Below are positions 1 to 64,000 of a DNA stretch of 64,000 bases, one piece after another. Made by a program: the position numbers and the translations under genes. The notes under the pieces are model-generated. The model saw only the letters and a program-made list of their open reading frames with translations, had not been told where the DNA came from and made no database searches. Position 1 is the stretch's first letter, and the number at the start of each line of letters is the position of its first letter. This DNA comes from Beroe forskalii (taxonomy: Eukaryota; Ctenophora; Nuda; Beroida; Beroidae). Where the stretch lies: the NCBI GenBank assembly GCA_011033025.1, contig WFMF01000585.1, positions 32,983 through 96,982 of the forward strand, given 5' to 3'.

Positions 1-365
1 TACACCCACCAGACAAGCTGCTTCGTACACCACTTGAAAACCAAATCATTCTCATTCTGATATTTGTAATTCTCTGCACTTTGTGGGGGGCTTTCTTCGT
101 GGGACTTGAAGCCATTTTATTTCCAGCTACTGCACTTTGCAATATTTTTAAATACCGCCCACGAAAGTTAGATGTTTTGGTTCATGATATGAATTGGTCA
201 CGTCACCAGGGCACTGAAAGCATTGGTCCCTGTGTAATGTGTATGTGATTAAATCTCATCCCATAGTCTCTATGGATAGACCCGTGCCTGTTGGCTCTAT
301 TATACACATCGAGGAAAATGTCAGAGGGTTTTATTCAAATCTTTTTAACGCTCCTCACTTTCCAG
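1..365. other. Upstream intron of the RAPGEF1-like gene
   Basis: This stretch precedes the first coding exon I can support, which follows the acceptor TTTCCAG ending at 365. No exon or repeat is recognised in it. The start codon and the N-terminal part of the protein lie outside the window. Confidence 0.5.
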
Positions 366-3300
366 GTGACTCCATGCACTCGAACATCAAAGGAGGAAGT
401 GTCGATGCCCTGATAGCTGAAGCCACCATTTACCGTGACACAGAGTTCGTTCAAACCGTCGTCTTCACCCACTCAACCTTCATCACGACCGATGAGATAC
501 TCAAGAAGTGCATTTTAAGGTGAGCTATGGGCGGTGGCATTGAAAAAGAACCTAACGAGAAATATATTGAGATTTTTTCTTGAAATACCCAAATTTTGTT
601 CCACATAAATATAAATGCCTCGTAACTTATCAATAATGTATTAAAATTATAATTGCTGTTGTATTTAACTATCGAAGGCATGATAGTTTACCCAATCATA
701 AATCATAACTCAATTTTCAGCTAACGAATTAATCATTCAATAACGCAAGTTTCATATCAAAGTTATGAACTTCACGCACATTTGACAGTTTTTATCGGAA
801 CATTTTATGAATTTGTCATCTAATGTCAATCTTTGAAGAATTTTATTTCCCTATCGACGGACCTCACCCTTAGCTGCAACGTCACGAATTTTAAACGCTT
901 TCACACCTTAATTAAACGTTATAACTTAAAAATGTCAAATTTTAAGTGGTTGGGAAGGGGTTTAGATTAATTTTGCTTGAATAATTGCATGATTCAAACC
1001 AATCGTATAAAAAAGTTAACATTTGAATAAGGAGGACAAGAAGCAAAGAAATCATTGCTCCTCCCCACATTTCATAAAATAAAGACCTTTCGTAAAATGA
1101 AGACTTTTCATAAAATAAAGAAAGGAAAAATCAAGAAAATACATAATATTTTCTCCCCGGCAGATACCGACACTTCGCCCGGAGTAACGAGAAGATAGCA
1201 GAGAACTGTGTCAAGCTGTTCAGTGACATCCTGGGAAACACCTGGATGTACCTGACGAAGCCCATGATAGACCTCGCCAACGAGTTCATACAGCTTTATA
1301 GCTCACATTGTTTTGCTGAGGAATTTCTCGAGAATTTAGATCAGCCATGATTATCCCCCTTTTTATTTTCTTCTTTTTCCAACCAGATTATTTATTAGAA
1401 TATATGTTTGATCGATCGAATATCCTTTAAATATTGAACTGTCTTAACTCATCTCATTAAAAACTCAAGTCTTCCGCCACCAGAACAGCATACATGCCTG
1501 TCTACCTTATCATTTGTTATTAACGGGTATAATGACATGAGCGATATAACTATGTCAACATAGTGATATGTCAACATCGCTCGTAATGTCTCCTTATAAA
1601 GTTGTCAAATTTGACAATCATTTGACCTCTCCAGTAGTTAGTTCCAGTGCCACTTTTCAAAGAGCTGTAATATCATGTCAAATCTATGATGAGCTATCAG
1701 AATCCTTGCTATTATTATCTACATACGTCAGTTGTGCGGAAGTGCTAATCATGATCAGCAATAGTAGGAAAAGCAAAAATAGAAAAAGATATAGCAAACT
1801 GAAAAGTGAAAAAATTTGTCATTCTTGTATGATTTAATGAAGAATTAATCGGACATGATATAGACAATCAACGTGGAAGTCAAGAACTGACATCAACGTG
1901 GACATCACTCCACTTCCTGCTCTGCACGTTGCCAAATGTCAATTATATATTTGATCGATCCCGTGAGATCAAAGTAATATGATAAACTCTTCCACTTTCA
2001 CCAGAACTTCGCTCATGAACTGCAATTGACACGTCATCTTATATCAACAATACCTATTCCACTAACAAAAAGTTAATAAGGACTTCAAGTTTAACGTCAG
2101 TACTTCTCCTTCTACGTACTTTCGCTTTTACGTACTTCTCTTTTTCGTGCTTTCTCTTTCTACGAAGTTTCACTTTTTTCGTTCTTTAGGAATTTACCTT
2201 CTTACGAATTTTTATCTTTTTCCTTACTTTAGTATTTAACAAACTTCTCATACAGCTTCTGTTCGAGGACAAGTTAACGGACCAGGCTGTAACCCTCCAA
2301 AGTACTCTCTTCTCACAGTTCCAGTACTGCAAGGTAAGATGATAATCTGTGATTAGATTGATTTTTATCAGTTACAAATAAATCCTGCAGTATTTGTATC
2401 CTCGAGTATTCCAGCCCCAACTACTTACAGCATTTCACCCCCTCACTAGTTCACCCTCTCCCCCCCCCCACTGCTTCCCAACCCCCCTCTTCTCTCACTC
2501 CTTCCCAATCCCCCTTCCCCCAGTATTTACAGCATGTTAACACCTCCCCCTCCTCAGGAACACAAGTGCGAGGTGACGTACAGCCCGGCGACCTCCATCT
2601 CCTCGGATAACCTAAGCTGGACCTTCCTCCTCAAGGTCAAGCCCCGGGATGTAGCACTCCAGATGACACAGATAGACTTCGAGAAGTTCTCCAAGATCAA
2701 GGTACGAGGAGTGTTTTAGTTAATTCCAAAATATATGTTGTAATAATTATGTGGTGAGTTTTTTTTCTCTTTCTTCGTTATCAGAAATCATCTCTACTAG
2801 CACTTTCACTTACTTAGAAGATCCAAAGATTCATGACAATTAAGTTTTATTTAGCCAACATGATAGAGAGATTCTCCAAAATTTAAGTGAAATTCCACCG
2901 AAACAATTTGATCATATCCTGGCATTAAACATCAAGGTGCAGCTGCTCATCGACAGTGTTCTCATGATCAAAGTTTTCAAATATTGCGAGAATGGAACAG
3001 TTTAAAACTTTAATAATCTTAGATACATCACTCATCAAAATAGAGATTCTCAATTTATTGAATCAGATGATCTCTCTCAAATTTTTCCCATCCCTCTCTC
3101 CTGCAGATTATATCTCTGTCTAGTCTTGTTAAACAAATTCTCTCTCCGACTCTCTCTCTCTGAGAATTTAGATACTTTATTGCTCGTTAAATATTCTGTC
3201 CTATTTTAGTTAAAATGTCAGGTTATAAATCTACGGAGCGGTTCCGTCTCTTTGAATAGGACACTCATGAATATCTGACGTCATTAGCATTGCTTAAAAT

Positions 3301-6300
3301 GGCAAATCGATGGCACCATGCCGCCTATTTTGCACGAGTTACGTCTCCTCTCCCCATATGTCTCATACCCCGAAACTCGAATTATAAATTCTCTCAATTA
3401 TATATGAAATTTAACGATCTTTATTAAACTGTAACGGTGTGCTGCAGCGCAGTTATTTGGTGAAGTAGCATTTCCTGTGAGTTTGTGAAGAATTGAATGT
3501 TCCACTTCAACAGTTGACTTCTGTACAAGGACTAAGCCAATAACCCTTCTAAATTTAATGAGATCTCACCATCTAAGTCACTACGTAATATTCTGTGGAG
3601 ACAAATTCAACGATAATTTATCGTTCATGGGTTGGGTAACTTCTGTAGATGCTCTGATCATGGGAATTTGAATTTGCTGTGAAATTGCTTTTTTAAATTT
3701 CACAGAAATGATAAAATCTTTCGGGTGGTTGGATAAAAAAATCTCGGCTCTTCTGGAATTGTTTACTCAAACTGACACTAAACATGAACTTATATCAAAC
3801 CAAAGCATTGTGTTGAGAAATTGATTACGTAATACTATATATCTCATTTCATTGCTCCTCTAACCCATATCCCTCCTTCAGCTGTGTGAAATACTGACGT
3901 ACGTGAAAGTGCCCTCCGAAACCACCTCGCCTAACATGTGCGCCTTCGTCACTCACTTCAACTCCGTCAGCTTCTGGGCCTCCTCCCTCATCCTCCGACG
4001 AGATTCAAAGGTAAGTCAAACACAAGGAAATACCTCATTTTTGCTGTTTTGGGTCATTAAATCTTTTCTAAACACAAGGAAATATCTTATTTGGTGGTGC
4101 AGTTTAAAATTCTAGAAAATATTCTGTTGGGGGCTTATCAATGTAAATACCCTTCAGAGAAGTATATTTTAAATGCTAAAAAATGATGAAACAACCCACC
4201 AAAGCAATCTCTGCAGACATTGGGCTCCTTGAAATTATTTTTCGAATTTTATTTCTGCTTGTAGATTTCCTAAGTTCCAGATTAAAATTCAAAATTATGT
4301 TAGAAATATTCCATCTGGTTTGATTTCCTCCAAGGATAATGTTTTACTTCCTTCCGATTAATCATTTTAAACGTTTATTAAATAGAGCATTTAAAAAATT
4401 TTTAAAGTTAAATGCTTACCTTCCCAGTTCATTTAGTAGTTGATACAAAATCATGATTTATAATTTTGTGGTTATAAGTTCGAGCTGTTTGCTTGAATTT
4501 CTGATTCTGCTTATAGAATCTAGGAAATGTAATCGTTTCTGAACATTCTACTTGGAAACTTCTTATTTTTTAAATATCATAAATACCCTCTTAAAGCGTT
4601 TCTAATCCTCCTACGATCTTAAACTTTCACCGCTATTTTATAAATTTTAAATACCCTGGAGCAACATTTTATATTAATGATCGAGAAACTCCGCTTGATT
4701 GGTGGGGGAAGCATAATAAGTTTTGATTGTAATCTGCAGACTCTGCAGGATACTGGTTCCCTTGAATTGCACCCCTTCTCTCCCTTACCCCGCATGACTC
4801 TCTGAAGAGGCGATTACTTTCAATTCTTTTAGTTTTTAAGTTTCTCTAGTATCCCTTTCTAACCCTCTTTTAAATCCCCTTTCTGACTCCTCTTAACTTT
4901 TTCTTAAACTCCTCTCTCTCTCTCTCTCAAACCCCTCTCTCTAATTCCTTCCCTAACCCCTCTCTAACCCATCTCTCTAACCCTCTCCTCCTCTTCAGGA
5001 CGACAGACAGCGCGTGTACCGTCGTCTCCTCTCCGTTATGGAACACCTCATCAAGCTTAACAACTTCTCCTCCGCCTTCGCTCTGTTCGCTGCCCTCGTC
5101 AAGACAGCCGTCAAGAGGGTCGTCAGTCTGTCCAGCAAACAGGAAAAGGTAAGGGGATTTTAAAGTTTTTAAGTGTTTTGATGGCGAGAATTTAAACAAA
5201 ATCTTCTGGGACATCTATTATCGTGGAGAAAATCAAGTGCCCTTTTCTTAAGAATTTCGTCCTGTATTATGCTTGGATTGTTAAATTGCATTCAATAACC
5301 AAATGACTCTTAATTGGCCATTTAATTTTTAGCGCTGCTATTTATAAAGTATTTTCTGTTTATTATAAGTGCTAACATTTCGTGTTTCTTCAGAAACTGG
5401 ACGCCTCGCAGACCCTTATGGACAGCTCGGAGTCGTACAAGAGCCTCCGTTCAGCCCTCAAGTCCGCCACCCCGCCCCTTATCGCGTACCTTGGACTCTG
5501 CGTGGCAGACCTGACCTTCCTCATTCACGGTACTTAGACTTCCTAATTCCTATGTGATTGGGAGTTAGACTTCCTAATTCTTATGTGATTGGTAATTACC
5601 GAGATAATAATTGGGGTGATGTCATTGTCATGGTTTAGAATGGTGAATTCATGATGCCAAGTGTTCTATTTATAGTGGCAATATTAATTCACCGTAATTC
5701 TCCCAAATTTTGGCAGTACGAAAGGGTTTTTTGTATATAATTTATGCCTTGGTCGCTCGTGCAAATATTTATGATATACGTAGGGATACCCTTCAAATTC
5801 AATTTTATATCTCCGACAATTTAAAAATCACGGAATATTAAGTGAAGTCTGGGTGAAATTTGTTAAATGGTAGAATTCGTATAACTGCTTGACTTCGGTC
5901 CATGGCAGCAAGTTGTCAGAGAAGTTACTGGAGTTTCTGTAATTGCAAACGGAAGTTTTGTGAGACTTGAGACCTGACAGGCATCATGATTCTTGAAAGT
6001 TATTGCATTCCAACGATACATATTGGACAAATTTCAACTGGCAGATGCACAATAATAACCATGTACGGTCTGCCGCATGAACATTGCATGTCACAGCAGT
6101 GACTTTACGGAATTGCGTTAGTATCTTACTCATAATTGCGTTAGATACCTCACTCATTTGAGTTAGATATCTCACTCAAAAGCGTTTGATAATAGTTATC
6201 TCATACAACTGCGTTAGATATTATCTCACGCGTTAATCACGTGACATCTGATATCACGTGACAGCCTCTCTACCACTGATATCACCCACCCTCTGACCAC

Positions 6301-9300
6301 ACCCTCGTTACCAGGCAACCCAGACACACTGGAGAGCGGTGAAGTGAACTTCACTAAGCGTCACCTGACCTACACCTTCATGAACGTGGTGAGGACGAGT
6401 CAGGCGGTGCCCTACAACATCGCCCCTCGAGATGACATCATCTGCTTCCTCAACAACTTCAACGGTGAGTGTTTGCAGTTCCTTTTATTTTATAACTGTT
6501 TTCATCTGGACAAAATCTCTAATTTTGTCTTATTTTGTTGAACAAAATTTTGTCCAATACCTGAAAATTGGCACGGTAATTTCTTTTAGTTTTACGTTGG
6601 ACGGTTGGTCTAGTAACCCCCCGCTGGTTTGGATGTGATCAGCCCATTTTGTCTCTTTTCAGGTTCCGTTGTCACATCCAAACCCGCGGGGGGTTACTAG
6701 ACCAACCGTCCAACGGTTTTGGTGGTGATATCTTGACAGATGTATGTAGTTTGAACCCATGTTACTCGGACCCCCGTTATTCGGACCCCCGTTATTCGGA
6801 CCCCCGTTATTCGGACCCCCGTTATTCGAATCCCCGTTATTCGGATCCCCGTTATTCGGACCCCCGTTATTCGGACCCCCGTTATTCGGACCCCCGTTAT
6901 TCGGGCCCCCGTTATGCGGACCCCTGTTATTCGGACCCCCGTTATTCGGACCCCTGTCATTCGGACCCCCGTTATTCAGACCCCCGTTATTCAGACCCCC
7001 GTTAGTCGTATTTAAACTCATTTCAACATAAATCAAGTCGAAAATCCCGTAAAACATAAATTTCTTCAAAATCCCCTAATTTCTACAAAACGTCCGTGTG
7101 TACTCTCACGTGCTGAAATATGGCAACTAGATCTAATTTCACGTGCATTAGTCGTATTTAAACTCATTTCAACGTAATCAAGTCGAAAATCCCGTGTAAA
7201 TATCAATTTCTTTAAATCCCTAATTTCTACAAAACGTCCGCGTCAACTCACGTGCTCCACTAGTTCATCGTATATTTCCCATCCCTATTCACTGCAAGAC
7301 ATGGAGAAACCATTATCAGTAGACCATCAACACAATAGATTACAGTACAATTTTTCGTCATAAACGTAATTTCAATCAATTTTGCAGTTCAATTTTAGAA
7401 GCCTCCCACGACAACAATCTTCGACCTATCGCCCTGAAACTGTTTTTATAGCTAAATCTTAAGGTCTTAAAAGCAGCATATCAAAGTAAAACATAATCCG
7501 ATGAAAACTATTTGAGTTAGAGATGTCCAAAGTAGCGCAAAATAGCGTTCTATCGGGTTCTATCGCAAAATACGCTATTTTAGTGGTTTTACGCGATTTT
7601 GATGACGTCATCACAGCACCCAAATAGACTCAAACCAACTTCCCATATAGCCTATAAGACAATTCCACCTTAGTACAACATACTTTGACCGGTCTCATCT
7701 CAAGATAAGTTGCAGTTCTTGACACCTCACTCATTTAACTTTTTTGTCCTATAATTTGGAAATCGATTTTCACTGCAATTTTAGAAAATCGCGTATATCT
7801 CGATGAAAAAATCGAGATAGCCCAATAATCCGTATGATTTTCTGAAAGCTCTTTAAATTTGCTAAAATTGTTCCGAAAAATCAGACCACATTCTCCTTTC
7901 CTTCTTGGTGAAAATGCGCCTGAAATTAGCCTATTTTCGCAAAAAAAAAGAAACAAAATTTCGCTAAGTTGATGACGTCATAGTGACGTGAAATGACGTC
8001 ACCAGAACTTTTATAGCCTATAACATTTTCCCATCTTAGATCAACAAAACCTGACCCGATCATGGCTCTACCATTTCCTGTTCTTGAGATCTCATCGTTT
8101 TAAATTTGTCTCACCATCATGATATTATATATTATTATTATTATATCAGGGGGCTGGCAAGCCCCTGGGTGGTGGCTTAGGAGCCCGAGGGCCCGAAGGG
8201 CCCGAGGGCGAGTATTGACGGCGGACCTAATAGTGTGAGGGCCAGAAGGCTCGAGCAGGAGCCTGAGGACCCGAAGGGTCCGAGGGCGAGCATTGGACGG
8301 CGATTCTAACGAGAAAACACATATTTCCTATTTCACGAAGAAATTGGAAGTCGTTGGCTGATTTCACCAAAAATCGATACGTCGCATGTTTGAGGGTCAG
8401 GTGCAACTGTCAAAATTTGATCGATTGGATAAAGATGTCAAGTTATGACAACTTTTTCCCAACTGAATGTACGCGATTGCACGCTGCGCTTACAGCCTCA
8501 TATATGTTTTTGTGATTCGCCAAATTTCAAAATTTTACGGAACCTTCCCGACGATCAAATCGATTGAAATTGAGCGCCTTTGCCGTGCCTGGAGTTCCAA
8601 ATTTAGATAAACCCATTAAAAATGGCTGAGTTATTACTTACTTAAAATGCTGAAATTGAGGCTCTTGTTAAAAAGGTACGACAATAACATACCAATAGAG
8701 AACATTTTTAGGCGAAAAAGTGTACCCTCTTTAAAAGCCATATCTCGAGAACCGTAAAAGATACAGAGCTCATCGACCCAGGTTGTAGAAAGATAGTTTG
8801 CGAAAGTCCCCTCGAAAAGCATCTAGTCATGTTGATGACGTCATTGGCGACGTCACAAAGTCGTGAATTTATATTTTGATTTCCTGAAAATCGGCGTTTT
8901 TCAGTGCAATTTTTCGGCATGAAGCTTTTGAGGAAAAATGCTTGTGATAATGCAGAAGAAAATTTAATGTACTTTCCAAAAAAATGGGGTCGAAAAGTTC
9001 CGGGCCCTCCAAGGTCGTTGAGATATTTGCAATTGTTTGAAACACTTTGACACGAAAATCGCGTGGCCAGCAAAACGGTAAGGATGGAGTTAGAGAGAAC
9101 GGGACCATGCCAGAACTTCATCTTTTGATATGTTGTCGGTCATAGTCCCAATTACAGCAATGAATGGGTCTCAGATAAGTTAATATAATTTTATGACGTA
9201 ATTGTGACGTCATCAGTAATGCTAGGTAACGCAAATTTTGTACGCGCACGACGCCAAATTGGGTAATATCTGGAGCACAGAAAAAGGATGATATTTTTTC

Positions 9301-9779
9301 CAAAAACCAAAAAGGATTTGGTTGTGTGGCCAAGTATGTTTTACTTTTACTTTAAAACCCATGATATGGAATAGAACGTGGTTAAAACTGCCGCAACGGC
9401 ACTTTTCGGAAGCATAATAGTTTCGTGAAAGCTGTACATTTTGAAGTGACGTTGCAGCAGTTTTAACCGTCGCGTTCTATTCCATATCATGGGTTTTAAA
9501 GTAAAGAACGCCTTAAAACCGCCGCGGGCCACCACAACCAAATCCTTTTTGGTTTTTGGAAAAATCTTATTATTATTATTATATCACCCTGTGACACTCG
9601 TTCCTCTAATATATACCCTGGCCAGTCTTTTTCTATTATGCCACTAGTTACTTTGCCCTGGCCAGGGCGGGAATATTCTAAACATAAAATTTGACCCATT
9701 TAATATTTCAGATCACATGACGGAAGAGGAAATGTGGCAGAGAAGCGAACAAATCAAACCGAGAAAAAGGAGGAACTGA
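366..9779 (+). CDS. RAPGEF1: RAPGEF1/C3G-like Ras-family guanine nucleotide exchange factor, 5'-partial
   Basis: This protein should promote GDP release from Rap/Ras GTPases at membranes. Nine exons are visible: 366-519, 1164-1293, 2256-2333, 2558-2701, 3882-4010, 4999-5148, 5394-5529, 6315-6464 and 9712-9779 (TGA). Together they give 378 aa in one continuous reading frame. The REM (RasGEF-N) domain is in exons 1-3 (KGGSVDALIAEAT, HSTFITTDEILKK). The CDC25 catalytic domain is in exons 4-9: PNMCAFVTHFNSVSFW, then LIKLNNFSSAFALFAAL, PPLIAYLGLCVADLTF, GNPDTLESGEVNF and RDDIICFLNNFNDHMTEEE. The ending IKPRKRRN fits the C3G family. All introns are GT-AG except the one between 1293 and 2256, which is bounded by a direct repeat. 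RASGRF or RASGEF relatives are possible, but the C-terminal third fits RAPGEF1 best. The proline-rich adaptor-binding region of C3G would lie upstream of the window. Confidence 0.88.
520..1163 (+). other. RAPGEF1-like intron, no recognised content
   Basis: This AT-rich intron has a canonical donor (AAG then GTGAGC at 520) and acceptor (CCCCGGCAG ending at 1163). I see no gene or repeat in it. Confidence 0.7.
1286..2258 (+). repeat. Intron-like insertion flanked by 11-bp direct repeats (TCATACAGCTT)
   Basis: TCATACAGCTT occurs at 1286-1296 and again at 2248-2258. Removing one copy with the intervening DNA joins codons for NEFIQ directly to LLFEDKLTD in frame, which matches the expected REM helix. 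The segment therefore behaves as an intron (1294-2255) with a normal-looking acceptor (CATACAG), but the donor side reads CAG then CTTTAT, without GT. Sliding the junction inside the repeat does not create GT-AG. It may be a transposon-derived intron, a repair insertion or a disrupting insertion. I see no terminal inverted repeats. Confidence 0.7.
2702..3881 (+). other. RAPGEF1-like intron containing the left breakpoint of the tandem duplication
   Basis: This canonical intron contains CT-rich tracts near 3090-3180. From about 3405 onward it is closely matched by 14511-14985, so the duplicated block begins inside it. No other gene is visible. Confidence 0.7.
4011..4998 (+). other. RAPGEF1-like intron, no recognised gene
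   Basis: This canonical GT-AG intron has a long CT-rich tract (about 4850-4995) before the acceptor. It is closely matched by the duplicate intron at 15115-16207. Confidence 0.7.
5530..6314 (+). other. RAPGEF1-like intron with short GCGTTAGATATCTCACTCA repeats
   Basis: The 3' part (about 6110-6235) contains degenerate iterations of GCGTTAGATATCTCACTCA. The duplicate intron at 17320-17470 has a longer, cleaner run of the same motif. Several CACGTGA motifs follow. No coding content is seen. Confidence 0.6.
6596..6714. repeat. Terminal foldback of transposon family 1
   Basis: The arm starting GTTGGACGGTTGGTCTAG is matched by the reverse complement ending CTAGACCAACCGTCCAAC. Arms of roughly 45 bp surround a short loop. 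The same hairpin, with longer arms, is at 62171-62323. Confidence 0.85.
6758..7005. repeat. 15-bp minisatellite inside transposon family 1
   Basis: About 16 tandem units of the type CGTTATTCGGACCCC occur here with few variants. The reverse-complement unit forms the array at 61430-61637 in the second copy. Open frames across it are artefacts of the 15-bp period. Confidence 0.92.
8149..9566. mobile_element. Element nested in transposon family 1
   Basis: The matching position in the second family-1 copy (about 60770-60790, inverted) lacks this ~1.4-kb segment. It begins with a GC-rich tract of repeated GGGCCCGAAGGGCCCGAG-like palindromes and is flanked on both sides by TTATTATTATTATATCA-like sequence, which suggests a target duplication. 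It ends in a long foldback. I found no intact coding frame. Confidence 0.65.
9289..9566. repeat. Long foldback (MITE-like) of about 278 bp
   Basis: The left arm contains CCAAAAACCAAAAAGGATTT and ACCCATGATATGGAATAGAA. Reverse complements of both lie in the right arm in mirrored order. Arms are roughly 110 bp and nearly complementary. This marks one end of the nested element or a separate foldback insertion. Confidence 0.8.
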
Positions 9780-11261
9780 ATATGCGACTAACTTCACTGC
9801 GACACCTTCATTGTCGAACGAACTTCTCACTGCCGAATTTCTCACTGCCTTAACTCACTGTTTCTGCACTGCTGAGAGCTGGAGCTGTCATGAGTGTTGA
9901 CATTGTTGTTCGCAAATTGCTGGCAAACTTACATAAAAACAATCTAGGATATAGCTAACCACGATGATTAAGGATCATACGAAGTAAGATATAAGAGAAA
10001 GACTGCTGCTCACAACTGACTGTGAATATTCATCGACTGTATTATTAATATTGAGCATGATTATTATATTTTTGACGACGAGATGTCAAACGCCGTCAAC
10101 ATTTCGACTTGTCTATTTTATCTATATTTGCTGGGTAAATCGAACTGTATTTTATCAAGTTGAAAGATCTTTTATGAAAAATGAGGACTCTTGTAATTAT
10201 ATAGCCGTGTTTGAAGCAAGTACAACTTATTGTTTGTTATTCAACTTCAAGGACTATTTATCAATTTCAATTTCATTATACATACTGAGCTAGAATAAAT
10301 TTTCTTGTTTGGAATATAGATCATTAAAAACATGATTATCTTACAATATTGCAAATTTTCTTTAAGCTAATGATTTATTTGAATTTCACTAGATTTAGCT
10401 TATTTAGTCGTAGGAATTACATTGTTTGACTTTTGAAATCTTCCAAAATCTTCCATCATTATTGTTTTAAAATTGAAATTAAATTGGAATCGAGTGTGAT
10501 AAGCATTAGATCTGTCTTGAAAATATGAATGAGAGTTCGAATAATTTCAAAACGTTCATTGCAAAAAGCCTGTGTGCAATGATAAGAGAATTTTAGTTAT
10601 TTATTTGTTATGTGAACTATTATTGTTTTGCAATTTACCAAAATTCTATTTTTATTTCCATGAATCCCATGAAAGTTTCCTGACAAAATCTACCCGCCAA
10701 TTTAGCAACTTGACATTTCATTTTCTCCCGCATTCATTATCCTAGAACCTGCCAAAGCCCGTCTAAAACCCGATGTGAAGAGTGTACGGGTAGCTTTTGT
10801 CAAGACAAATCTAGCAATAATGTTCAATATTATGTTGTAGGATTTATCTGCCAAGGGGATGGAGTGGGTTGCAAATGATCACGCTACATGTTATCGTAAC
10901 AGAAACAACTTCTGTAACCTTGATTATGGGGGGGGGGGTACAACTGAAAGGTGTTGAAAATTGATTGCGTAATATGTGAAGTCGATCCCCTTCAACAGAA
11001 TGAATCTGAATTACATTGGTGTGGAATGCGATTACAGCCTTGAATCAAAGTGGTGTCAGTGTCACAATTGACAATGGAAATGATCGCTAATCTGTCTCAT
11101 TGAGAACTGTAACTTCTTTACTTCTACATAACATGAAAAGACATGAGCACTGTAGCTTAAAACGTTACTGGAAAGATACGACACATCTAACAAGCTCTGT
11201 CAGTGGTCACATGACCTCAAGTCACATGACCAATGATCACATGACCAAACTACATGTGTAA
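9780..11261 (+). other. RAPGEF1-like 3' UTR and spacer before the sushi gene
   Basis: The stretch follows the RasGEF stop codon and includes a poly(A) signal at 10294. CTAATGAT at 10367-10374 is the uninterrupted target of the transposon found in the duplicate (18587-21072). No gene is recognised. Confidence 0.7.
10294..10299 (+). terminator. Polyadenylation signal AATAAA, RAPGEF1-like gene
   Basis: AATAAA lies about 515 bp after the stop codon and is conserved in the duplicate at 18504-18509. It is the best candidate for the 3' end of the transcript. Confidence 0.5.
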
Positions 11262-11525
11262 CTCATTCACTCAGACACGTACACACCGCCCATTGTTTCG
11301 CATGATGACATTCTGTGTACTTTTCAGTTTTTAAGAGCTGATTCACTATTATGTTTGTCATGCAGTCAAACGACTATAATTTTAACTAAAATATTTTCTG
11401 CTGGTCAGTCTTGTAGTTTTGATAATCATCCGAGGCAATATATATATCTGTTCGACATCGTCCGTAGCGCATAAATAGTTTTCTAGTTCTAAAATATTTC
11501 CTTGTGGTTTTTTAATCTTCTAAAT
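11262..11525 (+). promoter_or_regulatory. Sushi-gene promoter/5' UTR, copy A
   Basis: This is about 260 bp of strongly matched sequence upstream of both copies of the sushi first exon (compare 21985-22248). It contains a TATA-like GCATAAATAG (about 11468-11478) roughly 50 bp before the ATG. Promoter activity is inferred from position and conservation. Confidence 0.45.
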
Positions 11526-11648
11526 ATGCCTCGACCGGTGGTTACTGTCGTTCTCATGCTACTCTGTCTGGTGGTACATCCTGTCCAATCCTTGACAGAT
11601 GCCTGCACCATGTTACCCTTCGACAACTACAACGACTTAAGTTGCAAG
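11526..11648 (+). pseudogene. Orphan first exon of the sushi-domain gene (signal peptide), copy A
   Basis: This exon encodes 41 residues beginning MPRPVVTVVLMLLCLVV, a signal peptide, followed by TDACTMLPFDNYNDLSCK and an intact donor (AAG then GTAATA). It matches exon 1 of the complete gene at 22249-22371 with a few amino-acid changes. Similarity ends about 40 bp into the intron (near 11690), where transposon debris starts, so exons 2-9 are absent here. Because the promoter, ATG and donor are intact and the phase is 0, it could serve as an alternative first exon for exon 2 at 22747. Otherwise it is a truncated relic. Confidence 0.8.
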
Positions 11649-11735
11649 GTAATAACCGGGGGCAGCAGAAGAATATTTCCAATTCAACTTTAAAAAGGGT
11701 TTTTTAATGATAAGTAGTGCAGAATCAAAAGGGAA

Positions 11736-12190
11736 ATCAATATTGGGTGCTTCAATGCTCTGTCAGTGCAACAACAAGTTCAAGGAGATCTAGGCATGCT
11801 AAATGACCACAGAATTGATATCTTTTGTAAAGCTGAAACCTTATTCAAAGCTAAAGAATGTGCTAGATTCGCCGAAGTTCATTAGGCTGGCGTTGAGGTT
11901 GTGATTATAAATGTTCCAAGGAAAGGAAGGAAGAGGAGGTGGACTGGCTTTTGTTTACAATTCATAAAACTCAAACCTGTTGCCAACAAATTGGTGGGTT
12001 TTAAATCTTTGACGTAGCTGAATGCATTGTCAAGACTACTACCAAACAAATTCGTGTCAGCACAAAATATATAGGAAAACTCAAACTAAATTAAAAATGA
12101 AATATCAAAACAGAGATCATTGCTTTTATGGATGAATTGAGCAATTCTGTTAAACATGCTATAGAGCTATATACATAATATACACACTGA
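11736..12190 (+). pseudogene. Decayed LINE ORF2, AP-endonuclease region
   Basis: The frame from 11736 reads INIGCFNALSV, then MLNDHRIDIFCKAET, matching the N-terminal pattern of LINE AP-endonucleases (IG.WNARS, then DHRIDIF...ET). It stops at 11883. A shifted frame then gives GRGGGLAFVYNS, another endonuclease motif, and further stops follow. It is a dead fragment on the + strand and probably part of the material at the duplication junction. Confidence 0.7.
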
Positions 12191-12659
12191 GTGACTTATT
12201 GAGTGACCATGCACCAAAAGTTGAAAGAAAATTCAATCATTGTCGTTCACCATGGTGAGATAGGAAATGTAAACAAGCTAGAACTGATGTTATCATAGTA
12301 CTTCCTGTCATATCATATTTCAGGAATACTTTGCTCAGCCAGAGATATGAATTGAGTTTGGACATGGATCACACTTAAGGTTCATATCAGTCAAGGAAGC
12401 CTCCTATGACTTTAGAGAATCTTTCTGTCATTTTTATGACTTTTGGGCTGTGCTGGCACAACATCATTTTATAGAAAGACAAGTTCTTTCATGTTTCAGA
12501 AATGGGTGGCAAATCTGGAGCAGGCTGAATTGTCAACTTCACTTCAACAATTTAGTTGGTAAGCTTCACTTGAAGTTGTTGAAACATGTATGCCTGTAAT
12601 TGAACGATTTCTAAAACTACTGCTACGATTATGGTGGCATTCAATTAGTCAACTCTACT

Positions 12660-13062
12660 CGTTTTAGAATATTCAGTTTCAGTACTTCAGTATCAAAGAA
12701 CTTGAACGAGTTACCTCCATCATCCATGTTCCATATCACTGAAGCTCCATGTTTTGCGCAGGGCTTTCCAAAGTGGGTGGAAATGGGGCAATACTGTCAG
12801 TAATAAACAAATCCCTGCTCTCACTGAGTGGGGCTGGTAAATGGATCATACAAATCGACTGGTGATTCAGTGGTTCATTAAGGACTCGATTCTCCAACCA
12901 ACTAACCAAAAACGTCCTCTTTTTGACCTGATAGAAGTATGCAAATGTAGGAAAGACAGTGTCCAATGTAACTGTGGCAAAAATGGGTTGAATTGTGTAA
13001 AGTTTTGTAACACTGCCAAGGAACCTGCAAAAATTAAATTAACTATCTTTTTCTTTTTTTAG
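12660..13062 (+). pseudogene. Remnant of a transposon-borne cysteine-rich protein
   Basis: A broken frame contains LPPSSMFHITEAPCFAQGF, then stops. A short open stretch (12841-13062) ends with VCKCRKDSVQCNCGKNGLNC. The order LPP...F then a C-x-C...C-x-C-x-K-x-G-L-x-C cluster resembles the C-terminus of uncharacterised repetitive proteins common in invertebrate genomes. Family assignment is from pattern memory only. No intact gene remains. Confidence 0.45.
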
Positions 13063-13199
13063 CATTCAAGGATTGACATTTGAAAACTTCCCCTTTCCTG
13101 TATTATTGGTTTGCCAACTACAGCTTTGCTAATTCAAGGATTGCTTTATGATCACCAGATATGCCACTCCTTCCAGAACATCGAACACATTAGGTATTA

Positions 13200-13810
13200 T
13201 ATATACAAACACGTCTATTGAGTATTGCGATTCGTTTCATCCAAAAACCAAGTCTCTATTACCTTTTAAAGCTGAGATAACAAATTCGCCTCTGTGATGG
13301 CTCACAGGTGCACGACAAAACAGTTGTTTGTGAAAAACTCTGTTTGTGAGCATTTTAGGGCATATGTTTATCACAAGTCAAATACATAAACATGGCCATT
13401 GCGCTTCTTTTAAGCCCAAAACAAAGTCTCTACGACTTTTCTAAGCTGAGATACAAAATTCACCTCTGTGGTGGCTCGCGGGTGCATGAAAAAAACAGTT
13501 TTTCTTAAATAACTCTGTTTCTGAGCATTTTAGGGCATATGTTTATTTCAAGTTGTACATAAACATGGCCATTGTGCTTCTTTTAAGCCCAAAACGAAGT
13601 CTCTACGACTTTTCTAAGCTGAGAAACAAAATTCACCTCTGTGGGGGCTCGCGGTTGCACGAAAAAACAGTTTTTCGTGAATAACTCTGTTCCTGAGCAT
13701 TCTAGGGCATATGTTTATTAACAAGTCGTATATAAACATGGCCATTGCGCTTCTTTTAAGCCCAAAACGAAGTCTCTAGCTCATTCACAAGCCGAGATAC
13801 GAATTTTCAG
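13200..13810. repeat. About 173-bp tandem repeat, 3-4 units
   Basis: GCCATTG[CT]GCTTCTTTTAAG recurs at about 13395, 13568 and 13741 (spacing 173 bp), each followed by AAGTCTCTACGACTTTTC and GAGCATTTTAGGGCATATG in most units. The first unit, from about 13215, is more divergent. Confidence 0.85.
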
Positions 13811-14299
13811 CATGTGCATGCAGTCCGCGTCAAAAGGGCGTGGCTTTGGGCATGTTCCCCATCAAATTTTTTTGGGCTCCTTGCTTTTTTCGATTATTTA
13901 TACCTTTGGGAAGCTCTGTACAAATTTTCAGACTTCTACCCATATTTGCAGATAATGAGCCGATTCGGGACTTAAGTGACCTGACTACTACACAAGGTAA
14001 TAATAATAAAAGACGACGATACACCAGCTGATTCAAGAAAATAATGGAAGGAGAGCAGGAGGGTCCTGACATTTCGATAATCACCACTCAAAATGAAATC
14101 CGTACCACTTTTTAAATACACTTATGTTGCCGAAGGCAACCCAGCTCACGCCTTCAAAACTACTCTTTCCTTTATGACTTTTTGACCGACCCATGGCAAT
14201 GTGGACAGAGAGAGTAAATCTATTTTTCTGTGCTTTGGACAGAGATATAGTTGACTCAAACTGTAGTGTGCAGCAGTAAAGGCGGCTTGTCTGGCCTAA
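13811..14299. other. Unassigned DNA in the duplication junction
   Basis: I recognise no gene, exon or clear repeat here. It lies between the 173-bp repeat and a probable LINE tail and is absent from the corresponding place after sushi exon 1 of the complete gene, so it is probably inserted material. Confidence 0.4.
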
Positions 14300-14512
14300 C
14301 ACCCGGACCCCCATTGCTCAGTGAAGTTCACCAAGCCAATGTCACTGAAATGCTGTTCCCAATAAAGCCAGAGCACCCAGTGGGTACCAGTGGCAACTTG
14401 CCGTCGCTATAAGTGGTGTCCCGTGGCCCCAGTGCTGGCAGTGCCCTTAAGGGTACTGTCCCCCTTACTTCCGAGTTTGGGGAACCTACAATACAATACA
14501 ATACAATACAAT
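14300..14512 (+). mobile_element. Probable LINE 3' end with (ACAAT)n tail
   Basis: Non-coding sequence ends GGGGAACCTACAATACAATA, with about five pentamers at 14487-14512. A 3' end with a short-period tail is typical of non-LTR retrotransposons. RasGEF intron homology starts directly after it, so the tail marks the duplication junction. Linking it to the endonuclease fragment upstream is an inference. Confidence 0.5.
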
Positions 14513-14985
14513 ATATGAAATTTAACGATCTTCATTAAACTGTAACGGTGTGCTGCAGCGCAGTGATTTGGTGAAGTAGCATTTCCTGTGCGTTTGTGAA
14601 GAATTGAATGTTCCACTTCAATACTTGACTTCTGGACAAGTACTAAGACAGGCAAATATAACCCACCTAAATTTAATGAGATCTGACTATCTAAGTCACT
14701 ACGTAATATTCTGTGGAGACAAATTCAACGATAATTTATCGTTCATGGGTTGGGTAACTTCTGTAGATGCTCTGATCATGGGAATTTGAATTTCCTATGA
14801 AATTGCTTTTTTTAATTTCACAGAAATAATAAAATCTTTCGGGTGGTTGAATAAAAAATCTCGGCTCTTCTGGATTCGTTCACTCCATAATGAACTAATA
14901 TCAAACCAAAGCATTGTGTTAAAAAATTGATTACGTAATACTAGATCTCATCCCTTGCCCCTCTAACCCATATCCTCCCCTTCAG

Positions 14986-17951
14986 CTGTGTGAAATACTG
15001 ACGTACGTTAAAGTGCCCTCGGAAACCACCTCTCCTAACATGTGCGCCTTCGTCACTCACTTCAACTCCGTCAGCTTCTGGGCCTCCTCCCTCATCCTCC
15101 GACGAGATTCAAAGGTAAGTCAAACACAAGGAAATACTTCCTTCGGGGGGTTAAGTGGGGTGATTAAATCTACCAAATCATAAGGAAATGCCTCATTTGA
15201 GGGTTGCTGTTTTAAGTCATTAAATCTTTTCTAAACACAAGGAAATATCCTATTTGGTGGTGCAGTTTAAAACTCTAGAAAATATTCTGTTGGGGCTTTT
15301 ATCAATGTGAATACCCTTCAAAGAAGTATGTTTTAAAATGCTCAAAAAATGATGAAACAGCCTACCAAAGCAAAAAAGCCCTGCAGACATTGAGCTCCTT
15401 GAAATTATTTCTCGAATTTTATTTTTGCTTGTAGATTTCCTTATTTCCAGATTAAAATTCAAAGTTATGTTAGAAATATTCCATCTGGTTTGATTTCCTC
15501 CAAGTCCAAGGATAATGTTTTACTTCCTTCCGATTAATCATTCTAAACGTTTATTAAATTGATGTATTTAAAATTTCTTAAAAGTTAAATACATACCTTC
15601 CCAGTTTATTTAGTAGTTGATACAAAATCATGATTTATAATTTTGTGGTTATAAGTTCGAGCTGTTTGCTTGAATTTCTGATTCTGCTTATAGAATCTAG
15701 GAAATGAAATCGTTTCTGAACATTCTACTTGGAAACTTCTTATTTTTTAAATATCATAAATACCTCTTAAAACGTTTCTAATCTTCCTACGATCTTAAAC
15801 TTTCACCGCTATTTTATAAATTTTAAATACCCTGGAGCAACATTTTATATTAATGATCGAGAAACTCCGCTTGATTGGTGGGGGAAGCATAATAAGTTTT
15901 GATTGTAATCTGCAGACTCTGCAGGATACCATGGTTCCCTTGAATTGCACCCCTTCTCTCCCTTACCCCGCATGACTCCCTGAAGAGGCGATTACTTTCA
16001 ATTCTTTTAGTTTTTAAGTTTCTCTAGTATCCCTTTCTAACCCTCTCTTAAATCCCCTTTCTAACTCCTCTAACTTTTTTTCTTAAACTCCTCTCTCTCT
16101 CAAACCACTCTCCTTAATTCCTCCCCTAACTCCTCTCTAACCCATCTCTCTAACCCCACTCCCTAACCCTCTCCTAACCCCACTCTAACCCCTCGCTCCC
16201 TCTCCAGGACGACAGACAGCGCGTGTACCGACGTCTCCTCTCCGTGATGGAACACCTCATCAAACTCAACAACTTCTCCTCCGCCTTCGCTCTGTTCGCT
16301 GCCCTCGTTAAAACAGCCGTCAAGAGGGTCGTCAGTCTGTCCAGCAAACAGGAAAAGGTAAGAGGAAATCATTTTTTAGATTTTCAGGGTTTTTAAGTGT
16401 TTTGATGGCGCGAAAGATATACCATGGAGAAACTCGAGTGCTCTTTTCTAATGAACTTTGTCTTGTATAATGCTTGTCTGGTCAAATGCATTCAATAACC
16501 AAATGACTCTTTATTTGCCATTTAAATTTTAGCGCTACTATGTATAAAGTAAATATTTTCAAGTGTTCCTAACATTTCGTGTTTCCCCAGAAACTGGACG
16601 CCTCACAGACGCTCATGGACAGCTCGGAGTCGTACAAGAGCCTCCGTTCAGCCCTCAAGTCCGCCACCCCGCCCCTTATCGCTTACCTTGGACTCTGTGT
16701 GGCAGACCTGACCTTCCTTATTCACGGTACTTAGACTTCCTAATTCCTTAGTGATTGGGAATTAGACTTCCTAATTCGTATGTGATTGGTAATTACTGAG
16801 ATAATAATTGGAGTGAAGTCATTATCATGGTTTAGAATGGTGAATTTATGATGCCAAGTGTTCTATTTATAGTGGCATATTGGCAATATATTAATTCACT
16901 GTAATTCTCCCAATATTTTTGGCAGTACGAAAGGTTTTTTTGTATATAATTTATGCTTTGGTCGCTCGTGCAAATATTAATGATTTACGTTGGGATACCC
17001 TTTAATTTTATATCTCCGACAATTTAAAATTCACGGAATATTAAGTGAAGTCTGGGTGAAATTTGTTAAATGGGAGAATACGTATAACTGCTTGACTTCA
17101 GTCCATGGCAGCAAGTTGTCAGAGAAGTTACCGGAGTTTCTGTAATTGCAAACGGAAGTTTTGTGAGAGCTGAGGCCTGAGACCTGACAGGCATCTTGAT
17201 TCTTGAAAGTTATTGCATTCCAAATGATACATATTGGACTTATGTCAACTGGCAGATGCACAATACTAACCATACCATACGGTCTGTCAGATGAATATTG
17301 CACGTCACAGCAGTGACTTAACGCAATTGCGTTAGATATCTCACTCAATTGCGTTAGATATCTCACTCAATTGCGTTAAATATCTCACTCAATTGCGTTA
17401 GATATCTCACTCAATTGCGTTAGATGCCTCATGCAACTGCTAGATAATATCTCACGCGTTAGATAATATCTCACGCATTCATCACGTGATATCTTGTGAC
17501 ATCTGATATCACGTGACCCAATCACCCTCGTAACCAGGCAACCCTCACTAACCCCACCCTCGTTTCCAGGAAACCCAGACACGTTGGAAAGTGGTGAAGT
17601 CAACTTCACAAAACGCCACCTGACTTACACCTTTATGAACGTGGTGAGGACGAGTCAGGCGGTGCCCTACAACATCGCCCCTCGAGATGACATCATCTGC
17701 TTCCTCAATAACTTCAACGGTGAGTTCGCAGTTCCTTTTATTTTATAACTGTTATCATCTGGACAAAATGTATAATTTTGTCTTATTTTGTCGAACAAAA
17801 TTTTGTCCAATTCCTGAAATTTGGCACGGTATGTTTTTTCGTTTTATTTTTAAACATAGAATTTGACCCAATCCATATTTCAGATCACATGACGGAAGAG
17901 GAAATGTGGCAGAGAAGCGAACAAATCAAACCGAGAAAAAGGAGGAACTGA
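14986..17951 (+). CDS. 5'-truncated duplicate of the RAPGEF1-like gene (most of the CDC25 domain)
   Basis: Five exons are present: 14986-15114, 16208-16357, 16591-16726, 17570-17719 and 17884-17951 (TGA). All have GT-AG borders and the same phases as copy 1. They encode 210 residues identical to the C-terminal part of copy 1; by eye there are 27 synonymous and no non-synonymous differences. The REM domain and the first CDC25 exon are missing, because the duplicated block starts inside an intron. No new promoter or start is evident; the first in-frame ATG is the Met of the PNMCAF motif. The exons could be used as alternative terminal exons after the donor at 2701, which has the matching phase 0, giving the same protein. 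Otherwise this is a recent pseudogene fragment, though the synonymous-only pattern argues against neutral decay. Confidence 0.8.
17320..17440. repeat. Short tandem GCGTTAGATATCTCACTCAA repeat in a RasGEF intron
   Basis: About five to six 20-bp units occur, the last ones degenerate. The equivalent intron of copy 1 (about 6115-6230) has fewer and more divergent units, so the tract changed after the duplication. Confidence 0.75.
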
Positions 17952-18503
17952 ATATGCGACTAACTGCCGAGTGCCACAACTTCACTGCCGCAACTTCACT
18001 GCCGAAACTTCTCACTGCTTTAACTCACTGTTTTTCACTGCCGCAACTTCTCACTGCTTTACTAAAACTCACTGTTTTTGCACTGCTGAGAGCTGGAGCT
18101 GTCATGAGTGTTGACATTGTTGTTCGCAAATTGCTGGCAAACTTACATAAAGACATAAAAACAATCTAGGATATAGCTAACTACGATGATTAAGGATCAT
18201 ACGAAGTACGATATAAGAGAAAGACTGCTGCTCAACTGACTGTGAATATCCATCGACTATATTAAATATTGAGCATGATTATTATATTTTTGACGACGAA
18301 ATGTCAATCGCCGTCGAATTCAACTTGTCTATTTTATCTATATTTGCTGGGTAAATCGAACTGTATTTTATCAAGTTGAAAGTTCTTTTATAAAATAAGG
18401 ACAATTGTAATTATATAGACGTGTTTAAAGCATTTGTTTGTTTTTCAACTTCAAGGACTATTAATCAATTTCAATTTCATGATACATACTGTGCTAGAAG
18501 TAG

Positions 18504-18509
18504 AATAAA
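18504..18509 (+). terminator. Polyadenylation signal AATAAA, duplicate RasGEF
   Basis: This is the counterpart of 10294-10299, about 550 bp after the stop codon at 17949-17951. Conservation in both copies supports it as the transcript end. Confidence 0.45.
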
Positions 18510-18586
18510 ATATATTCTTGTTTGGAATATAGATCATTAAAACATGCTTATCTTACAATATTGCAAATTTCCTTTAAGCTAATGAT

Positions 18587-21072
18587 GGGGGGGGGGCCAA
18601 CCTCGAAAAACCCCGGGTGGATATAAAAATTGGCAAATGGGGGTTTAATTTTTCGGGGTTTATGAGGGTTTAAGGAGGCTAAACTGATAAAAATAGCCAT
18701 TTTTCGGTCGGAAAATTCGATTTTCTCTCAAAATGGTACTACTTTAGTTGTGGATTTTCGGCTCTTCTCTCAAATGGTACCATATTTGTTGAGGATTTTT
18801 GGCACTTTTCTGAAATGGTACCATTTTTGTTGAGGATATTCAACCCTTTTAATTTTATGAAACGGTACCACTTTTAGTTGAGGAATTTTGGCACTTTTCT
18901 GAAATGGTACCATTTTTATTTAAGATTTTCGAGCCTCATCTGAAATGGTACCATTTTTGTTGAGGATTTTCAACCCTTTTCTGAAATGGTACCATTTTGC
19001 TGGAAATTTTTTTGGGCACTTTTCTGAAATGGTACCATTTTTTGTTGACGATTTTCGACCCTTTTCTGAAATGGTACCATTTTTGTTGACGATTTTCGAC
19101 CCTAATCTGAAATGGTACCAATTTTGTTGAGGATTTTCAACCCTTTTCTGAAATGGTGCCATTTTTGCTGAAGATTTTTGGCACTTCTCGGAAATGGTAC
19201 CATTTTTTGTTGACGATTTTCGACCCTTTTCTGAAATGGTACCATATTTGTTGAGGATTTTTGGCACTTTTCTGAAATGGTACCATTTTTGTTGAGGATA
19301 TTCGACCCTTTTTTGAAATGGTACCATTTTTGTTGAGGAATTTTGGCCCTTTTCTGAAATGGTACCATTTTTGTTGACGATTTTCGACCCTTTTCTTAAA
19401 TGGTACCATTTTTGTTGACGATTTTCGACCCTAATCTGAAATGGTACCAATTTTGTTGAGAATTTTCAACCCTTTTCTGAAATGGTGCCATTTTGCTGAA
19501 GATTTTAACTTCTCGGAAATGGTACCATTTTTTGTTGACGATTTTCGTCCCTTTTCTGAAATGGTACCATTTTTGTCGACGATTTTCGACCCTTATCTGA
19601 AATGGTACCATTTTTGTTGAGGATTTTCAACCCTTTTCTGAAATGGTACCATTTTTGCTGGAGATTTTTGGCACTTTTCGGAAATGGTACCATAATTTTT
19701 GTTGAGGAATTTTGGCCCTTTTCTGAAATGGTACCATTTTTGTTGAGGATTTTCGACCCTAATCTGAAATGGTACCATTTTTGTTGAGGATTTACGACCC
19801 TAATCTGAAATGGTACCATTTTTGTTTAGGATTTTCAACCCTTTTCTGAAATGGTACCATTTTTGTTGAGGATATTCGACCCTTTTTTGAAATGGTACCA
19901 TTTTTGTTGAGGAATTTTGGCCCTTTTCTGAAATGGTACCATTTTTGTTGACGATTTTCGACCCTTTTCTTAAATGGTACCATTTTTGTTGACGATTTTC
20001 GACCCTAATCTGAAATGGTACCAATTTTGTTGAGAATTTTCAACCCTTTTCTGAAATGGTGCCATTTTTGCTGAAGATTTTTGGCACTTCTCGGAAATGG
20101 TACCATTTTTTGTTGACGATTTTCGTCCCTTTTCTGAAATGGTACCATTTTTGTCGACGATTTTCGACCCTTATCTGAAATGGTACCATTTTTGTTGAGG
20201 ATTTTCAACCCTTTTCTGAAATGGTACCATTTTTGCTGGAGATTTTGGCACTTTTCGGAAATGGTACCATAATTTTGTTGAGGAATTTTGGCTCTTTTCT
20301 GAAATGGTACCATTTTGTTGAGGATTTTCGACCCTAATCTGAAATGGTACCATTTTTGTTGAGGATTTACGACCCTAATCTGAAATGGTACCATTTTTGT
20401 TTAGGATTTTCAACCCTTTTCTGAAATGGTACCATTTTTGCTGGAATTTTTTTCTGGGCACTTTTCTGAAATGGTACCATTTTTGTTAAGGATTTCGACC
20501 CTTTTCTTAAATGGTACCATTTTTGTTGACGATTTTCGACCCTAATCTGAAATGGCACCATTTTTGTTGAGGATTTTCAACCCTTTTCTGAAATGGTACC
20601 ATTTTTGCTGAAGATTTTTTGGCACTTTTCGGAAATGGTACCTTTTCTGTTGACGATTTTCGACCCTTTTCTGAAATGGTACCTACCATTTTTGTTGACG
20701 ATTTTCAACCCTTTTCTGAAATGGTACCATTTTTGCTGAAAATTTTTGGCACTTTCCTGAAATGGTACCATTTTTGTTGAGGATTTTCGAACCTTTTCTG
20801 AAATGGTACCATTTTTGTTGAGGAATTTTAAAGTTTATTCAGAAACAGTACCATTTTGTAGAAAATTTTCCGAATTTTTTCAAATGGTACCACTTTGATG
20901 ATGATTTTCGACCCTTTTCTGAAATGGTACCATTTTAGTTGTGGATTTTTGGCCCTATTTTGAAATGGTACCCATTTAAACCCCCAAAAACCCCAAAGTG
21001 GATATAAAAAAAGCCAAATAGGGGTTTAATTTTTCGGGGTTTATGGAGGTTTTTCGAGGTTGGCCCCCCCCC
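18587..21072. mobile_element. 2486-bp transposon with GGGGGCCAACCTCG terminal inverted repeats and a minisatellite core
   Basis: The left end is a G-run followed by CCAACCTCGAAAAACC and the right end is its reverse complement. Further subterminal sequence (GGGTTTAATTTTTCGGGGTT) is present at both ends. The 8-bp CTAATGAT is duplicated at 18579-18586 and 21073-21080. The unduplicated target is intact in copy 1 at 10367-10374, so the insertion post-dates the segmental duplication. The 8-bp target duplication fits hAT-like elements among others. No transposase frame exists. Confidence 0.9.
18725..20990. repeat. GAAATGGTACCATTTTTGTT minisatellite (about 35-40-bp period)
   Basis: About 58 tandem units occur, each with the near-palindrome AAATGGTACCATTT plus a variable TTGAGGATTTTCGACCC-like spacer. 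Larger blocks recur internally; for example, the unit order at about 19300-19650 is repeated at about 19860-20240. Frames such as MVPFQKR... on the - strand and MVPFLL... on the + strand are by-products. Confidence 0.92.
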
Positions 21073-21080
21073 CTAATGAT

Positions 21081-21984
21081 TTATTTGAATTTCACTAGAT
21101 TTAGCTTATTTAGTCGTAGGAATTGCATTGTTTGACTTTTGAAATCTTCCAAAATCTTCCATCATTATTGTTTGAAATTGAAATTAAATTAAAATTTAGT
21201 GTGTTGAACATTAGATCTGTCTTGAAAAAATATAATTATGAGAGTTCGAATAATTTTAAAACTTTCAATGCAAAAAGCCTGTGTGCAATGATAAGAGATA
21301 TTTTAGTTATTTATTTGTTATGTGAACTATAATTGTTTTGCAATTTACCAAAATTCTAGTTTTGTTTCCAATCCCATGAAAGGTTTCCTGACAAAAGCTA
21401 CCAGCCAAATTCATTTTCTCGCCATTTCATTTTCTCCCAAAGCCCGCCTCCATGATTTTAAAACCTGCCAAATTACGCCTAAAACCCGATCTTATCAAGA
21501 GAGTACGGGTAACTTTTGTCAAGACTTATCTAGCAATAATATCCAATGTTATGTTCAAGGATTTATCAGCCAGACGGATGGTGGGGGTTTCAAATGATCA
21601 GGCTTCATATTGTTATCGTAACAAAAAATGCTAACGTAACCTTGATTATCAATTATGGGGGGGGCACTGAAAAGTTATGGAAATTAATTACGTATTATTA
21701 TTTGAAAAAGATCCCTCTTCAACAGAATTAATTTGGTTAAAATTGGTGTGGAATGCGAAAGAGGCCCTGAATCGAAGTGGTGTCACATTTGACAATGGAA
21801 ATGATCGCTAATTTGTCTCATTGAGAACTGTAACTTCTTTACTTCTACATTACATGGAAAGTCAGGAGTTCTGTAGCTTGAAACGTTACTGGAAAGATAC
21901 GAAACATCTAACAAGCTCTGGCAGTGGTCACATGACCACTGGTCACATGACCTCTAATCACGTGACCAAACTATTACTACATGT
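21081..21984. other. Spacer between the duplicate RasGEF and the complete sushi gene
   Basis: This continues the copy 2 spacer and is matched by about 10375-11260. Short G-runs and CATGACC repeats are present. No gene is seen. Confidence 0.6.
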
Positions 21985-22248
21985 GTAACTCTCACTCAGA
22001 CACGTACACACCGCCCATTGTTTCGCATGATGACATTCTGTGTACTTTTCAGTTTTTAAGAGCTGATTCACTATTATGTTTGTCATGCAGTCAAAAGACT
22101 CATTTTAACTAAAATATTTTCTGCTGGTCAGTCTTGTAGTTTTGATAATCATTCGGAGCAATAATTATATCTGTTCGACATCGTCCGTAGCGCATAAATA
22201 GTTTTCTAGTTTTAAAATATTTCCTTGTGGTTTTTTAATTTTCTAAAT
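21985..22248 (+). promoter_or_regulatory. Sushi-gene promoter/5' UTR, copy B
   Basis: This is the conserved upstream block shared with copy A (11262-11525), including GCATAAATAG about 50 bp before the start codon. It is probably the promoter of the complete gene. Confidence 0.45.
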
Positions 22249-25200
22249 ATGCCTCGACCGGTGGTTACTGTCGTTTTCGTGCTACTCTGTCTGGCGGTGG
22301 GTCCTGTCCAATCCTTGACAGATGCCTGCACCATGTTACCCTTCGACAACTACAACGACTTAAGTTGTAAGGTAAATTATGCGGCAGCAGCAGAATATTA
22401 TTTCCAATTCTGGTGGTTGAACTAACGTATCAAATTCGAATAATTCTGGTTTTGAGTTTTGAGACTCGGAGTTCATACCAGCATACTGACTGTTGCAAGA
22501 ACTACCAATGTCCAATGACGCATTAACTTTAAGGGATTGTCCACATTTTACGTCATCATCCAACAATTAGGCTGGGGTTTTCAAATTATTACGCTTAAAA
22601 TTAATTAGGGAGAGGCAGTAGGGACTGGGAGAGTCTTTGACACTACAATATACATGAAAAAATCTTCAATTCTTCAAAACTTTTTCCCCAAATTATCATA
22701 AAATCTTCTCTTATTTCATGATGAATATTTCCCAACCAAATTGCAGGTGGACGGGTGGTACAACAACAGTAAACTCCCCTGCAACACGTACCAAGCAGCG
22801 GATCCAGAGGACGCTAGCTTCCTCTACGTCCCCACCGGACTCACTGTCACCATCTACTGCCCTTTTAGGTGAGCACTGTCACCATCTACTGCCCGTTTAG
22901 GTGAGCACTGTCACCATCTACTGCCCTTTTAGGTGAGCACTGTCACCATCTACTGCCCTTTTAGGTGAGCACTGTCACCATCTACTGCCCTTTTAGGTGA
23001 GCACTGTCACCATCTACTGCCCTTTTAGGTGAGCACTGTCACCATCTACTGCCCTTTTAGGTGAGCACTGTCACCATCTACTGCCCTTTTAGGTGAGCAC
23101 TGTCACCATCTACTGCCCTTTTAGGTGAGCACTGTCACCATCTACTGCCCTTTTAGGTGAGCACTGTCACCATCTACTGCCCTTTTAGGTGAGCACTGTC
23201 ACCATCTATTGCCCTTTAGGTGAGCACTGTCACCATCTACTGCCCTTTTAGGTGAGCACTGTCACCATCTACTGCCCTTTTAGGTGAGCACTGTCACCAT
23301 CTACTGCCCTTTTAGGTGAGCACTGTCACCATCTACTGCCCTTTTAGGTGAGCACTGTCACCATCTACTGCCCTTTTAGGTGAGCACTGTCACCATCTAC
23401 TGCCCTTTTAGGTGAGCACTGTCACCATCTATTGCCCTTTTAGGTGAGCACTGTCACTATCTACTGCCCTTTTAGGTGAGCACTGTCACTATCTACTGCC
23501 CTTTTAGGTGAGCACTGTCACTATCTACTGCCCTTTTAGGTGAGCACTGTCACTATCTACTGCCCTTTTAGGTGAGCACTGTCACCATCTATTGCCCTTT
23601 TAGGTGAGCACTGTCACTATCTACTGCCCTTTTAGGTGAGCACTGTCACCATCTACTGCCCGTTTAGGTGAGCACTGTCACCATCTATTGCCCTTTTAGG
23701 TGAGAAGTAGGGCCCTTTTTTTGGGCACGTGTCTCACTGTTGCCATCCACTGTCCTTCAAGATGAAGTATAGAGCCCTTTCAAAGGGCATTGGGCAGAAC
23801 GCGTCCTTCACGAGAGATATGAAATTGAATTGCAAAAGTTTTGCTCAAAATTAGGATTTTTCATTTCTTATCAATATCAAAGAGATACTGATGCTCCCAT
23901 GATTTGCAGGACGGTTCTGATAGGAGCAAGTGTGTACGAGTGCAAGGAAGATGGGTTCGACCCACCCATCAAGATAAGCAACACGACAGATCGGATAGAC
24001 CCCCATCCAGTGTGTCTAGGAGTGGACTTCATGCAGGTCTGCTTCTGTATTAACAGACACCAAAGGAATACTTTCCATTTCGATAATTATATTGGATCGA
24101 TTTTAGATTTTCATGTAAACACTTTGAATAAATCCGTGCAAAACTTTTCAATAAATTCTGATATAAGATTAATTCATTCGAAGAGTTTAATCTCCTCCCC
24201 TTCCCTCAGGATGGGCTGTGTGAAGCGGACACCCTTTCCAGACTGCCCGGCTCCAACTACCAGCTGTACAGCGATGCTAACTACGTGTTTGTGGGTCAGG
24301 AGTACGAGGTGGAGTGCCAGCCGGGGTTCAGTGTCTCCACCAGGGCTCCACAGAGGTACGAGGAAATGTGTAAGATATACAATGTACATTTTATACAATG
24401 TACATTGTACATTCTGTGCATACATCAATATATACATTTTGTAGAATTACACGTTTAATTGAGTAATTGTACATTGTATTGTATTGTATTGTATTGTATT
24501 GTATTGTATTGTATTGTATTGTATTGTATTGTATTGTATTGTATTGTATTGTATTGTATTGTATTGTATTGTATTGTATTGTATTGTATTGTATTGTATT
24601 GTATTGTATTGTATTGTATTGTATTGTATTGTATTGTATTGTATTGTATTGTAAACACTGTACATTCTGTGTACAATTCATACATTTAATAAAATTAACT
24701 TGTACATTTCTTGCATTGTATACAATGTACATTGAGTACGATGTATACATTCAACATTGTATTGTATATCATGAACATTGTGTGTATTATGTATAGTGTA
24801 TACCTGACACTCCCTCAGGCAGCAGACTGGTACGTGCTCTGAAGCAGGAGAGTGGACACTGCGTGGGACAGAGTGTCTGGGGATGTGTGACCCGGAGGTC
24901 AGGTACACCGGACCTGACAAAAACACCCCCACCAACTTCACCCACTACACGGACCTTACAGCCACCACCGAGCTGGGAGTGGGCCTCCAGCCCGTGGGCA
25001 CAGAGGTAGGCTGTTATATTGCCTCACCTCCGCACATGAACCCAAATGTTTGAGTATTTCACCTTGACTTGGGGAAATTACAATTAACTCCCAATTTGAT
25101 TTAACCCTCCTATTTCCTCATTTGGACATCACAATTAACCACCAATTAACCCTCCTATCCAGGTGAACATCACTATAACGTGTGAGGAAGGTAGTTCCCC

Positions 25201-27419
25201 CACGGGTCTGAGGTCGGGGGAGTTCACTCTAACCTGCACTGTGAGTAACAGCAGTGTTAGGGAGGGGCAGTACGCACACACAAGATACCAGGACACTGTC
25301 AACTGCAAACGTGAGTATTGTCGCTGTCGGTTTTGTCATTGCTTTTTGTCAATTGCGAGAGAAGATCAGAAGTGATCCCCATCCAGGAGCTATCCCTACA
25401 TGCTTTAGTATTTGTAAAGGACATGTGTACCATGACAACTGCCAATTTCGAGAATCCCTGAAAGTTTGAAGCAGGAAGCTGGCCATTTCCAATTTCCGAC
25501 CTTTCAAACAACTCTATATCTCCAGGTAACTGCATGGTACCCGAACTGCCTGAAGGACGTCTGATAGACCCGTACACAGGCTCCACCCTGGAACCCGGCA
25601 CTTTGACCCTCCTGAACGGGGAGGACTCTGCCAGGATGAGGTGTCCGGCAGGGACCTACGCTCTGGGAAGAGTCCGGATTGCGTGTTATGACGGAGAGAT
25701 CACTCACCCTCTGCCTACTTGTACAAGTGGGTTTAAGTTCAACAAATACAATCAGCGAATTCGCTAGATATCATGATTTCATATTATTGGGGCAAAGTAT
25801 ATTCTTTCTTTCTTTAATCTCTTTTTTAGTTTGCTCCAAATTTTGAAATGAAAATCCCTGAAGCGGTCGTTAGAACCGAACTCAAGTTTTAACTTCATTC
25901 TCAGCCATGACCTCTGAACGTGAACCATGAGACGTTAATTTAAATCAACCCTTTCCCTGCAGGGACCTTACAGCCGTGTGAAGCACCTCTCGTTGAGAAC
26001 GGAGTACGTGACCCATGGCACCTGGCACCCGGAGGTCAGTACCAAGTGGAGTGTCTGCCTGGGTACACCCTCCCAGTCACCGTATCCCCGGTAGTGTCCT
26101 GTGCGGCGCTGAGGGGCAGAGTGACAGATCTGGGGGTGCCTGCTGCAACCCTCTCCCCTGCTTCCAGCTACACCTGCCACAGTAAGTGATGTCTATTTAA
26201 ATATATTCAAGTGTATATTTCCGTCATTCCCAGTTGAGGAAGAGTGGAAATGGTACTGCAGGCAATGCTTGACATTTGGGAATTATTTGACTCCACAACT
26301 CCAATTTGAATATAAATAAAGCTCTATAATCTTATATATAATTTCGTAAGAGCACGTGAATTATGTCTGTCTGTGCGGGCGCACATTTTAAATTTGAGCT
26401 TGCCAAGAAAATATCAAGGAAAACGAAGGTTAAGATGCGCATAATGGTACCGTTGCTATGGATACAGATATTCTGCACGTGCAGATTATGATCAGTTCTA
26501 TGCGAGTGCTTTCTGATATGTTGTATATTGCTGCGGTTTAGCGTCTGAAAGAACGACGTGTTTACTGTTTTTCATTTGAAATTCAAGATCTGGAAATTGA
26601 GAACGGGTATGGCTGGCATCGTGGAGGCTATTTCCGATAGCATCTCTTCATAAATATGTGACAGACGTCGGTTGATTTAAATCAATGCTGAGTTGATGGT
26701 AACGGAAATATGAATTTAGAGCAATTTAAGATTGCACAAAATCAAAATCAAATTGAATCGAATTTGGGCATAGCACATTGCGATTTCGGAATACTGCTCT
26801 TGGCGTGAATCAATGCTTTAATTCAACGTTCAGTATGAGAACGATAGTCGGTTTTAATTTTAAGATTTAAATTCGTTATACAAGAGCAAATTATAATGAA
26901 CAAAACTTGCACGTTCCAGCATTACTAAAAGTAACCAACGAATAATGGTAAATTCTGCTCCTTCATAAACTTTTTGAGAGCTTATAATTTGGTCCTGTAT
27001 TATCTAGCAGGCCCAACGGGCCTTTCTAGTTGTAACTATAAATTTAAAGAATTTAAACTTGAAGCTCAAACACTAAATTTACTGTAATTCAATTTCTAAG
27101 CCTGGAACTTTCGTCAGGCGGTTGCCGGGTTCCCTTCAGCACCCTCTCCCACGGCTCACTGCGCCCTGCTCCCAGTCTCTCCTCCTCCTCTGCTCCCTAC
27201 CAACCCGGGCAGTCCGTCACTATCACGTGTTTTAAGGACGAGTCACGTGAGGGGTCACGTGACGTGGTGCACGTGCACACGTGCATCTGGGACGGGTGGG
27301 ATAGTGAGGAGTGGCCGGATTGCACCCCTAGTTACGTGTCAAGTGGCAGCGCTTCTTCTGGAACACTTTCAGTTATCGTGGGAGTAATATCCCTTGCTTT
27401 GTATCCCAAGTGGTATTGA
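22249..27419 (+). CDS. CCP/sushi-domain secreted or GPI-anchored protein, complete (524 aa)
   Basis: Nine exons join in frame: 22249-22371, 22747-22868, 23910-24036, 24210-24355, 24819-25005, 25163-25310, 25526-25726, 25963-26181 and 27118-27419 (TGA). Residues 1-22 form a signal peptide. The rest is cysteine-rich with about six CCP-like modules, such as CMVPELPEGRLIDP (exon 7), PCEAPLVENGV...YQVECLPGYTL (exon 8) and CRVPF...GQSVTITCF...W (exon 9). Exons 7 and 8 are symmetrical phase-1 modules, as is usual for sushi exons. The end has small residues (SSGSASSG) before a short hydrophobic stretch (LSVIVGVISLAL), which suggests a GPI signal or weak membrane anchor. It is probably an extracellular adhesion, complement-like or recognition protein; the ligand is unknown. 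Intron 2 begins with a minisatellite copied from its own splice junction, and intron 8 carries a Helitron. Confidence 0.88.
22869..23699 (+). repeat. 32-bp minisatellite derived from the exon 2/intron 2 junction (26 units)
   Basis: The last 24 bases or so of exon 2 plus the start of the intron (CACTGTCACCATCTACTG, then CCCTTTTAG, then GTGAGCA) are repeated in tandem. There are 26 units in 831 bp, all 32 bp except one of 31 bp. Each unit recreates the donor TTTTAG/GTGAGC, and its pyrimidine-rich CCCTTTTAG can also look like an acceptor. Variants (CTATTG, CACTATC) cluster in the distal half. The phase changes with each unit because 32 is not a multiple of 3. Confidence 0.95.
24474..24653. repeat. 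(GTATT)n pentanucleotide microsatellite, about 36 units
   Basis: A pure pentamer run occurs in intron 4 of the complete sushi gene. Its right edge coincides with the left edge of the duplicated block represented by copy C (homology from about 24655 and 40990). Open frames across it on both strands are artefacts. Confidence 0.97.
26330..27029 (+). mobile_element. Non-autonomous Helitron, 700 bp, in sushi intron 8
   Basis: It begins TCTTATATATAATTTCG and ends with a hairpin (AGGCCC-AA-CGGGCCT) followed by TTCTAG. It is inserted between A and T with no target duplication. The paralogous intron has the empty site (CTATAA/TTGTAAC at 42787/42788). 5'-TC, a 3' hairpin plus CTAG, and insertion into AT are the defining Helitron features. 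No Rep/helicase frame is present. Confidence 0.92.
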
Positions 27420-27763
27420 TGGTGATACATGATATTGATAGACTTAAGAAATATGATGAACGAGATATTGAAAGCTAATGGTAATAGTAATAGCGTCAGA
27501 CGTCAATTTCGTGACAAATTTATTTTAAAGCCTTTATTTTTAGTAAAAAAGAGTAAATAAACCTCAGCCTTGACATCATCATTGTCAGACCTTAGCTGTA
27601 GAATGTAGACTTAGAGACTGTGACATGAAAATTGCAATTGGATATGAAAGCCTAATGGAAGCCTAATCACAATTGATTTGAATTGAATCATATGACAGTT
27701 TGAGCTTTAAAATGAATATAATTTTTAATTGTCTTCGTTCATCAGACAAAACCAAGTAGAAAC
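27420..27763 (+). other. 3' UTR and flank of the complete sushi gene
   Basis: This contains a poly(A) signal AATAAA at 27556-27561 and AT-rich sequence up to the GC-rich array. It is matched by 43166-43486. No other gene is visible. Confidence 0.6.
27556..27561 (+). terminator. Polyadenylation signal AATAAA, sushi gene
   Basis: It lies about 140 bp after the stop codon. In truncated copy C the corresponding site reads GATAAA (about 43289), so the perfect hexamer is lost there. Confidence 0.5.
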
Positions 27764-30700
27764 GTACAGCAGCACGTGCTTCTCCAAAGAGAAACGTACG
27801 GCGGCACTTGCTTCTCCACAGAGGAGCACACGGCGGCGGGTGCTTCTCCGCAGAGAAGCGCACTGCGCCGCATGCTTCTCCGCAGAGAAGCGCACTGCGC
27901 CGCATGCTTCTCCGCAGAGAAGCGCACTGCGCCGCATGCTTCTCGACAGAGAAGCGCACGGCGCCGCATGCTCTCGACAGAGAACTAGAAGCGCACGGCG
28001 CCGCATGCTTCTCGACAGAGAAGCGCACGGCGCCGCATACTTCTCGACAAATAAGCTAACGGCGCCGCATGCTTCTCGACAAATAAGCTAACGGCGCCGC
28101 ATGCTTCTCGACAGAGAAGCACACGGCACCGCATGCTTCTCGACAGAGAAGCACACGGCACCGCATGCTTCTCGACAGAGAAGCGCACGGCGCCGCATGC
28201 TTCTCGACAGAGAAGCGCACGGCGCCGCATGCTTCGACAGAGAAGCGCACGGCGCCGCATGCTTCTCGACAGAGAAGCGCACGGCGCCGCATGCTTCTCG
28301 ACAGAGAAGCGCACGGCGCCGCATGCTTCTCGACAGAGAAGCGCACGGCGCCGCATGCTTCTCGACAGAGAAGCGCACGGCGCCGCATGCTTCTCGACAG
28401 AGAAGCGCACGGCGCCGCATGCATGCTTCGACAGAGAAGCGCACGGCGCCGCATGCTTCTCGACAGAGAAGCGCACGGCGCCGCACGCTTCTCGACAGAG
28501 AAGCGCACGGCGCCGCATGCTTCTCGACAGAGAAGCGCACGGCGCCGCATGCTTCTCGACAGAGAAGCGCACGGCACCGCATGCTTCTCGACAGAGAAGC
28601 GCACGGCGCCGCATGCTTCTCGACAGAGAAGCGCACGGCGCCACATGCTTCTCGACAGAGAAGCGCACGGCGCCGCATACTTCTCGACAGAGAAGCGCAC
28701 GGCGCCCCATGCTTCCTGAAAAAGGAATGCATGGCGCTGCATGCTTCTCGACAGAGAATCGCACGGCGCCGCATGCTTCTGGACAGAGAAGCGCATGGCG
28801 CCGCATGCTTCTCCACAGAGAAGCACCCCATGCTTCTCCACAGAGAAGCGGCGCATGCTTCTCCACAGAGAAGCGGCTCATGCTTCTCCACAGAGAAGCA
28901 GCGCATGCTTCTCCACAGAGAAGCGGCGCATGCTTCTCCACAGAGGAGCGGCGCATGCTTCTCCACAGAGGAGCGGCGCATGCTTCTCCACAGAGAAGTG
29001 GCGCATGCTTCTCCACAGAGAAGCGGCGCATGCTTCTCCACAGAGAAGCGGCGCATGCTTCTCCACAGAGAAGCGGCGCATGCTTCTCCACAGAGAAGCG
29101 GCGCATGCTTCTCCACAGAGAAGCGGCGCATGCTTCTCCACAGAGAAGCGGCGCATGCTTCTCCACAGAAGCGGCGCATGCTTCTCCACAGAGAAGCGGC
29201 GCATGCTTCTCCACAGAGAAGCGGCGCATGCTTCTCCACAGAGAAGCGGCGCATGCTTCTCCACAGAGAAGCGGCGCATGCTTCTCCACAGAGAAGCGGC
29301 GCATGCTTCTCCACAGAGAAGCGGCGCATGCTTCTCCACAGAGAAGCGGCGCATGCTTCTCCACAGAGAAGCGGCGCATGCTTCTCCACAGAGAAGCGGC
29401 GCATGCTTCTCCACAGAGAAGCGGCGCATGCTTCTCCACAGAGAAGCGGCGCATGCTTCTCTACAGAGAAGCGGCGCATGCTTCTCCACAGAGAAGCGGC
29501 GCATGCTTCTCCACAGAGAAGCGGCGCATGCTTCTCCACAGAGAAGCGGCGCATGCTTCTCCACAGAGAAGCGGCGCACGCTTCTCCACAGAGAAGCGGC
29601 GCATGCTTCTCCACAGAGAAGCGGCGCATGCTTCTCCACAGAGAAGCGGCGCATGCTTCTCCACAGAGAAGCGGCGCATGCTTCTCTACAGAGAAGCGGC
29701 GCATGCTTCTCCACAGAAAAGCGGCGCATGCTTCTCCACAGAGAAGCGCCGCATGCTTCTCGACAGAGAAGCGCACGGCGCCGCATGCTTCTCGACAGAG
29801 AAGCGCACGGCGCCGCATGCTTCTCGACAGAGAAGCGCACGGCGCCGCATGCTTCTCGACAGAGAAGCGCACGGCGCCGCATGCTTCTCGACAGAGAAGC
29901 GCACGGCGCCGCATGCTTCTCGACAGAGAAGCGCACGGCGCCGCATGCTTCTCGACAGAGAAGTGCACGGTGCCGCATGCTTCTCGACAGAGAAGCGCAC
30001 GGTGCCGCATGTTTCTCGACAGAGAAGCGCACGGCGCCGCATGCTTCTCGACAGAGAAGCGCACGGCGCCACATGCTTCTCGACAGAGAAGCGCACGGCG
30101 CCGCATGCTTCTCGACAGAGAAGCGCACGGCGCCGCACGGCGCTTCTCGACAGAGAAGCGCACGGCGCCGCATGCTTCCTCGACAGAGAAGCGCACGGCG
30201 CCGCATGCTTCTCGACAGAGAAGCGCACGGCGCCGCATGCTTCTCGACAGAGAAGCGCACGGCGCCGCATGCTTCTCGACAGAGAAGCGCACGGCGCCGC
30301 ATGCTTCTCGACAGAGAAGCGCACGTTGCCGCATGCTTCTTGACAGAGAAGCGCACGTTGCCGCATGCTTCTCGACAGAGAAGCGCCGCATGCTTCTCGA
30401 CAGAGAAGCGCCGCATGCTTCTCCACAGAGAAGCGCCGCTTGCTTCTCCACAGAGAAGCGCCGCATGCTTCTCGACAGAGAAGCGCACGGCGCCGCATGC
30501 TTCTCGACAGAGGCGCACGGCGCAGCATGCTTCTCGACAGAGAAGCGCACGGCGCCTCATGCTTCTCGACAGAGAAGCGCACGGCGCTGCATGCTTCTGG
30601 ACAGAGAAGCGCACGGCGCCAAATCTTTCTCGACAGAGAAGCGCACGGCGCCACATACTTCTCGACAGAGAAGCGCACGGCGCCGCATACTTCTCGACAG

Positions 30701-30890
30701 AGAAGCGCACGGCGCCCCATGCTTCCTGAAAAAGGAATGCATGGCGCTGCATGCTTCTCGACCGAGAATCGCACGGCGCCGCATGCTTCTGGACAGAGAA
30801 GCGCATGGCGCCGCATGCTTCTCCACAGAGAAGCACCCCATGCTTCTCCACAGAGAAGTGCACGGCAGTGCGTGCTTCTCCACAGGAAAT
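27764..30890. repeat. GC-rich 32-bp/25-bp minisatellite, array 1
   Basis: Type I units are 32 bp and contain GCATGC, the hairpin GCTTCTC-GACA-GAGAAGC, and GGCGCC. Type II units are 25 bp and carry only the hairpin and GCATGC part (with CACA as loop). The order is type I (27764-28830), type II (28830-29750), type I (29750-30370), mixed, type I to 30890. A distinctive unit with GCTTCCTGAAAAAGGAATGC occurs at 28711 and again at 30721 with the same neighbours, so a block of about 2.0 kb was duplicated. The unit has no stop codon in any frame of either strand, which produces long meaningless frames (up to 945 codons). Confidence 0.95.
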
Positions 30891-31190
30891 GGAGAAGTTC
30901 TTAGACCAGCATTTACAAATGAAAGACTGAGGTTATAATCTTGAAAATAAACTATCACCACTACAAGGCATTACACGTTGCAAGAGTCGGAGAATTGACA
31001 AATCTTTTACAACACATTATAATAACGCACGGGAGTGTACAATGTACACGCAAGCGCATACCGCATACATACAGTATACGCGCACTATACTCGACGCATT
31101 TGAATAATGCCGGCTTGATCAAGTGACCTAAAACTTTTACCTGTTCCGGGGTAGTAAGTGAAAAACCTGTTGACTTAAAACAGGGGGGGG
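30891..31190 (+). repeat. Array-flanking sequence S, copy 1
   Basis: About 250-300 bp starts with CCAGCATTTACAAATGAAAG. It is almost identical to 46194-46480 after array 2 and ends in a G-run and foldback-like tract (about 31180-31390). It contains no gene. Confidence 0.85.
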
Positions 31191-31439
31191 GGGGTGACAT
31201 GAGTAATTTTGAATAATTTTGAATATGAGTAATCAGGACATTTTTGGGGACACTCAAAATCATCAAAATGAATATGAGAATTCTTAGAAAATCCAAAATC
31301 TATTCAAAATTCATCAGCATGAATATGAATAATTCTACAAATTTGTAAAGTTACTCAAAATTACTCATTAATCAAAATATGACTAATGACTACCACGTGA
31401 CTGGGAACTGGTCACGTAAGATTTGCAAGTCAAATCATG
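31191..31439. other. AT-rich foldback tract
   Basis: GTGACATGAGTAATTTTGAA-type sequence with internal inverted similarity. The motif pair GGGGTGACATGATGATTTT / TTTTTGGGGACACTC also occurs at about 40620-40665. No gene is present. Confidence 0.45.
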
Positions 31440-32470
31440 CGACCAAACTTGATATTTGATCGTTACGGGTTAAACCCCTTTGTTGACAGTCCACCAAGTA
31501 TGCTGATCTTATGGGGGAAAAAACCTCCGGCCCCCTTTCATCCCAAACCCGTTTTTGGCGAAGAAAAGCCCCTGATCTTTACCCCCCCACAAGGCACCTT
31601 TTTAAGTAATGGATGTCTAAACGGACCTTGTTAGCAACGGCCCCTTTGAACAAGGTACCTTTTTTTAAAGGTACCTTGTTAAACAAATTTTTAAACCCGG
31701 AAATTTTTCGAAATTTTTTTAAAAAAAAATTAGAAGAGGTCCCCTTGTAAAAATGGTTTTTAAAAATGTCGTTTTGGCCGGGGTTTTCATATTGTACGGG
31801 GCCCCAAAATTGTTTAAACGGTACCTTGTTAACAACGGAATTGAAAGGTTTTGTTAAGGGGGCATTGTTAAAAACCACTTTGTTTAACGGTCCTGTTTAA
31901 GGTATTTTTAAAACGGTCCCTTGTTAAAGGTATCTTTTTAAACAACGGATTTTACAAGGGTATTTAAAACGGTATTTTTACAAGGTATTTTACAACGATT
32001 TTTTTACAACGGTACTTTAAAGGTACTTTAAACGGTACTTTACAAGGTACTTTCAAAATTCTACATTATTTTCAACATTTTACAACAAATTTAGCAAGAC
32101 AAGCGTTCAAAGAAAAAAGGAAATTATGAAAGAACTGCAGCGCATGTTTTTATATAGGGGTTAAACCCACTGTCACTGACGAACGGCGACATGAAATTCC
32201 CAAAAACCCCCCATGAGTTGACACCACTTTTAATCAAAATGAGAAAAACATTACGTAATATCAACTATTTGACTTACCACCAAGCTGGTGAGCCTTGCTT
32301 GAGGTATGCGAAAAAAATATATTCACTGTTTTTTGGGGATTATCAAATTTTAAAAAAGGACTGACTCAACAAACCCTTTTTAAAACAGCTTGGGCATCTG
32401 GTTTGAGAAGTTTTTTTAAATTGCAACATTAAATTCCTTCCGCCACAAGCAGTACAAAAAGAGAACCTTA
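31440..32470 (-). repeat. Degenerate left outer arm of the giant inverted repeat
   Basis: 31640-32060 is a decayed GGTACC/GTTAAC minisatellite. 32060-32465 matches the reverse complement of about 52970-53480 (for example AGCAAGACAAGCG and CTGCAGCGCATG). Homopolymers are strikingly longer than in the right-hand copy. 31490-31600 also resembles 37205-37320. Confidence 0.7.
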
Positions 32471-34619
32471 TAAGTTTTAGGGGCATAGGGCACCCGTCAG
32501 GGGCAAAGGGGGACTACGCAGGCATATCTCAGCGTAAAGCCCCTGAACAGGGCACAGGCACTCGCTGCCGGGCAATTCGGGGCCACTGCCTATGTTATGT
32601 GATATTGTTATTCTATTGTTTTGAAGGGTTTTATTGTTATTGTAAGGATACTATTCTGATTTTATTGTGATTTAGGGTAAAGTAATCTGTAATCGTACTA
32701 ATCTGTAATGTATTCAATACATACTAGATACCTATACTTAAGACTTCAGTGTTATTTTCATAGCCTTATTCGTGGTGTGTCCTATTGTTATTTTGGGGCT
32801 CTGTTAGCGGACACCAGGCACTACGACAGGGCACTGGGCCACTACGTAATGTCTACGTTATTCCAAGGATCTTTATTGTTATTCTTGGGTTCCTATTGTT
32901 ATTTGAGTCATTCGACGTTAGGGCACTGGGCACTACGTCGGGGCACTGGGGCACTATGTCCACGTCATGTGATATTGGTATTCAATTGTTTTGCACGGTT
33001 AAGGCCATGGTTCTGTTTATCATTTTAAGGATCCTATTAGTATTCTATGGATCCCATTGTTATTCCCATGGCCTCCATTGTTATTCTAAGATTCGAAGGG
33101 TCCTATTGTTATACTTAGGGTTCTGCTGTTACTGTTAGGGTCTCATTGTTATTTATTAGTGCCCTATTGTTATTCTAAGGGTCCTATTCTCATACTAAGG
33201 GTCCTATTGTTATTCTAAGGCTCTATTGTTATTTCAAGGTCCTACTGTTATTTTAAGGGTCCTATTGTTATTTCAAGGGTCTTATTGTTATTTGAAGGGT
33301 CCTTTTGTTATTCTAACGTCCCTTTGTTATTCCTAAGCGTCCTATTGTTATTTTAAGGGTCTACTTGTTATTTTAAGGGTCCTTTTGTTATTTTAAGGGT
33401 CTTATTGTTATTTGAAGGGCCCTTTTGTTATTCTAACGGTCCTTTTGTTATTCTAAGGGTCCTATTGTTATTTTAAGGATCTTATTGTTATTCTAAGGGT
33501 CCTATTGTGATGGCTCTCAGGATCCTATTGTTATTCCAAGGGTCCTATTGTTATTTTAAGGGTCTTATTGTTATTTTAAGGGCCCTATTCTCATACTAAG
33601 GATCCTATTGTTATTCCAAGAGTCTTATTGTAATTTTAAGGGTCTTATTGTTATTTCAAGGGTCCTTTTGTTATTCTAAGTGCCTTATTATTATTCTAAA
33701 GGTCCTATTCTTATACTAGAATCCTATTGTTAATCTATGGTTCCTATTGTTATTTTGGGGCTCTTGTTATTATAAGATTCTAAGGATCCTATTGTGATAC
33801 TTAGGTTCTACGCAAGGCAGTTAGTCCCATTTTAGTGCCCTGTTGTTATTCTAAGGGTCCTATTCTCACACTAAGGATCCTATTGTTATTCCAAGGGTCC
33901 TATTGTTATTTTAAGGGTATTATTGTTATTCTAAGGGCCCTATTCTCATACTAAGGATCCTATTGTTATCCCAAGCGTCCTATTGTTATTTTAAGGATCT
34001 TATTGTTATTCTAAGGGTCCTATTGACATTCTCCAGGATCCTATTGTTATTCCAAGGGTCCTATTGTTATTTTAAAGGTTCTTATTGTTATTTTATGGGT
34101 CTGGCTGTTATTCTAAGTGACCCCTTTGTTATCCCAAGTGCCTTATTATTCTAAAGCGGTCCTTATAACTTAATACAATCTTAATTCCTTGGGCTTTTTA
34201 TTTAAAGGTCTCTGTTACAGATTCTGGGTGGGTCTCCACAGTTATACCTTAGGCTCCCCGGCTTGCTACACTGTTAGGGGTCCCATTTTTTGAGCTGGCC
34301 CCTCTGTGGCATCCCTGTCATTGGGATTCCTATTAAAGACGGCGTCCTAGCTGTTATTCTAAAAGTTTTAAGATTTCAGGTCCTTTTGTTGGTTCTTAGC
34401 CCTTTGTTATGTTTTATGACTTCAGTTATTCCTAAGGGTCCTGGTCTCTATACTGAGGATCCTATTGTTATTCCAACGGGTCGTATTGTTATATTAGGGT
34501 CTTATTGTTATTTTAAGGGTCCTTTATCCTAATTGTCTCATTATTATTCTAAGGGTCCTATTCTAACACTTAAAGGAACCCTATTGTTATTGTTAGGCTT
34601 TCTTCCTATTGTTTCTCTA

Positions 34620-35048
34620 AGAGGGTGGCTGGCTCGGGTGCCCCGACGTAGAATGACTCTTAGAATAACGATGCGAATCTCTGTGAATAACAACCGTGGT
34701 GTTTCATTGGTGCGCACCTCAGTGCGTTCGAGTGCGCCATTTCCAAATTGAGATTTACTGGTGGGAATGGCGGCATCAGTGCACTCAGTGCGCCGTTTTT
34801 ATTGTGGAAACACCTCACGGGAAACCCTTTGAAAAAACAATAGAAAGTGTAGCTCAATATCACAATCATGACGTAGTGCCCCAGTGCCTAGAATAAATAA
34901 TAGATCCTGAATAACAAAAGGATCCTTAGTGGGCGAGGACCCCAACAATAATGAGACACCCATTATTTATAATTCTTCCTCAACTCAAGGGTAGTGTGCC
35001 TGTGTGACTCAAAGACCTGGTTCGCCAATATTTGTTTTATCAGTTATA
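34620..35048. other. Unique centre of the palindromic satellite
   Basis: This is non-repetitive DNA between the satellite arms, with GTGCGCACCTCAGTGCGTTC and related CAGTGCG motifs near 34710-34790. I see no exon or RNA gene. Confidence 0.4.
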
Positions 35049-35323
35049 ATTCTTCCTCATTAATATATAAATTAATAAATATATATCTGTCTGTCCGGTC
35101 TTCCTTATATATAGCCACAGACCTCTCTGACACCACTCAGTACCCTATCAAGCATGCCGATGATCGGACACCACCAGGTATATAGACATCACTTAGAGGA
35201 GTAGGCACACCCGATTAAAATATGACCTCATCACTGATAAGAACTACAGTACTACATTCTACTGTACGAATTGCTGAAGCGAAAAAATGGTTAACGGTGG
35301 CCGGAGGCCACGGGCCCTGCTAG
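35049..35323 (+). mobile_element. Probable short Helitron (3' end clear, 5' end uncertain)
   Basis: The 3' end has the hairpin GTGGCC-GGA-GGCCAC followed by GGGCCCTGCTAG and then T, as in the other Helitrons here. ATCTGTCTGTCCGG near 35085 resembles the 5' subterminal sequence of the 700-bp element. The exact 5' TC is ambiguous. Confidence 0.55.
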
Positions 35324-36784
35324 TTATAATAACAAAAGGATCACCGTTAGAATAACAAAAGGACCCTTAAAATAACAATAAGATCCTTGATATAACAATA
35401 GGACCCTTGGAATAACAATAGGATCCTTAGTATGAGAATAGGGCCCTTAAAATAACAATAATACCCTTAAAATAACAATAGGACCCTTGGAATAACAATA
35501 GGATCCTTAGTGTGAGAATAGGACTGTAGCAGGGCACCAAAAAAAAATGGGACCCTAACTGTAGCAGCAGAACCCTAAGTATCTTATAATAACAAGAGGC
35601 CTTAAAATAACAATAGGAACCATAGATTAACAATAGGATTCTAGTATAAGAATAGGACCTTTAGAATAATAATAAGGCACTTAGAATAACAAAAGGACCC
35701 TTGAAATAACAATAAGACCCTTAAAATTACAATAAGACTCTTGGAATAACAATAGGATCCTTAGTATGAGAATAGGGCCCTTAAAATAACAATAAGACCC
35801 TTAAAATAACAATAGGACCCTTGGAATAACAATAGGATCCTGAGTATCACAATAGGACCCTTAGAATAACAATAAGATCCTTAAAATAACAATAGGACCC
35901 TTAGAATAACAAAAGGACCGTTAGAATAACAAAAGGGCCCTTCAAATAACAATAAGACCCTTAAAATAACAATAGGACCCTTAAAATAACAAGTAGACCC
36001 TTAAAATAACAATAGGACGCTTAGAATAACAAAAGGGACGTTAGAATAACAAAAGGACCCTTCAAATAACAATAAGACCCTTGAAATAACAATAGGACCC
36101 TTAAAATAACAGTAGGACCCTTGAAATAACAATAAGAGCCTTAGAATAACAATAGGACCCTTAGTATGAGAATAGGACCCTTAGAATAACAATAGGGCAC
36201 TAATAATAACAATGAGACCCTAACAGTAACAGCAGAACCCTAAGTATAACAATAGGACCCTTCGAATCTTAGAATAACAATGGAGGCCATAGAATAACAA
36301 TGGGATCCATAGAATAACAATAGGATCCTTAAAATGATAAACAGAACCATGGCCTTAACCGTGCAAAACAATTGAATACCAATATCACATGACGTAGACA
36401 TAGTGCCCCAGTGCCCCGACGTAGTGCCCAGTGCCCCAACGTCGAATGACTCTTAGAATAACAATAGGAACCCAAGAATAACAATAAGATCCTTGGAATA
36501 ACGTAGACATTACGTAGTGGCCCAGTGCCCTGTCGTAGTGCCCTGGTGTCCTTCTTCAGAGCCTTAAAATAACAATAGGACACACCACGAATAAGGCTAT
36601 GAAAATAACACTGAAGTCTTAAGTGTAGGTATCTAGTATGTATTGAATACACGATTACAGATTAGTACACGATTACAGATTGCACTTTACTCCTAAATCA
36701 CAATAAAATCAGAATAGTATCCTTACAATAACAATAAAACCCTTCAAAACAATAGAATAACAATATCACATAACATAGAGTTAG

Positions 36785-36908
36785 ACGTAGTGGCCCAGTG
36801 CCCTGACGTAGTGCCCTGTGCCCTGTTCAGGGCACTACTTCAAGGATCAGTGCCCTGACGTAGTGCCCTGGTGCCCTGACGTAGTGCCCTGTGCCCTGAG
36901 TGCCCTAA
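36785..36908. repeat. GTGCCCTGACGTA short repeats
   Basis: Iterations of GTAGTGCCCTG and GTGCCCTGACGTA occur at the outer edge of the palindromic satellite. The same motif is scattered at 32815-32960 and 36395-36545. Confidence 0.7.
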
Positions 36909-39900
36909 AACGTTATAAGGTCCTCTCTACAATGAATAATGAGCTGACTGTCAAAATAATTCCACTTCACTGTGCGCGGCGCGCGCGCGTTCTTATTGCT
37001 GACAACTGTCACTCTAATTTTCACTCATTTATATCAAAAGCACATATCGCAAGCATTTGCTCACGCACGTTTTATTTGCGCGCGGGGCTATATGTGTTTT
37101 CATGCGTGACGATACGTTCATATTTTCTTATGTATTGGTTGCCACCATTGGAGAAGCCCGGCAATTATTATGTGGACTGGTGGTAAGGTTCAAGTTAGAC
37201 TGGCCACAAAGTATGCTGATCAGTTCACATAATTATGGTCGGGCCTCCTGGATACTACCTTTGTTTTCCTAAATCCTAAACTCCTGTTATCCTCAGGCGA
37301 AGAAAAGTCCCTTTGATCTTTGTAGCCCTACCATTCGAGGGATGTTGACAACGAACTGACCTCCTCACAGGTAAACAGTCAATTTTCTTCACACCTATTC
37401 GAGTTTTTAATGAGTCCCGAACTCCCTTCCCCAGATAACTCCTTAATGACGGATATTTCCAATTGCCGATTCCTCAAGAAACAAGATATCACTGTGCTTT
37501 ATCCCACTCATCACCAATATCACGCACTATTTTAAGATAATTTCTGTGGGAAGTGTGAGAATTGGACTCGTAATACTTGTATAAACACACATATGCTAAA
37601 TATCAAATTTCGCAACAACAAAACTCGCCTCTTTACTGTTTAAACCCGCTCGCAGGCGTCGCAGAGTGGATAGCTTGTCGAGTGGATGGTATCTAGCTTG
37701 GAATATATATACATTGTGACAGAGTGCTCAGTATTACCCGCAGACAGAACGAATATAGAATGGAATATGTATCTATATGTATGTATCTAGGTGAACGACA
37801 GAAAGAGAGGATATGTGGGAGGAGATATGAAAGCAAGTTAGGAAACACCCCAATTGGGAGAGGTATATCTGATGATATTTATCAACACCCCCTTGAAAGA
37901 GGAAGGTCAATAGTTCCCGTAGCTTAAGCATGTTAACGAGCTGTTGAGATCTCGGTCCACAGAAATAATGTGTATTTGGAATTTCCGAACGCATATTTGT
38001 ATGTTTACATTATCCGTGTTGAAGAAGTCATCCTTGTATCATGAAGAATTCTTCTCAATGTTGCTTCTCAATGTTGCTTTAGACTTGTAGCTCTAAGCTC
38101 CCACACATTATTTCTGTGGACTAATTTTCTCTTTAGAGCGTGGACTGATTTTCTCTTGAGAGCGTGGACATGCCACGTTACCGTGGACATGCCACGTTAC
38201 CGTGGATATGCCACGTTACCGGGTGACCTGAAGATCTGATGTATTGTCTGTCGTTATACTGACTGGTGCCGTTGTGGACTAATAATAACAGTCCTATTTC
38301 ATCATATACCTGCAATTGAAATGGAGGCCCAATCCTTCTTCCGTTTCCTCGAGAGGGCATTTCGTCTTTGTCCAATATGTTGCATCATATTCTTGAAATT
38401 GCTGGTTCAAAGACGCGCATATTATTTTGGTTTCGCCTCTCAATTTTGGAAACCTGGATTGGGCCCAGTCATTTTTCATAGCAGCGTCCGTTATATTCGA
38501 TATTTAGTTATAATAATTTTGCATTGCAAAAATCTTAGAAATAGATAATCTTGTTATATTGATGTATGCTTAGAGTGGAATATGTCTGAATCGTGTATAT
38601 ATCTGTTGACTCCGGCATGCGGCTAGGTGCAGATATTCAACTATTGGTGAGGTCTAATTTTAGCGTTTTAAGTCAATATTTGCAAATTTTGTCTGTAAAG
38701 TTGATGGCAGGTCATACATTCGAATAATTCATTTTTCAATTTCACCAAAAAGCACGGCGAAAATTTCGTGATATCTGGGGTATCTGCCTATAAATACCGA
38801 GCCTGGAGTCACGATATGGAATTGGTAAAATACATATTAGCATGCAATTTACGATTGTATATTACAGTATGTATACTATGTTACGCTTGCGAAAAATCGG
38901 CAGAACTCGATCAACATGATCTTTCACTAAGTTGAAAATGTTATTTTCGGCTTTGCTTGCTGCCGATTTTTGATGCCAGTGTATTAACCTAGTGTTAATG
39001 CTTGTTTGTGGTTGCTAAATTTGTTTTAATTTTAATCGAGCCATTGATTTACCACTGTTACTCCTCTTGAACTTTAATCACTTTCTCATTTTCAGTTTTA
39101 TCAGAAAATGGGACTTTAGCAACCCAAACATAATCTAGGAAGTTGGTTTGAAAAAGGTTTTGTTCCTTTTTGATCAGTTATTAATATATTTGATATCGCT
39201 AAGGTATCTTAAAAGGTTATTTTTAATTTAGTTTATTATTAACAATGCTGTTTATCAAGTTCATGATCCGACTAATTCGAAACCGTGAATGAGTAATAAT
39301 TCTATATTCTGCACATTCTTTTATGTTGTTGAGGATATATAACTCTTCTTAATTTCGGAGAGAATATATCGCACCAATAATATTAATGAGAAGAGAGTAT
39401 TATCTAATTGGTGCATCATCTTACCCGCAGCGTGTTACAGCAATCAGCGTCCAGGATTCGTATGAAACGGCTTCCTGATTGGTCAAAGCAGCTCCAATCA
39501 GCGTCCAGGATTTGTATGAAGCTGCTCGCTGATTGGTCGAGGTCTAGCGCGCTGCGGGGAAGCTGGTGTGTCTTTAGTGATACAGGATTATCTCTGCTGT
39601 TTTTATATTTATTATTTTATCAGAGAATGACAAGATTTCGTAATATATAATTACACACACAGTGGATATATATCATTAATTAATTAGTATATTCTTTTTG
39701 TGCTGAAATCCCGGTTTAAAATATATCGCACTATAATTCTTAAGTCGCCGGCGAATGAAAATGCACTTAACTGGAAAAATGTGGATCTTCCATGACCAAA
39801 ATAGAAAGAATTTATCATTCAGGCCAGCTGAGGGTCGTCCAGCATATCATTTTATGATTAGTTCAACCGTTCTCAGCCGGCCCAAATGATTAATTCTTCT

Positions 39901-40620
39901 TATTTTGTGGATAGAATACACTCAAATTTGCAGTCAAGTGAATTTTCATTTGCCGTCGACATTATATATAATTAATTATAATCATGATATATATAGTAAC
40001 ATGTATATTATATACTTTAACGGCCGTTAAATACATTCGTTGAATGTAGAATGGAGGGTTAATCGTATCGAGGGAGCGGAACTTTAGCTGTCATCCGGAC
40101 TGTATATCCTTCCACCGTCCGTGTAAATGAGATGTTGCCATGGAAACAGCAGATGTTTTTTCATTTCATTGAGTTTAAAACATAGTCTACTGGTATTTTC
40201 TAACTGAGGCACTTATCCGAAAGGCGCCAAAAAGGCTTTTAGTATTTCGATATTCAACAGTTTTTTTCGAGTCCGTATGTTTCCTTGGGGCTATGATTTT
40301 TGAAGACATCCTCATTTACTTGCTTTAGTCCGGGTGGCAGTAACCAGAGTCCCTTTAGCAGTCTGGAATATTTGTTTCTTGAAGAAATGAGAGTGCGGAG
40401 TGACAGCAGCCTGGCAACCAGGACGATGCTTGTCACATCCGTGTTTTAGACTTTTTGTGTGTGTTTCTGTGTACTTCTAACTCGGCGCATTTGAATTGTG
40501 CCGGCTTTGTTACGAAAAATTTGAACTGACCTGGGGTGGTAACTGAAGCACCTATTGACTTGGAATTTTCTGTACTTGCAGCGTTAACTGTGAAGGAGAT
40601 ACTTTGTACTGAGTGTTTTG
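36909..40620. repeat. Giant inverted repeat, left arm
   Basis: About 3.7 kb is matched in inverted orientation by 46465-49932 plus 52644-52970. Example pairs: 37040-37080 with 52800-52850, 37735-37790 with 49340-49410, 38620 with 48440, 40040-40140 with 46935-47045. No conserved protein is encoded. It contains the undisturbed target (CTGATCAG, 37216-37223) of the transposon that interrupts the right arm. Clustered CCAAT/ATTGG motifs lie at 39450-39540. Confidence 0.93.
38163..38221. repeat. 19-bp GTGGACATGCCACGTTACC tandem repeat, about 3 units
   Basis: The corresponding place of the right arm (48828-48976) has about eight units in inverted orientation, so copy number changed after the arms separated. 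Confidence 0.9.
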
Positions 40621-40989
40621 GGGGGGGTGACATGATGATTTTTGAGTGTCCCCAAAAAAATAGCGGATTACACATATTCAAAAACTCTTTTGACGAATAA
40701 TGAGTAAAATTACACCAATTACTCATATTCAAAAAAAATTCAATTTTCTGATTCTCCCTTTTATTCTGAATTCTGATCTTGTACCGGAAACATTGTGCGG
40801 CGTTGTTAATTTGTTTGGATAACATTATCTTCATCTGGATATTTCATCTACATTGGGTAACATGCACTGATTAAGTTAACTTGGGAAAAAGAAATGGAAT
40901 GCAGTGTGTTGCTGTGTAGTGTGTACTGCGTGTGTACTTATGGTTCTCTGATTGATGCTTTGATGTAATTCTTAGTTTATTTATGGAAA
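40621..40989. other. Junction between left inverted arm and sushi copy C
   Basis: A G-run, a GTGACATGATGATTTTTGAG foldback-like segment also related to 31180-31270, and AT-rich DNA. No gene is recognised. Confidence 0.5.
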
Positions 40990-41157
40990 TGATTGCATTG
41001 TACATTCTGTGTACAATTCATACATTTAATAAAAATTAACTTGTACATTTCTTGCATTGTATACAATGTACATTGAGTACGATGTATACATTCAACATTG
41101 TATTGTATATCATGAACATTGTGTGTATTATGTATAGTGTACCTGACACTCCCTCAG

Positions 41158-43165
41158 GCAGCAGACCGGTACGTGCTCTGAAGCAGGAGAGTGGACACTC
41201 CGTGGAACTGAGTGTCTGGGAATGTGTGATCCAGAGGTCAGGTACACCGGACCTGACAAGAACACCCCCACCAACTTCACCCACTACACGGAGCTGACAG
41301 CGACCACTGAGCTGGGGGTGGGGCTGCAGCCAGTGGGCACAGAGGTAGGCTGTCTTTTTATCTCACCTTTGTAGGGGGGGGGGGTTCCCCCGCATATGAA
41401 ATGCCCAAATGTCCAAGTATTGGGTATCACTCGGAGCCATCTATCTCTTCATTTCACCTATTTCCTGTCAGGTGAACATACCAAATAACAATTAACCCTC
41501 CAACTCCCTATACAAGGTTAACATCACTATAACATGTGAGGAGGGGAGTTCCCCCACTGGTATCAGATCAGGGGAGTTCACTCTGACCTGCACTGTGAGT
41601 AACAGTAGCGTGAGAGAGGGGCAGTACGCACACACCAGATACCAGGACACTGTCAACTGCAAACGTGAGTATCAGTTTTCTCATATCTATTCATCAAAAT
41701 CAGTTTTTTCATTGCTATTTATCAGTTTTCTTGAGCGTGTTAATTTTTAGCTCTCTTATCTTCTTATCAATATCAGGGACTTGTTTTACAATTAAAGTTG
41801 CGAGAGAAGATCGGTAGTGATCCCCATCCAGGAGCTATTCCTACATGCTATAGTATTTGTAAAGGACATGTGTACCATATGACAACTGCCAATTTCGAGA
41901 ATTCCTTGAAAGTTTGAAGCCCACCATTTCCAATTGGCGACCTTTCAAACAAGTCCCAATTTCTCCAGGTAACTGCGTGGTACCCGAACTGCCGGAAGGA
42001 CGGCTGATAGACCCGTACACAGGCTCCACTCTGGAACCCGGCACTTTGACTCTGCTGAACGGGGAGGACTCTGCCAGGATGAGGTGTCCGGCAGGGACCT
42101 ACGCTCTGGGAAGAGTTCGGATAGCGTGTTATGACGGAGAGATCACTCACCCTCTACCTACCTGTACAAGTGGGTATTAGTTAAGCAATCTGTCAGTTCT
42201 CTGGATTCACTCTATATCATTATTTCATTTACTTAAGTTCATTAGAGGCAAAATATATTCTCTAATTCGCTCCAAATGCTTTATAATTTTGAAATGAAAA
42301 TCCCTAAAGCGGTCGTTAAAACCAAACTAAAGTTTCATTTTCAACTCTTCTCAGACATGACATCTGAACCATGAAACGTTAATTTAAAACACCTCTTTTC
42401 AATTCCCCAGGGACGCTGCAGCCGTGTGAAGCACCTCTAGTTGAGAACGGAGTACGTGACCCCTGGCACCTAGCTCCCGGTGGCCAGTACCAGGTGGAGT
42501 GTCTGCCTGGGTACACCCTCCCAGTCACCGTATCTCCGGTAGTGTCCTGTGCTGCGCTGAGGGGCCGGGTGACAGACCTGGGGGTGCCTGCTGCAACCCT
42601 CTCCCCTGCTTCCAGCTACACCTGCCACAGTTAGTAATAGCTATTAAAATATATTGCTTCATATATTTCCGTCATTCCCAGTTGAGGAAGAGTGGAAATG
42701 GAACTGCAGGCAATGCTTGACATTTGGGATTTATTTGACTCACTCCACAACTCCAATTTAAATATAAATAAAGCTCTAACACTATAATTGTAACTCTAAA
42801 TTTAAAGAATTTCAACTTTAAGCTCTAACACTAAATAAACTGTAATTCTGAAATTGGAACTGTCCTCAGGCGGTTGCAGGGTTCCCTTCAGTACCCTCTC
42901 CCACGGCTCACTGCGCCCTGCTCCCAGTCTCTCCTCCTCCTCCGCTCCCTACCAACCCGGGCAGTCCATCACCATCACGTGTTTCAAGGACGAGTCACGT
43001 GAGGGGTCACGTGATGTGGTGCACGTGCACACGTGCATTTGGGACGGGTGGGATAGTGAGGAGTGGCCGGATTGTACACCCAGTTATGTGTCACGTGGTA
43101 GTGCTGTTTCCGGAACACTTTCAGTTGTCGTGGGAGTGATATCCCTTGCTTTCTATCCCAAGTGA
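41158..43165 (+). CDS. 5'-truncated sushi-gene duplicate, copy C (exons 5-9)
   Basis: Five exons are present: 41158-41344, 41517-41664, 41969-42169, 42411-42629 and 42870-43165 (TGA). They encode 349 aa in frame with the same phases as exons 5-9 of the complete gene. The signal peptide and exons 1-4 are absent. Amino-acid changes are few but real (for example HYTE for HYTD, TGIRSG for TGLRSG, CVVPEL for CMVPEL). The C-terminus is shorter, ending FYPK rather than LYPKWY. The acceptor of the second exon is a weak ACAAG. No promoter is visible. The exons could be alternative 3' exons for the upstream gene, as donor 24355 and acceptor 41158 share phase 2, but about 17 kb of repeats intervene. It may instead be a decaying fragment. 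Confidence 0.8.
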
Positions 43166-43486
43166 TACTGTTACATGATATTGATAAGCTTAAGAGGTTA
43201 AGAAAGAAGATGAACGAGATATTGTATTTGTGTGCTAACTATACAACGTCATGACGTGTCAACCCTTATGACAACTTTTAGTAAAGGAGTAGATAAACCC
43301 GGCCTTGACCTCAGCATTGTCAGACCTTAGCTTTAGACTTAGACTTAGAGACGGTGACATGAAAATTGCAATTGGATATGAAAGGATGGAAGCCTAATAA
43401 TGAATTGTTACTATAAGAATTGAATCGTATGACAGTTTCAGCATCTAAAATGAATCTAATTTTTAATTGTCTCCATTTATACACAA

Positions 43487-44546
43487 CTAGCAGGCCCGGT
43501 GGGCCTGCTATTACATTGCTCACTCGGCGGCGCTACGCGCCGCCTCGTTCGCGATTTCTGACCAAGTTACCAACAGCTTGCTCTAACCCGCGTCCTATTC
43601 TGTGCGGCTGGCTGTGGCCTGTGCGCACGTAAGCATCTGGTTAGATGAAACCAAAAGACAGCAGAATGAAGTAAGTAAAAAGATAGGTTGATAGGAACTG
43701 AAGTTGCCGAAGTGCGTTGTATGATGACACAAAGGTGAATGTTGATGTCAAAGGAGCAAATGACGGAATGAAGTTGCAACGTGCGTGGTTAGGCATTAGG
43801 GGACACTAACGCATTGTTCGACTGGTCTTACCGTGAATTATTATTTTTCCTTCATTTGTATACTGAATAAAGCTGCAAGAAATGTAAATAAATTAAAGAT
43901 TAATTTTAGGTCTGGTGCGCGCTCAGACTAATCGCAAAATCAAATTCATGATTTTACGCCGCGCATTTCGTCTTGTAAGTTCGTAACTATATCTGAAATA
44001 ACTTTGCAACGCGCGCAGAGTTTCTGCGTTGCGCGCAAGATTAAAATGCGCGCGCGTCGCGTTTTGTTAGTTCAGCAATTTTGTTTTCCCTTACGTTTAC
44101 GTGAAGTGCTCTGAATCGAACTTCGTGAACTTCTCATTAATTTTGAAACACGCCGAGACGTAGGAACATCGTTCGATGCGAATTTATTTTATCGGTTGAA
44201 CCTAAGTCTACTGCTTAGATATTTTTGTAATAACTTCCTACTTTCCTAAACTTCCAATAACTGTCGTCCAAAATAACCCTACATGCCTCATGAACTACGA
44301 ATTTAAAAAAAATCAGCATTCAAAAGCAACATCTCGACAGCTTTAATCACTAACGTAATAGTAACACTACATTGCGAACTACTTTATGTTGCACGTGCGC
44401 AAATATCCAATCTCCATAGCAACGGCACCTCTTTTTTCCCGTTTGCATTCGTTTCTCTTGATATTTTCTTGGCAAGGTCAAATTTAATTGTATACGGCGG
44501 CACAGACAGACATAATTCACGTGCTCTTACGAAATTATATATAAGA
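43487..44546 (-). mobile_element. Helitron, 1060 bp, minus strand
   Basis: Read on the - strand it starts TCTTATATATAATTTCG at 44546 and ends with hairpin AGCAGGCCC-ACC-GGGCCTGCT followed by AG at 43487, then host T. Its 5' end matches the 700-bp Helitron in sushi intron 8. It directly abuts another Helitron at 44547. No intact Rep/helicase frame is seen. Confidence 0.9.
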
Positions 44547-44868
44547 CTAGCAGGCCCGTTGGTCCTGCTAATATACAGCTCACTCGGCGCTGCTACGCAG
44601 CACCTCGTTCGCAAATTCCAAATCAACCAATTACATTTTACCGCACCAAAAAATTCCAATCAGATCAAAAGTTACGCAGCAACAACCTCAAAACAGCATT
44701 AAACAGAAATGAACGCGCGCGCAATAGGTAACCATAGCAACGCGCGCATATATCCATACTGCACGTGCACGCTTCAAGATGTGTCTACAAAAGGACAAAA
44801 GACGTTACGACGTACATAATTATGATGATAATAATAATATTACAGAGGTTGCGAAATTATATTAGAGA
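44547..44868 (-). mobile_element. Helitron, 322 bp, minus strand, head-to-tail with the previous one
   Basis: On the - strand it begins TCTCTAATATAATTTCG (44868, preceded by A) and ends AGCAGGACCAACGGGCCTGCTAG at 44547 (shown here as two parts: hairpin, then CTAG). Its 3' subterminal sequence CGAGGTGCTGCGTAGCAG is related to that of the neighbour. The 5' end of the neighbour starts immediately after this CTAG. Confidence 0.85.
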
Positions 44869-44881
44869 TACCAAGTAGAAA

Positions 44882-46190
44882 CGAACGGCGCCGCATGCTT
44901 CTCGACAGAGAAGCGCACGGCGCCGCATGCTTCTCGACAGAGAAGCGCACGTTGCCGCATGCTTCTCGACAGAGAAGCGCACGGCGCCGCATGCTTCTCG
45001 ACAGAGAAGCGCACGGCGCCGCATGCTTCTCGACAGAGAAGCGCACGGCGCCGCATGCTTCTCGACAGAGGAGCGCACGGCGCCGCATGCTTCGAGAAGC
45101 GCACGGCGCCGACAGAGAAGCGCACGGCGCCGCATGCTTCTCGACAGAGGCGCACGGCGCCGCAAGCTTCTCGACAGAGAAGCGCACGGCGCCGCATGCT
45201 TCTCGACAGAGAAGCGCACGGCGCCGCATGCTTCTCGACAGAGAAGCGCACGGCGCCGCTTGCTTCTCGACAGAGAAGGGCACGGCGCCGCATGCTTCTC
45301 GACAGAGAAGCGCACGGCACGGCGCCGCATGCTTCTCGACAGAGAAGCGCACCGCACGGCGCCGCATGCTTCTCCACAGAGAAGCGCACGGCGCCGCATG
45401 CTTCTCCACAGAGAAGCGCACGGCGCCGCATGCTTCTCCACAGAGAAGCGCACGGCGCCGCATGCTTCTCCACAGAGAAGCGACCGGCGGCGCATGCTTC
45501 CCCACAGAGAAGCGAACGGCGCCGCATGCTTCCCCACAGAGAAGTGAACGGCGCCGCATGCTTCTCCACAGAGAAGCGCACGGCGCCGCATGCTTCTCCA
45601 TAGAGAAGCGCACGGCGCCGCATGCTTCTCCACAGAGAAGCGCACAGCACCGCATGCTTCTCCCAATAGGAGCGCACGGCGCCGCATGCTTCTCCACAGA
45701 GAAGCGCACGGCGCCGCATGCATCTCTACAGAGAAGCGCATGCTTCTCCACAGAGAAGCGCACGGCGCAGCATGCTTCTCGACAGAGAAGCGCACGGCGC
45801 CGCATGCTTCTCGACAGAGAAGCGCATGGCGCCGCATGCTCCTCGACAAAGGTCAAAGAAGCGCACGGCGCAGCATGCTCCTCCCTCGACAAAGAAGCGC
45901 ACGGCGCCGCATGCTTCTCGACAGAGAAGCGCATGGCGCCGCATGCTCCTCGACAAAGAAGCGCACGGCGCCGCATGCTTAACTTCTCGACAGAGAAGCG
46001 CACGGCGCAGCATGCTTCTCGAGAGAGAAGCGCACGGCACCGCATGCTCCTCGACAAAGAAGCGCACGGCGCCGCATGCTTCTCCACAGAGAAGCGCACG
46101 GCGCCGCTTGCTTCTCCACAGAGAAGCGCACGGCGCCGCATGCCTCTCGACAGAGATGCGCACGGCGCCATAAGCTTCTCGACAGAGAAG
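44882..46190. repeat. GC-rich 32-bp minisatellite, array 2
   Basis: Same type I unit as array 1 (GCATGC, GCTTCTC-GACA-GAGAAGC, GGCGCC), about 40 units including partial and CCACA-loop variants. The pure 25-bp type II block of array 1 is absent. Both arrays share the left flank CCAAGTAGAAACG and right flank CCAGCATTTACAAATG. Confidence 0.95.
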
Positions 46191-46464
46191 TTCTACCAGC
46201 ATTTACAAATGAAAGACTGAGGTTATAATCTTGAAAATAAACTATCACCACTACAAGGCATTACACGTTGCAAGAGTCGGAGAATTGACAAATCTTTTAC
46301 AACACATTATAATAACGCACGGGAGTGTACAATGTACACGCAAGCGCATACCGCATACATACAGTATACGAGCACTTTACTCGACGCATTTGAATAGTGC
46401 CGGCTTGATCATTGACACTAAACTTGGACCTGATCCGGGGCAGTTACTGAAAAACCTATTGACT
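46191..46464 (+). repeat. Array-flanking sequence S, copy 2
   Basis: Almost identical to 30891-31140. It runs directly into the right arm of the giant inverted repeat. No gene is present. Confidence 0.85.
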
Positions 46465-48827
46465 TCAAACACTCAGTACAGAGTATCTCCTTCACGGTTC
46501 ACGCTCCAAGCACTGAAAGTCCCAAGTTAAAATAGGTGCTTCAGTTACCACCCCAGGTCAGTCCAAAGTCAACGTGACACAGCAGGCACAATTCAAATGC
46601 GCCGAGTTAGAAGTACACAGAAACACACACAAAAAGTCTAAAACACGGATGTGACAAGCATCGTCCTGGTTGCCAGGCTGCTGTCACCCCGCACTCTCAT
46701 TTCTTCAAGAAACAAATATTCCAGACTGCTAAAGGGACTCTGGTTACCGCCACCCGGACTGTAGCAAGTAAATGAGGATGTCTTCAAAAATCGTAGCCCC
46801 AAGGAAACATTTTGGCCCGAAAGAAAAACTGTTGAATGTCAAAATATTAAAAGCCTTGAACCTTTTGGCGCTTTAATCGGTAATGTGCCTCAGTTAGGAC
46901 ATGTCAGTAGAGAATGTGAAAAACATCTCCTGTTCCCATGGCAACATCTCATTTACACGGACGGTGGAAGGATACTAAGTCCGGATGACAGCTAAAGTTC
47001 CGCTCCCTCGATACGATTAACCCTCCATTCTACATTCAACGAATGTATTTAACGGCCGTTAAAGTATATAATATACATGTTACTATATATATCATGATTA
47101 TAATTAATTATATATAATGTCGGCGACAAATGAAAATTCACTTGACTGAAAATTTGAGTGTATTCTATCCACAAAATAAAAAGGATTAATCATTTGGGCC
47201 GGCTGAGAACGGTTGAACTAATCATAAAATGATATGCTGGACGACCCTCAGCCGGTCTGAAAAATCAATTCTTTTTATTTTGGCCATGGAAGATCCACAT
47301 TTTTCCAGTTAAGTGCATTTTCATTTGCCAATTGACTGATCGTCTCAAGAAAGCGATAATTATTTTAAACCGGGATTTCAGCACAAAAAGAATATACTAA
47401 ATTAATTAATGATATATCCACTGTGTGTGTAATTATATATTACGAAATCTTGTCATTCTCTGATAAAATAATAAATATAAAAACAGCAGAGATAATCCTG
47501 TATCACTAAAGACACACCAGCTTCCCCGCAGCGTGCTATCGCTTGACCAATCAGCGAGCAGCTTCCTGAATACGACCAATCAGCGAGCAGCTTCATACGA
47601 ATGCTGGACGCTGATTGGAGCTGCTTTTACGCACTGTGGTTAAGATGGTGCACTAGATAATACTCTCTTCTCATTAATTATTGATGCGATATATTCTCTC
47701 CGAAATTAAGAAGAGTTATATCCTCAACAACATAAAAGAATGTGCAGAATATAGAATTATTACTCATTCACGGTTTCGAATTAGTCGGATCATGAACTTG
47801 ATAAACAGCATTGTTAATAATAAACTAAATTAAAAATAACCTTTTAAGATACCTTAGCGATATCAAATATATTAATAACTGATCAAAAAGGAACAAAACC
47901 TTTTTCAAACCAACTTCCTAGATTACGTTTGGGTTGCTAAAGTCCCATTTTCTGATAAAACTGAAAATGAATGCGTTAATTTCGAGAGTAATTCCCAAAT
48001 TCATGTAACAGTGGTAAATCAATGGCTCGATCAAAATTAAAATAAATTTAGCAACCACAAACAAGCATTAACACTAGGTTAATACACTGGCATCAAAAAT
48101 CGGCAGAAAGCAAAGCCGAAAATAACATTTTCAACTTAGTGAAAGATCATGTTGATCGATTTCTGCCAATTTTTCGCAAGCGTAACATAGTATACATACT
48201 GTAATATACAATCGTAAATTGCATGCTAATATGTATTTTACCAATTCCATATCGTGACTCCATGCTCGGTAATTATAGGCAGATACCCCATATATCACGA
48301 AATTTTCGCCGTGCTTTTTTGTCAAATTGAAAAATGAATTATTCGAATGTGTGACCTGCCATCAACAATATTGTCAAAATTTGCAAATATTGACTTAAAT
48401 CGCTAAAATTATACATTTGAATATCTGCACCTAGCCGCATGCCGGAGTCAACAGATATATACACGATTCAGATATATCCACTCTAAAGCATACATCAATA
48501 TAACAAGATTATCTATTTCTAAGATTTTTGCAATGCAAAATTATTATAACTAAATATCGAATATAACGGACGCTGCAATGAAAAATGACTGGGCCCAATC
48601 CAGGTTTCCAAATTGAGAGGCGAAACCAAAACAATGAACCAGCAATTTCAAGAATATGATGCAACATATTGGACAAAGACGAAATGCCCTCTCGAGGAAA
48701 CCAAAGCAGGATTGGGCCTCCATTTCAATTGCAGGTATATGATGAAATAGGACTGTTATTATAAGTCCACAACGGCACCAGTCAGTATAACGACAGACAA
48801 TACATCAGATCTTCAGGTCACCCGGTA

Positions 48828-48976
48828 ACGTGGCATGTCCACGGTAACGTGGCATGTCCACGGTAACGTGGCATGTCCACGGTAACGTGGCATGTCCACG
48901 GTAACGTGGCATATCCACGGTAACGTGGCATGTCCACGGTAACGTGGCATATCCACGGTAACGTGGCATGTCCACG
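48828..48976. repeat. 19-bp GGTAACGTGGCATGTCCAC tandem repeat, about 8 units
   Basis: Expanded counterpart of the three-unit tract at 38163-38221. Confidence 0.92.
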
Positions 48977-50609
48977 CTCTCAAGAGAAAATCAATCCACG
49001 CTCTAAAGAGAAAATCAGGCCACAGAAATAATGCGTGGGAGCTACAAGTCTGAAGCAACATTGAGGAGCAACTCTGAAGCAACATTGAGAAGAATTCTTC
49101 ATGGTACAAGAACGACTTCCTAAACACAGATATTGTATACAAACAAATACGTGTTCGTAAATTTCAAAAACACATTATTTCTGTGGACCGAGATCTCAAC
49201 AGCTCGTTAACATGCTTACTACGGGAACTATTGACCTTCCTCTTTCAAGGGTGTTGATAAATATCATCAGATATACCTCTCCCAATTCAGGGGTGTTTCC
49301 TAACTTGCTTTCATATCTCCTCCCACTCATATCCTCTCTTTCTGTCGTTCACCTAGATACATATATAGATACATATTCCATTCTATATTCGTTCTGTCTG
49401 CGGGTAATACTGAGCACTCTGTCACAATGTATATATATATTCCAAGCTAGATACCATCCACTCGACAAGCTATCCACTCTGCGACGCCTGCAAGGGGTTG
49501 TAAACAGTGAAACGGCGAGTTTTGTGGTTCTAAAACTTGATATCAGAAGCACAGTAATATAAGGTGTGTTTATAAAAGTATTACGAGTCCAATTCTCACA
49601 GAAATTATCTTAAAATAGTGCGTGATATTGGTGATGAGTGGGGTAAATCACAGAGATATCTTGTTTCTTGAATGCTGCGATTAAGAGGAATGGGTAATTT
49701 GAAATATCAGTCATGAAGTAGTTATCTGGGGGAGGGAGTTCGGGACTCATTAAAAACTCGAAGATGTGAAGACAATTGACTGTTTACCTGTGAGGAGGTC
49801 AGTTCGTTGTCAACATCCCTCGAATGGTAGGGCTACAAAGATCAAAGGGACTTTTCTTCGCCTGAGGATAACAGGAGTTTTGGATTTAGGAAACCGGAGG
49901 TTTTACCGACCAGAATCATATCAATTGATCAGTAGGGTGGTTCAAAAATCCTTTTTCTCATCAAATCAATAGAAGACAATGTGGATAAGTTGCTCCAGGA
50001 TATCAAGAAACACCAAAAAAAAATTCAAGTCAAAATTCGATCGGGAAAAGCCGCCTCCTGGCCACGCCCTTTTTCGGGCTTTCTTATACAGGTGAAAAAC
50101 CGAAAAATGGCTTTTTCGGCGTTTTCCTTCCATTTATTTGTATTGAAACCATTTTCCTTGAATATAAACCGTAGGAAGGCATTTTGTTTGCCCTTGGGGT
50201 TTCAAAAGTTTACGACCACGCCCAAACCGATTTTGACCACGCCCTATTTCATCAGGCGAAATCGCTAAAATCGGCGTTTTTGGCATTTTACTTTCACTTT
50301 TTCATGCTGGAACCATTTTCCTTTAATATAAACCGTAGGAAGGCATTTCGTATATTTGGGGTTTCAAAAGTGTACGACCACGCCCAAACCGATTTTCTGA
50401 CCACGCCCTATTTTAACAGGCAAAATCGCGAAAATCGGCATTTTTGGCATGTTACATTCACTTTCTCATGCTGGAACCATTTTCCTTTTATATGAACCGT
50501 ATGACGATACTTTGTTCATTTTGGCTTGCAAAGGTGTCAGACCACACCCAACCCGATGTATCGACCACGCCCATTTTCACGAGTTGTAAACATTTTACGA
50601 GGCAATAAT

Positions 50610-51790
50610 TCTCTGTCCTCATTGGCTATTGAGGTCAGCCAGGAAGGTGTTAGGTACATTGATGGGGAGAAGAGGATGGTGGAGGGAGAAGTACCTTCTG
50701 ATTTCTTTAGCACCATACTTCCTTGCACTGTCAGACGTTCCCGAGCCTCTGCAAGGAAGGATGGTGCTGAAGGAATCAGAAGCAACTTCTCCCTCACCTT
50801 TGTTAAATTTCTACGGGAAGCTCCTGGAGCATCATTTTCCTGACATCCCCTGCCACAAGAGGAAGAAGCTGGAAAGGATAGCTTTCTTCCTTCTTTGGCT
50901 ACCTGCAGTCGTGATTGAGATGCTCATCCCTCTTCTCTGCCCCCAACGACGACCTCGACCTCCATCTACGCCAGGCCCGTAGCCAGGATTTTTTCCGGAG
51001 GGCCCTTGCGCCTAAGCGAAGCGAGCAAGCTGCAGCAAGGGTCTGGGGGTGCAGCCCCCAGCGTGGTCCAGGGGCGAGGCCCTGCCAAGGGGTTAGGGGG
51101 CGGGGCCCCCGAAAAATTCTAGGGAAATTAGAGTGCTGCAGGATGATTTTTACAATAAAGAAATGTACAGGAAATGTACAGGACGATATTTGTCCAAATT
51201 AGAGCATCGAAAAAGGATACAATGAAATATAAACGAGCTTTAACAGTCAGAATAAGATTAAAAGTTAGTAAACTGCCACTATTTAACCAAACAAAAGTAT
51301 ACAATTATGATTATCAGTCAAAAAAGCTATTATTTTGAAATGGCACCTTTTCTTCCGAGGGGCTGCAGCCCCCTAGCCCCAGCTACGGGCCTGATCTACG
51401 CCTCCTCAAGTTCAGCAAGTTCAACAATAAGCTCCCCGACTGTCTTTAATAAAAGTTTAAAGGCCATACTTAGCTACTTAGTACCTCACGGAAGAACTCA
51501 CCCCCTCTCCCTCTTCGACAGCGACCTCTCTGATGACACCCTCAACACCCTTTCACTGAAGCGCACTCTTCCTGCTATCACTCCACAGTCCACTCTAGGT
51601 GACTACATCGGACCCCGTTCCACCATCCTCTTCTCCCCCATTGATGTACCTCGCACCTTCTGGCTGACCCTCAATGGAGACAGAGCACAGAATACGAGCA
51701 AGCAAAGGCAGCCCTGCAGAACTTGACACCAGTGAACGACTCCTGTAGAAGGGCCCTGGCTTTGGATACCACCTTCAACGGCTGCATCAC
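50610..51790 (+). pseudogene. Decayed protein gene carried by the long-TIR transposon
   Basis: Fragments of reading frames lie between the terminal repeats: LLNFYGKLLEHHFPDIP (about 50800-50850), then LDLHLRLLKFSKFNNKL once the MITE is disregarded, then GDYIGPRSTILFSPIDVPRT (about 51600-51660), and after a frame change TPVNDSCRRALALDTTFNG with a stop near 51797. The ending resembles a VND...RALAL motif I associate with uncharacterised transposon-borne proteins. It is interrupted by frameshifts and by the 422-bp MITE, so it is not functional as it stands. Confidence 0.5.
50972..51393. mobile_element. 422-bp hAT-like MITE nested in the long-TIR transposon
   Basis: It begins CAGGCCCGTAGCCAGG and ends CAGCTACGGGCCTG. 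The 8-bp ATCTACGC is duplicated at 50964-50971 and 51394-51401. Terminal CAGGSCCGTAGCC and 8-bp target duplications are typical of hAT-derived MITEs. Removing it restores an open stretch across the junction. Confidence 0.92.
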
Positions 51791-52970
51791 CAAGTAGCGC
51801 AGTCTTGCCAGAAACTGGCCCTCGTAGTGGACTAGTGGAAGCACACTGCAAGATGTTTAAGCTGGAGAAGAAATCTGATCTAAAGAATTTGTTTTAAATT
51901 TGTTTGCAGTTTTAACAAAATTTGAATCTCAGTAAAATCGATATTAATATGTAATATTGATTGAATATAGAATTTATTGCCTCGTAAAATGTTTACAACT
52001 CGTGAAAATGGGCGTGGTCGATATATCGGGTTGGGTGTGGTCTGACACCTTTGCAAGCCAAAATGAACAAAGTATCGTCATACGGTTCATATTAAAGGAA
52101 AATGGTTCCAGCATGAAAAAGTGAATGTAACATGCCAAAATGCCGATTTTCGCGATTTTGCCTGTTAAAATAGGGCGTGGTCAGAAAATCGGTTTGGGCG
52201 TGGTCGTACACTTTTGAAACCCCAAATAAACGAAATGCCTTCCTACGGTTTATATTAAAGGAAAATGGTTCCAGCATGAAAAGTGAAAGTAAAATGCCGA
52301 AAACGCCGATTTTAGCGATTTCGCCTGTTAAAAATAGGGCGTGGTCAGAAAATCGGTTTGGGCGTGGTCGTACACTTTGAAACCCAAAGTAAACAAAATG
52401 CCTTCCTACGGTTTATATTAAAGGAAAATGGTTCCAACACAAATAAATGGAAGTAAAACGCCGAAAAAGCCATTTTTCGGTTTTTGTATAAGAAATCCCG
52501 AAAAAGGGGCGTGGCCAGGAGGCGGCTTTTCCTGATCGAATTTTGACTTGAAATTTTTTGTGGTGTTTCTTGATGTCCTGGAGCAACTTATCCACATTGT
52601 CTTCTATTGATTCGATGAGAAAAAGGATTTTTGAACCACCCTATTGATCAGCATACTTAGTGGACTAGTCTCACTTGAACCGTACCACTAGTCAACAATT
52701 TATACGGACCAGTCCACATTGTAATGGCCGGGCTTCTCGAATGGTGGCAACAAATACCTGAGAAAATATGAACGTATCGTCACGCATGAAAACAAATATC
52801 GCCCTGCGCGCAAATAAAACGTGCGTGAGCAAATGCTTGCGATATGTGCTTTTGATATAAATGAGTGAAAATTAAAGTGGCAGTTGTCAGCACTAAGAAT
52901 CGCCCGCGCCGCGCACAGTGATGTGAAATAATATTGACAGTCAGCTCATTCATTGCACTGCTTGTTGACA

Positions 52971-54720
52971 GAATTGGATGTTGCAATTTCAAAAAAATCT
53001 TCTAAAGAGCCTATAGATAACATAACTGCTTTAAAGTTTAGTTGAGTCCAGCCCTTTTTCAACTTTGATCATCCTCGCAAACGTAATTCAGTGATATATC
53101 TTTAGGTATTAGTTTTGTCAGTATACCTCAAGCTAGGCTCACCAGCTTGAGTGGTGTCAACGTCATAGAGTTGGTATGTGTACGTATAGTTATTCGTCAT
53201 GTCTGATTGGGTACAAAGTGGTGTCAACGTCATAGAATTGGTATTAATGTATTTTGTCCAAACAGAGGTGTTAGTGCCTCTTTGGACTATATTTGTTTAA
53301 TTCCTGTTTAATTCCTGTTTAATTCCTGTGGAATGTGCATACGTCGCCGTTCGTCATTGATGACAAAGTGGTGTCAACCAACATATATAAAGACATGCGC
53401 TGCAGTTCCTGTCATTATTTGCCTTGTTTTCTTGTGTACGCTTGTCTTGCTTAATTTGTTGTTAATGTACCGTTGTAAATAAGGAACCGCTGTAAAAATG
53501 TACCGTTGTTAAAGAGGTACCGTTGTAAATAAGGTACCGTTGTTAAAGAGGTACCGTTGTAAATAAGGTGCCGTTGTTAACAAGGTACCGTTGTGAACAA
53601 GGTACCGTTGTTAACAAGGTACCGTTGTTAACAAGGTACCGTTGTTAACAAGGTACCGTTGTTAACAAGGTACCGTTGTTAACAAGGTACCGTTGTTAAC
53701 AAGGTACCGTTGTTAACAAGGTACCGTTGTTAACAAGGTACCGTTGTTAACAAGGTACTGTTGTTGACGAAGTACCGTTGTTAACAAGGTACCGTTGTTT
53801 ACAGGTACTGCTGTAAACAAGGTACCGTTGTTAATGAGGTACCGTTGTTAACGAAGTACCGTTGTTAACGAAGTACCGTTGTTAACGAAGTACCGTTGTT
53901 AACGAAGTACCGTTGTTTACAAGGTACCGTTGTAAACAAGGTACCGTTGTTTACAAGGTACCGTTGTTAATGAGGTACCGTGTCAACGACGGTACCTTGT
54001 TGACAAGGTACCGTTGTTTATGAGGTACCGTTGTTGGCTACGTGGCTGAGAGGCGCAACAAAAAGCCGCTTTTTCGTGGAGCTAGGCTCACCAGCCTGAG
54101 TGGTGTCAACGCCATATGGTTGGTATGTGCGTATAGTTATTCGTCATGTCTGATTGGGTACAAAGTGGTGTCAACGTCATAGAGTTGGTATGTGGAATGT
54201 GCATACGTCGCCGTTCGTCATTGATGACTGAGTGGTGTCAACCAACATATATAAAGACATGCACTGCAGTTCTCGTCATTATTTGCTTTGTTTTCTTGTG
54301 TACGCTTGTCTTGCTTAATTTGTTGTTAATAATGTACCGTTGTAAATAAGGTACCGTTGTAAAAATGTACCGTTGTTAAAGAGGTACCGTTGTAAATAAG
54401 GTGCCGTTGTTAACAAGGTACTGTTGTGAACAAGGTACCGGTGTTAACAAGGTACCGTTGTTAACAAGGTACCGTTGTTAACAAGGCACCGTTGTTAACA
54501 AGGCACCGTTGTTAACAAGGTACCGTTGTTATCAAGGTACCGTTGTTAACTAGGTACCGTTGTCAACAAGGTACCGTTGTTAACTAGGTACCGTTGTTAA
54601 CAAGGTACCGTTGTTAACAAGGTACCGTTGCAGTTGTTAACAAAGTACCGTTAACAAGGTACCGTTGTTAATTGTTGGCTACGTGGCTGAGAGGCGCAAC
54701 AAAAAGCCGCTTTTACGTGG
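52971..54720. repeat. Two tandem copies of a composite ~945-bp unit with a GGTACC/GTTAAC minisatellite
   Basis: Each copy has a leader (about 53125-53480 and 54080-54335: AGGCTCACCAGC, GAGTGGTGTCAACG, CATATATAAAGACATG), then a 17-bp array of GGTACCGTTGTTAACAA (53480-54030 and 54335-54672), then TTGGCTACGTGGCTGAGAGG. Each 17-mer holds two palindromes, GGTACC and GTTAAC. A decayed inverted copy is at 31640-32465. CATATATAAAG is TATA-like, but I see no gene downstream. Confidence 0.9.
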
Positions 54721-54737
54721 AGGTGAAATATTACGAT

Positions 54738-57700
54738 TTACGAGTCAGCTGTGAACTGATGTCTCAACATCAAACCTAGACCTACCTTGTTTTTAGCATT
54801 GAGGTTAGCACCACGCTCGATCAACAGATTGATGCATCTCAAATGGTTGCCTTCGCAAGCGATGTGCCTGAAAAAGAGAAGAATTTCGGCTCAATGATCA
54901 ACTCCCGAAAATCACCCCTTAGTGATGATCATAATGCTCATATACATTACGATCGGTAATACATCAAAGCATATTTTCTAAGGCAAATGCCATGCATTTT
55001 ATGTAAAAATTAGGAGAATCTTTTGTCTGTAATTTCATGCCTATAAGAACTAACGGTAGCGGTACATATAAGCATATGGTGCGCGTATAACACCTTTCAT
55101 TATGCTCAAACACTATTATAGTAAAGAACAAAGGAATACTTTGTGAAGTTCGACAAAGTTTTACATCATAAACGTTTCTGCTGTAGCAGTGTGTATATAC
55201 TTCAAAGTAAGATGTTCATTGATCTAGAATAATGTGTTCTTATTCAATAGGGATGAAAGTTGCGGTGGCAATTGAACATTTCTACTTTTCTATACATTAT
55301 AGGTTATCATGCAAACTCATCTTATGAATCAGTGGCTAACAATATAAATTAACAATATAAATTATTACTAATTATTATTTCGAGACCTTAATTATCAGCA
55401 CTTATAGATCGTATTGTACTTGTGCTACCTAATCAAAAGAGAATAAATTGAGGAAATTTCTCACTGGACCTATGCAACTCTCATATAATCAACTGACCTT
55501 GGGGCTCAGAAGGGGGCTACGCCCCCCTTACTCTAAAAGAATTCTATGGGGCTCAGAAGCTAAACTTTCTCCAAAATTTTAACATAAAAATCTGAATACT
55601 TAAATCAATTTATATGACCAGTATACTTACAAAGGGGTGTTCCCCTCGCAATCTCTCGAGTTGATCTGTCCACGGCAGTCCAGGCACAGTTTCAGGATCT
55701 GGTAATGGTCCCTGGAGAGGAAGGTTTTAATTCAACCTAACACAGGTGTAGCGGATATAATGTTAGTCACGTACGAGAAATAGGCCTATTTCTTGTGCAC
55801 GGAGTATAGTCACGTACGTATTTCAGAGGGGTCCTCAGATCTCGCGACAGATCTACGTAATGTACGTTTTAAAAACATTGTATTCCTTTGTATGTAAAGT
55901 AAAGAGAGAGTCTTTTATCTTACCTACGTTATAAAACATCCTAAGTACGTTATACTTCAAATGGAAACGCTTTAGATACCTTCGTACGAATCTCGCTCAT
56001 TCGTATGAATTTTATGTCGTATAAAATTTATGAGTAATATATTTGTGTCAGTATTTGTCAACAATGCCCCATCTATATCGTACTCTGAATGAATCTGACT
56101 CACTTCGCTGCAGCTTTGTGCATGGGCGTCACTCGGGAGTTTGACTCGCAAATGTTGGGGTCTGCGTGGTGAGCTAACAGAACTTCAGCGATCTGAAAAC
56201 AAAGGGTCACGTGTTTTAAAGTCACGAGATCTAAAGTCACGTGATATTAAAGTCACGTGGTTTTCAATCAAGTGATCTAAAGTCACGTGGTTGAAAGTCA
56301 GGGGGTCAAACAATCGAACATTCAATTTATGCGTCCTAACTAACGTCATGATAAATCACTATTTGACTGGGTACGTCAAGAATCACGATAGAGGAGTCAC
56401 ATGGTTTTAAAGGCGCATTGTTTCCTGACAGAAATAACGACCGATGTCGACCAAAGCAAGATCATGGTGGTTGATAAATCAAAGAACATCTACCAATCCA
56501 TTGTAAGAACCAGAGACGTAGCACTCGCGCCTTTTGAATTATTGAAATGACGTGCTGAAGATCATTTCTAAATTCTAATACAACCATTGTATCTATGTTA
56601 CATTGATGTACACAGATGTAATAATGATCTCGGAGATATGAAAGTTACTACTGTTTCAAACAAAAGAACACTTCAGTCACACGCCGACATAATGAATATC
56701 GTGTAGGTTTGGTAGATCTGAGTTTCTGACTCATTAATGAATATCATTAATGGGATTAATTGCCTGGGTAGTGATCTAACAGTTCGGCCTTCGCCTAATC
56801 ACTTATTGCACTAATGCACTGATCAATGCATGATCTCAAACTCCAAACATCAAATCCAATACACATTCTCACATTATATCAACTCAAGCACATAAAATGG
56901 AATAAATTGATAATCCAGGTATTTCGCAATAGCAATGGCCCCTACGGAGTTTCGTAGAGGCCTCTTACTTTCGATTCCATCAAGTTTGAGATACCTTACA
57001 GCAAGGATCTCCACTGAGTTCACCGGGTTAGGCACATAGCTATTAATACTACTACGATATAATTATAAGCTGTAAAGATATATCATGCAGGGAAACGCGC
57101 TTTTAATGAAGAGAAAGCTTTTAATGATGTTAATAGAGGCACCTTGTCCCTTGTCTTATACAAGTATCATTGACATAGCAGCTCCGAGAAAAATCAAACA
57201 AAAGAGGACGAACAGCACAAGTATACATGAAAAGTGTCACAGGTATACACATAAAAATGTCACATAAAAGCATTGTTTCCTTACCTCGATCCAGTTCTTG
57301 GTGGCACAAAGAAACAGTGCCGTTTGGTGCTGAGAGTTTATAGCGTTAACATCGCAGATCTCCATTTGAAGCAGCAACACTACGATATGGAGGTGGCCCG
57401 AGCTGGTCGCAATGTGCAGAGGTGTCTGATCACCCTGAAAAATTGAAAAGGTAGGGTTTATTGCTACAATAAACGATGTTTGTTACAACTTTACTCGTCC
57501 TTTTTCTCATCAAACTACGAAAGAGATCTTTTTTCACTACTGTAGGGTTTATTCATGATTTTTTGGTTTCTTACGACCTCTTTTTATTTCCCTTCGGACG
57601 AGTTGCTTTTGACTGATAAGCACGTGTAGGGCCTAAACTCCTAAAGCAGAAATACACATGGCCTTGTGAAGGAAGTGTGTTTGTGTTTTGAAATAAGATC

Positions 57701-59889
57701 CTTGGGAAATTGAAGTTAAATATAGGCTTAACCAGCGAAATTTCTTTTAATGATATTTGTAATTTGATCACAGGAATTATGACAAGAAAGGATGCAAACA
57801 TGAGCAGCAAGACAAAGATTTCCGCAGAACTCAGAATACGGTGAAAATCATCTACCTTAGGAGGTGTATTTATGTGGAGTGAAATGTTGGTGTTCACAAA
57901 TTTGGTAGGTTGTAATTTGGGGATCTTTCTCAAGTCATTACTCTAGTTAACATATGATAATGACGTCATTTTGAACTGTCATGGTAGGCGAAAATATGGG
58001 GATTTTTCCGAAAAATCCCCAAATTACAACCTTTATAAATACACGTTCTAAGGTACATATCAAATTATAAAACTTGAAAACTAGTGGGAGGCTTCTAACA
58101 TACAGATTAAACTTTATTCCCCTTGAAAATTCACAACAAATCATATTATCTTCATGATAGATCTCTCAATATGATTTCCAGGGGAAGTTGACAGTATTCC
58201 CATTAATAATGGGGACTTGACACAAATAATATTGTACACAGCAGATTTGTATAAAATATCTCCACAACTTTAGTATAACCCCCAAAAATCTCCATAACAC
58301 TAACACCATCCGTTCATTTCATGATTTATTGATTGAAAAGGATTGAAATGCGCGATAAAATAAAATTTTCTCCTATTCTTACATCATCAGATCAGTTGAT
58401 GATTTACTGATTGAAATGCTCGATAAAATGAAAGTTTCTCCACTCTACACTTACGTCATCAGGACAGTTGAGGTCGACCGTTCCCTCGATGGCAACGGCG
58501 CACTTCATCAGATACACCACAACGTCACGGTGGCCCCCCGAACATGCCCAATGAAGCGGCTGCCTGCAGTTCTGAGGGATATGGACATGTTGCTATGGTA
58601 ATATGTGGGTTGCTAGGGGTATCACGCGGCTCTACGGGTTGCAACGCGTTATAATTAGTAATGTGTTACTACCCATAATGCGTTATAGTTAGTAACGCGT
58701 TACAACCGGTAACGCGTTACTTGTTACAATTAATAATCGCGTTGGGTAAGGAAACATTAGGGTTACCTGTCACACAACAGATCAGTAAAGACAGAACTTG
58801 ACAATTTGTGTGACACCTTACATCATGGCATGCTTCAGTTAAGTTTTATAAAAATATAAATTTATAAATTTTAGACATTTACTATTCATACAAATGCAGT
58901 TAATTGTCGTCTATATGATATTTTGAGACATTTTTTGCATTCACATTTGGAAGATAAATAAAAGATGTCACATATTCAGTACTCATAGAGGCTGATGTAA
59001 AAGAATAAATCTATTTGAGTCAATATATCAAATAAATATCTATATTATATCTCAAAAAAGCAAGGCCGTTTTCTATGAAGCAACTTTAATGAAGCATAAA
59101 GTGCACATTTAAAGAAAAACATTGAATATTAGATTTTATTATAACAAAACATTTAGAGAAGATCACGGGGAAGTTTGGACCAAAATTTTAATTAATTTTC
59201 ATTCGAAAGTTTCGAGAAAAGTCTTCCAAAGAGATCGTTAGAATGTCACGGTTCTCAGTTAAATATTTCATCTTCAAGGCGAGATTTGTGAAATTGGAAC
59301 ATTTCAAATCAGAACTTATAGTTATTTTATTTAGTTGCAAAAATCTCTGTTTTCATTATATCGGTGGCACATCAGCTTACCCATAACATAATAATGTCTC
59401 GAAATCGTTTTGGCTTTGACCAATCCGGTGCCAGTTAACGGTTAACTCGCGTAATGATTGGTCAATGCCAAGACGGTTTTGAGATGTTATGGGCACACTC
59501 AGATACGCCTCCAATGTATAGACTCCCCAGCGATCTCCGAACACAAAACCACTGGAAGATTGATTCGTTACATGCACGACAGAGTCCGGGACGTACAAGT
59601 AGTAGGCTCAGAGTGACGTCATCATCTTGATTTAGAATGGTGAGTTGATGAAGTCATTATCATGTTTTAGAATGGTGAGTTGATGACGCCATCATGAGTT
59701 AGAATGGTGAGTTGATGACGTCACACTGAGCCTACTACTCATACGCAACCTTTAAAAATAGGAATATATATCTATCTATATAGGTACCTGATCAGCAACT
59801 GAAATCAGCTTAGGATTTGCTTCAAGAAGTGCCTTTAGGCGGCTCAAGCGGCCTTCGTATGCCACTTGGCAAATTTCAACATTTGACAT
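54738..59889 (-). CDS. PSMD10: Gankyrin / 26S proteasome non-ATPase subunit 10 (PSMD10, Nas6-type), ankyrin-repeat chaperone
   Basis: Gankyrin binds the Rpt3 ATPase during assembly of the 19S regulatory particle. Exons on the - strand are 59889-59788 (ATG), 58571-58455, 57434-57285, 56192-56104, 55711-55631 and 54867-54738. They join in frame with GT-AG introns. Visible ankyrin repeats include RQPLHWACSGGHRDVV, TPLHIATSSGHLHIV, TALFLCATKNWIEIAEVLL, TPMHKAAAKDHYQILKL and EGNTPLHIACEGNHLRCI. HWACSGGH and MHKAAAK are close to gankyrin signatures, and the N-terminus (VCNLAY-like VCQVAY position: CQVAYEGRL) aligns too. The last exon is uncertain. Reading through 54785 gives KVGLGLMLRHQ and a stop at 54740-54738 (222 aa, close to the usual 226), reminiscent of the gankyrin C-terminus. 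But a good donor (AAG/GTAGGT at 54786/54785) would splice to an exon I cannot find in the repeats to the left. A TPLQVA-like segment is missing. Confidence 0.88.
54868..55630 (-). other. Gankyrin intron, no recognised content
   Basis: AT-rich canonical intron between the last two exons. A short palindromic GGGGCTACGCCCCCC stretch lies near 55510-55530. Confidence 0.6.
56193..57284 (-). other. Gankyrin intron with GTCACGTG-rich start
   Basis: Near 56205-56300 the sequence AAAGTCACGTG is repeated about five times in slightly different forms. No exon is recognised in the rest. Confidence 0.6.
57435..58454 (-). other. Gankyrin intron containing a foldback-like segment
   Basis: The motif TTTGTAGGTTGTAATTTGGGGAT near 57900-57925 (20 bases of it: GGTTGTAATTTGGGGATCTT) is mirrored by GGGGATTTTTCCG and CCCCAAATTACAACC at about 58000-58030, a likely small foldback insertion. 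No coding content. Confidence 0.5.
59380..59493. repeat. 114-bp foldback (MITE-like) in gankyrin intron 1
   Basis: CCCATAACATAAT and TTTTGGCTTTGACCAATC are matched by GATTGGTCAATGCCAAGAC and GATGTTATGGG. Arms of about 45 bp flank a short loop. Confidence 0.8.
59598..59739. repeat. 142-bp foldback with internal TAGAATGGTGAGTTGATGA repeats
   Basis: AGTAGTAGGCTCAGAGTGACG at the left is mirrored by TGACGTCACACTGAGCCTAC and TACT at the right. Three copies of TAGAATGGTGAGTTGATGA lie between. The ends carry the CRE-like TGACGTCA. It lies in gankyrin intron 1. Confidence 0.85.
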
Positions 59890-60688
59890 GTTCGCACCTC
59901 AAATGTCAAAGAAGTGGGTTCAATGAAAAGCAAGATCAACATATTATTTTATGAAGCAATTTTTGCTTAAATTTGTTTTTAAAAGATCATACATGAAAAG
60001 ATTTTTTCTTGATATTATATATCAAATATATTTTCAGTGATTTCTGGATAAAAATATATGATATTTAAAGACCCAGCTGTTAGATCGTAATCTCAACTTT
60101 ACAACGGATAAAACAACAACTTGGATGAAGCGAGCTCGATAAAATTAAGCTCTCTTTGACAAGAATCACCGTTATATGTGTTTGCAAAAGGTGCAAATAC
60201 CAGTTAAAATTCATAATAATAAACAGCAGTCAGAACTCAAAAGAAAAACCAGAATGTTCGGGTGATACAACAATTTTTCTGGTAACAATATAAAAACGTT
60301 GATATTGGTCAACCAAATCATAAACCGATCCAGTTGACTTCTGATTGACGTTAACAAATAAAAACTGAAAATAATATACAGTAGCGACATTGATTACATT
60401 CGGCACTGCATGGCCATTGGATGCAGCGCATTTGTACAGAGGTCTGTGATATGTGCAAACCTAGAAATAGTGGTGACATGGCACCTGAAACTCAGAGCAC
60501 GTTACAAACCTAGAAATAGTTGTGTAATAGAAATAGTGGTGACATAGTCGCGCATATATGTCGGAAACTCAGAATACGTTACATCACGGCTATATCCAGT
60601 AAAAACAGTTACGAGCCGTGAAGACTAAAAGAGACTAGTTTTGTGGTTCTAAAAATTCAGATTTAGCATTATAGGTGTGTGCCAATTT
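59890..60688 (-). other. Upstream region of gankyrin
   Basis: AT-rich DNA upstream of the start codon on the - strand. It should contain the gankyrin promoter and 5' UTR, but I see no decisive promoter motif. AAACCTAGAAATAGTGGTGA-type short repeats occur at 60455-60545. Confidence 0.45.
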
Positions 60689-61429
60689 CCGCCCTGGCCA
60701 GGGCGGTAACCCCCCGCGGTAAAAAGAAAACTGGCCAGGGGTATAAGTTAGAGATTTGAGTGTCACAGGGTGATATAATATATACTAATAATATATAATA
60801 TACATGATAATTGGGAGCAAATTTGGAAAGCCGAGATGTCAAGAACGGGAAATGGTAGAGCCATGATCGAGGTCAGGTTTTGTTTATCTAAGATGGGAAA
60901 ATGTTATAGGCTATAAGAGAAGTTCTGGTGACGTCATTTTCACGTAACTATGACGTCATCAACTTAGCGAAATTTTATTGCTTTTTTAGCGAGAATAGGC
61001 CATCTTTATGCGAATTTTTAACCAAGAAGGAATGGAGATAGCTCAAAAATGTTGAAAAATCGTTAGTTGGAAATTTAAAGAGCTTTCAGAAAATCATACG
61101 GATCATTGGGCTATCTCGATTTTTCATCGAGATATACGCTATTTTCTAAGGTACGGTGAAAAATAAATTTCAAAATTTTAGGAGAAAAACTTAAACGAGT
61201 GATATGTCAAGAACTGCGGCTTATCTTGAGATGAGACCGGTCAAAGTATGTTGTACTAAGGCGGAATTGTGTGATAGGCTGTATTGGAAGTTGGTTTGAG
61301 CTTATTTGGGTACTGTGATGACGTCATCAAAATCGCGTAAAAGCACTAAAATAGCGTATTTTGTGATAGAACGCTATTTTGCGCTACTTTTACATCTCCA
61401 ACTCATAGAGTTTTCATCAGATTATGTGG

Positions 61430-61637
61430 GTCAGAATAACGGGGGTCCGAATAACGGGGGTCCGAATAACGGGGGTCCGAATATCGGGGGTCCGAATAAC
61501 GGGGGTCCGAATGACGGGGGTCCGAGTAACGGGGGTCCGAATAACGGGGGTCCGAGTAACGGGGGTCCGAATAACGGGGGTCCGAGTAACGGGGTCCGAA
61601 TAACGGGGGGTCCGAATAACGGGGGTCCGAATAACGG
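61430..61637. repeat. 15-bp GGGGTCCGAATAACG minisatellite
   Basis: About 14 units with few variants (GAATGACG, GAGTAACG), reverse complement of the array at 6758-7005. Confidence 0.92.
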
Positions 61638-61659
61638 GGAAATATACGATGGACTAGTG

Positions 61660-61990
61660 AAGCACGTGAGTTCACGCGGACGTTTTGTAGAAATTAGGGG
61701 ATTTGAAGAAATTGATATTTACGCAGGATTTTCGACTTGATTATGTTGAAATGAGTTTAAATACGACTAATGCACATAAAATTAGATCTGGTTGCCATAT
61801 TTTAGCACGTGAGTACACACGGACGTTTTGTAGAAATTAGGGGATTTGAAGAAATTGATATTTACACGGGATTTTCGACTTGGTAACGTTGAAATGAGTT
61901 CAAATACGACTAATGCACGTGAAATTAGATCAGGTTGCTATATTTCATCACGTGAGTTCACGTAGACGATTTGTAGAAATTAAGAAATTT
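61660..61990. repeat. About 130-bp direct repeats with CACGTGAGT...ACGTTTTGTAGAAATTA
   Basis: CACGTGAG followed by a GGACGTTTTGTAGAAATTAG block and ACGACTAATGCACGT recurs at about 61662, 61807 and 61950. The same repeats are in copy 1 (about 7010-7260). Confidence 0.75.
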
Positions 61991-62170
61991 ATCAATTCTA
62001 GTGATTCCAAGTTAGAATAACGTAGTTTAGGAATTCGTCTGGGTAAGTTGTGTGGGTTAGACTTGCGTGTGGGCTAGTATCGTGGGTTGGGACTACGTTA
62101 GGGCAAGTTACGTGGGTCCAAACTGCCTTTGGGCAAGTAACATGGGTTCAAACTACATACATCTGTCAAG

Positions 62171-62323
62171 ATATCACCACCAAAACCGTTGGACGGTTGG
62201 TCTAGTAACCCCCCGCGGGTTTGGATGTGACAACGGAACCTGAAAAGAGACAAAATGGGCTGATCACATCCAAACCAGCGGGGGGTTACTAGACCAACCG
62301 TCCAACGGTTTTGGTGGTGATAT
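62171..62323. repeat. 153-bp terminal foldback of transposon family 1
   Basis: Arms begin ATATCACCACCAAAACCGTT and end with the reverse complement. Arms of about 62 bp are nearly perfect. Copy 1 lacks the outermost 17 bp of one arm. Confidence 0.9.
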
Positions 62324-64000
62324 GTAAGAAGCAGTAAAAGGTCTAGGTTGTTTTACAAGCATTACGGATCCAAATCTCAGAAGAAAACATAATTTATCAA
62401 ATTATTTTCAACTCTGAGATAATATGTGAGCATGGACAGCAGTACTACTACACGAAGATATAAACCACGCCCCTTAAATAAGTAGAGGAGAAACCACGCC
62501 CAAGAAGGAGTTTATAAGAGAGAGAAATGAAATATATGACGTAATTTCGTGAGTACTACACACGTTATAATTTCAAGGATGACGTCAGAAAACTACACGA
62601 CAGGACGAGTGATATGAGTATCATAAGCAGAACACGACTGGTCTATATCCACACAAACACTGGTCTATATCCACACACTATACGCTGAGCACGAGAAATA
62701 GGCGGTTCTACGTCATCAACTCGCTATAATGAGCTATAATAATGGCGTCATCCTACCCGCCTATTCCTCGTGCACGAACTATAGTCCATATCCACACACT
62801 CAGCTCTTCAGCTCACATATCATAATGCTGTCAGTTAGTAATATTCTGACTTATGACAATATACGCTCAGACTACAGACTATAACAGCTGTGCGACTTTT
62901 CAGGAGAAAAGTTTAAGTTTAAAAGGCAAATCAGTGCCCACGTATTATTATTGAGTTGTTCAAACTTGAGAGTGACAGCGTTAATATTGTATGATTAACA
63001 AACGAATGGGAGTGTTATATCGAAAATTATCACACGAGGCGTCAGCCGAGTTTGACAATTTTCGATATCACACGATCCATGAGTTTGTTAATTGTACTAT
63101 TACCCGACAAAACAGTACTCCCTACCACTCGGGTCTGACGACCCTCGTCTAAATTCAACGTTTTTATAGATTTTCGAGTGCTCCTTCATAAAATCGAAAA
63201 TTTATTGAACGATATTCTGCCACCGTTTAGTAGTCCTATAAAGGAGTGATATATCGATAATTATCACACTGGAGTTTGAGCCACGGGAGGGTAATAATGA
63301 GATTTATACGCATAGTCTGCATACGTGTCGAGATAGCATGGAGCGGGCCGTATAAGAGATGCGCCAGTAAAAAATGAGGCAACTGGCAATTGAAGTCGAT
63401 CACTTCATCAATAACAGATGGTCCATATTCGACAGGTTTGAGGTACAGTATCTACAGCACTACAGTACGAGAACAAACTAACAAAGAAGATAAATTGATA
63501 CTCAAAATTGAATATATTGATACTCAAAACATGAGTGAAGCAGGCTTGCGCCACATAGAAACATATCGAGTATAATAATATTATATTGATAGGGATACGC
63601 GTTGAGGCCTATTATACCATTTAGGTGCAGAGCTTATATTGTGCCGCTGAGGTCTATGAGAATGGCTCGATAGTTCCCCGTCATATATTTGCAATAAAAA
63701 GCTCATAATCGCAAACATTATAATATCATACGAAGGGAATATATATCATCTTTAATGGTCACTATATTATGAGAACTGTAGTTAAATAATATAAATGTTG
63801 CGATATGTATATAATGTGGTTGTAGCAACACACTTTGAACGACTTTGCCAGAAGCAAGTGACTTGGAATGTACATAGTATTGTTATCACTCATGGATGGA
63901 ACATTAGTATCGCATAGAAATTATTATAGACGGTTGGAGATTTCGTCATTATCACGGATTAGAATTGAGCATTTCTGACATGGAACTTGGACTTTTTGTG
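62324..64000. other. Right-hand flank with small foldbacks, no gene recognised
   Basis: 62689-62773 is a foldback (GCACGAGAAATAGGCGG mirrored by CCGCCTATTCCTCGTGC); a related GAGAAATAGGCCTATTTCTTG lies at 55776-55796. At 63006 and 63243 the motif GGAGTG(T/A)TATATCGA(A/T)AATTATCA recurs, with an inverted partner near 63050-63075, which suggests a small MITE of about 280 bp. No coding sequence is supported. Confidence 0.5.

Follow-up and report, generated by a model that had tools for sequence, protein, structure and literature searches.

A tandem array of splice donors at an exon–intron junction of a sushi-domain gene, probably a passenger minisatellite resembling the mirages of amphioxus

Introduction

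How does a gene keep its splicing in order when the sequence that marks the end of one of its exons stands there 27 times over? The question is raised by a locus in the window, as we call the whole 64,000-nucleotide stretch of DNA that was analysed, in which the border between the second exon and the second intron of a predicted gene has become the unit of a minisatellite, each copy carrying the same 5' splice site motif. Artificial constructs are the usual means of studying how one of several identical, adjacent donors is chosen, and a search of the literature found neither a paper joining ctenophores, minisatellites and introns nor a genome-wide account of junction minisatellites. What, then, would decide which of these donors is used, and is the locus alone in its genome?

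The array and its host gene

The gene and its array comprise the following features (positions are those of the window; a slash in a motif marks the exon–intron border):

22249..22371, forward strand: exon 1, with start codon and hydrophobic N-terminus, ending in phase 0 (open frame, GT/AG joins)
22747..22868, forward strand: exon 2, 122 nt, ending ...CCT TTT AG in phase 2
22842..23704, forward strand: exon 2/intron 2 junction repeated in 27 tandem copies, with a 32-bp unit made of 27 exonic and 5 intronic bases
22842..22873, forward strand: unit 1, which is the genuine junction, its donor GT standing at 22869
23673..23704, forward strand: unit 27, with the final AG/GTGAG, GT at 23700, C16T variant
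23735..23790, forward strand: diverged second copy of the unit plus downstream intron sequence, ~55 bp, donor decayed (local alignment)
23910..24036, forward strand: exon 3
24210..24355, forward strand: exon 4 (Pfam Sushi across exons 4–5)
24820..27418, forward strand: exons 5–9, limits approximate (open frames between AG and GT, by eye)

The first four exons join in frame. Pfam places a Sushi domain above its gathering score in exons 4–5 only (residues 142–191, 23.9 bits versus a cut-off of 20.7) and detects none over exons 2–3, so that the label 'sushi', which the first-pass annotation had attached to exon 2, is borne out for the gene but not confirmed for that exon itself.

TRF, run on the window, describes the array as 27.0 copies of period 32 with 97% matches, and splitting it into units leads to the same picture: exon 2 contributes its final 27 bases to unit 1 and intron 2 its initial 5, and 26 extra copies follow this genuine junction head to tail. 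The earlier description of a minisatellite built from an exon/intron junction, with 26 tandem copies and 27 equivalent donors, is thereby confirmed, AG/GTGAG being kept in 27 of 27 units with GT positions that run from 22869 to 23700; its limits (22845..23703) located the array correctly, and were off by 3 at the start and by 1 at the end. Sixteen of the 27 units are identical to the consensus, and the variants, confined to units 2, 12 and 19–27, are C10T (five units, namely 20–23 and 25), C16T (three), T22G (two) and a single 31-bp unit that lacks one T and also has C16T. An acceptor-like CCCTTTTAG had been ascribed to every unit; it is exact in 24 and fails in the remaining 3, and 12 of the 14 bases ahead of the AG in the unit are pyrimidines. 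The unit and exon 2 were found at a single place in the 216-Mb assembly by a search scoring best candidates only, and no second haplotype of the locus was found in this one assembly.

Directly behind the array, the sequence at 23735–23790 aligns locally with the unit and the intron downstream of it (score 44, against a maximum of 36 in 2000 shuffles) and is without the GT. With this diverged copy present, the same border seems to have been duplicated before, with a longer unit. Exon 1 has a duplicate at 11528–11648 (94% identity) and the region of exons 5–9 another at 40996–43480 (82–85% identity); the middle of the gene lies outside these duplications, and it is for this reason that no array-free paralogue of the exon 2/intron 2 junction was found.

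The window is rich in other repeats. Four pairs of segmental duplications of 82–87% identity, three direct (3400–6594 and 14511–17846; 9676–11685 and 17848–22410; 24656–27742 and 40996–43480) and one inverted (37216–40618 and 49932–46467), have left the sushi gene flanked on both sides by incomplete copies of itself. The element inserted at 18587–21072 is lacking at the paralogous site near 10374. Its ends are inverted and bear a run of G or C, a target duplication of 7 or 8 bp, (C)TAATGAT, is apparent, and a 54-copy minisatellite of 41-bp units lies within it; its appearance is that of a non-autonomous DNA transposon with a minisatellite inside. Growth of that 41-bp array (18731–20977) from a single-copy seed was considered and rejected; it lies inside an insertion that the paralogous site lacks. 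Long G+C-rich arrays of 32-bp units stand at 27777–30885 and 44877–46190, where both strands contain open reading frames several hundred codons long, and two inverted arrays of 20-bp units, ~1.2 kb apart, form a palindrome-like arrangement at 33091–34117 and 35324–36335.

Coding consequences of leaving the first donor

What would the gene make if another donor were chosen, or if units were included as microexons? Joining donors 2, 3, 4, 6 or 27 to the next exon places, in every case, a TGA in frame at the junction and yields a single product of 82 aa, and the inclusion of one to three microexons of 32 nt ends at the same stop with the same 82 residues. The cause is simple: exon 2 ends in phase 2, and AG/GTGA is therefore read as AGG TGA. 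The suggestion that the array could yield frame-shifted isoforms was accordingly abandoned, all tested deviations from the first donor amounting to one truncation.

Related arrays elsewhere in the genome

The 216-Mb assembly (1,134 contigs) was searched for AGGTGAG occurring three times with gaps of 15–45, counted as overlapping matches, which gave 5,065 matches against 3,168 for the reversed motif. The 100 matches listed resolve into ten arrays within 3.58 Mb of sequence, made up of contig C1 together with the initial 1.05 Mb of C2. Five of them (L025, L039, L047, L055 and L056) begin where an open exon has its 3' end, and an AG is visible in front of that exon; L040 is a doubtful member of this donor-side group, having an open frame, no clear acceptor and an ambiguous exon end. 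L046 (G000:C1, ~1,623,668, minus strand) is of the acceptor-side form, with three copies of a pyrimidine tract, CAG and exon start that end at an open terminal exon (GETLADRLMTHIYNDSS...). No exon was seen at L038 and L054, where both edges were read, or at the upstream edge of L057. The stricter pattern of three CAGGTAAG showed seven arrays among 100 matches listed, of which L059, L061, L063 and L064 start at an exon end, and L065/L066 (G000:C216, ~181,823–185,004) is a single acceptor-side array, ~3 kb of 29-bp units ending at an open exon; each unit resembles an intron in miniature, with GTAAG, TTAAC, a pyrimidine tract and CAG. On the upstream side, L060 had no clear exon and L062 was of low complexity. 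Thus, among the matches listed, 17 arrays other than that of the window, which lies on C675, comprise nine donor-side arrays and one doubtful one, two acceptor-side arrays and five that are exonless at the edges read. Five clear donor-side arrays per 3.58 Mb would extrapolate to ~300 per 216 Mb, an estimate resting on parts of 2 of the 1,134 contigs and on the assumption that the matches listed there are complete.

Several of these arrays sit in genes that can be named. Homology continues to the last residues before the array in iPGM (E 2.6e-13) and MCM5 (E 7.2e-12), and ends six residues short of it in an M1 aminopeptidase (E 1.1e-7). In the first two the next exon follows the array, and a join between the first donor and the acceptor of that exon restores conserved protein sequence, ...HTAHTCNR/VPFYMDGG in iPGM and ...PIGSQ/VSEARIIQDF in MCM5. 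Weaker homologies at array edges are to KSR2 kinase (0.0084) and, for L025, TRIP12 (0.016); Pfam gives L055 a Sushi match below cut-off (0.014) and L064 only Stathmin, also below cut-off (0.032), with no PDB match. No homology was found for the exons of L040 (Pfam), L056 and L059, the last of which presumably resembles a cathepsin; the exon calls at L040, L056, L059 and L064 have an open frame and splice signals as their basis. Even so much makes it plain that the window array is no private oddity, since like anatomy recurs at conserved genes of the same genome.

The outcome of a shift from donor 1 to donor 2 varies among them. In iPGM (36 bp), MCM5 (39), the TRIP12-like gene (30) and L055 (18) the added unit keeps the frame and contains no stop, and likewise at L056, where the unit is 24 bp and the next AGGT-type donor stands 72 bases on. 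A stop is met in the aminopeptidase gene (25) and L059 (41), as in the window array (32), and the frame is shifted at L040 (44), L061 (31) and L064 (43).

Are donors favoured as birthplaces of arrays, and are the copies preserved?

Triple matches of CAGGTAAG number 695; three 8-mers with the same bases in permuted order give 40 (the reverse), 16 and 193, while single sites number 6,031 against 4,967 for the reverse and, for AGGTGAG, 32,769 against 37,393. No significance is claimed for the triple-motif excess, because a few long arrays (the acceptor-side array on C216 accounts for 61 of the 100 CAGGTAAG matches listed) and dispersed GAGTGGAGCC repeats inflate the counts, and as evidence that donors are a hot spot for the birth of arrays it is suggestive only. 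Rough arithmetic that assumes 30-bp seeds, and scales the ~12 arrays of period 15–50 in the 64-kb window to 216 Mb, puts ~0.4% of any 7-base site in arrays; chance seeding alone may therefore suffice. Of the 3,168 matches of the reversed motif, the 100 listed, which reach contig C77, include nine clusters on C1 and C2, and in the eight whose upstream side was examined (all save C1:254320) no array spans an exon end; at L069–L071 the upstream flank is itself repeat. The control is weak: the matches listed cannot be the full set, and a donor motif is likelier to stand at a real donor anyway. One control array without the donor motif, L067 (G000:C1, ~25,450), starts a few bases behind what looks like the donor of an open exon; arrays may therefore also start just inside introns.

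If the repeated donors were of use, should they not have diverged less than the rest of the unit? Mean divergence in AGGTGAG and in the other unit positions, respectively, is 0 and 0.018 in the window array, which has no variant within the motif, 0.060 and 0.063 in L047, 0.020 and 0.031 in L025, 0.016 and 0.034 in L040, 0.060 and 0.030 in L055, and 0.098 and 0.105 in L056 (for L055 and L056, from part of each array). AGGTGAG is thus slightly less diverged in five of the six arrays and more so in L055, a difference indistinguishable from chance because the independent changes are so few. With no sign of consistent extra preservation across the six, selection for repeated donors was dropped as an explanation; weak preservation is still compatible with these figures.

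How might the array have arisen and been tolerated?

Perhaps the answer to our opening question lies in the geometry of the duplication itself. The reading that we favour, at a probability of about 0.83, is that of a neutral minisatellite born at the junction, akin to the amphioxus mirages, in which the exon-proximal donor does the work. The minisatellite would have been born when sequence spanning the exon 2/intron 2 boundary of the sushi-domain gene was duplicated in tandem, and would then have grown to 27 units; the spliceosome would pick the donor at 22869, and the other 26 would be carried as intronic passengers. Because duplication of a junction leaves the full exon and an intact donor at the 5' edge, the gene should keep working as long as the first donor is used, and such an array would protect itself at any copy number, everything behind the edge donor being free to serve as intron. 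Any leak to downstream donors would end in the one truncated 82-aa product, a likely substrate for decay. First-donor use and neutrality are what we infer, and the former is favoured by the presence of arrays in MCM5 and iPGM and by the amphioxus reports. Against this reading it counts that the motif is slightly less diverged in five of six arrays, as weak preservation would allow, that in experiments with duplicated identical donors the intron-proximal site can be favoured, from which the last donor, rather than the first, would be predicted, and that 5 of the 17 listed arrays are exonless at the edges read.

It is also conceivable, if improbable, that the array works as a regulated switch, donor competition setting the level of full-length product and the rest becoming the 82-aa fragment or a decayed transcript. 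In its favour, all 27 donors are intact and every alternative outcome tested converges on one stop; that stop, however, follows trivially from the phase-2 AG/GTGA, the in-frame open units of iPGM (36), MCM5 (39), the TRIP12-like gene (30) and L055 (18) reveal no shared design, and repeated donors elsewhere are not consistently preserved. Slightly less probable still is recursive, self-cleaning splicing, in which each unit would be a pair of 3' and 5' splice sites, the pyrimidine-rich CTGCCCTTTTAG/GTGAG, and splicing between units would remove whole units and leave the same junction. Such removal would be silent by construction, as the structure of the unit implies, and the 12 of 14 pyrimidines before the AG fit it; yet the ten other donor-side arrays have only 4–10 of 14 there, and the tract of the window unit therefore looks like a by-product of its Cys-Pro-Phe codons. 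Least probable of all is an assembly artefact or an expansion private to one animal. The copy number does come from the assembly alone; against this stand the ordered differences among units (C10T in units 20–23 and 25), the older, decayed duplication of the same border behind the array and the recurrence of the anatomy on other contigs, and it is this recurrence at conserved genes of the same genome that makes either unlikely as a general account.

Returning to the junction-born passenger, can it be generalized? It is possible, although we hold it only tentatively and would sooner bet against it, that donor-spanning arrays form a genome-wide class, present in hundreds of introns, those of essential single-copy genes included, which arise or persist above comparable sequence and which a robust first-donor rule renders harmless, so that introns grow and occasionally are born.

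The host lineage

The mitochondrial contig (13,339 bp) carries a COX1 that is open under code 4 and contains six AGA codons and one AGG, several of them at arginines conserved with mammals. Given their mitochondrial codes, AGA read as Arg speaks against lancelets, tunicates and echinoderms, and, as AGA stands at a conserved Arg here, the host is not a lancelet. The COX1 is strongly diverged from that of vertebrates, about half of its residues being identical by eye, and A+T reaches 80% over the 2.8 kb examined. In 6.5 kb of this contig ARAGORN found no tRNAs (with the bacterial code, hence a weak result), and Rfam had no match on the part searched. The cited source (PMC6991124) describes code 4, fast evolution and a lack of tRNAs for ctenophores. 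We take the host to be a probable ctenophore.

Comparison with known systems

The closest relatives of the array are the mirages of amphioxus, tandem repeats that span exon–intron boundaries, carry AG/GT in many of their units and are unstable in length, and that, according to the cited reports, apparently leave regular splicing unharmed, RT-PCR suggesting that it is normal (PMC3087553, PMC3902484). Their hosts include Adh3, the globins BflGb6 and BflGb9, TnC and PGBD5 (PMC3087553, PMC3902484), and their units measure 10–72 bp in Adh3 and 150–160 bp in the globins (PMC3087553). The window array has the structural features of this kind: it spans a boundary with the presumably functional junction as its edge unit, 27 of 27 units carry AG/GT, and its 32-bp unit falls in the range of Adh3; moreover, donor-side and acceptor-side forms are both present in this genome. 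It differs in having 27 units, whereas the BflGb6 haplotypes have 6 and 3 (PMC3087553), in the company of at least nine further donor-side arrays in one genome, MCM5 and iPGM included, and in a host that is not a cephalochordate; lineage is no structural criterion, and membership in the kind is unaffected by it. Internal tandem repeats at human exon–intron boundaries in segmental duplications, recognized by comparing human RNAs with the genome and averaging 30-bp units in 4 copies, are said to cause novel introns (PMC2812944). They share with our array minisatellite-size units at such a boundary; the window array, by contrast, has 27 copies and is known from DNA alone. In the Rogers model introns are gained by duplication of AG/GT proto-splice sites (cited in PMC3087553), and the window repeats do carry AG/GT at their edges, unlike in that model at an intron that pre-exists. 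Donor arrays bear on intron growth as well as intron gain, and where a genome carries many of them naturally, with identical or nearly identical donors at conserved genes such as MCM5 and iPGM, it offers a ready-made experiment on donor choice. Mirages, reported in the sources cited only from lancelets, would herewith be extended to a distant animal lineage.
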